Below are positions 1 through 64,000 of a stretch of 64,000 nucleotides of DNA, one piece after another. Below the pieces are notes generated by a model. It was not told where the DNA came from. It ran no database searches and was given only the letters and a program-made list of their open reading frames with translations. The DNA lies in NCBI GenBank assembly GCA_038093975.1, contig JBBPTG010000022.1:181017-245016 (forward strand). The letters run 5' to 3'. The position numbers were made by a program, and so were the translations under genes. The first letter of the stretch is position 1. Each line of letters starts with the position of its first letter. The stretch comes from Chalciporus piperatus. Its lineage: Eukaryota; Basidiomycota; Agaricomycetes; Boletales; Boletaceae.

Positions 1-2655
1 GACAACCCTTCGCAAACGTTGTGCCAGCGGTGTATGCAGCGAAACATTGGACTTGACAGTCTTTCGAAGGCTCACCCATTCGTGCTCGATGACCAATCAG
101 TCGGGAATATCACCAGAGCAAACAGAAAGATGACCCAGATCCCTCCCCTCGGCCCAGTCAAGACAGTCTCCCTGCTTTCGACCTGCCCCCTGTGCCGTCT
201 TATCTTCCATATCACATACCTCACGGAGAATGACATCCAGAGTATCACCAAACCTAGAACGGCCTCCGATGGTCAGCTGGCGCTGATCCCGGCGTGGACC
301 ATTCACCGTCTAGAGCGCGATCTAGATTGGGAACTATATCAATTTGGGAAGGGCCAGTACGCGAAGTGCATATACACGTCTGTGACGTCGAAGAACGCCG
401 ATGAACGCACCCCAATCGTCGATTCGGTGGTAGATGCAGTTGGATTGGCGGACGGTCGTGAAGGCAGCGAGGATGTGCCCGCGCTGAGGGTGAGGGAAGT
501 GGACCCGCGGAGGCCCGATTACAGCACCATCAAAGGGTGGCTTCGTCAATGCCAGGAGTTTCACCACATCACTTGTCGACCCCCCGCCTCTAGAGATCTG
601 CAGAAGATCAAGCTCATCGACGTCAAGACACGCAAGATTGTCATGTATCCCCCTGACGGCTGTGATTACCTCGCAATCAGTTACGTGTGGGGAGGCGTTG
701 ACCAGGCGAGTTACAAACTTGGGGATGTACTTCCTGCTATTCCCGCAACTCTCGAGGATGCAATGCTCGTGACTGGCTACCTCGGGAAGCAGTACCTATG
801 GGCGGACTCCCTGTGCATTGAGCAGGGAAACAAATCCGACAAGGCTGCGCAGATCCCGCTCATGAGCGCCATCTACACTGGCGCATGGGCCACCATTTTC
901 AATATCGCTGGTCAGTTTGCTCACAGTGGGTTGCCGCGGGTAGGAACATTGGAGGGTGTCATGCCTCAGATGTCCTGCGACGTTGGTGGGAAACAACTGT
1001 TATCTGTGATGCCTACGCTCTCCCAACAGATCACGCATTCCGTCTGGGCCACCAGAGCGTGGACGTTCCAGGAAGGATTGCTCTCTCCGCGCTGTCTCTT
1101 CTTCACGAATCACCAAGTCTACTTCGAATGCAACTCGGTGCAGTGTTGCGAGTCTCTCGACGACTCTACATCCCCTTTCCATACACCCTCGGACAAACAG
1201 CGCCAGGCGTTGCTCGACAAAAGCGCATGCGCCATGCGCGATCTTGGGCGTCAGAGGGGGCCGGAATGTGTACTCGGTCAGGGTGTCCTTAGAGATCCTT
1301 TTCGACCTTTCGAGGTACCCATCGAGCGCGACGCCGAGGATTCTTACCAGAGGTACATGAGACTCGTGCGCAGCTATTCCGAGAAGAAGATGACTCAAGA
1401 TGGCGATTCACTTAACGCCTTCTCGGCCATGCTGACACAGCTCTCAGGAACCGACTATGAACGGGGATTCGTGTATGGTCTGCCTGTGGAAGAGCTGCCG
1501 AGGGCTCTGCTGTGGGTCCATGGTACTCAACCACGCCGACGGGTCGACTTTCCGGCGTGGTCATGGGCTGGATGGGAAGGTTTAGTGAGGGCTGTCGTTG
1601 TGGAGGGAGCCACAGGCGATCCATCGCTCAAGAAGGGTATCAGGCCACCTTTGCGTATATGGGAGGCAGGTCAGGGTGGTCGTCCAGAATTGATATACAG
1701 TTTCAATCCGGAGACGGATGGGAGCTCTACAGAGGAGGACGAATATAGTGAGGCGGATGAATCTAGCGAGGCGGACGAAAAAGGCAGCGAGGAGGAGGAA
1801 CAAAAGGAAGATGAACCGGGCGAAAACAATCCAGAGGATGACAAAGGCGATGACGAAAATGACATGGGTGCATGGGAGACAGACTCGGGTGGCACAGAGT
1901 CAGTTGAGGTGCTCGAGGATCTGGAGGACGACCCCTGCAAAGGTTGGTTCGGAAGTACTGGTCCCGATCATGACAAGAAGGTCGTCCAAAGCTTCTGGGA
2001 TGGCTACTCTGAGTGGCTAAAAAGTCAAGGGAAATGTAGTCATCCACAAAGGAGTACGGGAAACAGTCCTGGTAGCGTCTTACCTTGTATCTCGGAATGG
2101 AAGAGACTAACCATGATCACAGCCCCGACCCTGTCGACAGAGTCATCTGTAGCTTCCGATGATCAGGATCCGGTCGACTTGTTGGCAAAGGAGATGCTCG
2201 TAGAGCCCTCAGTTGTGGACCGGGTCATCGGTCCAAATGAATTGCTGGTCGAAGGGATAACCATCCGGCTCACGTTCAGAAAAGATAGGCAGAAATGGGA
2301 CGATGACAGAGAGGACATCGAGCGTACGCCAGATGGAATCCACTCGGAACGATGCCTCGTCAAGTTTGAGGGTGTTGCCGAGCGACAAAAATTGAGGATC
2401 TATGGCCACGATGCTGCAGATTTGATCAAGGAGCGAGGGAGAACGGAGCAAGAGTTTTTGCTTTTATCTCGAGACGTGGATCTTGACCTCGACGTGAAGC
2501 TTTGCGGTTGGCACGCTCTGTTATGGATCGATAGGGAGGGGGACACTGCTACCAGGGTAGGGGTAGCCAGTTTAAGGCTTCAAGGTGGTGAAGACGATGA
2601 ATTCAGTCTACTGGCCTATGCTAAGCCAAAGAGGAGGTTGTTCAAGTTGAAATGA
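1..2655 (+). CDS. HET-domain (heterokaryon incompatibility) protein, 5' end outside window
   Basis: This is a single open frame of about 870 codons. It is open to the left edge, so the start may lie outside the window; the first in-window ATG is at 34. The HET domain spans roughly residues 215-365 of the frame. It shows YLAISYVWGG, LWADSLCIEQ and later RAWTFQEGLLSPRC, the three conserved blocks of the family. FPAWSWAGWEG near residue 511 is also typical of what follows a HET domain. Residues about 567-630 are a very acidic Glu/Asp/Ser tract, then a C-terminal part I do not recognise. HET proteins trigger cell death or growth arrest after contact with non-self; the partner cannot be read from sequence. 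There is no intron in the visible part, unlike most neighbours. Confidence 0.9.
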   Translation, partial: DNPSQTLCQRCMQRNIGLDSLSKAHPFVLDDQSVGNITRANRKMTQIPPLGPVKTVSLLSTCPLCRLIFHITYLTENDIQSITKPRTASDGQLALIPAWTIHRLERDLDWELYQFGKGQYAKCIYTSVTSKNADERTPIVDSVVDAVGLADGREGSEDVPALRVREVDPRRPDYSTIKGWLRQCQEFHHITCRPPASRDLQKIKLIDVKTRKIVMYPPDGCDYLAISYVWGGVDQASYKLGDVLPAIPATLEDAMLVTGYLGKQYLWADSLCIEQGNKSDKAAQIPLMSAIYTGAWATIFNIAGQFAHSGLPRVGTLEGVMPQMSCDVGGKQLLSVMPTLSQQITHSVWATRAWTFQEGLLSPRCLFFTNHQVYFECNSVQCCESLDDSTSPFHTPSDKQRQALLDKSACAMRDLGRQRGPECVLGQGVLRDPFRPFEVPIERDAEDSYQRYMRLVRSYSEKKMTQDGDSLNAFSAMLTQLSGTDYERGFVYGLPVEELPRALLWVHGTQPRRRVDFPAWSWAGWEGLVRAVVVEGATGDPSLKKGIRPPLRIWEAGQGGRPELIYSFNPETDGSSTEEDEYSEADESSEADEKGSEEEEQKEDEPGENNPEDDKGDDENDMGAWETDSGGTESVEVLEDLEDDPCKGWFGSTGPDHDKKVVQSFWDGYSEWLKSQGKCSHPQRSTGNSPGSVLPCISEWKRLTMITAPTLSTESSVASDDQDPVDLLAKEMLVEPSVVDRVIGPNELLVEGITIRLTFRKDRQKWDDDREDIERTPDGIHSERCLVKFEGVAERQKLRIYGHDAADLIKERGRTEQEFLLLSRDVDLDLDVKLCGWHALLWIDREGDTATRVGVASLRLQGGEDDEFSLLAYAKPKRRLFKLK

Positions 2656-2787
2656 GGTTCCAAGCAATGTATATTCAATGTAGAATACATCTTGCAGTGT
2701 ATGTACGATTCTATTAGATGGAATTTACAATATCTCGTGACAACCCTCGCCTACGAAACAATCTCAGCTTTAGGTCTGGTTTGGTAA

Positions 2788-2829
2788 GGGTGAACGACTG
2801 TCTTCATCCCGACAGGCAGTCGTTCACCC
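2788..2829. repeat. 13-bp perfect inverted repeat between convergent genes
   Basis: GGGTGAACGACTG at 2788-2800 is matched by its exact reverse complement at 2817-2829, with a 16-nt loop. It lies in the 0.4-kb gap between the stop codons of the HET gene (+) and BTA1 (-). It could fold in transcripts of either strand near their 3' ends. Otherwise the gap 2656-3078 shows nothing I can name. Confidence 0.7.
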
Positions 2830-3078
2830 TCCATCAGTGTGGGTACGATGCAAGTACACTCGCAATATTGTACCAAATATGCTGACCGACAATACATAAT
2901 ATACAATCCCCAGACATTCAATATCCAAGGACGCGAACGAGTACAATAACACAATGAACGCCAATGTATGTATATGCATAGCAGAAAAGTGGTGATCGTG
3001 ACATCTCATCTGACCCTCCCTCCATGACAGGTCGTCACAGACGAAGCAGGGCTCGTGTGATTCGTTCGTTCATGTCGA

Positions 3079-6000
3079 TCATGCTTTGACGGCTTTCCAA
3101 AAGGATGCGTACCTACGTGAACAGGTCAGACTCGACGTCACTCACAACGAATGGTCGAAGAGAAACAAGGGGGGGAGGGGAGGGCTTACATGTTGACCAT
3201 GTCAAGAGCGACCTCGGGTCCTTTCCTTATGCTGATAGGAGTGACCACGAACCCATGCTTCCTGAACCTAGATATATGATCGTTGCGCGTCAGAAAAACT
3301 CGCACTCAAACAGAGAGGAACAGGACGTCACGTACACTTCCTGATACCAAGGTTGTCTAGCCGCAGACCGCCAGAGAACGAACCCTCCAGGGGCTATCAC
3401 CCTCGCAAACTCGGATACCTCGTCTTCGACGTCTTGTGAACCGGGAGCGAACCAGTCAAGGTGGTCCATGATGACAGCACGGGTGAGAGACCATCTCGAG
3501 AGACCGCGGAGGACGCTAGCAAGAGCAAAAAAAAAAAAAAAAAAAGGTGTCAGTGGGTTCCTCATTTCGGAGGTAGTGAACACGTTGACTGACTTGACGA
3601 TAGAATCGGTGTGTAAACGGAATGCGTCTGTCGCTTTGGCGTTATTGGTCCTGAGTTTGTCGTACCCTTCACGCGTGAGGTACGCAGGACACGAGGATGG
3701 AGTGTAATGACCCCTCAAGCACTTCATTCATAGCCCAAGGTGAGGCAGATAAGGAGAACGCCACCACAAAAACACGGAGAGGGAACGCACCAGTGGGTAG
3801 AAGTATGCACCATCCTTGAACGAGTACCTCGAAGGAATAGGGTTCAACGTGTCCCTGATGAACTCGTAGATACTCCCTTCATCCAACAACATATTGCGTT
3901 GGTTCTGTGGCACACCGAGAGCGTTCCAGCAGAATGCAGGGGTCTTGAGGAGGGCGACGACGACCGGGTTGAGCAATACTGGCATCAGTTTCTCTTTCCA
4001 GATTTTCTCCTGCTCTCCCTTGGTGGAAGCGTTGCACATGTCCTCGGCGTCCTTGGTCACCCCTGCCACGGAGAAGATGAATTTGGCAAGACGGAGTGCC
4101 AAGCCACTGTATCCGTTCAGGTAAAAGTCCTTCGCAAATGCCTTGTCGTTGATATGCCAGAACTGGTAGGCAATCGAAGACAAGAGAGGAGAGATCTTCG
4201 AGTCCAGGATCTGGCGGAATTTGGGTTGTTGACCCTTTCCGAACATGGCGAAGAAGTCTTCGTAATCCAAAGTGAGGAGAGATGCAAGCTTCAGCTCCAA
4301 AAGGTGTCCTTGACTGGAATATGAAAATCAGCATGTCAAATCTTGTACGGAAGATCGGCGGACGTACCATGGGTTCATATCCACGCAGTGGATCTGTTCG
4401 TCGCCCAAGTCAGCCTTATCAAGCGATTATTACGACCGTAACTTACTCTGCGAGGTTGAGCGGCAATCGCATAATGCAATGCATTGTCACCAGCAGACGT
4501 GATAACCAGCATGGAATCGTCGGGGCCTAAATTCAGGTATTTCATATCCTCGAAAGGATCCTCCTAGACTCGTGTCAACCCTCCCTCCCTCGACGCCATT
4601 TGCAGACCATGACGTACCCATGTAAACGAGTAAATGAAAGTCCTGAACTCTTTGTGGACCGGTTGTTCGTAGTAGGGTAATCTCCAAGGCTAAAAAAACA
4701 ACATTCCATTCAGCTCAAAAAGAGGATTGCGTCGAAAGACCACCTACCCGTCCAAGGTGGTAGTGGAACGAGCTCAAGGGAGGTGTAACCGTGATCGTAT
4801 GGTGAGCTTTGGACTCGAGTTGCATTGCTGGCTTGCCTATCTCAAGAACAGGAATAGCTTCCGATTCCTTGGTCGCGTTAAGAGACGCGGGGCTGTTGTT
4901 TCCAATCATGTTGCCACCCTCGACCTCGAAGGCATGACAGAAGCGAGACACGTCGCACGATCGAGAACGACCAAGCCAGATGTAGTAAGGACTGCAGAGC
5001 GTTGAGCATACCCACTTGGAAGCATACCAATGAAAACTTACATCCGCACAATGAAAGGGATGATGAAGCGGTTCCTGCCGTTGTAAGTCTTGACCTGAAG
5101 AACGGTGTGTGAGTAAAAGTCAAGGGCGTGTGTGAACGATCACTCGACTTGCCGTGCCGAACTTGTATTCCAGGTAATCACGTCTGTGTGGCGACAAGGA
5201 CACGTGGTCAAAGTCGAACCAGATCTGCCAGAACCAACGGCTCAGCCAACCACACTCCTTGCTGGTACCCCCGATCGCCTTCTCGTGGAGCGAAGGCTGT
5301 TTCCCTGAAGTGTAGAAATCGGCGACACCGAGCAAGCCATTCTCTGGGGAAAGAACGTAATCGATGCGATCCAGCAATGCGTAGAAGTTGGGGATCTGAA
5401 ACGAGCGTCAGTTGGTTGGTTGATACGGTGTGAAATAAGACAGTACCATGGAAAGCGAATAGCTGAGAGTGACGAAGTCGACGCTCCCTTTGGGCTCAGT
5501 CTTGGACCACTCGGGAAGGGAAAACTCGGTCGCATCCTGGCAGAGGACAGTGACATTCTTCCAGCCTTTCTTAGCGAACCGTTTGCGAGCGACTTCCAAG
5601 AGTGGTTCACACAGATCGATAAGATAAATAGCATCGAACTGTGATATAGGGAAGTGCTTGTCCATGAGTTCGATGTTGTGGCCTGTCAGAAGTTGATCGA
5701 GGCCATTCCAGAGACCAAATGAACGATCTCACCGGTACCGCCACCAATGTCAACCCAAATAAGCTTCTGCGAGGGATCCTTTTCACGGAGAGTGCGAAGA
5801 TGGCCTGCAGAGAGGCTGAGCATGGTGTTTCGGCCACGGAGCAAGCCGTTCCGAGTTGCGTCATAGACGTCCGCTTGACCCTTATAGAACTGGTTTCCAA
5901 AGTGATGAGAACGGGAGGGGAAGAGAGGGGAAATGAAACAATGTACCTTGTCTAAACGCGTCCGCTGATCCGTGGCACCGAGTGGGCGGAGGAAGCAATG

Positions 6001-6255
6001 CCAGATAAACTTGAGCTGAGGCTTTATCGCGTCACCCACAGCGAGGGTGATTGCGAGGATTGATCCGGCGAGGATGAGGCATGCTGCGATCGTGGACGAT
6101 CCAGTGTAGTATGCGAGGGTATTACCGAAGAATCTGGGGAACACGATGAGGATGGGACTGACAACGTCTTGAAGGAGAAAAGCTTACCGTCGATAGTAGT
6201 ACAGGACGAGACCAGCGACCAACAAGGCGCCACGGAGAGAGGCAAACTGGAGCAT
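3079..6255 (-). CDS. BTA1: Betaine lipid (DGTS) synthase, BTA1
   Basis: Makes diacylglyceryl-trimethylhomoserine, a phosphorus-free membrane lipid, from diacylglycerol and S-adenosylmethionine. Fifteen exons give 781 aa: 6255-6188, 6133-5947, 5889-5733, 5682-5447, 5395-5153, 5094-5042, 4991-4748, 4689-4618, 4563-4447, 4393-4368, 4313-3791, 3721-3594, 3515-3336, 3267-3190 and 3112-3079. A hydrophobic segment lies near residues 28-60. The methyltransferase half follows, with the SAM-binding motif WVDIGGGTG near residue 130 and YLIDLCEPLLEVARKRF. The C-terminal half is BtaA-like (DUF3419), with LVITSAGDNALHYAIA, IHCVDMNP, IMDHLDWF and the end VNMYASFWK. The start is the ATG opening MLQFASLRGALL. 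Exon 5/6 is joined across a GC-AG intron. A CACGTG lies about 410 bp upstream of the ATG. Confidence 0.94.
3516..3593 (-). other. BTA1 intron 12 with a T19 tract
   Basis: On the coding strand this 78-bp intron carries 19 consecutive T (A19 at 3527-3545 on the + strand) directly before GCTCTTGCTAG, the 3' splice site. It is an extreme polypyrimidine tract and probably length-polymorphic. Confidence 0.85.
5095..5152 (-). other. GC-AG intron in BTA1
   Basis: The 58-bp intron starts GCAAGT instead of GTAAGT and ends TTCAG. Joining 5153 to 5094 gives FGTVKTYNGRNRF and keeps the 781-aa frame. No GT donor nearby would do so. GC-AG introns are a known minor class of U2 introns. Confidence 0.88.
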
Positions 6256-6661
6256 AGCTGCCAATATGATCGTAGGGAGTCATGATCGAGATTTGATTGG
6301 GTCTTATACAGAACAGGCCCCCAGCAAAAGTGTAAGAGGATAGGTTTACGTGCTTATCGTCGTCTATCTTCCAGATGTGTTTTTGCAGAGTTAGCGCGAG
6401 GCCAATCGCATAACTCCATGTATTCGACATGCGCACGAGGCGAACATGTACCTCGTTCCAATTACAAACGTGCGAGAAAGGCCTTGAGTTTGGCAGGTTT
6501 TTCCTAATTGTAACGTTGTCATTCGCAATCTTTGGGGGCGGAATACAGCGGAACGGCAGACCTGTCATAATGTATATAGGACAACATTCGGTCGATCTTG
6601 CCTGCAACGTTCCAGCCTTATACATGACCGTAATGAGTTGGTCGCTGAACTAGTTTCGTTT

Positions 6662-6667
6662 CACGTG
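6662..6667. promoter_or_regulatory. CACGTG E-box upstream of BTA1
   Basis: The palindrome CACGTG lies in the 1.06-kb divergent gap between BTA1 (-) and the unknown gene (+) at 7320. It matches the core site of Pho4/NUC-1-type bHLH factors. BTA1 is phosphate-starvation induced in other fungi, so a regulatory role is reasonable but unproven. The rest of 6256-7319 shows nothing I can name. Confidence 0.35.
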
Positions 6668-7319
6668 CGAGTCCAGCAGGCGTTCTGTCAAATCAATCTG
6701 TTAGCCCAATGGTAGACGCCTGTAGACGCTGCAGCGGCAGAGATGGCTGTCACATCGATGTCAAGCTCAGAAATATCTTCATCTCCCGGGATGTGGAGAT
6801 GAACAGTCCTAGACAGTCCTTGAATCGTCCGGCGTCCGCCATCATACCGAAATAAAGTCGACTGACCCCACAGTCAACCTTCGACAACTTGAACTTGAAG
6901 CAAGACACATGCCAGTGGCTGGTTGTCGGTGGCAATGACTCTGCCCCGACAGATGTATTTCCGGCGCAGACGAGACTGCCCCACTGTGGGACTCGTGGGA
7001 CCTGGCAAATGTCCATCAAAACGTCCATCATTGAGTTACACTTGCGAACCTGACAGCGTCAGATGGCCCCGGCCCATGGGTCGTATCTGTCGTATCATAC
7101 GACTCGTATGGAGGGTAAGTACAAGAAGTCAATCCCCGGCACAGCGCGCATAGCATCAATCCCACACCGCAGCCAGCATCCGACTCGTGCTGTACACCTC
7201 GGCCCTGACAGTGATAGACGCCGGGAGACATATAAGGTCTTCTCCCAGACCGGCCCAGACCCATTGACAGTCGTGTACGCAGTCTCCATCGTCTTTCCGT
7301 TGAACAACTCATCGTACCC

Positions 7320-8638
7320 ATGCACTTCCTCCAACGAAAGTATATCGACCTCATTCGTCAAGTGTCCACGAAATGGGTCAACTGGGACCCTCCGATCGAA
7401 ATTGAGGTTAGTCTCTCTGCTTTTCTTCTTCTTCTGTGATCGACGAGTGATCTGATTCACGAGCGATCGGCCGCGCGTTTCTAACAACGAATCGAAACAG
7501 GTCGGCACGTACGGTATGGTCGATCCAGATACAGGCGATCTGAGAGTCGAGGGAAACATCTACGATCCTGCATTTCAAGTCGAATTGGACAACGTGGGGG
7601 TGATGCTTAGGTTGACGGATCACCCACCCAAGGAAGGACCCGCCGAGGACGACTTCATCATCGCCTCCAAGGGTGCTAAACGAAGTGATATCAGCTTTGG
7701 ACCTGAAGCGTACGTGCTTGCACGCATCCACTGAATCATATCCTGATCGATCGATCTGACCTTTTGTTGATCCATGATCCATGATCCATGATCCATGATC
7801 CATGATCCATGATTATTTCATCTCCACACAACCCACAGCGGTATCGCAGGCATCGCCAGCGCATCCATCAAGGGGCAATGGCAATTCGAGCGCGGCAAAC
7901 GAGATGCGCTTCTCATCATGCATAGCCCTCGTCAACTGTATCTCCCTCCGAAAGTGATTCTCGAACATTTGTACAAAGTGCCCAAGTTGAACGACAAGTG
8001 GCTCGTCACGAGCGTTCACGTGTGTCCCGCGTTTTCCATGTATCTCTCCAACAAAAGTAAGTTTTCACGTTTCACGTTTCTCGTTTCGGGCTTTCATTCC
8101 CCTTCCATCGCGTTTCGCTGACGATGTCGTGTGACCATGACAACAGCTGGAGAAAAGATCTCGCTCGCGTTGATGGCACAAGCACCGATCGCAGGTGTCG
8201 CAGGGATCACAGCAGGCGCCGAAGCCGGATTCAGCTGGTGGTCCGACACCCAATCCGACCTCTTCCGCAAAGCATCCGACAAACAAGGCCGATACTGTTT
8301 CACCCCGCTCTTCGCGCTCAAACGACCCATTGGAAGATTCGCGAGACTTTTCCGTGATAAAGTGGTGCCTCCCCCGTCTGGCGATGATTTGTGAGTCGTA
8401 TTGGCGGTTGGGTGTGGGATGGGATGACTGATGGCTGATGACGGGTTTTGCTTTGCTTTGCTTTGTAGGTGGCATGATGATTCTCCACCTTGGCAACCAC
8501 TCGATGAAGATGGGGAAGAAGATCCGATCGATGTGGTGAGCACATACATAGTCTGATTCAGATCCCGTCATCGTCGACTGATTCTCATCTACTTGTGTGT
8601 GATACTCCCAGACCCTTCCAGAAGATGAGGATTTCTAA
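7320..8638 (+). CDS. Unknown conserved-looking protein, 283 aa
   Basis: I do not recognise this gene. Six exons (7320-7406, 7501-7709, 7839-8056, 8147-8390, 8469-8535, 8612-8638) join in frame to 283 aa starting MHFLQRKYIDLIRQ. All junctions are GT-AG with clear donors. The middle part is rich in glycine and alanine (GIAGIASASIKGQWQFERGKR, LMAQAPIAGVAGITAGAEAG). The latter stretch could be a membrane-associated or glycine-zipper helix. The C-terminus is acidic (DEDGEEDPIDVTLPEDEDF). No signal peptide is evident. It is divergent from BTA1 across a 1.06-kb gap. The splice pattern argues for a real gene; function is open. Confidence 0.75.
7771..7812. repeat. Six copies of a 7-bp microsatellite in an intron
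   Basis: TCCATGA is repeated six times without error inside intron 2 (7710-7838) of the unknown gene. A 7-bp unit would break a coding frame, which fits its intronic place. Confidence 0.9.
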
Positions 8639-9261
8639 CTTTTGACCGCTGGAGCGCAAACGAGGAATTCAGAACTGACTTTGTAACCCTATACCTACAT
8701 CACCCTGGACCTGTTCAATCTCATCTCGTCTCATCACATGCTGAATGTTGACTGAATATACCACGCTCGTTGACCAATGCGGGGTCGAGGTTACCCTAAC
8801 AACCTCGACAAAAAGGCAAACGACAAAAACGTGTTTACAACTTGAAGGAGGTGTAGAGTCTTCGAACGAAGAACGCAAACGGTATAGTACGCAAAAAGAC
8901 TCGCGTAGCTGCGTGTTAGACAAAACGACTAAGCATAGAGTATGATCAGCTTCGCAAAGCTCGAAAGTAGTACATATACACAGAAATATGCAAGGTGCGC
9001 TAAAGAGCGACAGTATTCTACAGGGGGGGAAACCATATCCTCTGTAACATCGGTGGAGGGGTTGTTGCGTTTATCATAGATCGCGACGTTGACCGTCGAA
9101 AACGCTGGAAAAAGAGGGGGAGAGAGGGAACGAACGAACGAAGAAAGGAAAATCGCCTATGGAAACAGGAAGTTGACAGAAAACCAGTAAGACACATAAT
9201 GCAAAACCGCGGGGTAACGAAGGATACCTTCTATCGAGTAAAGACGGATAGAAGTGAGATG

Positions 9262-10777
9262 TCATGCGTTGGTGATCGAGCTGCTGGCTTCTGCAGAGGG
9301 AAGACTGGGCGTGTTTGATGTCTTTTCGGGAAGCTCTGTGATAGAAACGGACGAAGGGGCAGTGCTCGGTGGCGGAGGACCTTGCGGCGGGTAACTACCG
9401 TAACCGTGCCAAGTTGGAGGGTACCCGCCAAATGGAGGAGGTGGAGGTGGATAGTATGGGTAATAAGCCTGAGGAGGGGCAGGGACGAGGGCTTGTTGGT
9501 GAGGGTCAGGCGGAGGTGCACCGTTGTAACCCGGATAGCCATATGGCTGGTGAGGCGGTGGGTGAGGGGTGCTTGGAGACGCACTAGGGTAGGGTGAGCC
9601 GGAGTAGGAGGGCGGTGGTGGGACTGCGTACCCGGATGGGCCATAATAGTTCGGCGGCCCTGGGTAAGGAGCATAGGGAGGGTGTGGCGGAGCACTGGAT
9701 ACGGGGGATTGTTGAGGGTAGTTGGATGGGGTGGGTGGGCCTGGTTGAGCAGAAGTGGGTGTCGAAGGAGATGGGAGTGGATGCCCTTGACGATCGGTTG
9801 GAGAGGTGGATTCCGAATGATTCCCTTTGCCCCTCCGCCGCTTGGAGCCAGCACCGTAGGGATTGTAACGTCCTCGTTTCCCATCTGCGACACGGCCGTC
9901 CGTTAGAAGAGGTAGACCGGATGACAGAGGCCCAGACAGCATTGAAGGCGATGTGTCCACATCATCTGCTTCTCCGCGGTAGCGAGGGATGCCATCTACG
10001 CCAATTTCGACTTTGGGTGGGTTGCGAAAGTGAGTTTTGTCAAGGTATTCCGGGCTTATGTCCAGCGAGGCCAGCTCGGGCAGGGAGGATGGTGACCGTA
10101 GACGGCCTTGTTCGACATCTTCGATTTTGTAGTATGATATGAGGTGTTGGGACACACCGCCGATTGTGAGGGAGAACGTCTGGCGGGGAGAGGCGTGAGA
10201 AAGTTGAAGTGCGGCAGGGCGGTCAACGAAGACACACCTTTTTCATGAGGCCATCGTTTTTGAACTTGTAGCTGTTAGTGAGACTGCCAACGAGGACACG
10301 TTCGCGGTGTCTGTCGATGCCCATGGAACTAGCTTCGCTTTTGGGTCGACTGAGAGATTGGGCCTCGAGACGTGCGCCATCCACGTTGTACTGAGAGTGT
10401 TCGTTTACGGTCTCTGGTGGGTCTGAGCGTGCGCCTCTGTGACCTGCGCCACGTTTGTCTGTTTCGCGATAGAGGAGAAAGTTACCAAGGATGCGTGATG
10501 GACTCCAGAAGAAACCGTCGGTCCAGCGCTTGATGCCACTCTCGTCCTCGTCGAAGACAAAGACAGAGCCAGAGGTGATCATTTTTCTCTCCGAGTCGAC
10601 GAGACGACGGGTGACTCTCGGTATGAGGCCACGACGGGCGGCTTCGAGTATGAGAAGGGCATCGCCTGTTGTCTCTATCCAGCCGCACCAGGGGGGTTCT
10701 GTCCAGGTCGTCGTGGGCTGGTTGGCTGAATTTGTGGCGCTGGATGATGAAGGAGAGATCTGCTGATTTGCAGACAT
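9262..10777 (-). CDS. Gti1/Pac2 family (WOPR-domain) transcription factor
   Basis: DNA-binding regulator of the Wor1/Ryp1/Gti1/Pac2 family, which controls morphology and development in fungi. Two exons (10777-10238 and 10179-9262) give 485 aa. The first WOPR half is WCGWIETTGDALLILEAARR through KRWTDGFFWSPSRILGNFLLYRE, about residues 30-110. The second half follows after a variable linker: LTNSYKFKNDGLMKK, then across the intron TFSLTIGGVSQHLISYYK. The C-terminal 200 residues are low-complexity, rich in Pro, Gly, Tyr and Ser, as usual in the family. A basic GSKRRRGKG stretch could be a nuclear signal. A 2.2-kb noncoding region lies upstream; long promoters are typical of this family. Family assignment is firm, the subfamily (Gti1 or Pac2) is not. 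Confidence 0.92.
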
Positions 10778-13001
10778 TGTTTTGCTATAAAATGAACTGA
10801 ATTAATTGGATTCATGATGGAATGGAGTCAAGTGGTGCAGATCAAAAAGATTATCAGCCACTTTGAATCAAAGTTTGCGGGCCAGACAAGGTTGACTCAC
10901 CGAGCAGGTAGATTTGCGAGTCGTAGGCGTGAACGTGCTCTTTTTGGGTTTTCACGCCACGCTTGGTCCATAACCGCAATCGGTCCGTGCAGACCCCAAC
11001 AATCCCCAAGCGACCCATTCCAGCACCAGCTGCGTTATATCCACCATCTCAATCGTCTACTACTTCACCTGGGAATCAACCAACTCGAACACAGAACCCG
11101 CAACCTCAAACAGAGTTCACGTCGCGATCAACTAACTAGGTTTCCCGGCACGGCGCTTAGTCAGCACTAATCACTGTCCGCGAAGGTTACAGTTCCTCTT
11201 CCTAATGAAATCGCACAGGTCACATCGTCTTCCCTAGACTCCATCATACCTTTCCCTCAATCTATCACGGCCGCCGTCACAGTGTAGGCCAGGAACGGCA
11301 TGTCTACAAGTTGATATGAATTGGTCTATCCTCTGTAAGTAATTCCACTTAGTGTTCTAGCTGTTCTGATAGCTATTGTCTCTTGCTTTCGACCAGAAAG
11401 ACTACTTGGGGCTATTGTGTGTCCAGAGAAGGCTCCTCTGTATCCCATCGCCAGACCATGTGTTGCCTGACTGCGGCTGCAGTGCGGCCCAATTCATCGC
11501 GTTCCATGTGACCGACCCCGTCATGAGCGTCGACCATCTTCAACCCATAGCTCGACAGAGCGAAATAGGATGCTCCTATCCTCGATGGACGGTGATGTCC
11601 AGCTTACCCGGTCAAAGTATCCTAACTACCCTCCAGCGCCGAAACAAGTTTGGAATGCCCGTCGAGCTGTGTAAACCATTTGTCCATTCCATAACCCTCC
11701 GCCTCGGTTCCCCCTGTTGATTGATTGCACGCTCATCTATCACAGCTCTCGTATAGTTCCATATGGAGTCCTAAACGCGCGCTCACTTCCCTTGGTGTAT
11801 GTCGGATCATTCCTCTGATATTCTCCCTGTACTCTAGAGCAGCGCTGTTTGTACGGCACAAGTCAAGGTATGCCTTATTTTAAACAAAGGCCATATATTT
11901 ATCTGTCGCAGGTTCAGGGGATATCACTGTTCCCTTTCGAGGGTAATTGGGGAACTGCCCCTCTGATCTCCATCAATCTCTAGCACATCGCATGGTTGAC
12001 CGAGGGCTGATTATCCCGCGTGTATTTTTCGGCGTACGTTCTTTCCCCCGGTCATCAATAATCCGTCCCCGCAAGCATGACAGCGTCTAATTGATGGCGT
12101 CTCCTACCAATGATGATCTTGTTGCTTGCTCCTACGGGCAACCTCCATCCTTATTGCGAAAGATATCAGCCGGGGGCGGCTGTACACGACCCTCTCTGGC
12201 TTGGCCGCTCCGTCATGAGCGGGCTTGACAGTTATAGTCAATCTCTATCAACACGTCACCCGCGCGAGCTACCACATTCAACGCCGGCGATGATCGTGCT
12301 GCGGTGTGACTGCATAAAATGCAGCTAGTTGAGGTTGGTTTCATTCCCTTTCCGTGAGCGGCGGTAATATCTGCTGTGGAAGGTCCCCCAGAACAGACTC
12401 TTTCTGACTATTCATCGACGCTTCACTAATGGTGGATTATCGCCAGCTATCAACTGATTTTCCGAAGCATCCCAGCTGAATGTCCGATAACGGATGTTTT
12501 TTCGACTGGAAAAGGTTCAGCGCCCTTTCACCCATACAAATGAAATACTACTGGAACTCGACAAATGCTTACATGTCGAGATAACCTGTCAGCGGAGCTG
12601 TCATACGAGTGCTGCCATTCATCACTTGGATTTAGGACCTCCGGCACGTAAACCCCGACACGTTTACGCCCGCACGAAGCCCTTCCAATTCCTCATCATG
12701 GTCCCTTAATTTCCGTGCTTCTCCGAATGGGCTTTTTTCGGTTCTCTGGTCGTTTGCATCCCTCTTCACCTCAACCGCCAGTTCTGCCCTGTTTGGTCTA
12801 ACCGAATCGACAACGTTTTTATAACCCGAATTTGATGAAACACTTGCACTGGGTTCTGATGTTTTGATTTTCAAATGCGCTTAGGTCCGCTTCGACTTCT
12901 CGTAACAGCGGTCGAGTTTCTTCGTCGAGGGTGGGAAGCCCTCGCGATGTCTATAAATCAGCTTCAAGATGATGGAGAAGCCAAGATAGCGACGACCCAG
13001 C
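10778..13001. other. 2.2-kb intergenic region, no supported gene
   Basis: It lies between the divergent WOPR gene (-) and the WSC-oxidase gene (+). Only short unrelated frames occur, without splice-consistent extension or recognisable motifs. It probably holds the promoters and leaders of both genes, and could hold a noncoding transcript, which sequence alone does not show. Confidence 0.6.
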
Positions 13002-16000
13002 ATGGCTTCCTTTGGTCTGTTGGCTTCGCTTTCTACTCTTGCTTTTGCACTCCATGTGAGCTCTTTCTTGCATTCAACCTGCGTCTCTGACGTGCGTCCC
13101 AGAGTCATGCGTCTTTGTTACCCACACATTCTCATGATCGTCGAAGCCTTCCAGTAAACTGGACACCGTACGGCTGTTGGACGTTCGTAGCCTGTTGCGT
13201 CTGTTGAGCACAAACATTAATGCCTCCTTTGCCCAGTGATAATGGTGGACCCCGCACGCTCTCGTCCGCCTCATACACCGATACCACCGGCATGACCGTC
13301 GAGTCATGCGTCAACTTTTGCTCCACGGGTTCCAACTCGTACATCTATGCCGGCGTTGAATATGGCCAAGAGTGCTGTGAGCTGAGCGACGTCATCTCTC
13401 TCATCGCGTCTTATTCACCCCGCGCGTTTAGATTGTGGCAATTCCTTTACGGCTGGCGCTACTAATGTCAGCTTGTCGGGATGTAACATGCCTTGCACCG
13501 GCAACCCTTCAGAGTACTGCGGTGCTGGGTATTTGCTTAATGTGTATTGGAGCGGCGCTACGCCTCCAACTGGCCCAATCACTGTGAAGAGTGTTGGTAA
13601 TTGGACTTCGCTCGGGTGTTACAAGTGAGTGATGTGTTCAGTTCGCGACATACGTCGATGCTGATGCTGACGATGTAGCGATTCTACTTCCACTCGAGCA
13701 TTGTCGTATGGTGCTACTGTCGCTAATGGTGTCACTATCGAGAGTTGTACTAATGCCTGTTATAACGCGGGTTACTCATTGGCAGGCGCGGAATATGCTA
13801 GCCAGTGCTGTCAGTGTTGTCGCCTTCTCATTCCCACCATCCTGACTGACGAGAACACTGTAGATTGTGGTTCCACGCTCCAGTATGGTTCTGCACCCAC
13901 GCCACTGACGGACTGTGACATGACCTGCACCGGGAACTCTTCCGAGTACTGCGGCGGACCGGACCGTCTTAACGTATACAACTACACGGGGACACTCCCG
14001 TCTACCACTTCGCCTACTGCATCCCCTGTGGTTCAGATCTCGGGTCTCCCCACCTCGTGGCAATACCAAGGGTGTCTTGCGTGAGTCCTATCATTGTGCC
14101 GATGCAGCTCCTTGTAAGCGCGTTTTTCTCACACAGCGAGCCATCGAATGGGAGACTTTTCCCTTATCAATTTGATTGGACGACGAACAACACCGTCGAC
14201 GCTTGTCTTACGCAATGTGGTGCGTACGGTTATACAGCTGCTGGCCTAGAATACGGAGAACAGTGTTGTGCGTCTGTTCGTTCTTCCTGCCGTTAGCATA
14301 TGACTAAACTTTGGAGGTATGTAGTCTGTGGTGATATCACTGATGTTAAGACAAATGGTGGGACGAATGCGTCTGCAACGGATTGCAATATGCCTTGCTC
14401 TGGCGATCCAGCGCATATATGCGGAGGTCCGAACAGGTTGACGACTTATTATCACACTGGACCTCCGATGAACGTTTGGAACACTCCGTCGAACATCGGG
14501 TACTACGAGGTACCTCTACATTCCTTTCACCGTCGACGACCGGAACTCACGATCTATTAGTTCCTCATCCCTGGAGTGGTCGTACCGCTGATCGCGACCG
14601 TCGGTATCAACAACAAGGTGTCCTTTCTCGAGAAATCCGGAACATCCGAGTTTTCCAACTCCACTGGCGCGTACGAGCTCGATCTGAGCCTCGTGAACGA
14701 CTTTTCGTTGGCCTGGCGAGAGATGCACGTCAAGACGGATGTGTTCTGTGCGGCGAGCCTCGTTCTCCCGGATAAAGGCGCACGACAACTCGATGTCGGT
14801 GGATGGTCGAGTCCGTCGACTTTTGGCGTTCGACTGTACACGCCTGATGGAAGTCCGGGAGTGAATGGGACGAATGATTGGGAAGAAAATCTCAACGAGG
14901 TTTCGCTTCAGGTCGGATTGATTTAGCGTTTTCTTCTGTTCGTGTTCGTGGGCTCATGACCGTTCATAGCAAGGGCGTTGGTATCCTACGCCGATGGTGA
15001 TGTCTAACGGAAGCATTCTGGTGGTCGGCGGAGAGGGGGGTAGTAATGGAGTTCCAGTGCCTACGCTGGAGATCCTTCCGAGGCCGCCTGGGGGTAATAC
15101 GACCGTCTATCTGGACTACATGCAACGGACGGATCCTAACAACTTGTACCCATTCCTGATGGTCCTTCCCAGCGGGCGTATCTTCATCGGTGAGAAGCGC
15201 ATTGGATGCGCGTTTTTTTTTGTTTTTTACTGACAAGAGATTAATTCTCTTCAGGGTATTACAACGAAGCTCGACTTTTGGATCCTGTGACGTTCGCTAC
15301 TGTGGTCGAGTTGCCCAATATGCCAGGGGCTGTGAATAATTTCTTGGCGGGGCGCACGTATCCTATGGAGGGGACTGCGGTGCTTCTTCCTCAGCACGCG
15401 CCGTATACCGATCCCATCGAGGTTCTGATTTGTGGTGGGTCGACGCTGGGTGCTGCGATAGCGCTCGATAATTGTATTTCAATTGCACCCGAGGGGACGA
15501 ATCCGACGTGGACGATTGAGAGGATGGTGAGTGATGCAGGGGGTATTCGAGGGAGCGTTTTTGCTGATGGATGTACATCCTGCGTATTAGCCATCGAAGA
15601 GGGTCATGCCGTGCATGGTGACACTACCCGATGGGTAAGGTTTCTGCCGACCATCTATGATGATATGTTGTCCGACGACAATGATCTTACAGGACATACA
15701 TGATCTTGAACGGCGCTCACCAAGGTGTGGCTGGGTTCGGACTGGCGACCGATCCCAACCTCGGCGCCCTTCTGTACGACCCGTCTCAACCCATCGGACA
15801 GCGCATGTCCATCCTCGGTACCACGACCATCGCGAGGTTGTATCACTCGGAAGCGACTCTTCTGCCTGATGGTCGCGTGTTGGTCTCTGGCTCTGACCCA
15901 CAGACGAACTATCCCAATGGAACTGCTGTATACCCGCAAGAGATGAGGATCGAGGTGTACATTCCGCCGTATCTGAACCAGGGATACAAACAACCTGCGT

Positions 16001-16425
16001 TCACCATCGCGGACACGGACTGGCAATACGGTGGCCAGTATCAGATAACCGTTACTCTGTACCAGGGTACGACGACCAACATGCGCGTGTCGCTTCTCGC
16101 AGGTAGGGATTCCTCTTGCGTTCGTAACGAGACGAGCGACTAAACAAATCGCCGCTGTTTCTGTATCGTGATTATAGCTACTTCGAACACGCACGGAAAC
16201 GTGATGAATGGTGGACGTATCATCTTTCCCGAGTTTTCATGCTCCGGGAATACGTGCACGATCACGGCGCCTCCCAACGCGTACGTCAGTCCTCCGAGCT
16301 GGCATCAGTTGTTCGTCCTCGATGGACCGACGCCGTCCCATTCTGCGTGGGTCCGTATTGGGGGAGATCCGGCGAAACTTGGGAATTGGCCCGATTTCCC
16401 TGATTTTACGCTGCCGGGTGTTTGA
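13002..16425 (+). CDS. Copper radical oxidase (glyoxal-oxidase type, AA5_1) with three WSC domains
   Basis: Secreted oxidase predicted to convert small aldehydes or alcohols and make H2O2, as the WSC-bearing cro genes of wood-decay fungi. Fourteen exons join in frame to 891 aa: 13002-13055, 13103-13182, 13237-13376, 13432-13624, 13679-13809, 13864-14080, 14137-14267, 14325-14509, 14561-14911, 14970-15189, 15255-15526, 15591-15634, 15693-16102 and 16178-16425. Order: signal peptide [16 protein letters not shown]; three WSC domains, each with [18 protein letters not shown] cysteine blocks; then the oxidase. Likely active-site residues are the Cys of DVFCAAS and Tyr of GRWYPTP (thioether pair), Tyr-His of [12 protein letters not shown], and His of NTHGNV. 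The C-terminal sandwich domain ends [26 protein letters not shown] domains bind polysaccharide and may anchor the enzyme to cell wall. Confidence 0.94.
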
Positions 16426-16813
16426 GAGGGGGGAGGGGCGGGGGAAGGGTTTCGCGTTTTTTCTGTAATGGGTTGTTGGTTGTTGGTAATTCCGTGGATG
16501 GTGGTTTGTTGAGTTGATGGTTTGTCGTGGTGCATGTAAGGTACTGGGATCCTTGACATATGTGACCTGCTTATAGAGTGGAGAGAAATTGCGGGGGTTC
16601 ATGGGACTATGCTCCCAGTCATTCACCACGCTTGCCTTGGTCTTCTCGTCAGCAGTGGCGGGGTGAGAGCTGAGTGAAGCCGTTTCAATGGGCTCTTACT
16701 GGTAGGAACCGTGTCCGACGCGAGTAAGATGAGGAGCACATCCACGTCCTTCCACATCATCCAAGACGGGTTTCAATGGGCAACAAATTACACTACTAGT
16801 AGTATATGTTGGT

Positions 16814-18612
16814 CTACTTCACATTCAGTACAACGATCGGCAGCTTGCCATTGTTAAAATCACTTGAATTCGTATGGTCCTTGCACGGCTGATAACAAAT
16901 CTTCCCCTGCATGCCATCAAATTGGATGGGAGTATCACCATCACAAAAGGCATTGATCCAAGCCTCCATTCGAACAAGCTTGCTGACAGTCGAGGCGCAT
17001 TTATCGCTTGTAGCATCGATCGTGAACTTGACACTGTGATACCCGCCGCCATCCGGCGAAGGATCGAAAATCCTGCACCACCCCCTGGCATGTCCATCGT
17101 CGGAGGCCTGGACAAACATCCATGTACGATGTGTGAAGAAGTGTGGAGGGTCGGTGTTGACGCGAATGTCAACAGTGAACACACCGTGCGTGTCGATGGA
17201 CATTGGGAGGACAGCACCAGAGGAGAACCTTGGCAATACCAGGTCGACGCAAAAGGAATGAAAATATTTGCCTTCTTGAACTCCACGTAAGAGCCTGATA
17301 CTGGTCGACCCAGTCAGTGGATCAATGATGGAATCACGAATAAGGCACAAATTCTCGACTCCGCATTGTGTTGGACGAACGCCAACGACAAGGTCATCGC
17401 CTATGAGGCCCTCGTGGGTGAGGCAGAGTGTACAGGTGCGATCAGACTCGGAGAGTGGGATTGGATTGGCAGGAAGAGTGAAAGCTTGAAAGAGATTCGA
17501 GTCGATTGAGAGCCAATGGCTCGGGCAGAAACACACGATATGAGTCTTTGTGAGGATCACTCGCTTAAAAGAATGCCGTGGAACTCTATCAAAAGCACAC
17601 TGGTAGTGGATGGTAAGCGATGTAATCTCTAGATTTTTTTACTGTGGTCACCTACCAGAGCCTACCAGCTTCGTCGTGAACTTTGGGAATTTGTAAAATA
17701 TCTGTGTCTTTGTGTCGAAGAGAATTGCAAGTGTGCTCATCATGATGTACAGGAGGGTTGAGGAGCAAGTCATATGTATAGGATGTGTGTACTTGCTTGT
17801 AGTAGGGACATTGAAAGAGCTGCAAAAGATGGGTTGACCAGATCCATCCACTCGGAACTCCAAGAGATCACTGTGGGATGGATGTGTCAGTGCAATCCTT
17901 GCGACTCGAGTGGTGTTCCAGACATACCATCCTTCCGGTGAGCCAGTGTGAGGGCCATTAGGATGGTCTATCACCCTCCAACCTACTAGAACATAAATGA
18001 AATTCCCCTCGATTGATGTGACAGAACATGCTGTCCAAGTATCAAGTTTTGTGTATTTCTTTCGCTGGAAGAGAGGAAAGACTGCCTTCTTCTTGGGTCG
18101 GCCTGGCGTTTTCCATATCACTTGACGATGGTGAGCTCGACGACTGTTCTCCATGTCATATATCACAATCTTCCTTCTCAACTCGCAGGTGAGCACCCAT
18201 CTGCCACAAACCATTGTTGGGGATGTCCCCGGCCAGCGTGATTCCACGGTGGGAATTTTTGTGCGTGAAGCTACTTTGAGGGGCTCGGCGGTCCAGGTTC
18301 GGGCCAGTCGTGTAGATCGAACGAGAGCATGCTCGAGCATTTGGGTCGATTGTGAAGGATACGGCCCGGGTTCACGAGGCAATTGTACATTCCTGTAAAG
18401 AGCCTTCCAGAGTTCGTAATCATGGGTAATATCACGGAATTGCCTTGAAACCTGGAAAGCACGTTGTGTGATGGAGTAGGCTAGTGAGTTGAGCTCATCC
18501 AATTAAGAAAGACCGAGCTGACCGCTCGTGCGCTAAGGACATCCAGAGGGTTGGCGAAAGATAGTATGTGGAGGATTGTTTCGTCTGGCAAGAATTTGTG
18601 ATTGGATAGCAT
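16814..18612 (-). CDS. F-box-like protein
   Basis: Likely substrate receptor of an SCF ubiquitin ligase, of the kind expanded in Agaricomycetes. Exon 1 (18612-18523) encodes MLSNHKFLPDETILHILSF and PLDVLSARA. It joins across a 71-bp intron to 18451, giving VSRQFRDITHDYELWKALYRN, a typical F-box followed by its usual extension. A further intron lies near 17655-17590, probably joining LVGS to VPRHSFKRVILTKTHI. The C-terminal part, about 500 residues, looks like the beta-rich substrate-binding region of such proteins but has no repeat I can name. The stop is at 16814. The 3' end faces the oxidase gene across about 390 bp that hold nothing I can identify. Confidence 0.75.
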
Positions 18613-18663
18613 GTCGAATGCAAGCAAGAACTTTAAGGCTCCTATTTCTCTGCTGGTGGTCTT

Positions 18664-19075
18664 CTAGGTGGCGTGAGGCACGAGCGGTGAACGTAGAATG
18701 TAGTCTACGGCTGAGTAAGCGAAGAGGCTAGCACTCTTGCCTTTCGTCACATCAGTGGCTATGGCCCGCTGCCGGACCAGCTTCACACCCTCCTGATAGC
18801 ACTCGCGAATGTATAGACTAGTGATACCGATGTTGGGCGGCGTGTCAGGACCAAGATCGAGAACTCGAGCTCGCGGACACAGGGCTTCTTCCTTGACATT
18901 ACGCCATTTGCTTGCAAACTGTTGCCATTCGGGAGCAACTTCCTCCCAACGACAGCGGGCCCAGTCGGTCCAGGTCCAATCAATGGCAGACGCTGCATCA
19001 TCACGTTCAGTCACAGTGACTAAAATAGACTGGACATGTGAGCTCACCGGAGTCGTCAGAAGGAATGTTGTGCAT
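18664..19075 (-). CDS. Small hypothetical protein, 118 aa
   Basis: Not recognised. Exon 1 (19075-19048, MHNIPSDDS) joins across a 55-bp GT-AG intron to exon 2 (18992-18664). The product is tryptophan-rich at its start (AIDWTWTDWARCRWEEVAPEWQQF). The stop is only about 50 bp before the F-box start codon on the same strand. It may therefore be a separate small gene or a leader region of the F-box transcript. Confidence 0.4.
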
Positions 19076-20637
19076 TTGGTGTCGGTGTCTGTCAACTCTG
19101 CAGAAGGTTGGCTCGAGAGAGGGGCATCACCTTGCTTGCAAGGTCATTGACCTGGTGCGTTCGGATGTAAAATCGTCCACATGAACAAACAGATAAGCAA
19201 AAACTCCGTATTTTTCCTATCACCGGAATTCGGATCATTGCTTATCAGCGCAATCGAATTCGTTGGCGTCAGTATCAACTTTTAGGGGGGATTGATGTGC
19301 ACGAGAACATGGTGTGACCGTGATCGTATGCGGACAGGTCTCGAAACAGATCCATCATGGACTGCGAAGCTGATTCTATGTTTTCTCTCTCTCCCACTTG
19401 ATTTGACTCCTCGTTCAAGTGCCGTATTCACGCAAGTGTATTACTACTGAGCAATGCAAGCAAGGTGATAGGCGGCTACGGCCGCCACCTAGTCAGGAGT
19501 AACCGCAGCTGACCAAAGCTACCTGGCAGTGATGTCAGCCATCCGTTGATCGAGCGAGTTTGCGCGCATCCGGATCGCAACCCACCGCCTGCTGACTATA
19601 TTTCAGCCTCACGATCAACAAACCCATCGAACTCGACGGTTGCGCTGTGCGAACAGGACTAAACAGACTTTGTATCAGCAAGGGACAGGTCGACTCCACG
19701 CAAACCGCGGTGACCCCATCCTCGCGGACCTCACCGTGTTACGTTCCCCCTCCTTTAATTTCAACACTGTCCCATCAGTGTCTTCTACCTGCGCCCTCAA
19801 ACGAAGCTTGAGACGCTAAGTTAAGTTGATGGTCGCAACACGCAATAGTCTTATCGTGCACACCCTATTACTGATGTTCCGAAGAAAATCTACTATGTAG
19901 ATGTTCTTTGTTTCAGATCTTGTTCCCTCCTGCTCCGCGGTCCATCGCACTATGCGTGGGGTCGCGTTGTGGTTGTCTCTGCGGACACTTGGAGGGTAGT
20001 GTGTAAGATGAATAAGTTATCTCCTGAGGTGCTGCTGCGGTGTACATGTAAATAAGAGTCCTTAGCATGTGGCCTAGAAAATGATGAGCTTATCATCCAG
20101 AGATTAGTTCTGTGGACGACGTACGGATGGACCGGCGGACCGGCGCTTGGGTAGTTTGCTAGCTACTGCTACGCATTGGAGGATGAGAGGACGGTTGTTG
20201 GGTGTTTGTGAGGAGGGGATCGTGTTCTCCTTCATCAAGATGATCTGGTGTGACGTCTTTGCGACATCTCATGCAGGAGCAGCTACACATCGTCTCCGTA
20301 CATTGGTGTCCTGCCGAGCGTCAGATCCGTAGAGAGGGTGTTTGAGATGTTGATAACTCACTGACAGACACAAAATCGAAACAAATTCCGGATATCACCT
20401 CACAACATGCGGTGACGAGGAGCCCGCAGCAGGTACCAATGACCTCGTCGGCCATGACATTGATAGTCGAAGTTAGACGACTGGTAGCACTGCCACACGG
20501 CTTGCTTGGTGTTGTTGACCAAAAGCCTTGGAAATCAACAAGACCAAACAACCGGGCCAAAACGCTTCGACTGGTTTGACATCCATCCATACAAGACACT
20601 CCACACGGGCATACCGTTGACGTCGCGCTCGGCGACA
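19076..20637. other. 1.56-kb intergenic region, no supported gene
   Basis: It lies between the 118-aa ORF (-) and the SAC3 gene (+). Only short frames with no family features occur. It presumably contains the divergent promoters. I see no tRNA or repeat in it. Confidence 0.55.
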
Positions 20638-23600
20638 ATGGAGCCTGTCACTCAACGAAGCTACAGAGGGCGCGCAAATGGACACGTCGAAGGTGGTGGA
20701 CTTGCAAGGCGCGCTCACCACGGGAACAAACGATGGGTCGCTGACGGTGCCACTGGACGAAGTGGAACGAGTACGCCTCATGCTGGGAGCGACGCGGAGA
20801 GGTGGGAACGGGGTGGGAGTAGAGGAGGGAGTAGGGGAAGAGGACGTGGTGGTCGGGCAGCGTTCGCCAATGCTTCTGTGACCTTTCGTCGAAACGGTGC
20901 TTTAGATGGCGGCGCTACGGCGAGCGAGGGAGAACATAGCGAAATGGAGGAGGAGCCTGAGATGGAGGAGGTAGAGGTGGATCAGAACGAGCCAGAAACC
21001 CCGGAGGAACGCGAAATGTTTTGGCAAGAGGTGCGTGGCAAACCTGGTTATGTATGGCTGCGCTCTCCGTGATATATCACCCTTGCAGTTGGTGAAAGCA
21101 CGCGAGGTTGAACGCAAGAAGGCCATTGCGGAAGGCAAGATGGACGACCCACTCAAACCGAAACGCTTGGAGGATGCGATTACGATGGTCGGCACGTGCT
21201 TGGATATGTGCCCTCGGTTCGAACGATATCGACGCGAACGTGAGAACAATCTATTCGAATGGGAAACTGTACGGATTCAAGACTTTTGATATGTAAGCGA
21301 CTTTGGGATTTTCGCTCATGATCTGTGTAGATCCCGGGAACGAAAAGAGTGGACCATGAACGTGCTGTGAAGGCCTACGAACGTGCAGCTGGAGATAAAA
21401 CCCTGCCTTCCGACCTTCGACCTCCAGACGTCCTCAAGGTGAGCTTTGTCTTTCAGTCGATCTAATGCCCGTCCTTGCTCATGACTGCTAGCGCACTCTT
21501 GACTATCTCTTTCACGACCTCTTACCTCGTGGCGGCTTTTCGGAGACTTTCAACTTCATCAGGGACCGCTCAAGATCTGTGCGAAATGACTTTACCATGC
21601 AACATGAAATGGGACCAATCGCGACCGAGTGTCACGACCGCTGTGCTCGATTCCACATCCTTGCCATTCACGTCGAGCGTGACCGCCGAGGATTCTCCAT
21701 CGCGATGGAGGAACAACAGCTTATGAATAGTACGTCTCGTCGTTCCAATGTTTGAAGCCTCTTGCAAATCCGCTTCTAGCGCTCCAGAGCTTAAAAGAGT
21801 TTTACGAAGATCAACACGGTCATTATCAATCGCCTACAGAATTGGAAATGCGCGTTTACCATCGTCTCATCCACATTCGGGACCAGAGAGAGCGCCACGA
21901 CGACATTTCACCAGCCCTGCTCAACCATCCCGTCTTTGAGTTGACCACGAAATTCCGTGCTCGCGTTCAAGCCAAGAGCGCTCCGATCAGCAAAACCTCG
22001 CCTCTTCTCGTGGACGCGGAGGCGATGCAGATCTTTGCTGAGTTGGCTGCTGTCCTGCGCAGGGAAGGCAATGTCGTCATGACCTACCTTGTCGCCTGCA
22101 TTCTTGAGCGGCATTTCGGCAAAGATACCATCGAAAACATCGAGTCTATCCGCGGCGAGCTCACCCTTTCAGACGTCATCGATGGATACTCTGGAGTGGC
22201 TCCTCAGGATCACGAACAAGACACGGATGTTGACATCTCCGTCATGGACGAAACCGAAGAGCCTGAAGTTCCCCTACTTCACGAATCGCCAAAACCCATC
22301 CAACCAAGCGGGACACAGTGGCTTGCGGATAACTTTGGTGCAAGGCCAACGGAATCTGCCTTCTTCAAAACCACAACTACCCAACCACCAAGCCAACCCG
22401 TACCAGTATTGGGGCAGTCAGCTTTCTCCAGCCTGAAAACGGTCCCCAATCCGTTTGGCACTACTGCTTTCGGCGCTCAAAGTGTCTTCGGGTCGGCCGC
22501 TGCTTCAGTTTCTGTCTTTGGCCCTCCCAAAAACGAGAAACCACTCGCCGCAAGTCCAGTTCAGCCTAGCATCGCAGGTATGTTTACAGTGATCGTGTAC
22601 ATTCTCATACTGATCCCACCCATGGCATTAGCACCTTCCAGTGCCCCCATTTCTGTCCCGACAACTACTCCATCATCAGCACCATCCATTTCACCTTTCG
22701 GCCAAACGTCGACCTCCGCCCAGTTGTCGATTTTCGCGCCTCTGTCGGGACATGCTCCACAAACTACCGCGCCATTCCCTCCGCCTCCTCAAGTTAATGG
22801 CTTTACCCCTGGGTCGATAAAAGTATCGGGAGAAGCATTTGCCTCGAAGCAGCTCAACCCTTTGGCACCAACTTTTGAACCAACACCCCATCCTCCCGCG
22901 CCACCTAGTTCTGGCAGCATCTTTGGCACCACTACTACATCCGTCTTCGGTGTACGACCTCCTGACAACTATAAACCAACTCTTTCGGTGTTCCCTCCCA
23001 TATCCAGCGAACCCTCGAGTTCGATACCAGCGTCCCAGACGCAGACGATTCCCGATTCTTTTTCGTTTCCACCCTCTCCTCCCGCTACCAATTCGGTCCC
23101 TCTGGTCGATATGAGGGACCAGACACCACCTGCGCAACCCCCGCCACTTGATCGACGCCAACCAATCTCCTTACCGCAGACCCCTACAGCCTCATTCTAC
23201 AACCCTCCTTCCGTTCCTCAGAAGCGGAAGTCTATCTTTGACTCGTTGAAGAACCTACAGACACAGACATCCCCGGTCTCGGCTGCCCCTACGGAAATCT
23301 TAAGCCCCCTCGTCTTGCAAACTCCCTCAAGGTCATTGTCTTCTATGCCAAGTTTGCTTCGTCGGGAATCTTTACAGTCGCCCCTAAAACGGGTTATCAG
23401 TGCCTCGGACGTCGGGGAAGCAGTCCAACTCCCGACGGAGAAACTGAATACGTCCCTCGTTGCCCCGCCGCCTCCCGCGGAGAAGCCCCACTTGGATATC
23501 CTCGAAGCGACTGCAAACCATTTCACACGTCGAAGTTGGACTGTTAAACAAGCGTTTTCAAAGTGGCGGCAGCGACTTGACGATCGAGCTCGATGGGTCG

Positions 23601-25615
23601 AAGCTTGTAGACGCAGTACTGCGTACAAAGAGAAGGCGCAGACCGAGCGGCTTTCTCGGAGCCTCGGCGCGCCTCCTGTGACGAATGGGCGTAAGACTCC
23701 GTCTGAGACTCATACACCATTGAAAAGGCGTCTGCGTGAGCGGTTATCCGGCGAATACAGACCTCCGCAGAACGACGCGGAACTTGCCAAACGGTTCGAG
23801 AAGGTAAAGTGGATCAAACACGTTGTGGTGGTGATTTACTCAAGTTTTATCAGAACTACGAAGAACACGCTCGCCGCTGGGCGCGTGGTTCGTTCCTTCG
23901 CGTACTGAAGGATTACTTGGATTCCACGAGCAAACCTTTACCCGAGAACTGGTCTGCATGGCTTTCGCTCAATCAGGAAAGCGATGGTACGGCCATATGG
24001 CTGGAACAAAAATTCGATGTACCAGATTCCGGAAAGTGGAAAAGCGAGAGCATGTTCCAAATGCCACTCTCCAGCGACCATGCCGAGTTGGAGAGTTGTT
24101 ACCCTGGGGTTATCATATTCGAACGGACCCCGCTAGCCGGCGTTACCGACATCCTGGAAAAGTGAGTCTTGCCTCGTTTCTCCTTTTGAGTGGATTCTGA
24201 ACTCGAGGTGTGCAGGAAATTTCGAGTCTTGGAAGATTGTACTCGGTTGCGGGAAATCATCGTGGCGTTCCCGGTCGATCGACATTATGTTCCTGCGTTG
24301 TTGTGTATCGCGTGGTCGGAACGGGACCCGGATTCCTCGCAGGACTTTGATGACATGGTTGGTTTTGGTTTTGGTGCCTCTTGCCACCTTTACTCATCGT
24401 GGGCGTAGGTCGAATCAATGGTGGAGGGTGGGATGTTGACGTCGACCCATGAGCTTGTGGTGACTGCCGCTGCTCTGGATATAGAGTCCAAGCTCGAAGA
24501 CGTGTTGCGCGCTATTCCCTTTGACCTTGAGGGTCGCCTCGTGAAGCGGTTGTCCCTTAATGGTGAGTAACATTTCTATAACTCGGGGCTGTAGATCTCA
24601 AGCTACGAAACACAGATGTATTTAAAAACTGGGAACACCTCTGGGGCGAGATGACGACGGGGTTGCTCAACGACTGTTCAGTTTATGGGGAATGTGAGTT
24701 ACACCCATACAAACCTTTACAATCATCATTGACCGCCCGATGCCAGTCATTTGGGACCTATATGCCAGATTGCTGGAAGGCTGTGCTCGAATTCTCATCC
24801 AGATGGTCGATTCCGTAACCGGTCTGCTACGGGGTGATGATGTCCCAAGTGACCTACCCCGTCTGCAGCTGGTGACACCCGTGGACTCCGAGTGAGTGGT
24901 AGACGTTACCGTGTAGTTCAGGGAGACTTACATGGCATAGTGCCACCTTCGATGTTGTGCTTGAATGGTTGCAGGGTCTTCCAGGGACCGATTTCACCCT
25001 CTCATTGATCAATGACATCACAACCCACAAGGCCCTTGGTCGAGGTAATTGTTTGTCTCTCCGTTCGAAAAACATGTACTCATGCCTTGTAGATTTCCCG
25101 ACGATGACGTTCCTCAATCAATCATTTGCGCTTGCACGATCCGTCGCAGCTCACATCGCAGGCGTTGATCCAGAGGCTTCGCATTATATCTCTGGATCTC
25201 GGTTGGACAAAGTGTCGAATAGCATCCTCGCTCTCAAAGCGTCACTCGAGGATGAGATGAAGGCTCAGTATCTTGCTAAAATCAAGCCTTCGAAACGAGT
25301 TGCATCGTTTGCGGATGCGAGCTCGACCAGGTTTGTACTTTTTTTTTTTCGCTTATCAGCGCACTGGTTTCTGACCATGTCTGTTTTAGATCGTCCACGC
25401 CAAGATCATCGAAGAAGCGGAGGGTGTCGACGTCCGACGGATCACTCACTGACGAGGAGACATCCTTGTTGAGCGTCCATCCATCATCGCCCCCGCTTAG
25501 CATCGCTACCTCCATCCAATCATTAGATCAAATTCAAACACCTCGGACGATCGTCACGTCTGCTATGTTACGTTCATTGACCAAGGACATTCGCGCCAAG
25601 TACGGTTCAAACTGA
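20638..25615 (+). CDS. SAC3: SAC3/GANP-family mRNA export factor with FG repeats
   Basis: Scaffold of the TREX-2 complex, which links transcribed genes and mRNPs to the nuclear pore. Fourteen exons join in frame to 1427 aa: 20638-21030, 21089-21268, 21331-21438, 21492-21729, 21780-22577, 22632-23803, 23854-24161, 24216-24357, 24409-24562, 24616-24693, 24747-24891, 24941-25044, 25093-25330 and 25390-25615. The Gly/Arg-rich N-terminus (GGSRGGSRGRGRGGR) precedes the Sac3 domain: GTCLDMCPRFERYRRERENN, LPRGGFSETFNFIRDRSRSVR, HEMGPIATECHDRCARFHI and VYHRLIHIRDQRERHDD. Next come FG motifs (FGTTAFGAQSVFG, SIFGTTTTSVFG), as in nucleoporins. The stretch HFTRRSWTVKQAFSKWRQRL could be the centrin (CDC31)-binding helix. 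A basic nuclear signal SSKKRRVST is near the end. Confidence 0.93.
22578..22631 (+). other. In-frame 54-nt intron in SAC3
   Basis: GTATGT...TTAG, 54 nt and free of stop codons in the reading frame. If retained it would insert 18 hydrophobic residues (roughly VIVYILILIPPMALA) into the Ser/Pro/FG region. The splice signals are good and the insert is unlike its surroundings, so I treat it as an intron. Confidence 0.75.
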
Positions 25616-25948
25616 TTCCCGTTCTCGATGACCCATGTTGATATTTTGCATTACTTAACCAAACGTTGCATATTATGTATTCGCTCATCTGTACTGATAA
25701 CTTAAATAATCTGGATCGCGTTCGTCTTGGGTTCCTGTATCCATCGTGTGGCCTGAATGCACGCTCCGAGGATCGAACTCGAGCGTTGCTGATTATGGAA
25801 ATCAATTTTCTCAGATTGATTGTGTCACTGACGCCAGTGACTTTGTGACTTTGTTTCTTGACCATTGCCAAGGTCAGTCTCAAGATCTGCCAACAGTCAG
25901 TTCCTTCCATCCCCACATACAACGTTCACGTCCACGAATTCGACTGCC

Positions 25949-27455
25949 ATGAGTGCATCCACGAGTTCTGGCGATAACCCTTCCCAGCCGCGAAAACCCA
26001 GTGTCATCATCACGATCGGGATGGCAGGAGCTGGAAAGTCGACCTTTGTCCAACGAATCAACTCTTATCTCCATACCCTCAACCCCTCTCGACCACCTTA
26101 CATCCTAAATCTCGATCCCGCAGTAACCTACGTCCCATTCGAGCCGAATATCGACATCCGAGATACGGTGAATTACAAAGAGGTCATGAAGCAGTGTGTC
26201 ACTGTTTCCTTCGAGGACTGCTTTTTTCATGTGAAAAAATAACTTGCCTTGAATGATACGCTTCCACAAGGTATAATCTAGGACCCAACGGCGGAATTTT
26301 GACCGCGTTGAATTTGTTCACGACAAAGTTTGATCAAGTGCTCGACTTGGTGGAGAAACGGGCCGAGAACGTCGAGTATGGGTTCCCCCCCCCCTCCTTG
26401 TCGTTGTTCGCCCACACTGATTTTGCTGACGTGACTCGTTGGAATAGTCATATCATACTGGACACCCCTGGTCAGATTGAGATCTTCACCTGGTCGGCTT
26501 CAGGGGCTATAATTACCGATGCCGTCGCGTCCTCGTTTCCGGCCGTCGTGGCGTACATCATTGACACCCCGCGGACGACAGCACCGGCGACGTTTATGTC
26601 AAACATGTTGTACGCATGCAGGTTCGTTCCTAACTTCTTGACGCGCGTCGCAGTTCTCGTTCTCTTTGCTGAAAGATTTCCTCTTCGCGATAGTATCATG
26701 TACAAGACGAAGCTTCCGTTTATTCTCGTGTTTAATAAGACGGACGTGGAGTCGCATGAGTTTGCTATCGAGTGGATGCAGGATTTCGAGGCGTTCCAGA
26801 CGGCGTTGGCGTCGCATGCGGGGTCGAAGGACTCTGAAGGGGAACCGACGTACATGAACAGTCTGATGAACAGTATGAGTTTGGTGTTGGACGAGTTTTA
26901 TAAACATTTAAAGGTAAGCACGAGAAGCCGTATTCCTTGGTCGCGCGGATAAACCCAACGAGATGTCATAGGCTGTTGGTGTCTCGAGCATGACAGGTGA
27001 CGGAATGAAGGAGTTCTTTGATGCGGTGGAAGAGTCCAGGGATACGTACGAACAGTAAGTTCTTCTCTCGTAAAGATGTTGAGTTGACGTTTAACCTGGC
27101 ACCTTGGGATCTAGTGAATACCTTCCAGAGCTCGCGCGCGCCCGAGCTTCCAGAGAGAAATCTCTGCAAGACGTTAAAGAGGATTCGCTGAATCGATTCA
27201 TGGGAGACCTTGCTGTGGATCGTGCCGAGAATCCGGAAGCTGCGCTGAACGACCGATGGGAATCCGATGAGGAGAACGATGACGAAGACGACCTGGACGT
27301 TAATATTATCGATAAAAGTATGTCCTGGCAAATATCTGTCCTGATGTTGTTACTTACGATTCACGCCAGGCGAAGAATCGTGGCCGGGGCAGTACATTGA
27401 TGTTACGCGCATGCGACGGCAGGACGAGCAGATAAATTGGCCGCGTCCAGGCTGA
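25949..27455 (+). CDS. GPN1: GPN-loop GTPase 1 (Npa3/XAB1)
   Basis: GTPase needed for assembly and nuclear import of RNA polymerase II. Seven exons (25949-26193, 26271-26375, 26448-26621, 26694-26913, 26972-27054, 27115-27317, 27370-27455) join in frame to 371 aa. Motifs in order: P-loop [28 protein letters not shown]; the family-defining Gly-Pro-Asn in YNLGPNGG; G3 [12 protein letters not shown] (G4). The C-terminal part has the long acidic tail [16 protein letters not shown] and ends [21 protein letters not shown]. Length and tail fit GPN1 rather than GPN2 or GPN3. Its start is about 330 bp after the SAC3 stop, on the same strand. Confidence 0.94.
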
Positions 27456-28169
27456 GGACGTTCCCCCGAATGCTTGGGGGAAGCCGAGTGACCTATTTAT
27501 GTATGTGAGCTATTCGTTCTTGGATATACTGCGCAGTCTCACCCCGGGGCCCGGACTCTTTGGAGGATAGGTGAGAGAAGGAAAAGGAGGCGAATGCGAA
27601 GCCGAGGAAGAAGTTGTCACACGTGCTCTGAGAGATGCTAAAATCTTGTGGGTGGTAAAAGCGGTATATCATGGGAAGCAATGGGTTTTTCTTTATTGTG
27701 ATACTTAGCCTTGACAACCTGCAGGAACGTATGATGGACTGGGTGATCGGACCGAGATGGGCGCTCAAAATTCAAAGCATGGTAGGTGGAGATCTGGGGG
27801 GATATCGGGTGGTTGTCGGACTGTCAGACCAGCTTACTCAGATGATAGATGGGTCCTGATGGGTCCGGCGTTTGAGCAGATGCTCGTGGCAGTACATACA
27901 TACATAGCAGTCGCACATTGCCGAGTGTGAAGACATCCCCAGCTCATCCCGTCTCTGAATCAGTTCCTTAACTTGTCTTTGTTCAAATAGAGCGCCGAGT
28001 CGCGTGAGTCTTGTTCGGCACTCTGCCGGTTCGGAGGTGACCTAATATTTAACAACGACAAGCCAAATATCCGCTCTCTCTTCCCTTCCAGTCATACCCT
28101 CGCCACCACCTCTCAAGGTCACCGCCAATACCCCGCCTCGCCACTCCCAAGTCTCGTCGCTCTCATCAC
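27456..28169. other. 0.7-kb intergenic region upstream of CDK1
   Basis: No supported gene. A minus-strand frame of about 90 codons (27493-27768) exists, but I could not tie it to any family. The region probably holds the CDK1 promoter; pyrimidine-rich sequence precedes the start codon. Confidence 0.5.
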
Positions 28170-29914
28170 ATGGATCGGTATGCGACTCACGCGTTCGTCG
28201 CTGAGTGGTATACGGTGCTAATCTTACCTCTTCGATCGTCTTTAGCTACGCAAAGATCGAAAAAGTTGGTGCGTGTCGCCATACCACACTCACACCAGAC
28301 CTCGTTGAATGACCTCGTATGGCGAACTTCCTGCAGGAGAAGGTGCGCATCACTCCCTTGTACCGCCACGAGCATCAAATTGATTCATCGCGCTCGTTTC
28401 ATTATCTCACTGCGATTCTCACACGTGTATTCAGGAACGTATGGTGTCGTATACAAGGCTAGGGACGTGACGACCAACCAGATCGTTGCGCTCAAGAAAA
28501 TACGACTCGAAGCTGAAGATGAAGGTGTCCCCAGTACCGCCATTCGTGAGATCAGTCTCTTGAAGGAACTCAAGGACGACAACATCGTCAAGTAATCCCT
28601 GCGTCTTGGTTCTTTGACGGGACCTGTGCTGAGTGTATGCCACAGACTGTTGGACATCGTGCATGCGGACCAGAAGCTCTATCTCGTCTTCGAGTTCCTT
28701 GACGTTGATCTCAAACGGTATATGGAGCATGCCAATTCGAGCGGTACGCCGATTTCGCTTGATATATCCAAGGTGCGTCGTGTGGTTTTTACTCAGTGAG
28801 CGTCAACGCGACAATGTATGCGCGAAAAGACGCGTTTGTCGCTTCTTCGCTTGCTGTATGGGTCGTGGCTATCAGCCCATCGATCTGTTACTTTAACAGA
28901 CCCTTGATCAGCGTTGCTGTAGCGGGAAAAACGGGAGCGCCCTGCATTGATGTCACATCGATTGTGATGACAGGGGTTGACGCGCCGGATCACGTGATAT
29001 GTCAGGTTGCATTGAGCAGACCCACACACATCCGATATTCTCAGTTCAAACGTTGCTTTGGACCAACTGAACTGACGACTGTCATGTTAGAAATTCACTC
29101 ATCAACTCAGTTCTGGACTGTGTTACTGTCATTCCCATAGAATCCTCCACCGGGATCTCAAGCCACAGAACTTGCTTATCGACAAACGCAACAATCTGAA
29201 GCTGGCAGATTTCGGCTTGGCTAGAGCTTTCGGTATTCCCATGAGGACTTATACCCACGAGGTAAGGATTGCGTCATTGTACCTGCTGTTGGTCTGCATG
29301 TTGGCTTGGGTCTTATGTCATTTATGGTTTCATTCACTACCCTGTCCAGGTCGTCACCCTTTGGTACCGTGCCCCTGAGGTCTTGCTGGGGTCTAGACAT
29401 TATGCGACACCGATCGACATGTGGTCCGTTGGCTGCATATTCGCGGAAATGGTCATGAGAGGGAACCCATTATTCCCTGGTGACTCTGAGATTGACCAAA
29501 TCTTCAAGATTTTCAGGTATGTTTGCGCATGGCTCTGCCGCGTGTTCTTTGTTGCTGAGATAGGGACACAAAGAATCATGGGAACGCCCACCGAGCAAAT
29601 CTGGCCGGGAGTCAGCCAACTGCCTGACTTCAAGGAGACGTTCCCTCAGTGGACTAGACAAGAATTGCGCAGCATTGTGCCCCACCTTGACGAGATGGGG
29701 ATGGATTTGCTTGCAGTGAGTGGCTATTCGTCGGATATCTGTTCTCGACTAACGCGTTTCTCCTTTCAGCGAACGCTGACCTATGACACAGCGAAACGAA
29801 TTTCAGGTACGCTCGATTATGCTTTTGCTCCGCTGTTCGGGTCTGGAGTCATGCTGCGTAATTTCAGCGAAAAGTGCCCTTGTCCACCCTTGGTTCGCAG
29901 ATTACAATTCGTGA
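28170..29914 (+). CDS. CDK1: Cyclin-dependent kinase 1 (Cdc2/Cdc28)
   Basis: Master mitotic Ser/Thr kinase. Ten exons give 294 aa, a normal length: 28170-28177, 28246-28268, 28337-28342, 28435-28591, 28646-28772, 29091-29261, 29350-29516, 29574-29715, 29770-29806 and 29868-29914. The product starts [21 protein letters not shown], so Thr14 and Tyr15 (inhibitory sites) are present. The cyclin-binding helix PSTAIRE is intact. Further motifs are [20 protein letters not shown] (DFG), activation-loop [20 protein letters not shown] and the C-terminal [17 protein letters not shown]. Exon 1 has only 8 coding nt, exon 3 only 6. The usual PSTAIRE-to-catalytic-loop distance is restored only when the 318-bp intron before 29091 is removed. 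Confidence 0.96.
28337..28342 (+). other. 6-nt microexon of CDK1 (GAGAAG)
   Basis: GAGAAG sits between a perfect acceptor (CTTCCTGCAG) and a donor (GTGCGC). Joining ...GTTG + GAGAAG + GAACGTATGG reads V-G-E-G-T-Y-G, the invariant glycine-rich loop. Without it the kinase would lose two residues (Glu and Gly) of the ATP loop. Flanking introns are 68 and 92 bp. Confidence 0.9.
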
Positions 29915-30301
29915 GAAGGATGTTCGATTCCACAAGCTTTTCTTTTCTTCTCTCTCGATCCTGCATTCTGTCCTTTTGCCTGCACATATGTCCTTCGTTG
30001 GCACGCTGTCCGGTGTTAGAGTACGTCCAATGTTTTAGTATGTCCGCATTTCTACAACAAACGTTGAGATGGGATCGAGGTGGGTGTTCGGTCTGCTGAC
30101 CGGTTAGTTGCCTTGAATGGATGAGTGACCGGCGATGCCCGTAGCGTTACTCGGAGCGTTACTGTGATAAAGGAGGGCATTGCCATTTGGTCACGGCTTA
30201 GTGACTCGCCCATCCTCCTCCTCTCCTCACCATCGCAGCAACCTCCTCTACAGCGTCCCAGATTTACGTCGATAAAGTCCCAGTTTAAATCAGAACCGAA
30301 G

Positions 30302-32809
30302 ATGGACGACGACGTCGAGTATCTCGGTACCAAGTTTGCGCCCCATACACCCCTGGGCGACCCCTGCGAACCCCAGGCATCCGTAGCCGGCATGTCGCCT
30401 TTGTACATCAGCCTCGAGGATGCTGCTCACCTCGCTCATCCCGTAGGAATCACCCTCCATGTCGAGAAATGCGGCGAGAGACCCGCTCATAAACTCGCCT
30501 TTTACCGCGCCCGCTCAGGCTATGTGAACATCGGTCGGAAATCAGGATCCGATGATAAGTCAATGAGAAGAGAAAACGACGATCGCAACGTCGTATTCGC
30601 GTGCCAGGTCGTCAGCGCGAGGCATGCCAAACTTGTCCTTTCGGACAGTGGTCAGGTATCATTCTCGTACCCACTCTCTCCGAGCGCTTTAAGCTTAATG
30701 GGGGTAAAAATCCCATTATTAGGTCTATGTCGTTGATCTTCATTCACGACATGGAACTCATCTCTTACGCCGTGGCGAAGAAACGGCGAGAACGCTCAAG
30801 GCCGAAGTCGAAACCGCTCTTGCCGATGGCGACGTTCTTACCTTTGGCAAGACGGTCGGCGCTGGCTCATATCTTGTTTCCCCAGTGACCGTCCGCGTCG
30901 AGTTACTCAAGGGTCGCTCGTCTTCAGAGGCCCCTGTTTCTTCTGACCGCGCGCTGACTCCCATCAGTTCTTTGAGTCATCATGTATTCTCTAGCACACG
31001 TAAGCTGAGCTCGGGTCGCTACGGTCTCTTTGTTCCTCCGTGTGTGGAGTCAGATTCCGCCCACTCTTCTACTTCCTCCATCGAGGTCGCTTCAGATGCT
31101 TCATCCTCCTCCTCCTCCTCGGCCTCCGAGCATGAATCGGACGTCGAAGACGATCCGTTCCACGTACCTTCCGTCGTTCGTGATAGTAGTCCAGGCAAGA
31201 ACGCCATCAAGATCCCGACGTTCCGCAGTTTCATGAGAGAGATGTATAACAAGGCTGGCTCTCATTCGCCTCCTATCATCACTGACGACGCGGATGAACC
31301 CGTCGAAATCGTTGCTCCTGGCTCGCCCTCGGATGCGTATGCGGGTAGCCAGCCTTCTCCTGTCGTGGTGGTCATTGACACTGCTTCCAAATCTCGCTCT
31401 CATTCGCCCATGGAGCTCTCTACGCCTTCTCCTTCGCCTCCATCTGAGGCTCAGCACTCGGACCCTGCCATCATCGGTGCATGGCCTTCTTCCAGACCAC
31501 AGTCTCGCCATTCCTCATTGGAAGTTGAAGTGGCGAACTCGGAGACGGCTCAAGATCCCGAGCCGGCAGTGCCGGCGCCGGCGCCAACTCCTGCTCAACC
31601 CTCTACCAGCCAGAATAGCCAGAACAGGATCCCAGTCATGTCCGAGCACAATTCGATGGGGATAAGCTTGCTTCCGCCACCTAATCGCTATCCGTATCCG
31701 TATAGCCCCGGGCCGTTCAGTAATTCCATCGCATCTGACTTTGGGCTTCCTCCGTCGATCCAACCGCCTCCGTCATCTGCGCGTATGCTTCCGTTCTACC
31801 CTCCTTACAAGGCATTGGTCGATCGTGCTAGCTCCGAACTCAAGGCGTCCATCAAGAGCATCGAGGTATGTATTTCCAATTGCCATGACGTATGTTTTTG
31901 CTAATTCTTGACCCCTCCCAGGACCGCATCACAACCATGCAAGAGAGCGTCGATGATCTCAAATCGCGGCAGTCCGTGACTGAAGAAGATATGATCGACC
32001 TCCAGAGCCACGTCGACATGCTCGAGCCCGAATCGGAGAGGCTGCTCTGCCGCATGAACGGAGCGGAGCGCAACATTGCGTCGTTGTCGCTGCTTCATGG
32101 GTCGGTGAATAGTTTGCGTAATAGGTTGGATGCGCCGGACCAGTCGAAGCCGCAGGAGGCGTCTTTGTCGGATGTGAAAGCGTGTGCTGAGGCGTTGAGC
32201 AACTTGGTTTCTGGTACGTGATCATTTATGTTTGTCTTGCTTGGTCTGGTGGCTGACATGTGTTTTTGCAGAGATGAAGTCGTTGAGAGAGGATGTCGAG
32301 AAGCGGATAGAAGAGAAAATGGATGCTATGAAGGCTGCTCGCAGTGAAGCGTTTGATGTGCTGAAAGAAGTGACCAAGGAGGCCGAGGTTGGTTTTCGCG
32401 TTGATTGATTCGAGACCTGTCTGACTTGGGTCGTTTGCAGTCTATCAGGGCGTTGAAACGGAAGCGCGAGGAAGACGAGGAAGAGGTCGAGCAAGAATCG
32501 GAGCGACAAGATGAACAGGACGAGGAACCACGGGAGCATCAGGTCGAGGAACCACGGGAACATCAGGTCGATGCGCCAGACGTAGACATGGATGAACCCA
32601 TCCGCAGCCCAACACCTATCGTCGACAACGTAGACATGCCTCTTCCCGCCCCCGCCCCCTTCCTCGTTCCCGTTCCCAAAGTCAAACGTGAGGCAGTGAG
32701 CCCTCCTCCCAGGAAGCGCGCTCGGACTGCAATGTTCACCGTCGTGCACACCGCTGCCGCCATGGCGGTCGGTGCTGCTGCGACATGGTCTGCTCTCGCA
32801 TTCGCCTAA
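30302..32809 (+). CDS. FHA-domain protein with hydrophobic C-terminal tail
   Basis: Phosphothreonine-binding adaptor of unknown partner. Five exons (30302-30655, 30723-31865, 31922-32213, 32272-32387, 32441-32809) join in frame to 757 aa. The FHA domain spans about residues 50-185: GYVNIGRKSG, FACQVVSARHAKLVL, then across the intron VYVVDLHSRHGTHLLRRGEE, with the usual Arg, Ser-His and Asn-position elements (here His-Gly). A Ser/Pro-rich middle follows. Residues about 490-620 look like coiled coil, then an acidic Glu/Gln tract. The last 25 residues (TVVHTAAAMAVGAAATWSAL) are hydrophobic after the basic PRKRARTAM, suggesting a tail anchor. The layout FHA, coiled coil, tail anchor resembles SLMAP/Far9-type STRIPAK subunits, but sequence similarity was not tested. 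Confidence 0.85.
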
Positions 32810-33394
32810 GCATCAAGTTCAGTCATTCGCCTTTCAACAATCAATCAATCACGACGAGATCACAACAAACACGATGATCACAACAACACGGCTAGGAAGC
32901 AAGACGGTGGAACTCGAATTCCATGGGCTTGCGCATAATTTCTTCTCCCATTTCGCTTCTCTTTCCTCTCTTTTCTCTCTCCCAGATGAGGTGTATGTAC
33001 TGTAAATCGTTTCTTTTTTTCTTTTTCCTTTTTCTGTTGTTTCAGTTAGTCGCTCGTGGTTGGAGCGTGTACAGTGGCACGGTAGCTGTAGCATCTACGG
33101 CCGATGTAGGATGTGGTGAGGTCGTGACGAGCAATGTATGTTGTATGTATTCTTTGGACAATTGTTTTCGTCCAGCTTCCAAGTTCCAGAGTTTCAAGTT
33201 TTCACCGCTGTCGTCCGATTTCCCGGGGACGGGAGAGACTCTGATTATCCTTCAAGCACCCTGATGACTCCGCCGCCCCCGCCAACGATATCACCCCGCA
33301 GTCCATGACGGAACCACCGCGGATAGCTAAGGGTGTGAATGTTGATTAGTGCGTATGCGCGACTGCAACTTGAAGTGCTTAAGGTCGACCGTAG
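32810..33394. other. Intergenic region, no supported gene
   Basis: This is the 3' region of the FHA gene up to the start of the duplicated block. It has CT-rich stretches (around 32940-33050). I see no coding or RNA gene. Confidence 0.5.
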
Positions 33395-33621
33395 GCTTTA
33401 CCACTTGTTCCCAGTTCCCTTGATATCAAAACAGGTGGCATACGTTGTCAATCACATCAGTCATCAAGTACATCGGTTATCAAGTACATCAGGTACGGGT
33501 TACAGTAACGGAGAGCATATATTCTTGTACAACTAGCGTGATAGGTAAGCGATCCAGCAGCTCCCCTGGTAAAAGTGAGGTATTCACCTTGTATTCTGCG
33601 GAGGTAGACTCTTCGAGGAAG
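33395..33621. repeat. Duplicated 3' flank of deaminase, copy 1
   Basis: About 200 bp that recur at 37145-37340, e.g. CCACTTGTTCCCAGTTCC, ATCAAAACAGGTGG and TTATCAAGTACATCAGGT. It marks the left edge of the tandem deaminase/NLR duplication and includes short internal repeats of a CATCAAGTACATC type. Confidence 0.75.
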
Positions 33622-35243
33622 TCACCTATAAAATAACTTCACAAACTTAGGGCCCCTCTCGTCCCCACTCCTCGAGCCACCGCTGGTGTCAGATCCCCCA
33701 CTGTTGCTTCGTTTCCGCACCGCCTGTTCTAACAGAGCCTCGAGGTCTGTCTTCACCTTCTCCCGGATGATCTCAACGACTTCATCTCCGAATGGACCAT
33801 GCGGAATAAGCCATGCAGGATAGAATTTGCGCGAACACCCCGACAGTGACCACTGGGGATGGCCAGGTGCCGGACTGCGACAGACTGCGCTAATATATTC
33901 GCCGCACGGAAAGCACATTAATTTGCTGACACCGATCTTGTCGCCCATAACAGGGATATGGTGCTGAGCCAAGTACTCGACGAGCTGAATCTCGCAGTGA
34001 AGACGAGGATCGACCTTAGCGTGCCAGACGTTCTGCATCTCTTGTTGGGACTCTTGATCATCGACGAGATCATCAGAGAGGTTGTACTGCTCTAGCAACT
34101 GTTGGAAACGTTCCTGCGGGGTGTTTGGCCATAGGTATGCCGGCCAGGCCGCGGGTAAGGCTGCATAATTGTCGGCAACCCATACGATATTAAAACCCAC
34201 TCCGGTCTCAAGGTAGGATTGAAGGTTTTTCCCAAGAACTTTTGCGAACGTCGGGAATGCGACCGACTCCAGTAACAATGCATCCTCAACATAACGCGCC
34301 ACACGCCACAGCCTGCGCTTGAGCTTCCGAAGCCAAAGCACTTCCTCCCAGGTGAAGTGCGCCAGGACTGTGGGCTCGCCGATATCCTTGAAGAATTTGG
34401 TGCATACCACCACCCTCGCTTGGGTCGAAAAACGCAGGGCATCCGACCCTTGGCTCGTCCCGCCCAAGTATATCTTCTCCGATCTTTTTGTCTTTTTTAA
34501 GAGACTGGAGTGAAGTTGGTTGAAGAGGAAAATGAGGGTCGTGCTGCCATCGGTATCGGCCGTGGGTCTCTGTGGATGGTCTGGGAAAATGTCGCAAGCC
34601 GCCGCGAAGAAGTCTTTGTCTTCCTGCACCGCAATGGCAGTCCCAACTCGTTTCTTGACTAGTTCTTCAAATCGAACATGGACGGGGACGCGAGGTGATT
34701 GGGCCTTTCCGATTATTGGTTTCATGTCCCTTAACCCTTCCAGTTTCCGTACCAACCTCGCGGTCGTGAATTCCATAACACAGTCGACGAGAGAAGCGAT
34801 TGGATTCGATTGATTCTCGTGGAATTGACACACGCTAGTGCGAAACTCCTCCAGGAATCGCAGGGCAAAAGCTCTGTCAGCTGGTTCTGGTAGCCCACGA
34901 TTGGCTGCGAGATAGAGGGTAATGATGCCGGGGGTGGTGGAGAGCGCTGCGGCTACGACATCGCCCCTGCTCTCCCGCACGAAAGCGGTCGCAAGCCAGT
35001 TGAGAAGGCGCAACGGTTTGTCATGGGCGCTCTTTGGGAACTCCATAGAGCGCTCGTGGTCGGAGAGGGGATCCTTCCGAGTGCGAATGAACTGCAGCAA
35101 GGCAAGGTTTCCCATGATCTCCATCTGGGGGTCCTGCGTCAAAATGTAAGTTGATCCGTTCAGAATATGGGCCAGACAGTGACCCTGTACACCAATCGTC
35201 TACGCACCGTCCATGGCAAATTCTGGGGTACCGATGTTTGCAT
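33622..35243 (-). CDS. OTT_1508-like nucleic-acid deaminase, copy A (intact)
   Basis: Predicted zinc-dependent deaminase. Exon 2 (35133-33622) carries 504 codons. Exon 1 (35243-35208) adds MQTSVPQNLPWT, giving 515 aa. The C-terminal domain holds the metal site: DPRLHCEIQLVEYL supplies His and the catalytic Glu (His near residue 390), and IGVSKLMCFPCGEYI supplies the two Cys. IGVSK before Cys-x-x-Cys is typical of the OTT_1508 deaminase family (PF14441) in fungi. The roughly 380-residue N-terminal part, shared with copy B, is not recognised. The tail has SNSGGSDTSGGSR. The ATG used in copy B is TTG here, so I chose an in-frame ATG upstream. It is divergent from the NLR pseudogene at 35548. The substrate is unknown. 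Confidence 0.8.
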
Positions 35244-35547
35244 CGTATAGATCAGTTACATAAGATTGTGGCGGGACGGTTTCACTTGGCAACCGGGCCA
35301 GCGATGATGCGGTCACAACCATCATTTTCACATGATCCCTCGTCCATGCGGAGTCAGACCCCAGAACCCAATCCCGTGGACGTGGAGGGACTATTCCATC
35401 GAAAACAATGTCGAGCGTCTCCTGGGTTCGAGCTTCAAGTTTTCGCCACGGGGGGAAGATTATCTTCAAGTTCAAGCGCCTTGGACACTCTCCTGCCGCG
35501 CCGATGAGATATCCGAGGTTGGCCACGAGCAAATACCTCGCAGTACC

Positions 35548-36835
35548 ATGGAATCGCTGATGCGATAACTAAGGACGAACAACCCCGAAAGCCTATATCT
35601 CCGGCGAATCGGCGTTGCCTCTCAAGCCCTTCTTGAGACGCTTAACAGTGCATCCGTCCTTGGGAATCGACTCATCCAGTGGGTACGTGGAAGAGCTAGT
35701 AGTCGGATCGGCGCCCAAACGACTCGGAGGACTGGCTGGGACTTGAACTCGGACTCGGAGTGCAGAATTTGTTTCGTCCAGCCATGTCTCCGCCGATGAA
35801 AACGAGGATCAACGAGGCGCGTATTTGATCCTTTTGAAGCGCAAGGATTGTTTTCATTTCTTGACTGAACCGCGTGTTCGGTGAGTTTCGCTCGGACTCG
35901 GAGTTTTGTCGCGAGGATGATAAAGCCGGGGACAAGGGTTTGGTGTAGGAATCGGGAATAGGATGTTCACCAGCAACCAGGAGCAGTTCGGGCTAGTCCT
36001 GGGGCTGAATAAGTGGAGGGTGCTCTCTGGAGAGAAGATCAGCAAAGGATCGAGTAAGCATCAAGATATCGTGATGGCACGGACAGATCTTACATGCCTG
36101 CCTCTACAGTGCTATGAACCGAACCAGGCAACGAACGGATGGCTGGCAGCGGCCAGAGGATGCGTGGAATCGATCGTATGTATTCCTGAACTTCAGGTAG
36201 ATACTCTCTTAATCTTACTGATGAAAAGTATTGCAATGGCTCGATGGTCTGAATTGCAGGGAAAACCGAGAAAACACCCACGATCTCCGCCAGCCGAATA
36301 TCCGTACGTGGTTATTGAAAATGGGTGCTTACAAGACCTGGAGAGATGGAGAGAAATCATTTCTGTGGCTTAATGGGAAACGTAAGCTTGCGAATGTATT
36401 CCACTTTATTCAGTTACCGACGACTATCATCCCAGCGGATTCTGGAAAATCGGTAATGGCGTACGTGAATCGCGGGCAATATTCGGCTCATGCTAACCTT
36501 GATCGAAGCGCGGCCGTGATCGAGGACCTCAAGAGTACGCTACAAGAAGACGAAACCCTGGTATACTTCTTTTGCGATTTTCGAAATGAGCGGTCTACGA
36601 GCGCTGCGTGAACGATGCGTTCGCTGCTTTGGCCCCACGTTGCATCAAGAAGTGGGTACATCCGTGTTGTGGAGTACCTGCGCTCTCTTGGATTTGAACG
36701 GAGCACCTATCGTTCGGGTTCATCTAGGCAAGGCGGCTAATGCACACGCCTTGTCCTCTGAAGGGAACAATGCGCTACATATTGCCATCCGGGGGACACT
36801 GGCACCTCTGACTCGGGTCTAGAGACTGTAAGATC
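35548..36835 (+). pseudogene. NACHT-ankyrin gene, copy A, internally deleted pseudogene
   Basis: Colinear with the intact NACHT-ankyrin gene at 39367-44725 but broken. After ATG a deletion brings a stop at codon 7. The P-loop exon reads GKPDSGKS instead of GKPGAGKS. At about 36625 the sequence jumps from the start of the NACHT domain (copy B near 40548) straight to an ankyrin repeat (copy B near 43090), so about 2.5 kb are missing. A second gap of about 50 bp follows. The remnant ends at 36835, and the next 130 bp match the 3' flank of the intact copy (44793-44940). Confidence 0.88.
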
Positions 36836-37349
36836 CATCCGTCCCCTTTTGAATGAAAGTCTTGAGAGTGGATTTCGTTCTCTGCACAACTGCTTCAGAT
36901 GTTATACTTCCTTTGTCTGTTCCCCAAGTTGGTATCATTGATGTACCTTTCCCTGTATCAGACTTTCCATATGTTCCTGGACTCCGTAAGAGCGTCACGG
37001 TACATATTCTTGATTCTTTGTACAATCAAGTCCACATATTTGAATTTGCGACCCACATTGGGTGTTGAAAGGTTGATGCATGATGCATGACGAGTCGCTA
37101 ACGCGATGCAACTAAGGTGTGATTTCAATGCTCACGACTAGGCTTGACCACTTGTTCCCAGTTCCATTACTATCAAAACAGGTGGTATACGTTATGAATC
37201 ACACCAGTTATCAAGTACATCAGGTGCGGGTCAACCTTGGTAGCTACGGGGATGAAGAGGATATGTTGTACAACACTAGTTGTAGGTGAGCGATGCAATT
37301 CCCCATGTAAAAGGGAAGCACTCACCTGGCATTCCGCGTGAGTACTTGG
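36836..37349. repeat. Inter-unit spacer with duplicated flanks
   Basis: 36840-36970 repeats the 3' flank of the intact NLR gene (TTTTGAATG...AGTCTTGAGAG, ATGTACCTTTCCCTGTATCA). 37145-37340 repeats the 3' flank of deaminase copy A. The junction of unit 1 and unit 2 lies between them, near 37040-37140. No gene. Confidence 0.75.
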
Positions 37350-38968
37350 TCACTCCGACCAAGTTGGCCCAAAGTCGTCATCATCGTCGATGTCAGTGGG
37401 ACTGCGGGGTTGCGCAGTCCTCGAGCCACCGCTAGTGTCAGATCCCCCACTGTTGCTTCGTTTCCGCCGAGCCTGTTCAAGCATAACCCTGAGATCTTCC
37501 CCCACCTTCGCTCGGATGATCTGAACGACTTGAGTTCCTCGCGGATCATCCGGAACAAGCCATCCCGCAAAGGATTTGTTCGAACACCCCGAGACTACCC
37601 ATCGTGCGGATCCCCGATCGCTATTGACTCGATCAAGATATTCGCTGCACGGATAGCACGACAGCTTGCTGACACCGACCATGTTCCTTATAATATTGAT
37701 GTTCTCCCGTTCCAAGTAGTTGACGAGCTGAATCTCGCAGTGAAGTCGAACCTCGACTTTCTCCTGCCAGAGATCCTTGACGCCTTCCATGAAGTCTGCG
37801 TCATCGAGGAGTTCGTCGGAGACCTTGTGGTGCTCTAACAGCTGTCGAAAACGTGGAAGCGGAGGACCTGGCCATTTATACGGTGGCCACTGGTAGGCGT
37901 CCCATTGATAAACATTGGGTAAAGCCGTATGATCGTCGCCAACCCATACAATATTGAAACCCTCTCCGTTAGCGAGGAAGCTCGGAAGTTTGTCCCCAAG
38001 AACTTTTTGGAACATCGGGAATGCGTCCGACTGCAGCAAGGCTGCATCGACGACATAGTGCGCGACGCGCCACAGCCTGCGCTTGAGCTTCCGAAGCCAA
38101 AACACTTCCTCCATGGTGAAGTCTTCCGTGGGCTTGGTGATAGCCTTGAAGAAGTTGGCGCTTGCCACCCGCTTCGCTAAGACTGCAAAAGACAGGGCCT
38201 CGAGTGCACGGCTCTCCGGTTTAAAGACGAACTTTTCAGGTTTTTTTGTCTTTTTTTTGATACTGGAGAGAAGTTGAATGAAGAGGAAAATGAGGGTTGC
38301 GCGTCCGTCGGGATCGGATTTGGGACGGGCTGGATGGTTTTGGAAGGACTTATGAGCGAAATTGACCAAGACTTTGTCTTCAACCACCGGAGTGTTAGAC
38401 TGAGTTGGCCTGGTGACTAGGGCGGAAAATCGAGCCCCGACGTCGTGGGGTGAAGTATCCGTTGCGGATAGCCGTTTCATGTCCTTTATCATGTCCAGCT
38501 TCTTGATGAACCTCTCCGACGTGAACTCCATAACACATTGGAGGAGAGGGTTCTTCGACCTTGGGTCATTACGCATGAATTTATCCATGCTAACGCGAAG
38601 CTGCTGCAGGAATTGATCCCCAAAAGCTTTGTCTTCAGCTGTTGGTCGCCCGCGATTCGCTGCGAGATACAGAGTGACGGAACCATGCGTGGTGGCGAGA
38701 GCTGCGGCGACAGTATCGCCCCTGTCCTCCCGCACGAAAGCGGTGGAAATCCAGTCAAGCAGGCGCTGAATCTTCTTGTCGTTGCTCTCCGGGAACCCCA
38801 TAGACAACTCATGAGCGGGGAGGGGATCCTTCCGAGTGTGCATGAATTGCAGGAAGGCGAGGTTTCCCATGGTATCCATTTGTTGGTCCTGCCAGTGTTC
38901 ACAGATGTCAGTTGATCCGTTCGGGATGATGGGGCAGACACCAATCGTCTACGCACCGACCATGGCAT
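37350..38968 (-). CDS. OTT_1508-like nucleic-acid deaminase, copy B (intact)
   Basis: Paralogue of copy A. Exon 1 (38968-38957, MPWS) and exon 2 (38888-37350) give 516 aa. An in-frame stop lies upstream of the ATG, so this start is well placed. The zinc/catalytic motifs are VRLHCEIQLVNYLE and VGVSKLSCYPCSEYL. Shared with copy A are the N-terminal block MGNLAFLQFMHTRKDPL, the central WLRKLKRRLWRVAHYV, the segment GFNIVWVGDDHTALP and the low-complexity tail SNSGGSDTSGGSR; this copy then ends in an acidic tail (DIDDDDDFGP). It is head to head with the NACHT-ankyrin gene, start codons about 400 bp apart, which suggests co-regulation. Family experience says nucleic acid or nucleotide deamination; the target is unknown. 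Confidence 0.85.
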
Positions 38969-39366
38969 GGTGATAGTGGTGGACGATGGGGATTCCTTGC
39001 CAGTAAGTCGTCCCGTCAGCTACGTTGAGATCATCTCATGGCATTATCTTGGACACGTACCGCTGTATGCATTCTATAGATTTAGTTGATATAGTAGGTA
39101 AATCGATCTGGTTATCAAGACATTGGAGGGCTTCGAGGGTTCGACGCGATGCTGATCATGGCTGTCAAGTTCAGGACACGGCGGTCCCACGACCTGATCA
39201 CAGCCTTCTACTTCAAGTTCTTGGCACAACTGGTTTTGATGAGCTCTTCGATTTCCCTGGGACGGGGGAGACTATTAGTTTGCTAGTATCTCCAAGCGCT
39301 GGTTGCACAGCCCGAAGACTTCCCCGCCAACGAGGTTGGGCACGAGAAAATACCTCGCGAACCACC
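38969..39366. promoter_or_regulatory. Divergent promoter region of deaminase B and NACHT-ankyrin gene
   Basis: 398 bp between the two start codons. It is partly conserved in unit 1 and unit 3 (ACCGCTGTATGCATTC, ACATTGGAGGGCTTCGAGGG), so both promoters duplicated with the genes. It contains a tRNA-Glu fragment at 39155-39204. Confidence 0.6.
39155..39204 (+). pseudogene. tRNA-Glu fragment (anticodon arm and intron)
   Basis: CATGGCTGTC...TTCAGGACACGG...CACGACCTGATCACAGC matches positions 46329-46370 of the intact tRNA-Glu gene, with two small insertions. The acceptor and T arms are missing, so it cannot make a tRNA. Confidence 0.75.
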
Positions 39367-42300
39367 ATGGAATCACTGCAGAAGACACTCATCAGTATTG
39401 CATCTGTATCACAGGGAGTCGCTAATGCGATAGCTAAACACGCTGGGACGAACAGCCCCGAAACTCTACAGCTCCAGCGAATCGTTGTTGCCTCCCAAGC
39501 CCTTCTCGAAACACTCAACAGAGCATCCGTCTTCGGGGAATCTATCCTCGATGATCGACTCGTCCACTGGTTATCGACCAAAGAACCTGGAATGTGTTTG
39601 GAGACGTTGCTTCGAATGGAAGAGCTAGTCGGATTAACGCCCAAACGGGGGGTGGTGGAACTTGGACTCGGAGTGCAGAGTTTGTTTCGTGCAGCCATGT
39701 CTCCGCCGATGAAAACGAAGATCAATGAGGCGTATTTGATCTTTTTGAAGCGCAGGGATTGTTTTCATTTCTTGACTGAACCGCGTATTTGGTGAGTTTC
39801 ACTCGACTCGGGGTTTAGTCACGAGGGTCTGACGGCGAGGGTTTGATGTAGGAATCGGGAACAGGGAGTTCACCAACAACCAGGAGCCGGGCGGGCTAGT
39901 CCTGGGACTGAAGGAGAAGTGGGGGGTGCTCCCTGGCGAGAGAATCAACGAAAGGTCGACTCCGTCGAGTAAGCATCGAGATATCGTGATGACACAAACG
40001 AGATCTTATGAGCCTACCTCGACAGTGCTATGAACCGAACCAGGCAAAAGACGCGTGGGATTGATCGTATGTACATCTCAAGTTGATACTCTCTTAATCT
40101 TACTGACGATCGCCTTCGACAGTACAGAAAATGGAATCGTCATTGCAATGGCTCGATGGACTAAACTGCAGGGAAAAACAAGAAAATACCCATGATCTCC
40201 GCCAGCCGGATACCTGTACGTGGTTATTGAAAATGCGTGCTTACAAGACCTGGAGAGACGGAGAGAGATCGTTTCTGTGGCTTAATGGGAAACGTAGGTT
40301 TGGGAATGTATTTCAGTTTATTCAGTTACTGACGACTATCATCTCAGCGGGTGCTGGAAAATCGGTAATGGCGTACGTGTGGATCGCGGACATCACTCGG
40401 CTCATGCTAACCTTGGTCCAAGCGCCGCCGTGATGGAGGACCTCAAGAGCTCGCTACAAGAAGACGAGACCCTGGCATATTTCTTCTGCGATTTCCGAAA
40501 CGAGCGGTCCACGAGCGCTGCGGGAGCGATGCGTTCGCTGCTTTGGCAACTGCTGAAACAGCTTCATGGCCAGAACGTTTATCCCAGAGAACTACTCGAC
40601 AATCTTGTTGAGGAGAAGGACGGAGGCGCTTCAACCCTTACCAATGCCAAACGCCTCGCTCGTCATGTATCTCGCGCCATCAAGCAATTCCCCCGATCCC
40701 CTATTGTCGTTATAGACGCCCTTGATGAATGCGAAAAGGTCGAGGAACTTCTCAACGCGCTCGCCGAGCTACGAAATGACAGGATTCGACTCTTCGTCAC
40801 GAGCCGACCATTGGAGGTCATCAAAGACAGCTTCTCGAAGCTTCCTTTGATCTCCATGGACGACATGAAATACGAGCTGTTGTCCGATATAAGGCTGCAC
40901 GTCACTAGAGAACTGGACTCTCACCGACGGCTGAGAAATATGGATTCCAGCTTCAAGGACGTGATCCGGAACAAACTTTGCGATAGGGCTGATGGAATGT
41001 GAGTGATATGTCACTTTATCATCGATGTCACCCTCCTCACCACTTTGCTATAGGTTCCGTTGGGTTCAGTGTCAGATCGAAACCTTGAAAGCCTGTGCGA
41101 CAGTGTCAAACGTTCGGAAAGCAATGGATAGTCTCCCATATGGGCTCGAGGAAACGTACACGAGGATTCTTCGCGCAATTGACAAGGAGAGTTCGGAAGG
41201 AAGATTGGCGTTACGTGCCTTGGTCTGGCTTGTTGCTGCCCTCCGACCCCTCAAATTGAAGGAGATCGTTGAGGGTCTCACGATCAATCTTCAGCAACGA
41301 ACGCTGGACCGCGAAATCGGCCCCATGCATGGACCTGTCTTGTTGGATGCGTTGGGCAGTCTTGTGACACACGACGAAGAGACGGACATCGTGATACTCT
41401 CCCATTTCAGTGTCAAGGTAAATTTCAGTGCTTTCTTTGCTTGCATTTGGGGGTTAACGACTCATTGGCGATGTAGGAGTACCTTATCGGAGCAACCACC
41501 CGCACGGAGATGCCCACATATCATATCAACCCTGAACATGCTCATGGACAACTGGCCCAGTTCTGCATGTGTTATATCAGCGTCTGCCTTAGATCAATGG
41601 AGCACTCCACTGGTGGAAAGGCACGTCATATCCGACCTTCCCATTCCAACAACGCAGTAGTGTCACATCCCCTCCGCCATTACTGGATGTCACTCTCCCA
41701 ATCGTGGCCACTTCTCCCTTACGTTTTCCTCTACGGTTTCCAGCATCTCACGCACGTTGGGCGGGGGCAAATTGTCGTGGTGTCAGCCATCACCTCTTTG
41801 GCCGCAGATGTGCAAGCAAACCTCTTGGAGTGGGAACGTCTGTACACAGAGCGAAGTCATCACGTGACTCTGTTGCATCGTCATCATCCTCCCGATTGGC
41901 CAATTGCACGAGATGACTTCGTGCCCTACGTCCTTGTTTGCTTTGCTTCAGAGCCTCTCTTACGCACCTCCTTTACCCGCATTTCCTTCAAGTCCAGGGA
42001 TGGTACGAACCCACTTGTCTGGGCTGCGTACTTGGGCAAGGTCGAGCATTCCAAGGCTTTGTTTTCGCGAGGCGCGAAATTGAGCCATACGGCTCGGTAT
42101 CCCGACTCATTCCGAGTCAAAAGTCACGCCCTGCCACTTGAGGCTGCTGTTCTTTCCCAGAACAGTGTCCTCGTCGATTTCTTCCTGGATCAAGGAAGCC
42201 CTATACCCCAAACATTATTTAAGGATATCGTTATTGATCACGATCACCCTCAGTACCATGGTTATATTGTCACCAGGCTGATACAGACGGATGAGTTCGT

Positions 42301-44725
42301 GGAATGGGCAACTAACGTCCCAAGGGAAGATTTACTTCGAGGCGCACTCCGATATTACCACGCAGTGGAATTGTGGATCCCAACCGGGGAGGAGATGGTC
42401 ACCAGGAGAAGGAGGTTGACGCAGATTGGCTGTGACCTGTCTGCTCACGACTCGCTCAAGGAAAGACATCTCCGCAAATCCGCTTCTGTAGGACATGTTT
42501 CCGAAGTTGAAAACATGCTTTCCCAGATACACGCGCCACTGCCCCATGATATCATTCTTGATGCATCACATAGTGCACAATCTAATCCAGAAATCATACG
42601 CCTCGTCCTCCGCAAAGGATGCGATCCTTTCGCTACTTCAACCGATGAAAACACTGCATTTCATATTGTCATTGGCTCTTGCGTCTCGGAAGACGACTGT
42701 CTCGAGAGCATCGAAATCCTCATCGATGCAGGTTGCGACCCCTCCGTACCCAATTTAGCCGATATAACACCTGTTCACACCGCCGCTCGGCGCGGATACA
42801 TATCTGTTGTCGAGCGCTTACTCTGTCTGGGTGCATTGTTACCATCAAATGTTTTGCTCGCCGCGGCGGCGGCCCCATGGCCCGCAAAAAGGGCACCGAC
42901 GATCCTTTTGTTGTGTCGGATGGGGGCTGATATTCACGCAGTTGCACCCAATGGTGACACTGTCCTTCACCTTGCCTTGGAGCATTTGGGAGAAGGCTTC
43001 GAAGCCGACTGTCTGGAGAGCGCCCAATTCCTCATTGAATCTGGGTGTAGCCCTCTTGCATCCAATTCTTTGCGCGAAACTCCCCTTCACGTTGCAGCAA
43101 GAAGTGGGTACATCCTGGTTGTGGAGTACCTGCTCTCTCTTGGTATTCCATTACCTTCTCACGTCTTGCTCGCTGCGTCCCGCATTCGGCACTCGAACGG
43201 AGTACCTATGATTCGGTTTCTTCTAGGCAAGGGGGCCGATGTGCACGTCTCGTCCTCTGAAGGGGACAATGCGCTACATATTGCCATCCCGGGGACCACT
43301 GCCACCTCCGAGTCGGGTCTAGAGATTGTGAGAACACTCATCCGTGCTGGCTGCGACCCCTGCATGCGCAATTCTGCTGGGGAAACACCATTTCACCTTG
43401 CAGCTCGATATGGGTGCATTGGTATCATGGAGTATCTCCTTTCGCGAGGCACCCCCTTCCCTTCGGATATCATTTTTACTGTTAATCACTCCAGGTCTTC
43501 AGAACTTGAACTACCCACCTTGCGCTTCCTTATTGAGAGGGGTGCTGACGTACGGGCTGTCTCAGCCAACGGAGACACAGTACTCCATCTCGTGGCAAGA
43601 TGCGGTTCTATGGAGCTGGCTCGACTTCTCATTGAGGGTGGTTGCAGTCATCATACGCTCAACTCATCACGCGAGACACCCTTGCACATTGCTGCACTCT
43701 ACGGACACATTTCCATGGTCGAATATTTGGTTTCACTTGATGCAACAATTCCTCCTGATATATTACTTGCTGCATCAGGTCGATCCTCCAGGTTAGACTT
43801 ACCGAAAGCGCCAGTGATCAATTTTTTCCTTGACAAGGGAGCTGGCATAGATGTTGCCACAGCCGATGGGAAGACTCCATTGCATTGCCTGCTCAACTCC
43901 CAATTGTGGATATCTCCCTCTATGATCGAGGACGATGATGTGGAAAGCATTAAAATCCTTTATAATGCTGGATGCAAACTGGATGACCGGGATGCAGATG
44001 GAAGGACATTGATGCAAGCTGTGGTGCGATGCAGTCACATTCCCGTCATGGAGTATCTTCTATCTCAAGATGTACCACTTCCCCCCGATATTTTGCTTGC
44101 TTTCGGGTCAGGAGCATTCCCAACTCGGGGCCTAGCAGCAACGGTTCGATTCCTCATCAGCAAGGGTGCTGATGTGCATGCTGCTGCACGCAACGGGGAT
44201 ACTGTGCTCCACCTAGTTCTTGCGAGTGCGGCCTCTTGGGACGATTACCTGGAGTGTGCAACGCTCCTTGTCAACTTAGGATGCAAGCCTTCTGTATGCA
44301 ATCTGGCTGGCGAGACACCCCTTCATGTGGCAACACGGAATTGTCCACTCTCTGTTGTCAAGTATCTACTCTTGCAATGCGCATCCCTCCCCTCGAACAT
44401 CTTACTTTCCGCCGGGCGAGCCGGGGATACAAGGCCGGAGATGTTTCGGTTCCTGATTCGCGAGGGAGCCGATGTGCATGCCACTGTTACATCCGATGGG
44501 AATACCCCACTCCATCTCGTTTTATTGCTCGACTTCAAGCAGGAGTATCAGGCTATCCGGCGGTGGGAGGTCGTTCAGATCTTGCTCAAGTCGGGCTGTG
44601 ACCCCTCAGCAATGAATATGGAGGGACAGACATCCTTTGATCTCGCAGAAGCGAAGGGCCCTTGCTTCAAGCAGAATTTCCTGCGCTTAGTGGACTCTTG
44701 CCGCATCTCCACCGACGGCCGGTGA
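39367..44725 (+). CDS. NACHT-ankyrin NLR-like receptor
   Basis: STAND NTPase of the fungal NLR type, usually a sensor of non-self or danger. Eight exons (39367-39791, 39852-39968, 40026-40066, 40123-40293, 40348-40372, 40423-40998, 41054-41417, 41477-44725) join in frame to 1655 aa. The N-terminal 180 residues are helical and have no nameable effector domain. NACHT: TCTWLLKMRAYKTW, Walker A LWLNGKPGAGKSVMA (split by an intron at the loop), YFFCDFRNERSTSA, Walker B IVVIDALDECEK, sensor RLFVTSRPLE, then DGMFRWVQCQIETLK and SLPYGLEETYTRIL. From residue about 890 to the end come ankyrin-type repeats in a composite ~103-aa period, seven copies. The gene is divergent from deaminase B. Confidence 0.92.
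42430..44640 (+). repeat. Seven composite ankyrin units of about 103 aa
   Basis: Each unit reads roughly ETPLHVAAR-GYI-VVEYLLS-G-LPS-ILLAA, a spacer of 8-15 aa, a second helix pair RFLL-KGADVHA---NGDTVLHL, then ESA-LI-SGCDPS-N. The units are divergent from each other, so they are not a very recent amplification. Confidence 0.85.
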
Positions 44726-44937
44726 AATCCTCAATCATGGTATGAAGTGGTCAGTCTGTTGGTTGGAAAATTATTGATGATTATCTACACAGGCGCCCTT
44801 TTGAATGGAAGTCTTGAGAGCGGTTTTCGTTTTCCGCACAACCGCACCAGATGTTATATTTCCTTTGTCTGTTCAACTTATACACACCAAGTTGCTATGT
44901 TCCATTGATGTACCTTTCCCTGTATCATACTATCCAT

Positions 44938-45975
44938 AAGGAACAAGCCATGGAGCATAGAATTTGTGCGAACACCCCGAGACTACCCACTCGTCGGATG
45001 CCCGATCGTTATTGACTTGACCAAGATATTCGCTGCACGGATAACACATTAACTTGCTCCAGGTTCTCCATAACAATGATCTTCTCCCGTTCCAAGCAGT
45101 TGACGAGCTAAATCTCGCAGTGAAAGAGAGGTTTGACTGTCAGAGACCCTTGATGCCTTCCATGAAGTCTGCGTCATCGAGGAGTTCGTCAGAGACCTTG
45201 TGGTGCTTCAACAGCTATTGAAAACGTGGAAGCGGAGGGCCTGGCCATTGATGTGCCGGCCACTGGTAGGCGTCCCATTGATAAACCTTGGGTAAGGCCG
45301 CAGAATGATCGCCAACCCACACAATATTGAAATCTTCTCCGTTATCGAGAAGAAGTTCGGAAGTTTGTCCCCAAGAAGTCTTTCGAACATCGGGAATGCG
45401 ACCGACTGCAGCAAGTGTCCATCGTGAACATAGTGCGCCACGCGCCACAGCCTGCGCTTGAGCTTCCGAAGCCAAAGCACTTGCTCCGTGGTGAAGCATG
45501 CCGGGGCTGTGTGCTCGCCGATATCCCGGAAGAACTTGGTCCTTGCCACCCTCGCGATGACTGAAAAGCGAAGGGCCACCGATGCGTTGCTCGTCCCTAA
45601 GATCCACGCTGTCGATCTTTTTTTCTTTCTTCTGATACTGGAGAGAAGTTAGTTGAAGAGGAAAATGAGGGTAGCGCTGCCATTGGGATCGGTAACAGGA
45701 ATGGCCTTGTCGCCCCGGAACATTGCGAGAGTGTCTGCGTGCAAGTCTTTGTCTTCCTTCACCGCAAAGGAAGACCCGGCGCGCACGTTCTCGTCGTTGC
45801 TCTCCGGGAACCGAGGGGATCCTTCCAAGTGTGCATGAATTGTAGGAAGGCGAGGTTTCCCATGGTATCCATTTGTCGGTCCTGCCAGTGTTCAGATACG
45901 TCAGTTGATCCGTTCGGGATGACGGGGCAAACACTAATCGTCTACGCACCGACCATGGCAGGGTGATGGTCACGT
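44938..45975 (-). pseudogene. OTT_1508-like deaminase, copy C, decayed remnant
   Basis: Third copy of the deaminase. The C-terminal ~50 codons are absent: homology starts at the codons for the GWLVP region. The catalytic block reads HCEI followed by a stop where copies A and B have Gln. A large deletion removes most of the N-terminal half, joining sequence after LGRIPS to the middle. Several frameshifts occur. The start codon is CTG in the position of copy B's ATG. It cannot give a functional enzyme. Confidence 0.88.
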
Positions 45976-46307
45976 TGGACGATGGGGATTCCTTGGTAAG
46001 TCGTCCCGTCAGCTACGTCGAGACCATCTCACATTATCTTGGACACGTACCGCTGTATGCATTCTGTAGTAGGTTCAGTTGATATCTGGTTATTAAGACA
46101 TTGGAGGGCTTCGAGGGTCGAAGCGATGCTTGATACAAGTTGGCGACCAGATAATTCACGCTTATTCCCCAAAACACTGCGTGTGGCAAGCCGCGACGGC
46201 CCACCACTGAAATGACTGAAAGGCTAGAGAGTTTCAGTATATACAACCACAAGGCAACACCTAGACATTTCACAACAAAGTAAGGAAAACATGTATGCTT
46301 TCAAGTC

Positions 46308-46399
46308 GGATATGGTGTAACGGCTAACATGGCTGTCTTTCAGGACACGGTCGCACGACCTGATCACAGCAGCCCCGGGTTCGACTCCCGGTATCCGAA
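46308..46399 (+). tRNA. tRNA-Glu (anticodon UUC) with 22-nt intron
   Basis: A 7-bp acceptor stem TCGGATA/TATCCGA (46308-46314 with 46392-46398). T arm CCGGG-TTCGACT-CCCGG. Anticodon stem GCTGT/ACAGC. The loop CTTTCA-C gives anticodon TTC at 46339-46341. An intron lies at 46343-46364, one base 3' of the anticodon, the standard place. The D region GGTGTAACGGCTAAC is as in other fungal Glu tRNAs. It stands at the right end of the duplicated deaminase/NLR region. Confidence 0.9.
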
Positions 46400-46680
46400 A
46401 TTCTTTTTGCATCCTCGCAAGCTCGGTCAGCCGCTTTGCTACTGCAAAACTCATTTTGGTATTGTCGTCAACGGCAGCTTAAGTTCATCACTACTGTCAA
46501 TCACCCCCGGGGGCATGGCGAAAACGCTCTGAAGCAAGTCTCTGTCGTTCCAATCCTCACTCAATATCTAGAACCTATTCGAACCATGTTCACTTTCAAC
46601 CTTTCAGTCCTTCGCACTTCACACTACGTGCTCGCTCGTGTTTGGGGAAAACGAAGGAAGTGGATATATATTGATTACAA

Positions 46681-48981
<2,301 letters not shown>

Positions 48982-50670
48982 GGTGGGCAGAGGAACCTTG
49001 CCGAGTTAGTTCCGGTGTGCCCAGGGGACCCGCGTGAGCAGCTGTTGAGTTGCGCCCGTGTTGCAATCGTGTCAAGGCCGCGATTGGAAGAAACCCAACC
49101 TCCCAGGACAGAATAAAGTAGCACGGAAAACCGCTACTGGATGGGGGGAAGATCTTGTGCGGATCATCATGATGGTTGGGTTTTGTGACGGGGTGAAAAG
49201 GCGGGTAGGAATTCCCGGTGCCATTCCAAGCCATTCCAGGCTGTCAGTGACGGCTCGGCAGGACGAATTTGTGCCTCAACATGAGTCGCCAAGCCACACT
49301 GGTCAGACGGGAGCTTGAGGTAATATCAACAGAAAACCATACTCATTTCCCGAGATGAGTACTCTTTATGTCCTATTAGCACTTCATTCATCTCGCACAA
49401 GTCTCGGTTCTAGCTCGAACCAGTAGCTCGGAACATTCTGACGATCTCGGCCGAGGTACCTATGTACATCGTTAAAAAGTTTCGCTGTTCTCCATGGATT
49501 ATTATGTTCATCACAGCCACAGGTCGGTAGCTATTAACAAAATTTAACATAGGACACGTCAATGATCATAACACCCACAGGTCAGCTGCCAACGAACCGT
49601 TCCCAGTTCCGATGTATGTGATCACGAGACGAGCTGGAGAGACGAAAGAATGCAGACACAAGATTGACCTACTGGAAGGCGGAGAACTTGATTTTATATT
49701 GTCAGGGGCGCTCCAAATCAACTATCATCTTGCTTTTCCGAAGCGTCGTGTCCTGGAGGACGATTTGATGGTCATCAAATAATCTGCGGTGTCCCTCGTT
49801 TCGGTATATGGTCGCAATCGGACGACACGTACTTCCAGATATCAATATGAGAGGGGAAACCCTACACGGAGTCAGAGTTGCTGACTTGCTGTTAGCCATG
49901 TTCGGTCTGAGACAGACTCGAACCGAAAGTGTCGATACCTGCAACTGCAACTAGCCCCCACATACGCACCTCCACTCGGAATCTGATTAGATGACTTAAC
50001 TTTCTGGAATTCCAATATTCAAGACGGGTCAGCGCGACAGCGGACAGAAGGGTCTGCAAACAAATACAGTAACGTACTCGCCGGCTGCCGAATAGATCCG
50101 AAGCATGGGAACCGAAACAGGTCTGGCTTTGACTGGCTTCCCGTTTCACGCCAACTGAGCGCTCGAGTACTATATACAGGCCTGATGCGTGTTGTATTCC
50201 CCCAGTCAAATACAGAGGACCTGAACGTTGAACCACTCTGCGTGTTTGATTCTTCCATGTGACATACCTCAGCACGGAGAATCTACGTAGCACAGCACTC
50301 TTATATGTGAGCAACAATACTTTTAGAGTCGACCAAGAGGTAGGCACGATCCGGATCGGGAACACCCACCTCTCAGCCCATGTCCCACTTACTGGTCTCT
50401 GGGGTCTTTCTTCGGAGCTTGTAGTTATTTTTGAGCTGTTTTTGTCGAATTCGTGTTTGTGATAACAGAATGGATTATCTGGGTGGTATAATTCGTGCGT
50501 GTATGATAGATACCTAAGCTACTCGCTTTGAAACGAGAACTGCATGCAGTTCTCTTCGTGTCTGTTGAGAAGAAGCCAAGGATAGGGGAACACATGGTCA
50601 CGTGGATGGGGAATGCTAGACGGACGCGACGCGACGCGACTCGTGAACAGCCCGCTGCAACGGAGGGGGG
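48982..50670. other. 1.7-kb intergenic region, no supported gene
   Basis: It lies between divergent genes. Frames of 80-160 codons exist on both strands (e.g. 49892-50365, -) but have no motifs and no splice-consistent continuation. I see no repeats or tRNA. Confidence 0.5.
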
Positions 50671-51685
50671 ATGGACGAGCTAGACACCGGGCACAAGCTG
50701 TCACCATGGACATATACCCCCATCCGGAACAATTCAACCTCTCCAGAAATCATACTTGCTGTGGCCTCTTCCTCAAGATATCCGGCTTCGAACTTCGGAG
50801 CTGCAGAAATCTCGCAGAATGGAGCGGAAATCACCCATACAGTGTCCATCCACTCACCATCGCTCTTGAGCCCTGCCGGGTTCACCTCACTGGCACAACC
50901 ATCACACCAACCGCACGCTTCCATTGCTCCGAGTCTGACTCGGAGCCTGTCTTATTCGCCATCTAATTCGCATCTGTTTAGTCAGCCCAAATGGCTTTTT
51001 GGACGCTTCTGCCAACAGTCCATCTGCATCGACGGCTCTCCTTGAAATGGGGTACTTGAAGGAAAATATCGAGTGGGACTTTGGAGGGACCGAAGGGAAG
51101 GTTAGAATCAAATGCCCGAGGTGCACGAAATCCAACTCGAAGAAACTTACGTTTGGAAATCTCGTGGCGCATCTCAATAGCCGAACGAAATGCCAGACTG
51201 GCGCTGAAGTGCAACGGGGGGAGGTAGCGCAAGCACGACACGCGCTCGATGTGTTATTCCCGGTAGCGGCAGGTGTCACCGTGACCGTGCCGAGTTCGAA
51301 TCGGGAGGACGCACCCTTCAGGGCTGGTACTAGAGGGGGTGGCGAGGTGTTGGTGGTGGACATCCTGACGCCAATGGACTTCGCGCACTCACTGGATTCT
51401 GTAAGCCACACGGGGACAGACTTGTAAGTTGAAATAATGTGTACAAGGGAACCACGAACTTACCTATATACCAGGACCGACAGTGATAGCGAGTTCATCG
51501 AACCTATTCCCCAAACACTGACACTGGTGTTGCCTACCCACCATCGCTGCGAGATTCCCCCGAAGGTGCAATCACCTGTCACGGTGCAGAACGAGGCCAA
51601 TACCCGGGCGACGGCCAGTCGTAATAAAAGGCGCCGGGTCGCAGCGGCCTCGCCTCTCCCTGCTTCAAAGCGTTCGAAACAATAG
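50671..51685 (+). CDS. Putative nuclear protein with C-x2-C...H...C zinc-knuckle-like motif, 306 aa
   Basis: Three exons (50671-50975, 51019-51423, 51475-51685) join in frame to 306 aa. The first intron has an unusual donor (GTTTAG) and is short (43 bp), so that junction is less sure. The N-terminus is Ser-rich. The central part has KCPRCTKSN, then about 12 residues later LVAHLNSRTKCQ, a possible C-x2-C / H-x5-C metal site resembling a degenerate zinc finger. The C-terminus carries the basic stretch SRNKRRRVAAASPLPASKRS, a likely bipartite nuclear signal. I do not recognise the family; a DNA-binding or chromatin role is only a guess. Confidence 0.6.
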
Positions 51686-52055
51686 AATTCCACTAATCAC
51701 TAGTCTACCCTCCTCGTTCAATCAGCTCGTACTTACTATTCATTACTACTAGGATATCATAATTGCCTATACTTTCGTGTACATGCATTCACAGCTAATT
51801 CTCGCTTCCTCTATACATCTTTTAATGGATTTCCATGTTTTCGTTGGTCTTTCACCCTCTTCCTCCGTGCCCGGTACAGCGGACCGCAAGTCCCGATGCA
51901 TGTATGCCCCAGTGTACGGGGTCCCAGTTCAAAATCGAGGTCGGTGTCGGAATTTTCTTTATTGCCTACCTCTTGGAGTCGACAGCAACACTCTGTACTC
52001 AGTGTACTGGCAGCCGTAACAATAATCGTGAGAATAATACTATGCGTTCTCAGGA
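51686..52055. other. Intergenic 3' region, nothing recognised
   Basis: 370 bp between convergent genes, AT-rich just after the zinc-knuckle-like gene. No supported feature. Confidence 0.5.
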
Positions 52056-53068
52056 CTACTCCCGAGGTTTCCGTGCAATAACTAGGTATTGGGGAGTGAA
52101 GAGCTAGTACCCAGTCACGTTTTCCGGCAAGCAGTAAATGTAAAGCATACCTTTCTTTTTCCGCCCTCGACGTAAGCTAAGATAGCATGCCTGAAATGCT
52201 CGAGGACGTCGTGAGTTCCTTTAGGGACGAAACGTAGCAGCTCCATCGTTCGAATCCTCCACGAAAGCGCCAAGTAGCCGAGGGAGCTCATTTTCCAAAC
52301 CCTTAAGAAGTCTTCCGATGCCTGAACATTCGACAATTTGCCTTCAAAGGCGTAGTACCAAGGAACCTTCGCAGGTCGTTGAGTAAGGTCATCGTCGTAC
52401 TCCAGCTCTAGACCGGCGGCGCCCACAGCCTCCCGGATTTGTCTGCAGCACCGCATCTCAGGAATCCCGACGCCAGTTTCGAAGATACGAGCAAACTCCT
52501 TATGCTCCGGGTTCGATGGATTCCAGTTGTCCGTCATGCAATACTCGTACACACCGAACTGTCCCAACGAGTCAGCGAAAAGGCAACCAATGCAGGCGAG
52601 GAACTCACGACTCCACCGGGCTTCAGGACTTTACGGATTTCCGAGTAAACACCCTCCAGGGACGGTGCATGCATGGTCGCTTCGATAGCAAATGCTGCGA
52701 GAAGGTTTAAGATGTACAATATTGCCTATGAGTTGGAGAGACCTGCCAGCATCGAAAGAATTTTCGCCGAATTGTTCGGCGAGCTTCATGAAGTCACCGA
52801 CGACGAAGGAGACTTGGTCGCTCATGCCTGCTTCCTTGGCCATTTCATTTGCCCAGCGAACTTGGGCCGCATTGTTGTTTACCCCAACGATGGTAGCCTC
52901 GGTGAACTTGGCAATGTTCAATGTGGGACCGCCGATTCCACAGCCAACATCAAGGACCCTCATACCAGCACGTAGAGGTAGTTGTGACGCGAGATATATC
53001 TCATGCCGGGACACGGCAGACGTCACCGACTCCCCTAAGTTGACGAGTATGTTACTGACACGTACCAT
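52056..53068 (-). CDS. ERG6-like sterol C-24 methyltransferase paralogue, short N-terminus
   Basis: SAM-dependent methyltransferase of the sterol 24-C-methyltransferase family, which acts on zymosterol or lanosterol-type sterols in ergosterol synthesis. Four exons (53068-52747, 52694-52609, 52558-52151, 52103-52056) join in frame to 287 aa. Motif [19 protein letters not shown]; then [57 protein letters not shown], and the sterol-methyltransferase C-terminus [13 protein letters not shown]. Real ERG6 proteins carry about 90 more N-terminal residues, including the aromatic sterol-binding segment (Y-E-x-G-W-G). I could not find these upstream. An alternative ATG at 53126 would need a 31-nt intron. 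Exon 1/2 is joined over a GC-AG intron. Either a divergent paralogue or a 5'-truncated copy. Confidence 0.82.
52695..52746 (-). other. GC-AG intron in the ERG6-like gene
   Basis: The 52-bp intron begins GCAGGT and ends TCGCAG. Only this GC donor gives [15 protein letters not shown], as expected for the family. The GT two codons later gives a frame that quickly stops. Confidence 0.75.
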
Positions 53069-53126
53069 TAGAGAGGTCGTTGTGATCGCCGTCCTCGTGG
53101 TCATTAGAGCCTTGTTTTGGGGACAT

Positions 53127-53732
53127 CGTAAAGTGACACAACGATTCAAGTCAAAGGGATGTTGTCGAACCAAAGGTCGCCGGGGGGGTCCAGTTGAATA
53201 TGTTTGCACTTGCATTTACTCAATCCTTACTTGTTGTGATCGAAGGTGCGTGGTAGAACACTATTCCGCTACCATCCGAATCTTGCTGGCAGCTGCGGAC
53301 ATTGTGGTCCAGAAGCAGAACTAACTATCTCCCAGTAAAGAAAGTCTCCAAGATGGTTGGACAGCTGTCAGACTGGGTAAACTTCTGTAAACTTGCACCT
53401 GGCGTTGCGCACACGCTAGAGTAAACGTTATCGCCTGACAACTCGCGAGCCGATTAAAGGCCCGGGCTTGATGAGGATTCGGATTTAAGTTGGACCAGAA
53501 CACCCTCGTATGGAACTTTCCTTGAAATCCCCATTTCTTTGAGCAGTGACTTGTAGCTGAGGCTCTGCGTTGATTCTACTTGTGTGCGTTGTATGTTACA
53601 GTCTATCCGGATTTCAGCCTGGATTTGTGTCACACTGGCATATGTTCTTGAGAACAAGAACGATTTTCGATACTATGGTTTGGTAGACAGAATTGAAGAG
53701 TACTCGTGATGATAATATACAAAGGTTCGTGC
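53127..53732. other. Intergenic region, nothing recognised
   Basis: It lies between the ERG6-like gene and the end of the GH3-family gene, both on the minus strand. It would hold the promoter of the ERG6-like gene. No remains of the missing ERG6 N-terminus were found here. Confidence 0.5.
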
Positions 53733-55784
53733 TCAGAGCTCTCGAATCACCCTCTGAAGGATCCATTCTTGGGAGGTACTGTTGAGCATGACGACAGGGA
53801 CTTTGATTTGTCCATGTCCAACATTCATTTTTGATCCAATCCACTGACGATACTCCGCGAATGTGCCGGGTTTGAGGATTCGTACAGTAGGAAGACGGAT
53901 CCACCCATCTTTTAGCACACCCTGATGCTGGATGTTTGTGGCAACGAGACCATCAAACAAGCTTTGAGTGGCGAGATGCGACTTTGGACCTAAGACCTAG
54001 ATGATCAAACGCCATCGCTTTTATGTAGCCGTTCAGACTGACCAATCGCGCCCGAAGGCTCGATAAAGAATCCCACAGTCAGAGGACTCTGGCGGTAATC
54101 CACCATTGTGGTAAATTCGTGCACTCGAAGCACATCCGAACCGATGGCCATAACAGCAGCTACAAGCTGAGTGTCAGATATTAACACGGGGGTCAAACGA
54201 ATTTCCATGCTGAGATCGTCGTCAACCTGTTTGTTCATGGACAACGCAAGAAACGCACTTTCGTCTGCCGGAATGTGTAAAGATAGGCGAGCCATCGTCT
54301 ACGTCAAACCCAACAACAGCAATTATATCATCCAATCGATAACGCCATAGGCCGTCGCTGGTCGTCAGTACAAGCTCATACTGTCTACCAACCTCCAAGT
54401 CCCACTGGGTAGTGTCAACAAACATGCCGTATTTCTGATACAGAGAAAGAGGAGACTGACCGCCTGGCAGAGTGTTTCGTGAGATTCCTGGGCGGCAACA
54501 TCCAGAAATTCGAGGAGACCGTTGCTCCTTAGAACAAAAACGTCGAGGCTGTCCGCGTAGGGGACAGCGATGAAGGCCTCTGACGCGACAATCCCGTGAT
54601 TACGGATGGTGACGGTTGGTCCAATGAGGGTTTTCACCTTGATTTATAGGATTTGAATGTTAGAACAAGTCAAGAAAGACCGTATCCTTACCTTTGGAAG
54701 CACCGTGGCGAACGGGCCACTGCAAATGGCTTTGAGTTCCCGAAGATTCGGCCAGACACGCGCAGCCCATCCCGCACACGAAAGCGGAGGTCCGATTTCA
54801 CGCAACTCCGCGCCACGTTCAGGATTTGCATGGAAGTGAGCCTGTTTGAATTGAAATTGAATGGTGCATGCACTGTACGGATTCAATTTGTCACCTACCT
54901 GCAGATGAGATCGGACTTCATCAATGCCTTCCAAGGTGGGAATTGTACCATCCCCGATGGAGGATACAACCACTTCCCATGCATCGTCCACATGTCGTAT
55001 GAGATCGTAAAATAGGTTCAAGAACGTCGCAAAAATACGGTCAAGCTCACGATTTGCGAGAGAGAACAGCGCATGTATCATCAAAGATGACCGATGATTT
55101 TTAATCATGGAGGCCGCCCATGGGGCGGCCTGGCCAGGCACTGCAAAGCAACGGTTAGAAGTATAACAATCTCATTCGCGCTGCTCAAAACCTACATATC
55201 AAGCCCATTCTCTTGTCATCCTCATCGATTGCCCATCCTTCCAGTTCGCGCATCATGCCAGCCGAACTAGGACAGACGGGAATCCTCTTCACTATTAGAT
55301 CAGGTTCACGCTCGACTTCCTTGATTCCCATGTATCCATAGCTGTATAAAACCGCCGCCAGCCCTTGGTCATACGAGGATATGCCTCGTGGTCGAGCGCA
55401 GTGGTATATCGGGAAAAGCTTTGGTTCCCTCCCGGAAGTACCACTGGAAATTGCGAGGAAATTCGGAAGACCGGGCGCAAACAGGTTCATGACCTCCGTC
55501 TCCTTGCATGGGCGCGAGTTGAATTTTTCCATGAATGGCCTGTAGGATTCGTAATCAGAAAGCGGGACATAAGCCCGGAAATCTTCCACCAGCACTGTGT
55601 CCGTATCAATGTCATGGGTGGAAACAACGTCGCGAAAGCTAGCAAGGGAAGCTGTCTCGGAAGCATACTGGGTGTTGAGGTTGTCCCGAACAATGCGAAG
55701 AAGAAGAAGATTGGTCCGTTCAACCAGGGATGTTCGCAACTCTGGCGTCAGGAACTTGCAGGGGATGGGAGGGACTTCAGTCAT
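53733..55784 (-). CDS. GH3-family (auxin-responsive GH3-like) adenylating protein
   Basis: Member of the acyl-adenylate-forming GH3 family, which in plants links jasmonate or auxin to amino acids; the substrate in fungi is unknown. It starts at ATG 55784 (MTEVPPIPCKFLTPELRTSL). The N-terminal part includes the ATP-binding serine/threonine motif FLAISSGTSGREPKLFPIY. Later segments are SLMIHALFSLANRELDRIFATF, CAGWAARVWPNLRELKAICSG, ASEAFIAVPY and the typical GRQYELVLTTSDGLWRYRLDD. The C-terminal domain has KPGTFAEYRQW and ends at 53733. Introns of about 50-60 bp separate the blocks, e.g. near 55190-55140, 54900-54840, 54680-54630, 54480-54430, 54300-54250 and 54050-53990. Exact junctions were not all fixed. 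Confidence 0.87.
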
Positions 55785-56211
55785 GGGGAGGACTCAGGAA
55801 ACAGCGTGTCACCTACTAAACTTACCCGTTTCCTAATAGGTCTCTTGATGCGGTTCAAGTTGAATTCGACGATAAATACGTAAACCTGCGCAAGAGTACT
55901 TACATAATTTTTGATAGCAAGGCCTCCGGCCCGGGGCGTCACCTGGCAACCAGAATGTCGAACCCAGAACGCTGAGCTGGAAGCGGACAACTTGAAGCCC
56001 GATCGAGGCCCGATTTGTTTGTAGCATCGTTGACAAAAAAGAACCAAAATGGTCGATTCAGAAGGAAAAAAAAAACCGGACGTAGATCCATCACGACAAA
56101 GAGTTCGTACAGGGACATCCATCCAAAAAACGATGAAATCAATCTATAATATCTAATCATTGTCAATACTCTGTGCCGATTCCATACGAGGACGAAAATA
56201 AATACCTAATT
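55785..56211. other. Intergenic region, nothing recognised
   Basis: 0.43 kb upstream of the GH3-family gene and downstream of the transporter. No supported feature. Confidence 0.5.
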
Positions 56212-58440
56212 CTATACATTAGGCGGGCTATTCGAGCGCCCCTCGACATTGGCCCCTTCAAGATCCTTGCGCTCTTCTGCAGCTCTGTTTTGTTCAATGA
56301 GATCTTTCCGAGATGAATAGCCTGGAGGTGCCCAGCGTCGTGATGTCCACGGCTTGCATTTAGGATCGGTATACATCTAGAGCGCATGTCAGCAACAAAC
56401 GTGCAGCTGTGCAGCGATGGAGAAGAGGTACCATATTGACAGCCTCAAGGGAGATCTCCGACGATTCATAAAGGAACAGGTAGACAACGATGGCACCAAG
56501 CAAATTGCACGCTATGAGATCCACATAAGCATCACACGTGTTGGCTCGGAAGAAGTGATACGCACCAGCAAAAACATAACCGTATCTGTAGTCAATCGCA
56601 CGACTGATGAATGGCGTGAAGAAAGCGAGTAAAAAGTTCCATGTCCAATTGGCTGCAGTTGATAGACTTCCTTGCTTGGCACGCGTTCGTGTGGGGAACA
56701 TTTCGCCAATTAGAATCCAGACGCCACTACATCGAAGATCACTTATCGTGACGGTGCGAAACATCAGACTGTACTCACGGAGCCCATGTCATGGCATAGC
56801 CAAAAATGAACATGCATGCAGAAAAGATCATAACTGCCTTGCCGTTCAGCGTCTGCACAATACCGGAAATAAAAAACGCACGCTTGCCAATGTTTGGGTG
56901 AGTGACAGGATCGACCGCTGTTCCTGCAGACGCAAAGACAAAAAGCCACGCAGACTGCCAAATACCTCCGCATATAAGGGGTCGACGACGTCCAAACTGA
57001 TAGAAAAGGAATGAGGAGAGCGTAAAAGCGCATGGATGAGGATATATACCCTTTCCATGACATACATCCCTCCGAACGTGCAAAAAAAGTTGACAGCACC
57101 GAGAATGATTTGAGTGACGAACGAGTCGGACAAACCAACTGCTTGGAATACGGTGGCACCGTAGTAGAAGAAGTAATTCGCACCGGTGAGTTGTTGGAGA
57201 CTCTGCAGACTCATTCCGAGAAGGGTGCGGTAGAGCGTCTTGTTCTCCGGTCTGAAACAGTCGATCCAGCCACCCCTTATCTGTTTCTCATATTCCGCTG
57301 TGGACCTTATCTCCTCGACTTCGCGATTGATGATATAGTGACCTTTCGCTTCGGCCGGAGACAAACCACGAGAACGAGCCAAAGATACTTGCGCCTCTCC
57401 GATGCGACCACGAGTAGCTAACCACCTATAGAGCATCAATCAGACAGAAATTAGCCACAGATATACATGACGCGTGCCTTGGACTTTCAGGCATGAACAG
57501 AATACCGATGCCGAGTATTAACGCCCATACGATACCAATCGCAACTGGGATACGCCATGAACCAGATCCGGTGACTGCTCTAGTTCCGATTGAAATGCAA
57601 TCTACAATTGGGCGTAAATGCCCCTATGAGAACTGGTTTCAGTCTGAGATCGGAGATCGGAGACTTACAGGCAACCAAGATACCAAACGTAATGAAGAGC
57701 TGGTAGGTGGCACTGCATCTCATGTCAGCTGCCTGTATGATGACAGCCCAAATATTACGCACGTCAAAGTACCGCGGATTTGAGCAGGGGCTGTTTCTGC
57801 TTGGTACTGGAGGCCTGTGAGAGGATATATGCGTGCATAGGAGGTCCCGACGTACCATGGGAACAGCAGCACTGAGTGCACCGACACCCAAAACCACTGA
57901 TAAGTCGCCCGACAGCGTATTGCTGCCAAACGTTTGTAGCTAAAACTTGAATGATGACCCCTACAATGAAAACGACACACTCTGAGGTCATCGCATACCG
58001 TCGACCAAGGAAGTCCGCAGTCCTGTGCAGATACACATTGTAAGTCTTCCGGGACCTGCGACCGTCGTAAGTTTCTCACTCACGGGGCACCAATGAGAGC
58101 GCCAGCAAGCGTTCCAATTGACAAGAGTGACACGATGAGGCCTTCACGGACGGTAGAAAACACACATGTGGTAGCATCGCCAGGAATGGAGCATGTTGCA
58201 AATCGTAGTTTGAAGTCATCCATAAGTAGAATGTCGGATATCTGACCAGTGTCATACTGGATGTGGGAGGGACAAGGTTAGCACGATTAAGTATTATAGA
58301 GATTTTACCTACACCAAATATGAAACCACCCATCGACGCTATTAAAGCCATCGTGATAGCAACCCACCCGATGGGTAGGCCTTCCCTAGCAGGGAGCGTC
58401 CAGCTCTTGAGTTCTTGACCACGAATCACAGCATCAGCAA
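56212..58440 (-). CDS. MFS sugar transporter, 5' end replaced by a repeat element
   Basis: Major facilitator of the hexose transporter family in the plasma membrane. Motifs: GWVAITMALIASMGGFIFG (TM1), ADFLGRRYAM (loop 2-3), GRLISGFGVGALSAAVPMYQ-AETAPAQIRGTL, PESPRWLATRGRIGEA, SLQSLQQLTGANYFFYYG and FGRRRPLICGG. GVWILIGEMFPTRTRAKQGS and a cytosolic tail (SRKDLIEQNRAAEERKDLEG) follow. Short introns occur throughout. The 5' exon runs into the CACTG terminus of the adjacent element at 58441. In the transporter frame (VADAVIRGQELKSWTL) there is no ATG before TM1, and the element's end contributes an in-frame stop. The first usable ATG is inside TM1. The gene is thus probably decapitated, unless an exon lies beyond the element. 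Confidence 0.85.
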
Positions 58441-59390
58441 CACTGCAAAAAGTCTGAAGTTACTGGAATGACTGGATCAGTTAAATCAGTAGTCCAGTGG
58501 CCCAGTAACAAGTAGTTTCAGTAGTTTCAGTAGTTTCAGTAACCTAGTCACCCAGTCATCAAGTAGTTTCAGTAGTCTTAGTAACCCAGTGGCCTAGTGG
58601 CCCAGTCATCCAGTCATTTCAGTAGCTTCAGTAGCTCAGTCATTCAGTCATCCAGTAGTCTCAGTAGTCTCAGTCATCCAGCAGCCCAGTCATCCAGTCA
58701 TCCAGTCATTTCAGTAGTCCCAGTAGCTCAGTCATCCAGTCATCCAGTCATTTCAGTGGTCTCATTAGTCCAGTGGCCAAGTGTTCCAGTTATCCAGTAG
58801 TTCCAGTAACCCAGCAGCCCAGTCATCAAGTCATCCAGTTACTTCAGTAGTCTCAGTAGCCCAGTCATTCAGTCATTCAGTCATCCAGTAGTTCCAGTAA
58901 CCCAGCATCCCAGTCATCCAGTCATCCAGTAGTTCCAGTAACCCAGCAGCCCAGTCATCCAATCATCCAGTCACTTCAGTAGTCTCAGTAGCTCAGTAGC
59001 CCAGTGTTCCAGTCATCCAGACATCTCAGTAGCCTAGTAGCTCAGTTTCCCAGTCATGTAGTCATCTCAGCAGCCTAGTAGCCCAGTGCCCTAGTCATCC
59101 AGCAATCCAGTTGTCTCATTACTCCAGCCATCCAGTATTCCAGTATTCCAGTAATCTAGTCACTCAGTGGTCCAGTAATCCAGTCACTCCAGTCACTCCA
59201 GTCAAGTCACACAAGTCACACAAGTCACTCCAGTAATCCAGTCACCTCAGTAATCCAGTCACTCCAGTAATCCAGTCATCCTGTGGTCCAGTAAACCAGT
59301 CACTTCAGTCACACCAGTCATACCAGTTATCCAGTTACCCAGCCCTCAGCTCACCCAATCACTCCAGTACTACTCAGTCATCTAATAGAG
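58441..59390. repeat. Left inverted arm: about 950 bp of ~10-bp CAGTcatC/CAGTagtt repeats
   Basis: A degenerate array of CAGTCATC, CAGTAGTTT, CAGTAACC and similar units. Blocks such as CCCAGTGTTCCAGTCATCCA and CAGCAGCCTAGTAGCCCAGT recur in the right arm in reverse orientation. It is longer than the right arm by local expansion of the repeats. Confidence 0.88.
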
Positions 59391-59504
59391 TCATTCTAAT
59401 TAGTGACATTTTATAATCATTCATAGGATGGATTATAGCTAAAGTCCACAAAAATGTGTACTAAAAGTGTAGTTAACAATGTGGGAAAGGGTATTAGGAT
59501 TGAG

Positions 59505-60060
59505 TGTAGTGAAGTGTACAAAAAAGCGTAGTAAAAGTGTAGTTACAAGTGTGGGAAAGTATAGCTAGATTGAGTGAGCAAAGTGTACAAAAAAGCGTAG
59601 TAAAAGTGTAGTCAAGAGTGTGGGAAAGTGTAGCTAGATTGAGTGTAGCAAAAGTGTACAAAAAAGCGTAGTAAAAGTGTAGTGAAATGTGTGGGAAAGT
59701 GTGTAGTGATAGAGTGTAGCTAAAGTGGACAAAAAAGTGTACTAAAAGTGTAGTTACAAGTGTAGTGATTGAGTGTAGCAAAGTGTAACCAAAAAGCGTA
59801 GTAAAACTTGAATCAAATGTGTAGGAAAGTGTAGCTAGATTGAGTGTAACAAAAGTGTACAAAAAAGCGTAGTAAATGTGTAGTTACAAGTGTGGGAAAG
59901 TGTATTAGGTTAGAGTGTAGCAAAAGTGTACAAAAAAGCGCAGTAAGTGTGTAGTTACAAGTGTAGCAAAGTATGTGGAGATCAAACCTATTGAAAGTGT
60001 ACAAAAAAGCATACACAAGTGTACAAAAAATATGGTAACTATCTAGTGTAGGAGATCCTA
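59505..60060. repeat. Tandem array, about eight copies of a ~70-bp unit
   Basis: The unit is roughly GAGTGTAGCAAAAGTGTAC, then AAAAAAGCGTAGTAAAAGTG, TAGTTACAAGTGTGGG and AAAGTGTAGCTAGATT. Copies differ by small indels. The frames read through it (e.g. Tyr/Thr/Leu-rich on the minus strand) are repeat artefacts. Confidence 0.88.
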
Positions 60061-60194
60061 ATAAAGTGTAGCCACATTTCCCTAATGCTCGGACTTGACA
60101 CAAAATCCGCGCGAAAAAGTCACGTGACCATGTTGAATTTGCCGCGCCACCTCTTCGACTCTCTCTCACCACTACACCACACCTCAACAACAAC

Positions 60195-60830
60195 AAAACG
60201 GCCGGCGAGGGCTCAAAAGCCCCGCCGGCATCGCCAGGTGAGTGAAAACTCGCTCACCACCATATCCGCTCACCTCGCAAACAGCCTGCTGCCACCTACC
60301 ACCTCACTCTCGACACGAAAACGACGAAAACGCGAAAACGCGGCCGGCGTGGGCTCAACAGCCCCGCCGGCTTCACGAGGTGAGTGATAAGCCACCTGCT
60401 CACCCCGCAAACAGCCGCTTGCACTGCTCGGCCCACTACCACCTACCACACCACTCTCGACACGAAAACGACGAAAACGCGAAAACGCGGCCGGCGTGGG
60501 CTCAACAGCCCCGCCGGCTTCACGAGGTGAGTGAGAACTCGCTCACCACCACATCCGCTCACCCCGCAAACAGCCGCTCGCACTGCGCGGCCCACTACCA
60601 CCTACCACACCACTCCCGACACGAAAACGACGAAAACGCGAAACGCGGCCGGCGTGGGCTCAACAGCCCCGCCGGCTTCACGAGGTGAGTGATAAGCCAC
60701 CTGCTCACCCCACAAACAGCTGCTCGCACTGCTCGGCCCGCTACCACCACTTCTCACCACCTCAAGCTCAAACAACGAAGCCGGCGCGGGCTCAACAGCC
60801 CCGCTGGCTTCAAAGGTTCGTGTTTATTTG
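60195..60830. repeat. GC-rich tandem array with a strong hairpin, five units of about 150 bp
   Basis: Each unit begins GCCGGCG-TGGGCT-CAAC-AGCCC-CGCCGGC, a near-perfect stem-loop (near 60201, 60343, 60490, 60648 and 60780). A second small inverted repeat GGTGAG...CTCACC follows, then CGCAAACAGCCGCTCGCACTG and repeats of CGAAAACG. It differs sharply in composition from the AT-rich arrays beside it. Confidence 0.88.
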
Positions 60831-60903
60831 TTGACTAACACACCTACTCACCTCGTACATAGCTGCTCGTTGTTATAGTATTTAAAAACTTTTCAAACTT
60901 TTG

Positions 60904-60995
60904 CCTACAACGGTATTCGAACTCTGGACTTAGTCTACAACTTAGGGGTCAAGCCGGATTCATCTTAATCCACTCCGGTAGTCCCTGTAGCATTA
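60904..60995 (-). other. Degenerate tRNA-like sequence (A- and B-box-like)
   Basis: On the minus strand: CTACCGGAGTGGATTAAGAT resembles a tRNA-Leu/Ser-type A-box region, and AGAGTTCGAATACC resembles a B box. Partial pairing of GACTAC and GTAGGC could form an acceptor stem. The anticodon loop lacks T33, so it is not a functional tRNA; a tRNA-derived SINE head or relic is likely. Confidence 0.4.
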
Positions 60996-61400
60996 CGTAA
61001 ACTATTACATAATCAGGTCACGTGACAAAGGTCCAGACTTAGATGAGTCAGCAATGATGTCATGGTCTAGACCCTAATCCGTGCCTGATACCTTTTCTTA
61101 TCATCTTACCAATTACCTTATTTATCTTTCCCTTTGTGTTTTCCTTATTCGGCTGTTGGTCTGTGCGCACTTCTCAATAGTATATAAGTAGCCCTGTACT
61201 TATCACAGACCCCAGTCTAATCCATTTGTGACTTCACCGTCATTAAGTTTTAGTACTCAGCATATCCTTCGCATAGGCTTAGTGTTGCCTAAAGTCCCCG
61301 CCGTGTTGTGAGAGATCATAACACTCGTGTTGCATGGCACTTCATTAACTTGTAACTATTGTACCACAATACATGTAATAGTTAGACATAATATATTTCG
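60986..61400. other. Promoter- or LTR-like unique segment inside the element
   Basis: It begins TGTAGCATTACG directly beside the tRNA-like sequence. It contains CACGTG at 61019-61024, TATATAAG near 61182 and a transition to CT/AT-rich transcribed-looking DNA. The TG start and TATA box suggest a solo LTR, but no matching CA end with target duplication was found. Confidence 0.3.
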
Positions 61401-61454
61401 CATTTTCTGAACTGTCATAAGGTGTGAATTAATCATAAGATATAGTGAACTAGT

Positions 61455-61974
61455 AATTGGGACTGGGTGACTGGATTACTGGGTGACTGGATTACTGAGG
61501 TGACTGGGTGACTGGGTTACTGGGTTACTGAGGTGACTGGGAGTGACTGGTGACTGGGTTACTGGTGTCACTTGTGTGACTGGAGTGACTGGAGTGACTA
61601 GATTACTGGATCACTGAGTGACTGGATTACTGAGACTACTGGATTACTGGACCACTGAGTGACTAGATTACTGGACTACTGGAATACTGAATGGCTGGAG
61701 TAATGAGACAACTGGATTGCTGGATAACTAGGGCACTGGGCTACTAGGCTGCTGAGATGACTACATGACTGGGACACTGGGATACTAGGCTACTGAGATA
61801 ACTGGATGACTGGAACACTGGGCTACTGAGCTACTGAGACTACTGAAGTGACTGGGCTAATGAACCAATGAGATTACTGAAATGACTGGCTGACTGGATG
61901 ACTGGGCAACTGAGCAACTGGCGTACTGGTTTAACTGATCCAGTCATTCCAGTAACTTCAGACTTTTTGCAGTG
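61455..61974. repeat. Right inverted arm of the CACTG element
   Basis: About 520 bp of GACTGGATTACTGG-type repeats, the reverse complement of the left arm. It ends CTTTTTGCAGTG at 61974. Confidence 0.88.
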
Positions 61975-61983
61975 TTGCTGATG

Positions 61984-64000
61984 GAGTAAGAGCCCGCAGG
62001 CTTGACTAATATATACTGTACATCATACTCATAAGACTTATTCTAGCCGATGTGGCCCACAAGAATGATCCCGCTTACCGACAGTTCCGTCGACAACTGT
62101 TCCATTCCTCTTTGGCGGCAATTCTGGAGTCTCTCCGACCAGCCATGACAAGACCATATATCGTCCGCTGCCCTGACGGGCATTTGCGGCGTGCTATCTA
62201 TGGGCTTGGCCCTTACATTGCCGACTATCCTGAGCAAGCATTGCTTGCCTGTATTGTACAGGGATGGTGTGCACGGTAAGGAAAACTGACAATTATTTAA
62301 TGTCGGGAAGTCTCATGGCACATAGTTGTACAGCACCGCACAACGATCTAGATAGTGGGGGGGGTCCTCGTGCCCAGCACCACACAGAACATTTACGACA
62401 GATGCTGGATCACCGTACTTTATGGGATGATTATGGCATCATCGGGGACATTGTGGTAGGTACTGCTTATCCACGGGATTGATTGAACCGAGACTCACGC
62501 ATGACACAATGCTAACTTAGACCCATTTTCCCCGTGCGGATATCCATATGCTAATCGCACCCGACCTCTTACATCAACTGATCAAAGGTTGCTTCAAGGA
62601 CCATTTGGTAACGTGGATAGGAGAGTATTTAGAATTGATTCATGGGAAGGCGCGCGCAGCAGAAATAATGGCAGACATAGATCGCCGGTAAGATCCAACT
62701 CATGTTCTCGACGATCAAGATCTCAATATTTCAGGATTGCGGCTGCTCCTCCGTTCTCCGGTCTGCGACGCTTTCCGCAGGGGCGCAGCTTTAAACAATG
62801 GACCGGGGATGATTCGAAGGCTCTGATGAAAGTATGTTTGATCCTCGAGCTTGATTCGTGTCATGCTGATGAACAGGACAACTTGAAGGTTTACCTCCCC
62901 GCCATTGTCGGGCTTGTTCCCGATCAAATGGTTCGTGTATTCAGCGCCTTCCTGGACTTTGGCTATCTGGTTCGGCAGTCGGTTATCAACGAAGCCTGTC
63001 TACGAGCTATTGATGCAGCGGTTGATCGCTTCCACCAAGATCGCGTCATTTTTTACGATGTGGGCGTCCGTGAAGGGTTCTCGTTGCCACGCCAACACGC
63101 AATGAAGCATTACCGCGAGCTCATTGAGCTGTTCGGTGCGCCGAATGGACTTTGTTCGTCCATCACGGAGTCCAAACATATCAAGGCAGTCAAGGAACCA
63201 TGGTGACGCTCAAGCCGCTTCGAAGCACTGGGACAGATGTTGGTCACAAATCAACGGCTGGACAAGTTGGCTGCCACGAGAAGAGATTTCGTCAAGCGAG
63301 GCATGATGGATGGTCCATTGGTTGCAGCACATTTGGAAGCAAGAACAATCATGCCCGAGGAGCTCGCGAGCGATGCGGAAGACGAACGAGATGATGAACC
63401 ACCCACATATGAGGTAAAACTCACGCTGCGACATGGTATGGTTTCCCTCACAGACGGGAGTCTGAGTATGTGCTACTTACTCACTTGTCTCACAGAGCGA
63501 GGGCTACCACATACAGCGGCCGAGGTTGGCATCCATTTCGGCTACCCTGAACTGGTCAACAGTATCCGTCGGTTCTTGTACGATCAAGTCAATCCTGATG
63601 CCGACATTCCTGGAGACCGAGTTGACATCAACCAGTGCCCCAAGGCTCGAGGACGAATCAAAGTTCACAAGAGTGCACGCACAACATATCGTGCGCCAAG
63701 CAACCAATGCGGACAAAGGGGATTTCACCGCAACATGATCCGATCAACACCTTGTTGGCGCGGCGGCCCCGCTCGTCATGACTGCGTGCTCGTGGATACC
63801 GGAGGTCGCGAGGGAGTTGGGATGCGAGGGCCCGGGGAGCTGCAAGGCTGTCTTGTGGCCCGAGTACGCCTTTTTTTCTCTCTGAAACACGCAGGAAGGA
63901 AGTATGAATGTGCTCTCGTCGTGTGGTTCTTACCTGTTCAGGAAGAGCCGGATGACCTGACAGGGTTGTGGGTGGTAGCACCGGAGTTGAACGAGAGAGG
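61984..64000 (+). mobile_element. Plavaka-type transposase fragment, decayed, runs off the window
   Basis: Exons at about 62047-62275, 62326-62455, 62521-62687, 62735-62831 and 62889-63206+ join in frame. Motifs: FRRQLFHSSLAAILESLRPAM, CPDGHLRRAIYGLGPYIADY, PEQALLACIVQGWC, CTAPHNDLDSGG, LWDDYGIIGDIV, FPRADIHMLIAPDLLHQLIKG, RRFPQGRSFKQWTGDDSKAL and GAPNGLCSSITESKHIKAVK. These are hallmark blocks of basidiomycete Plavaka transposases (CACTA/KDZ-related). The N-terminal third is missing: the repeat element stands in its place. At 63204-63206 a TGA follows EPW, where the family has Arg (CGA-to-TGA type change). Beyond it the frame resumes (RFEALGQMLVTNQRLDKLAA). The C-terminal part (VARVRLFFSLKHAGRKYECALV) continues past 64000. 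Confidence 0.88.

What the first reader, a model, noticed from the sequence alone, without database searches (positions are those of the whole stretch)
33395..46140. Tandem triplication of a deaminase + NACHT-ankyrin (NLR) two-gene unit
Seen: a predicted zinc deaminase (HCE...CxxC) lies head to head with a NACHT-ankyrin NTPase, and this pair with its flanks occurs three times in the same orientation (complete, NLR-deleted, deaminase remnant). Family knowledge: NACHT-ankyrin proteins are fungal NLR-like receptors; OTT_1508-like deaminases belong to a fold with bacterial toxin and antiviral members. Inference: the two genes may form one defence or incompatibility module, with a sensor NTPase and a deaminase effector against viruses, transposons or non-self nuclei. 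Birth-and-death copies fit an arms race. I know of no description of this pairing.
Basis: partly seen in the sequence, partly recalled or inferred. Interest (0 to 1): 0.88.

Follow-up and report, generated by a model that had tools for sequence, protein, structure and literature searches.

The report
Duplicated fungal RNA-editor-like gene beside NLR
A fungus carries a tandemly duplicated gene for an OTT_1508-type deaminase, the enzyme family that elsewhere in fungi edits RNA during the response to viruses, lying head to head with an immune-receptor-like gene; the arrangement is real, but in this genome the two gene families were found together at this one place only, so a working partnership is possible but not shown.

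Summary
Three direct tandem copies lie at 33392-46370: A (intact deaminase, wrecked NLR), B (intact deaminase head to head with an intact 1655-aa NACHT/NPHP3_N-ankyrin NLR, 487 bp between start codons) and C (deaminase remnant plus part of the intergenic stretch; no NLR sequence found). Deaminases A and B keep HCE...CxxC and match PF14441.

Fungal OTT_1508-like deaminases (OLD) are reported to edit a UAG stop in the mRNA of a neighbouring zinc-finger gene (ZAO) during antiviral response in Neurospora, so asking about a cis-neighbour is sensible.

Tests here mostly weaken a two-gene module. Deaminases were found on eight contigs; only this one has a listed NLR or ankyrin match. Deaminase A is open although its NLR is dead. 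Six NLR loci sharing NLR B's N-terminus lie on contigs without a deaminase. The NLR B gene model needs no UAG correction. Deaminase and NLR show no shared motif. No C2H2 cluster was found near these deaminases. For pairing: random placement predicts about 0.03 such pairs within 2 kb, but the case was picked after the fact.

Best reading: a tandemly amplified OLD-family deaminase with an ordinary NLR carried along. An OLD-NLR editing module is not excluded. No other fungal genome could be searched.

The parts
33392..36971 (.). Unit A: deaminase A plus NLR A remnant with flanks
   Evidence: blastn self-comparison, matches to 37139-38967, 39331-39374, 39412-40547, 43088-43143, 43195-43345 and 44796-44938
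33622..35124 (-). Deaminase A, 500 aa, open, HCE...CxxC kept
   Evidence: PF14441 4.2e-12; alignment
35548..36842 (+). NLR A pseudogene: stop at codon 7, gaps that break the frame, most ankyrin repeats missing
   Evidence: A/B alignment, exon divergence 121/786 equals intron divergence 40/260
37139..44938 (.). Unit B: complete deaminase/NLR pair with flanks
37350..38879 (-). Deaminase B, 509 aa; catalytic domain about residues 379-444, H380-C-E382 and C408-x-x-C411
   Evidence: PF14441 6e-13; invariant columns among five aligned own-genome sequences, one of them partial
38880..39366 (.). 487-bp stretch between the two start codons of B (candidate shared promoter; not tested)
   Evidence: coordinates
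39367..44725 (+). NLR B, 8 exons (39367-39791, 39852-39968, 40026-40066, 40123-40293, 40348-40372, 40423-40998, 41054-41417, 41477-44725), 1655 aa: N-terminus without Pfam match, NPHP3_N/NACHT NTPase (GKPGAGKS, DALDE), weak WHD-like part, ankyrin repeats, stop TGA
   Evidence: hand-made GT-AG splice model without internal stop; Pfam; motifs
44934..46370 (.). Unit C: deaminase remnant and part of the intergenic stretch; no NLR
   Evidence: stops TGA, TAG, TAA inside two of the three deaminase pieces

Best explanation
The locus is a tandem segmental duplication kept mainly for a fungal OLD-type (OTT_1508-like) deaminase. The deaminase is most likely a zinc-dependent adenosine deaminase acting on mRNA, part of the response to viruses or non-self (inferred from the family). 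The head-to-head NACHT-ankyrin gene is an ordinary member of an NLR family that is expanded in this genome; it was next to the ancestral deaminase and was copied along. Today deaminases A and B are open, NLR B is intact, NLR A is dead and C has decayed. Shown: the three copies, intact catalytic residues, open frames, NLR A decay, no second pairing found in this genome. Inferred: editing activity, antiviral role, absence of functional coupling.
For: Deaminases were found on 8 contigs; of 35 NPHP3_N, 15 NACHT and 83 Ank_2 matches listed for the genome none lies on the other 7 (the tool calls such counts lower bounds); full NLR B finds nothing (tblastn, E up to 0.01) in 145.7 kb around them; 30 of 174 listed neighbour ORFs scanned against Pfam at E up to 0.01 show no NLR, ankyrin or C2H2 domain. 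NLR B's NTPase exon has relatives on other contigs at up to 50% identity, and six NLR loci share its N-terminus; none of these is on a deaminase contig. NLR A evolves as neutral DNA (exon 15.4%, intron 15.4%) while deaminase A has no stop in 500 codons (simulated chance of that at most 0.5%). No internal UAG in the NLR B model. Unrooted tree of 8 sequences (C84, C142, C336 not included): A with (B,C), apart from the others.
Against: A pair within 2 kb is expected only 0.03 times under uniform placement, 0.007 if divergent (post hoc). NLR B has stayed intact beside deaminase B. One NLR could serve both deaminases, so the loss in A does not refute coupling. Genome searches list lower bounds, and 144 of the 174 neighbour ORFs were not scanned. 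No RNA data and no other fungal genome were available.
Confidence: 0.52

Rival explanations
1. OLD-NLR module. As OLD edits the mRNA of its neighbour ZAO, deaminase B (and perhaps A) edits or controls its divergent neighbour NLR B, so that the receptor is fully made or changed only under virus attack; here the neighbour is a receptor in place of a transcription factor.
For: OLD deaminases are reported to act on genomic neighbours (PMC12754623, whole text); head-to-head with 487 bp between starts; random-placement expectation 0.03 pairs; both B genes open. Loosely: adenosine deaminases are among the genes raised in the non-self response of Podospora and Neurospora (PMC3689799, passages; the family is not named there as PF14441).
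Against: The NLR B model reads open without any UAG correction; single in-frame stops between long ORFs in the window and the deaminase neighbourhoods are UAG in only 7 of 29 cases; pairing found at 1 of 8 deaminase contigs.
Confidence: 0.27
2. het-S/nwd2-like pair: the NLR senses a signal and switches on the deaminase as a toxic or antiviral effector through direct contact.
For: Divergent NLR/effector pairs are an established fungal arrangement (PMC3321046, passages; PMC12881547, passages).
Against: Those pairs share a motif between effector and NLR N-terminus; the best match of deaminase A or B to NLR B is 20.0 bits against a median of 19.6 and a maximum of 25.0 for 50 shuffled NLRs. Seven other deaminase contigs carry no listed NLR match.
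Confidence: 0.1
3. The units are remains of a recombining multi-allelic block, in which the deaminase segment comes from old, long-kept alleles and the NLR segment from a more recent exchange.
For: A/B divergence is 448/1488 in the deaminase, with 119.5 of 340 synonymous sites differing, but only 161/1046 in the NLR 5' part (p 3e-14 for synonymous sites against NLR).
Against: No population data; gene conversion in the NLR part, or a different mutation rate, would give the same pattern. No inverted repeats of 60 bases or more in 30000-50000, so no sign of a mobile element with long terminal inverted repeats; shorter ones were not looked for.
Confidence: 0.11

Closest known systems
OLD-ZAO gene pairs (Honda et al. 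2025, not held; known here through PMC12754623, whole text, and PMC13327615, passages)
   Same: OTT_1508-like deaminase with HxE...CxxC motif, adjacent partner gene, duplicated pair
   Different: Partner is a NACHT-ankyrin NLR, not a C2H2 protein; no UAG premature stop in the partner model; no C2H2 cluster found near the deaminases examined in this genome
het-S/nwd2 and other fungal NLR/effector clusters (PMC3321046, passages)
   Same: Two divergent neighbouring genes, one a STAND receptor
   Different: No shared motif found between the two proteins; the partner is a deaminase; pairing not repeated within the genome
Fungal NACHT-ankyrin NLRs (PMC4986451, search listing only; PMC12258605, passages)
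   Same: NLR B looks like a standard member: NPHP3_N/NACHT, weak WHD-like part, ankyrin repeats
   Different: Nothing beyond its neighbour

Membership tests
OTT_1508-like deaminase (PF14441) | Match above the curated cut-off | tested here: met
   A 46.3 and B 49 bits against 27
OTT_1508-like deaminase (PF14441) | HxE and CxxC zinc/catalytic residues | tested here: met
   Invariant in 5 of 5 aligned own-genome sequences, one partial
OTT_1508-like deaminase (PF14441) | Deaminase activity on RNA | not testable with these tools
   No assay; two-sequence structure model too poor to use, pLDDT 35.6
OLD-ZAO module | C2H2 zinc-finger gene next to the deaminase | tested here: not met
   No two C2H2 motifs within 300 bases in one frame in the window or in 145.7 kb around the other deaminases; 10 single motif matches in all. 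Nearest listed PF00096 matches on deaminase contigs about 34 kb (C52) and 57 kb (C32) away (150 of 156 candidates scored)
OLD-ZAO module | Editable UAG premature stop in the partner mRNA | tested here: not met
   NLR B model open over 1655 codons with 7 GT-AG introns; the three introns of a length divisible by 3 hold in-frame UGA, UAA and UGA, or no stop, by eye. No RNA data
Fungal NLR (NACHT-ankyrin) | P-loop NTPase with NPHP3_N/NACHT match plus repeats | tested here: met
   PF24883 2.9e-22, Ank_2 4e-76; GKPGAGKS, DALDE
het-S/nwd2-type pair | Shared motif between effector and NLR N-terminus | tested here: not met
   Best match 20.0 bits, within shuffles; a degenerate short motif could escape blastp

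The most novel reading that the evidence does not exclude
An OLD-type RNA editor has been wired to an immune receptor: deaminase B acts in cis on the divergent NLR B transcript, or both are co-induced from one shared promoter, giving an editing-controlled receptor module in a basidiomycete-like fungus, with deaminase A as a second editor.
Probability: 0.22. Interest if true: 0.82.

Novelty: new member of a known kind. Interest (0 to 1): 0.42.

Why it matters
If coupled, it would extend 'RNA editing of genomic neighbours' from transcription factors to receptors and would give a plain test: look for A-to-I changes in the NLR mRNA. If not coupled, it still shows an expansion of an antiviral-type RNA-editor family, with two kept tandem copies, in a fungus that is probably outside the ascomycetes in which the family was worked out.

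Tried and rejected
Homologues elsewhere: protein search with deaminase B (none of 7996 scored candidates at E up to 1e-3) and with a five-row alignment (none of 7997 at 0.01); prokaryote genome contigs (24 pattern matches, none confirmed); viral contigs (25 pattern matches, none confirmed); solved structures (best E 0.34). No relatives came back, so no synteny test in other species.

UAG correction: rejected for the NLR B model. A conserved AUG-GNN-GGU-GCG-UAG-ACG string ahead of the deaminases in A, B and C was folded: z-scores B -0.14, A 1.12, C 0.24 (the C piece was cut two bases after the UAG). Refolded with like borders, the UAG lies in a stem in B and C and the A fold differs; no loop position as reported for OLD sites. 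A short upstream ORF or an intron donor is as likely.

Positive selection: omega 0.78 overall, 1.15-1.58 in codon windows 101-250, not significant.

Structures: NLR N-terminus pLDDT 46.5 and deaminase 35.6: too poor, no fold search made. The N-terminal exon of NLR B gave no Pfam family, pieces of four relatives none at E up to 0.1.

Literature: Iyer et al. 2011 and Honda et al. 2025 are not held; both are known through PMC12754623. No paper on a deaminase-NACHT pair was seen in the listings of searches (17 listed 20 of 40 papers, 70 8 of 15, 76 8 of 19). PMC12881547 and PMC12258605 hold the word deaminase 0 times.
Full report
WHAT IS THERE. The window is the last 64 kb of a 245-kb contig (C22) in a 35.47-Mb genome of 484 contigs. 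It looks fungal, probably a basidiomycete: modelled introns of 50-60 bases and a Plavaka transposase beside one deaminase (the link of Plavaka to Agaricomycetes is recalled, no call). A blastn of 32000-48000 against itself shows three direct collinear copies. A is 33392-36971, B is 37139-44938, C is 44934-46370. A matches B over the deaminase and its 3' flank, the NLR 5' part, two ankyrin fragments and the NLR 3' flank. C matches B from inside the deaminase to B 39204, that is into the intergenic stretch, and no NLR sequence was found in it.

THE DEAMINASES. A (33622-35124, minus, 500 aa) and B (37350-38879, minus, 509 aa) match PF14441 at 46.3 and 49 bits, cut-off 27. His-Cys-Glu and Cys-x-x-Cys are invariant in five aligned sequences from this genome, one of them partial. 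A and B are 53% identical; dN 0.37, dS 0.47, ratio 0.78. pN is below pS (p 0.038), and 112 random substitutions would leave either frame free of stops in at most 0.5% of simulations, so both are probably kept by selection. Codons 101-250 have nominal ratios of 1.15-1.58, not significant (p 0.25). C has stops in two of its three pieces. An unrooted tree of 8 sequences puts A beside (B,C), apart from five other deaminases of the genome. The PF14441 matches on C84 and C142 were not found with the full deaminase B protein and so are more distant kin; they and C336 are not in the tree.

THE NLR. A hand-made splice model for B joins 8 exons with 7 GT-AG introns into 1655 codons without internal stop. 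The product has an NPHP3_N/NACHT NTPase (GKPGAGKS, DALDE), a weak WHD-like match (PF22939, 18.5 bits, under its cut-off of 27) and a long ankyrin block. NLR A is a pseudogene: its frame ends at codon 7, and exon and intron positions have diverged from B equally (121/786 and 40/260, both 15.4%).

IS THE PAIRING MORE THAN CHANCE? PF14441 finds 10 places on 7 contigs; the full deaminase B protein adds one contig, C107, and a fragment at C222:32970: 8 contigs in all. PF24883 has 35 listed places, PF05729 15, Ank_2 83, the NLR B NTPase exon 17. The only contig they share with a deaminase is the window's own. I fetched 145.7 kb around the other seven: full-length NLR B gave no tblastn match at E up to 0.01, and 30 of the 174 ORFs listed there showed PMT, MIR, SCO1, condensin, IBR, transglutaminase and Plavaka families above cut-off, some matches under cut-off (F-box-like, HEAT, PDS5, New_glue, VPR, AhpC-TSA, RING), or nothing, but no NLR, ankyrin or C2H2. 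Six NLR loci outside this place share NLR B's N-terminus, and four more match only its NTPase start; none is on a deaminase contig. On the other side, with 8 deaminase places and 33 NLR places (the 35 rows less the two in this cluster, not corrected for genes hit twice) set at random, only 0.03 pairs within 2 kb are expected, 0.007 if divergent. That is against pure chance, but the case was chosen because it looked striking, and both families may gather in fast-changing regions. Copying of the pair as a unit is no separate evidence, because a tandem duplication copies any neighbour.

WHAT THE FAMILY DOES ELSEWHERE. PMC12754623 (whole text read) reports Honda et al. [quoted passage not shown] OLD changes UAG to UIG in the zao mRNA so that full-length ZAO is made; [quoted passage not shown] PMC11169179 (passages) shows that the stop in the Fusarium homologue CHE1 misled gene callers, which put in a small false intron. 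I therefore looked at the NLR B introns: four have lengths not divisible by 3; the others hold, in frame, UGA (39792-39851), UAA and UGA (39969-40025) or no stop (40294-40347), read by eye. So the NLR B model has no UAG correction site of the ZAO kind. Among 29 single stops between long same-frame ORFs in the window and around the other deaminases, 7 are UAG (one of them the deaminase A leader), 3 UAA and 19 UGA: no excess of UAG. No cluster of C2H2 motifs was found in the window or in these neighbourhoods, only 10 single motif matches.

OTHER MODELS. het-S and nwd2 are divergent neighbours that share a motif (PMC3321046, 12 of 32 passages). Deaminase A or B against NLR B gives at best 20.0 bits; 50 shuffled NLRs give a median of 19.6 and a maximum of 25.0. 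Co-retention speaks against coupling in unit A, where the enzyme is open and the receptor dead; it does not refute it, since NLR B could serve both. In favour of a non-self role in general, PMC3689799 (passages) reports adenosine deaminases raised in the incompatibility response of Podospora and Neurospora, family not named as PF14441.

AN ODDITY. A and B differ by 448/1488 in the deaminase and by 35% at synonymous sites, but by 161/1046 in the NLR 5' part (p 3e-14 for synonymous sites against the NLR). One duplication date does not fit both. Gene conversion in the NLR part, or old deaminase alleles brought together by recombination, would explain it; I could not decide.

VERDICT. The reading as a sensor/effector module is possible but not favoured by tests inside this genome. 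The likeliest account is a kept tandem expansion of an OLD-type editor with an ordinary NLR beside it. The bold reading, an editor wired to a receptor, stays open at about one in five and is directly testable by RNA sequencing.

Noticed in passing
window 35200-35214, 38949-38963, 45942-45956 (minus): ATG-GNN-GGT-GCG-TAG-ACG stands ahead of the deaminase start in all three copies, although A and B differ by 30% in the gene; it may be a short upstream ORF, an intron donor or, least likely, an editable stop in the deaminase's own mRNA. The UAG does not fall in a predicted hairpin loop in B or C.
   Followed up: partly
units A and B, 33392-36971 and 37139-44938: Deaminase synonymous sites differ by 35% but the NLR 5' part by 15%: two different ages inside one duplication.
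   Followed up: partly
own genome C52:76829-78208 and C336:14995-16293: Two similar deaminase copies with stops: a shared TGA where the C222 and C32 copies have Trp, a TAG in C52 where C336 has Trp, and a TAG and a TAA in C336 where C52 has Gln. Decay, perhaps by C-to-T changes.
   Followed up: partly
own genome C222:11305-14823: Two deaminases lie head to head with each other.
   Followed up: no
own genome C222 and C142: Deaminases on two contigs lie near exons with mannosyltransferase-type domains: MIR on C222, PMT and MIR on C142; chance or an old duplicated block.
   Followed up: no
window 40294-40347: The 54-base modelled intron inside the NLR B P-loop is in frame and without stop; keeping it would insert 18 residues into the Walker A motif.
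   Followed up: no
deaminase C-termini: A tail like NSGGSDxSGGSR recurs, in variants, in A, B, C32 and one C222 deaminase, 4 of 5 aligned sequences.
   Followed up: no
window 58486-61889: Large arrays of short degenerate tandem repeats near the contig end.
   Followed up: no
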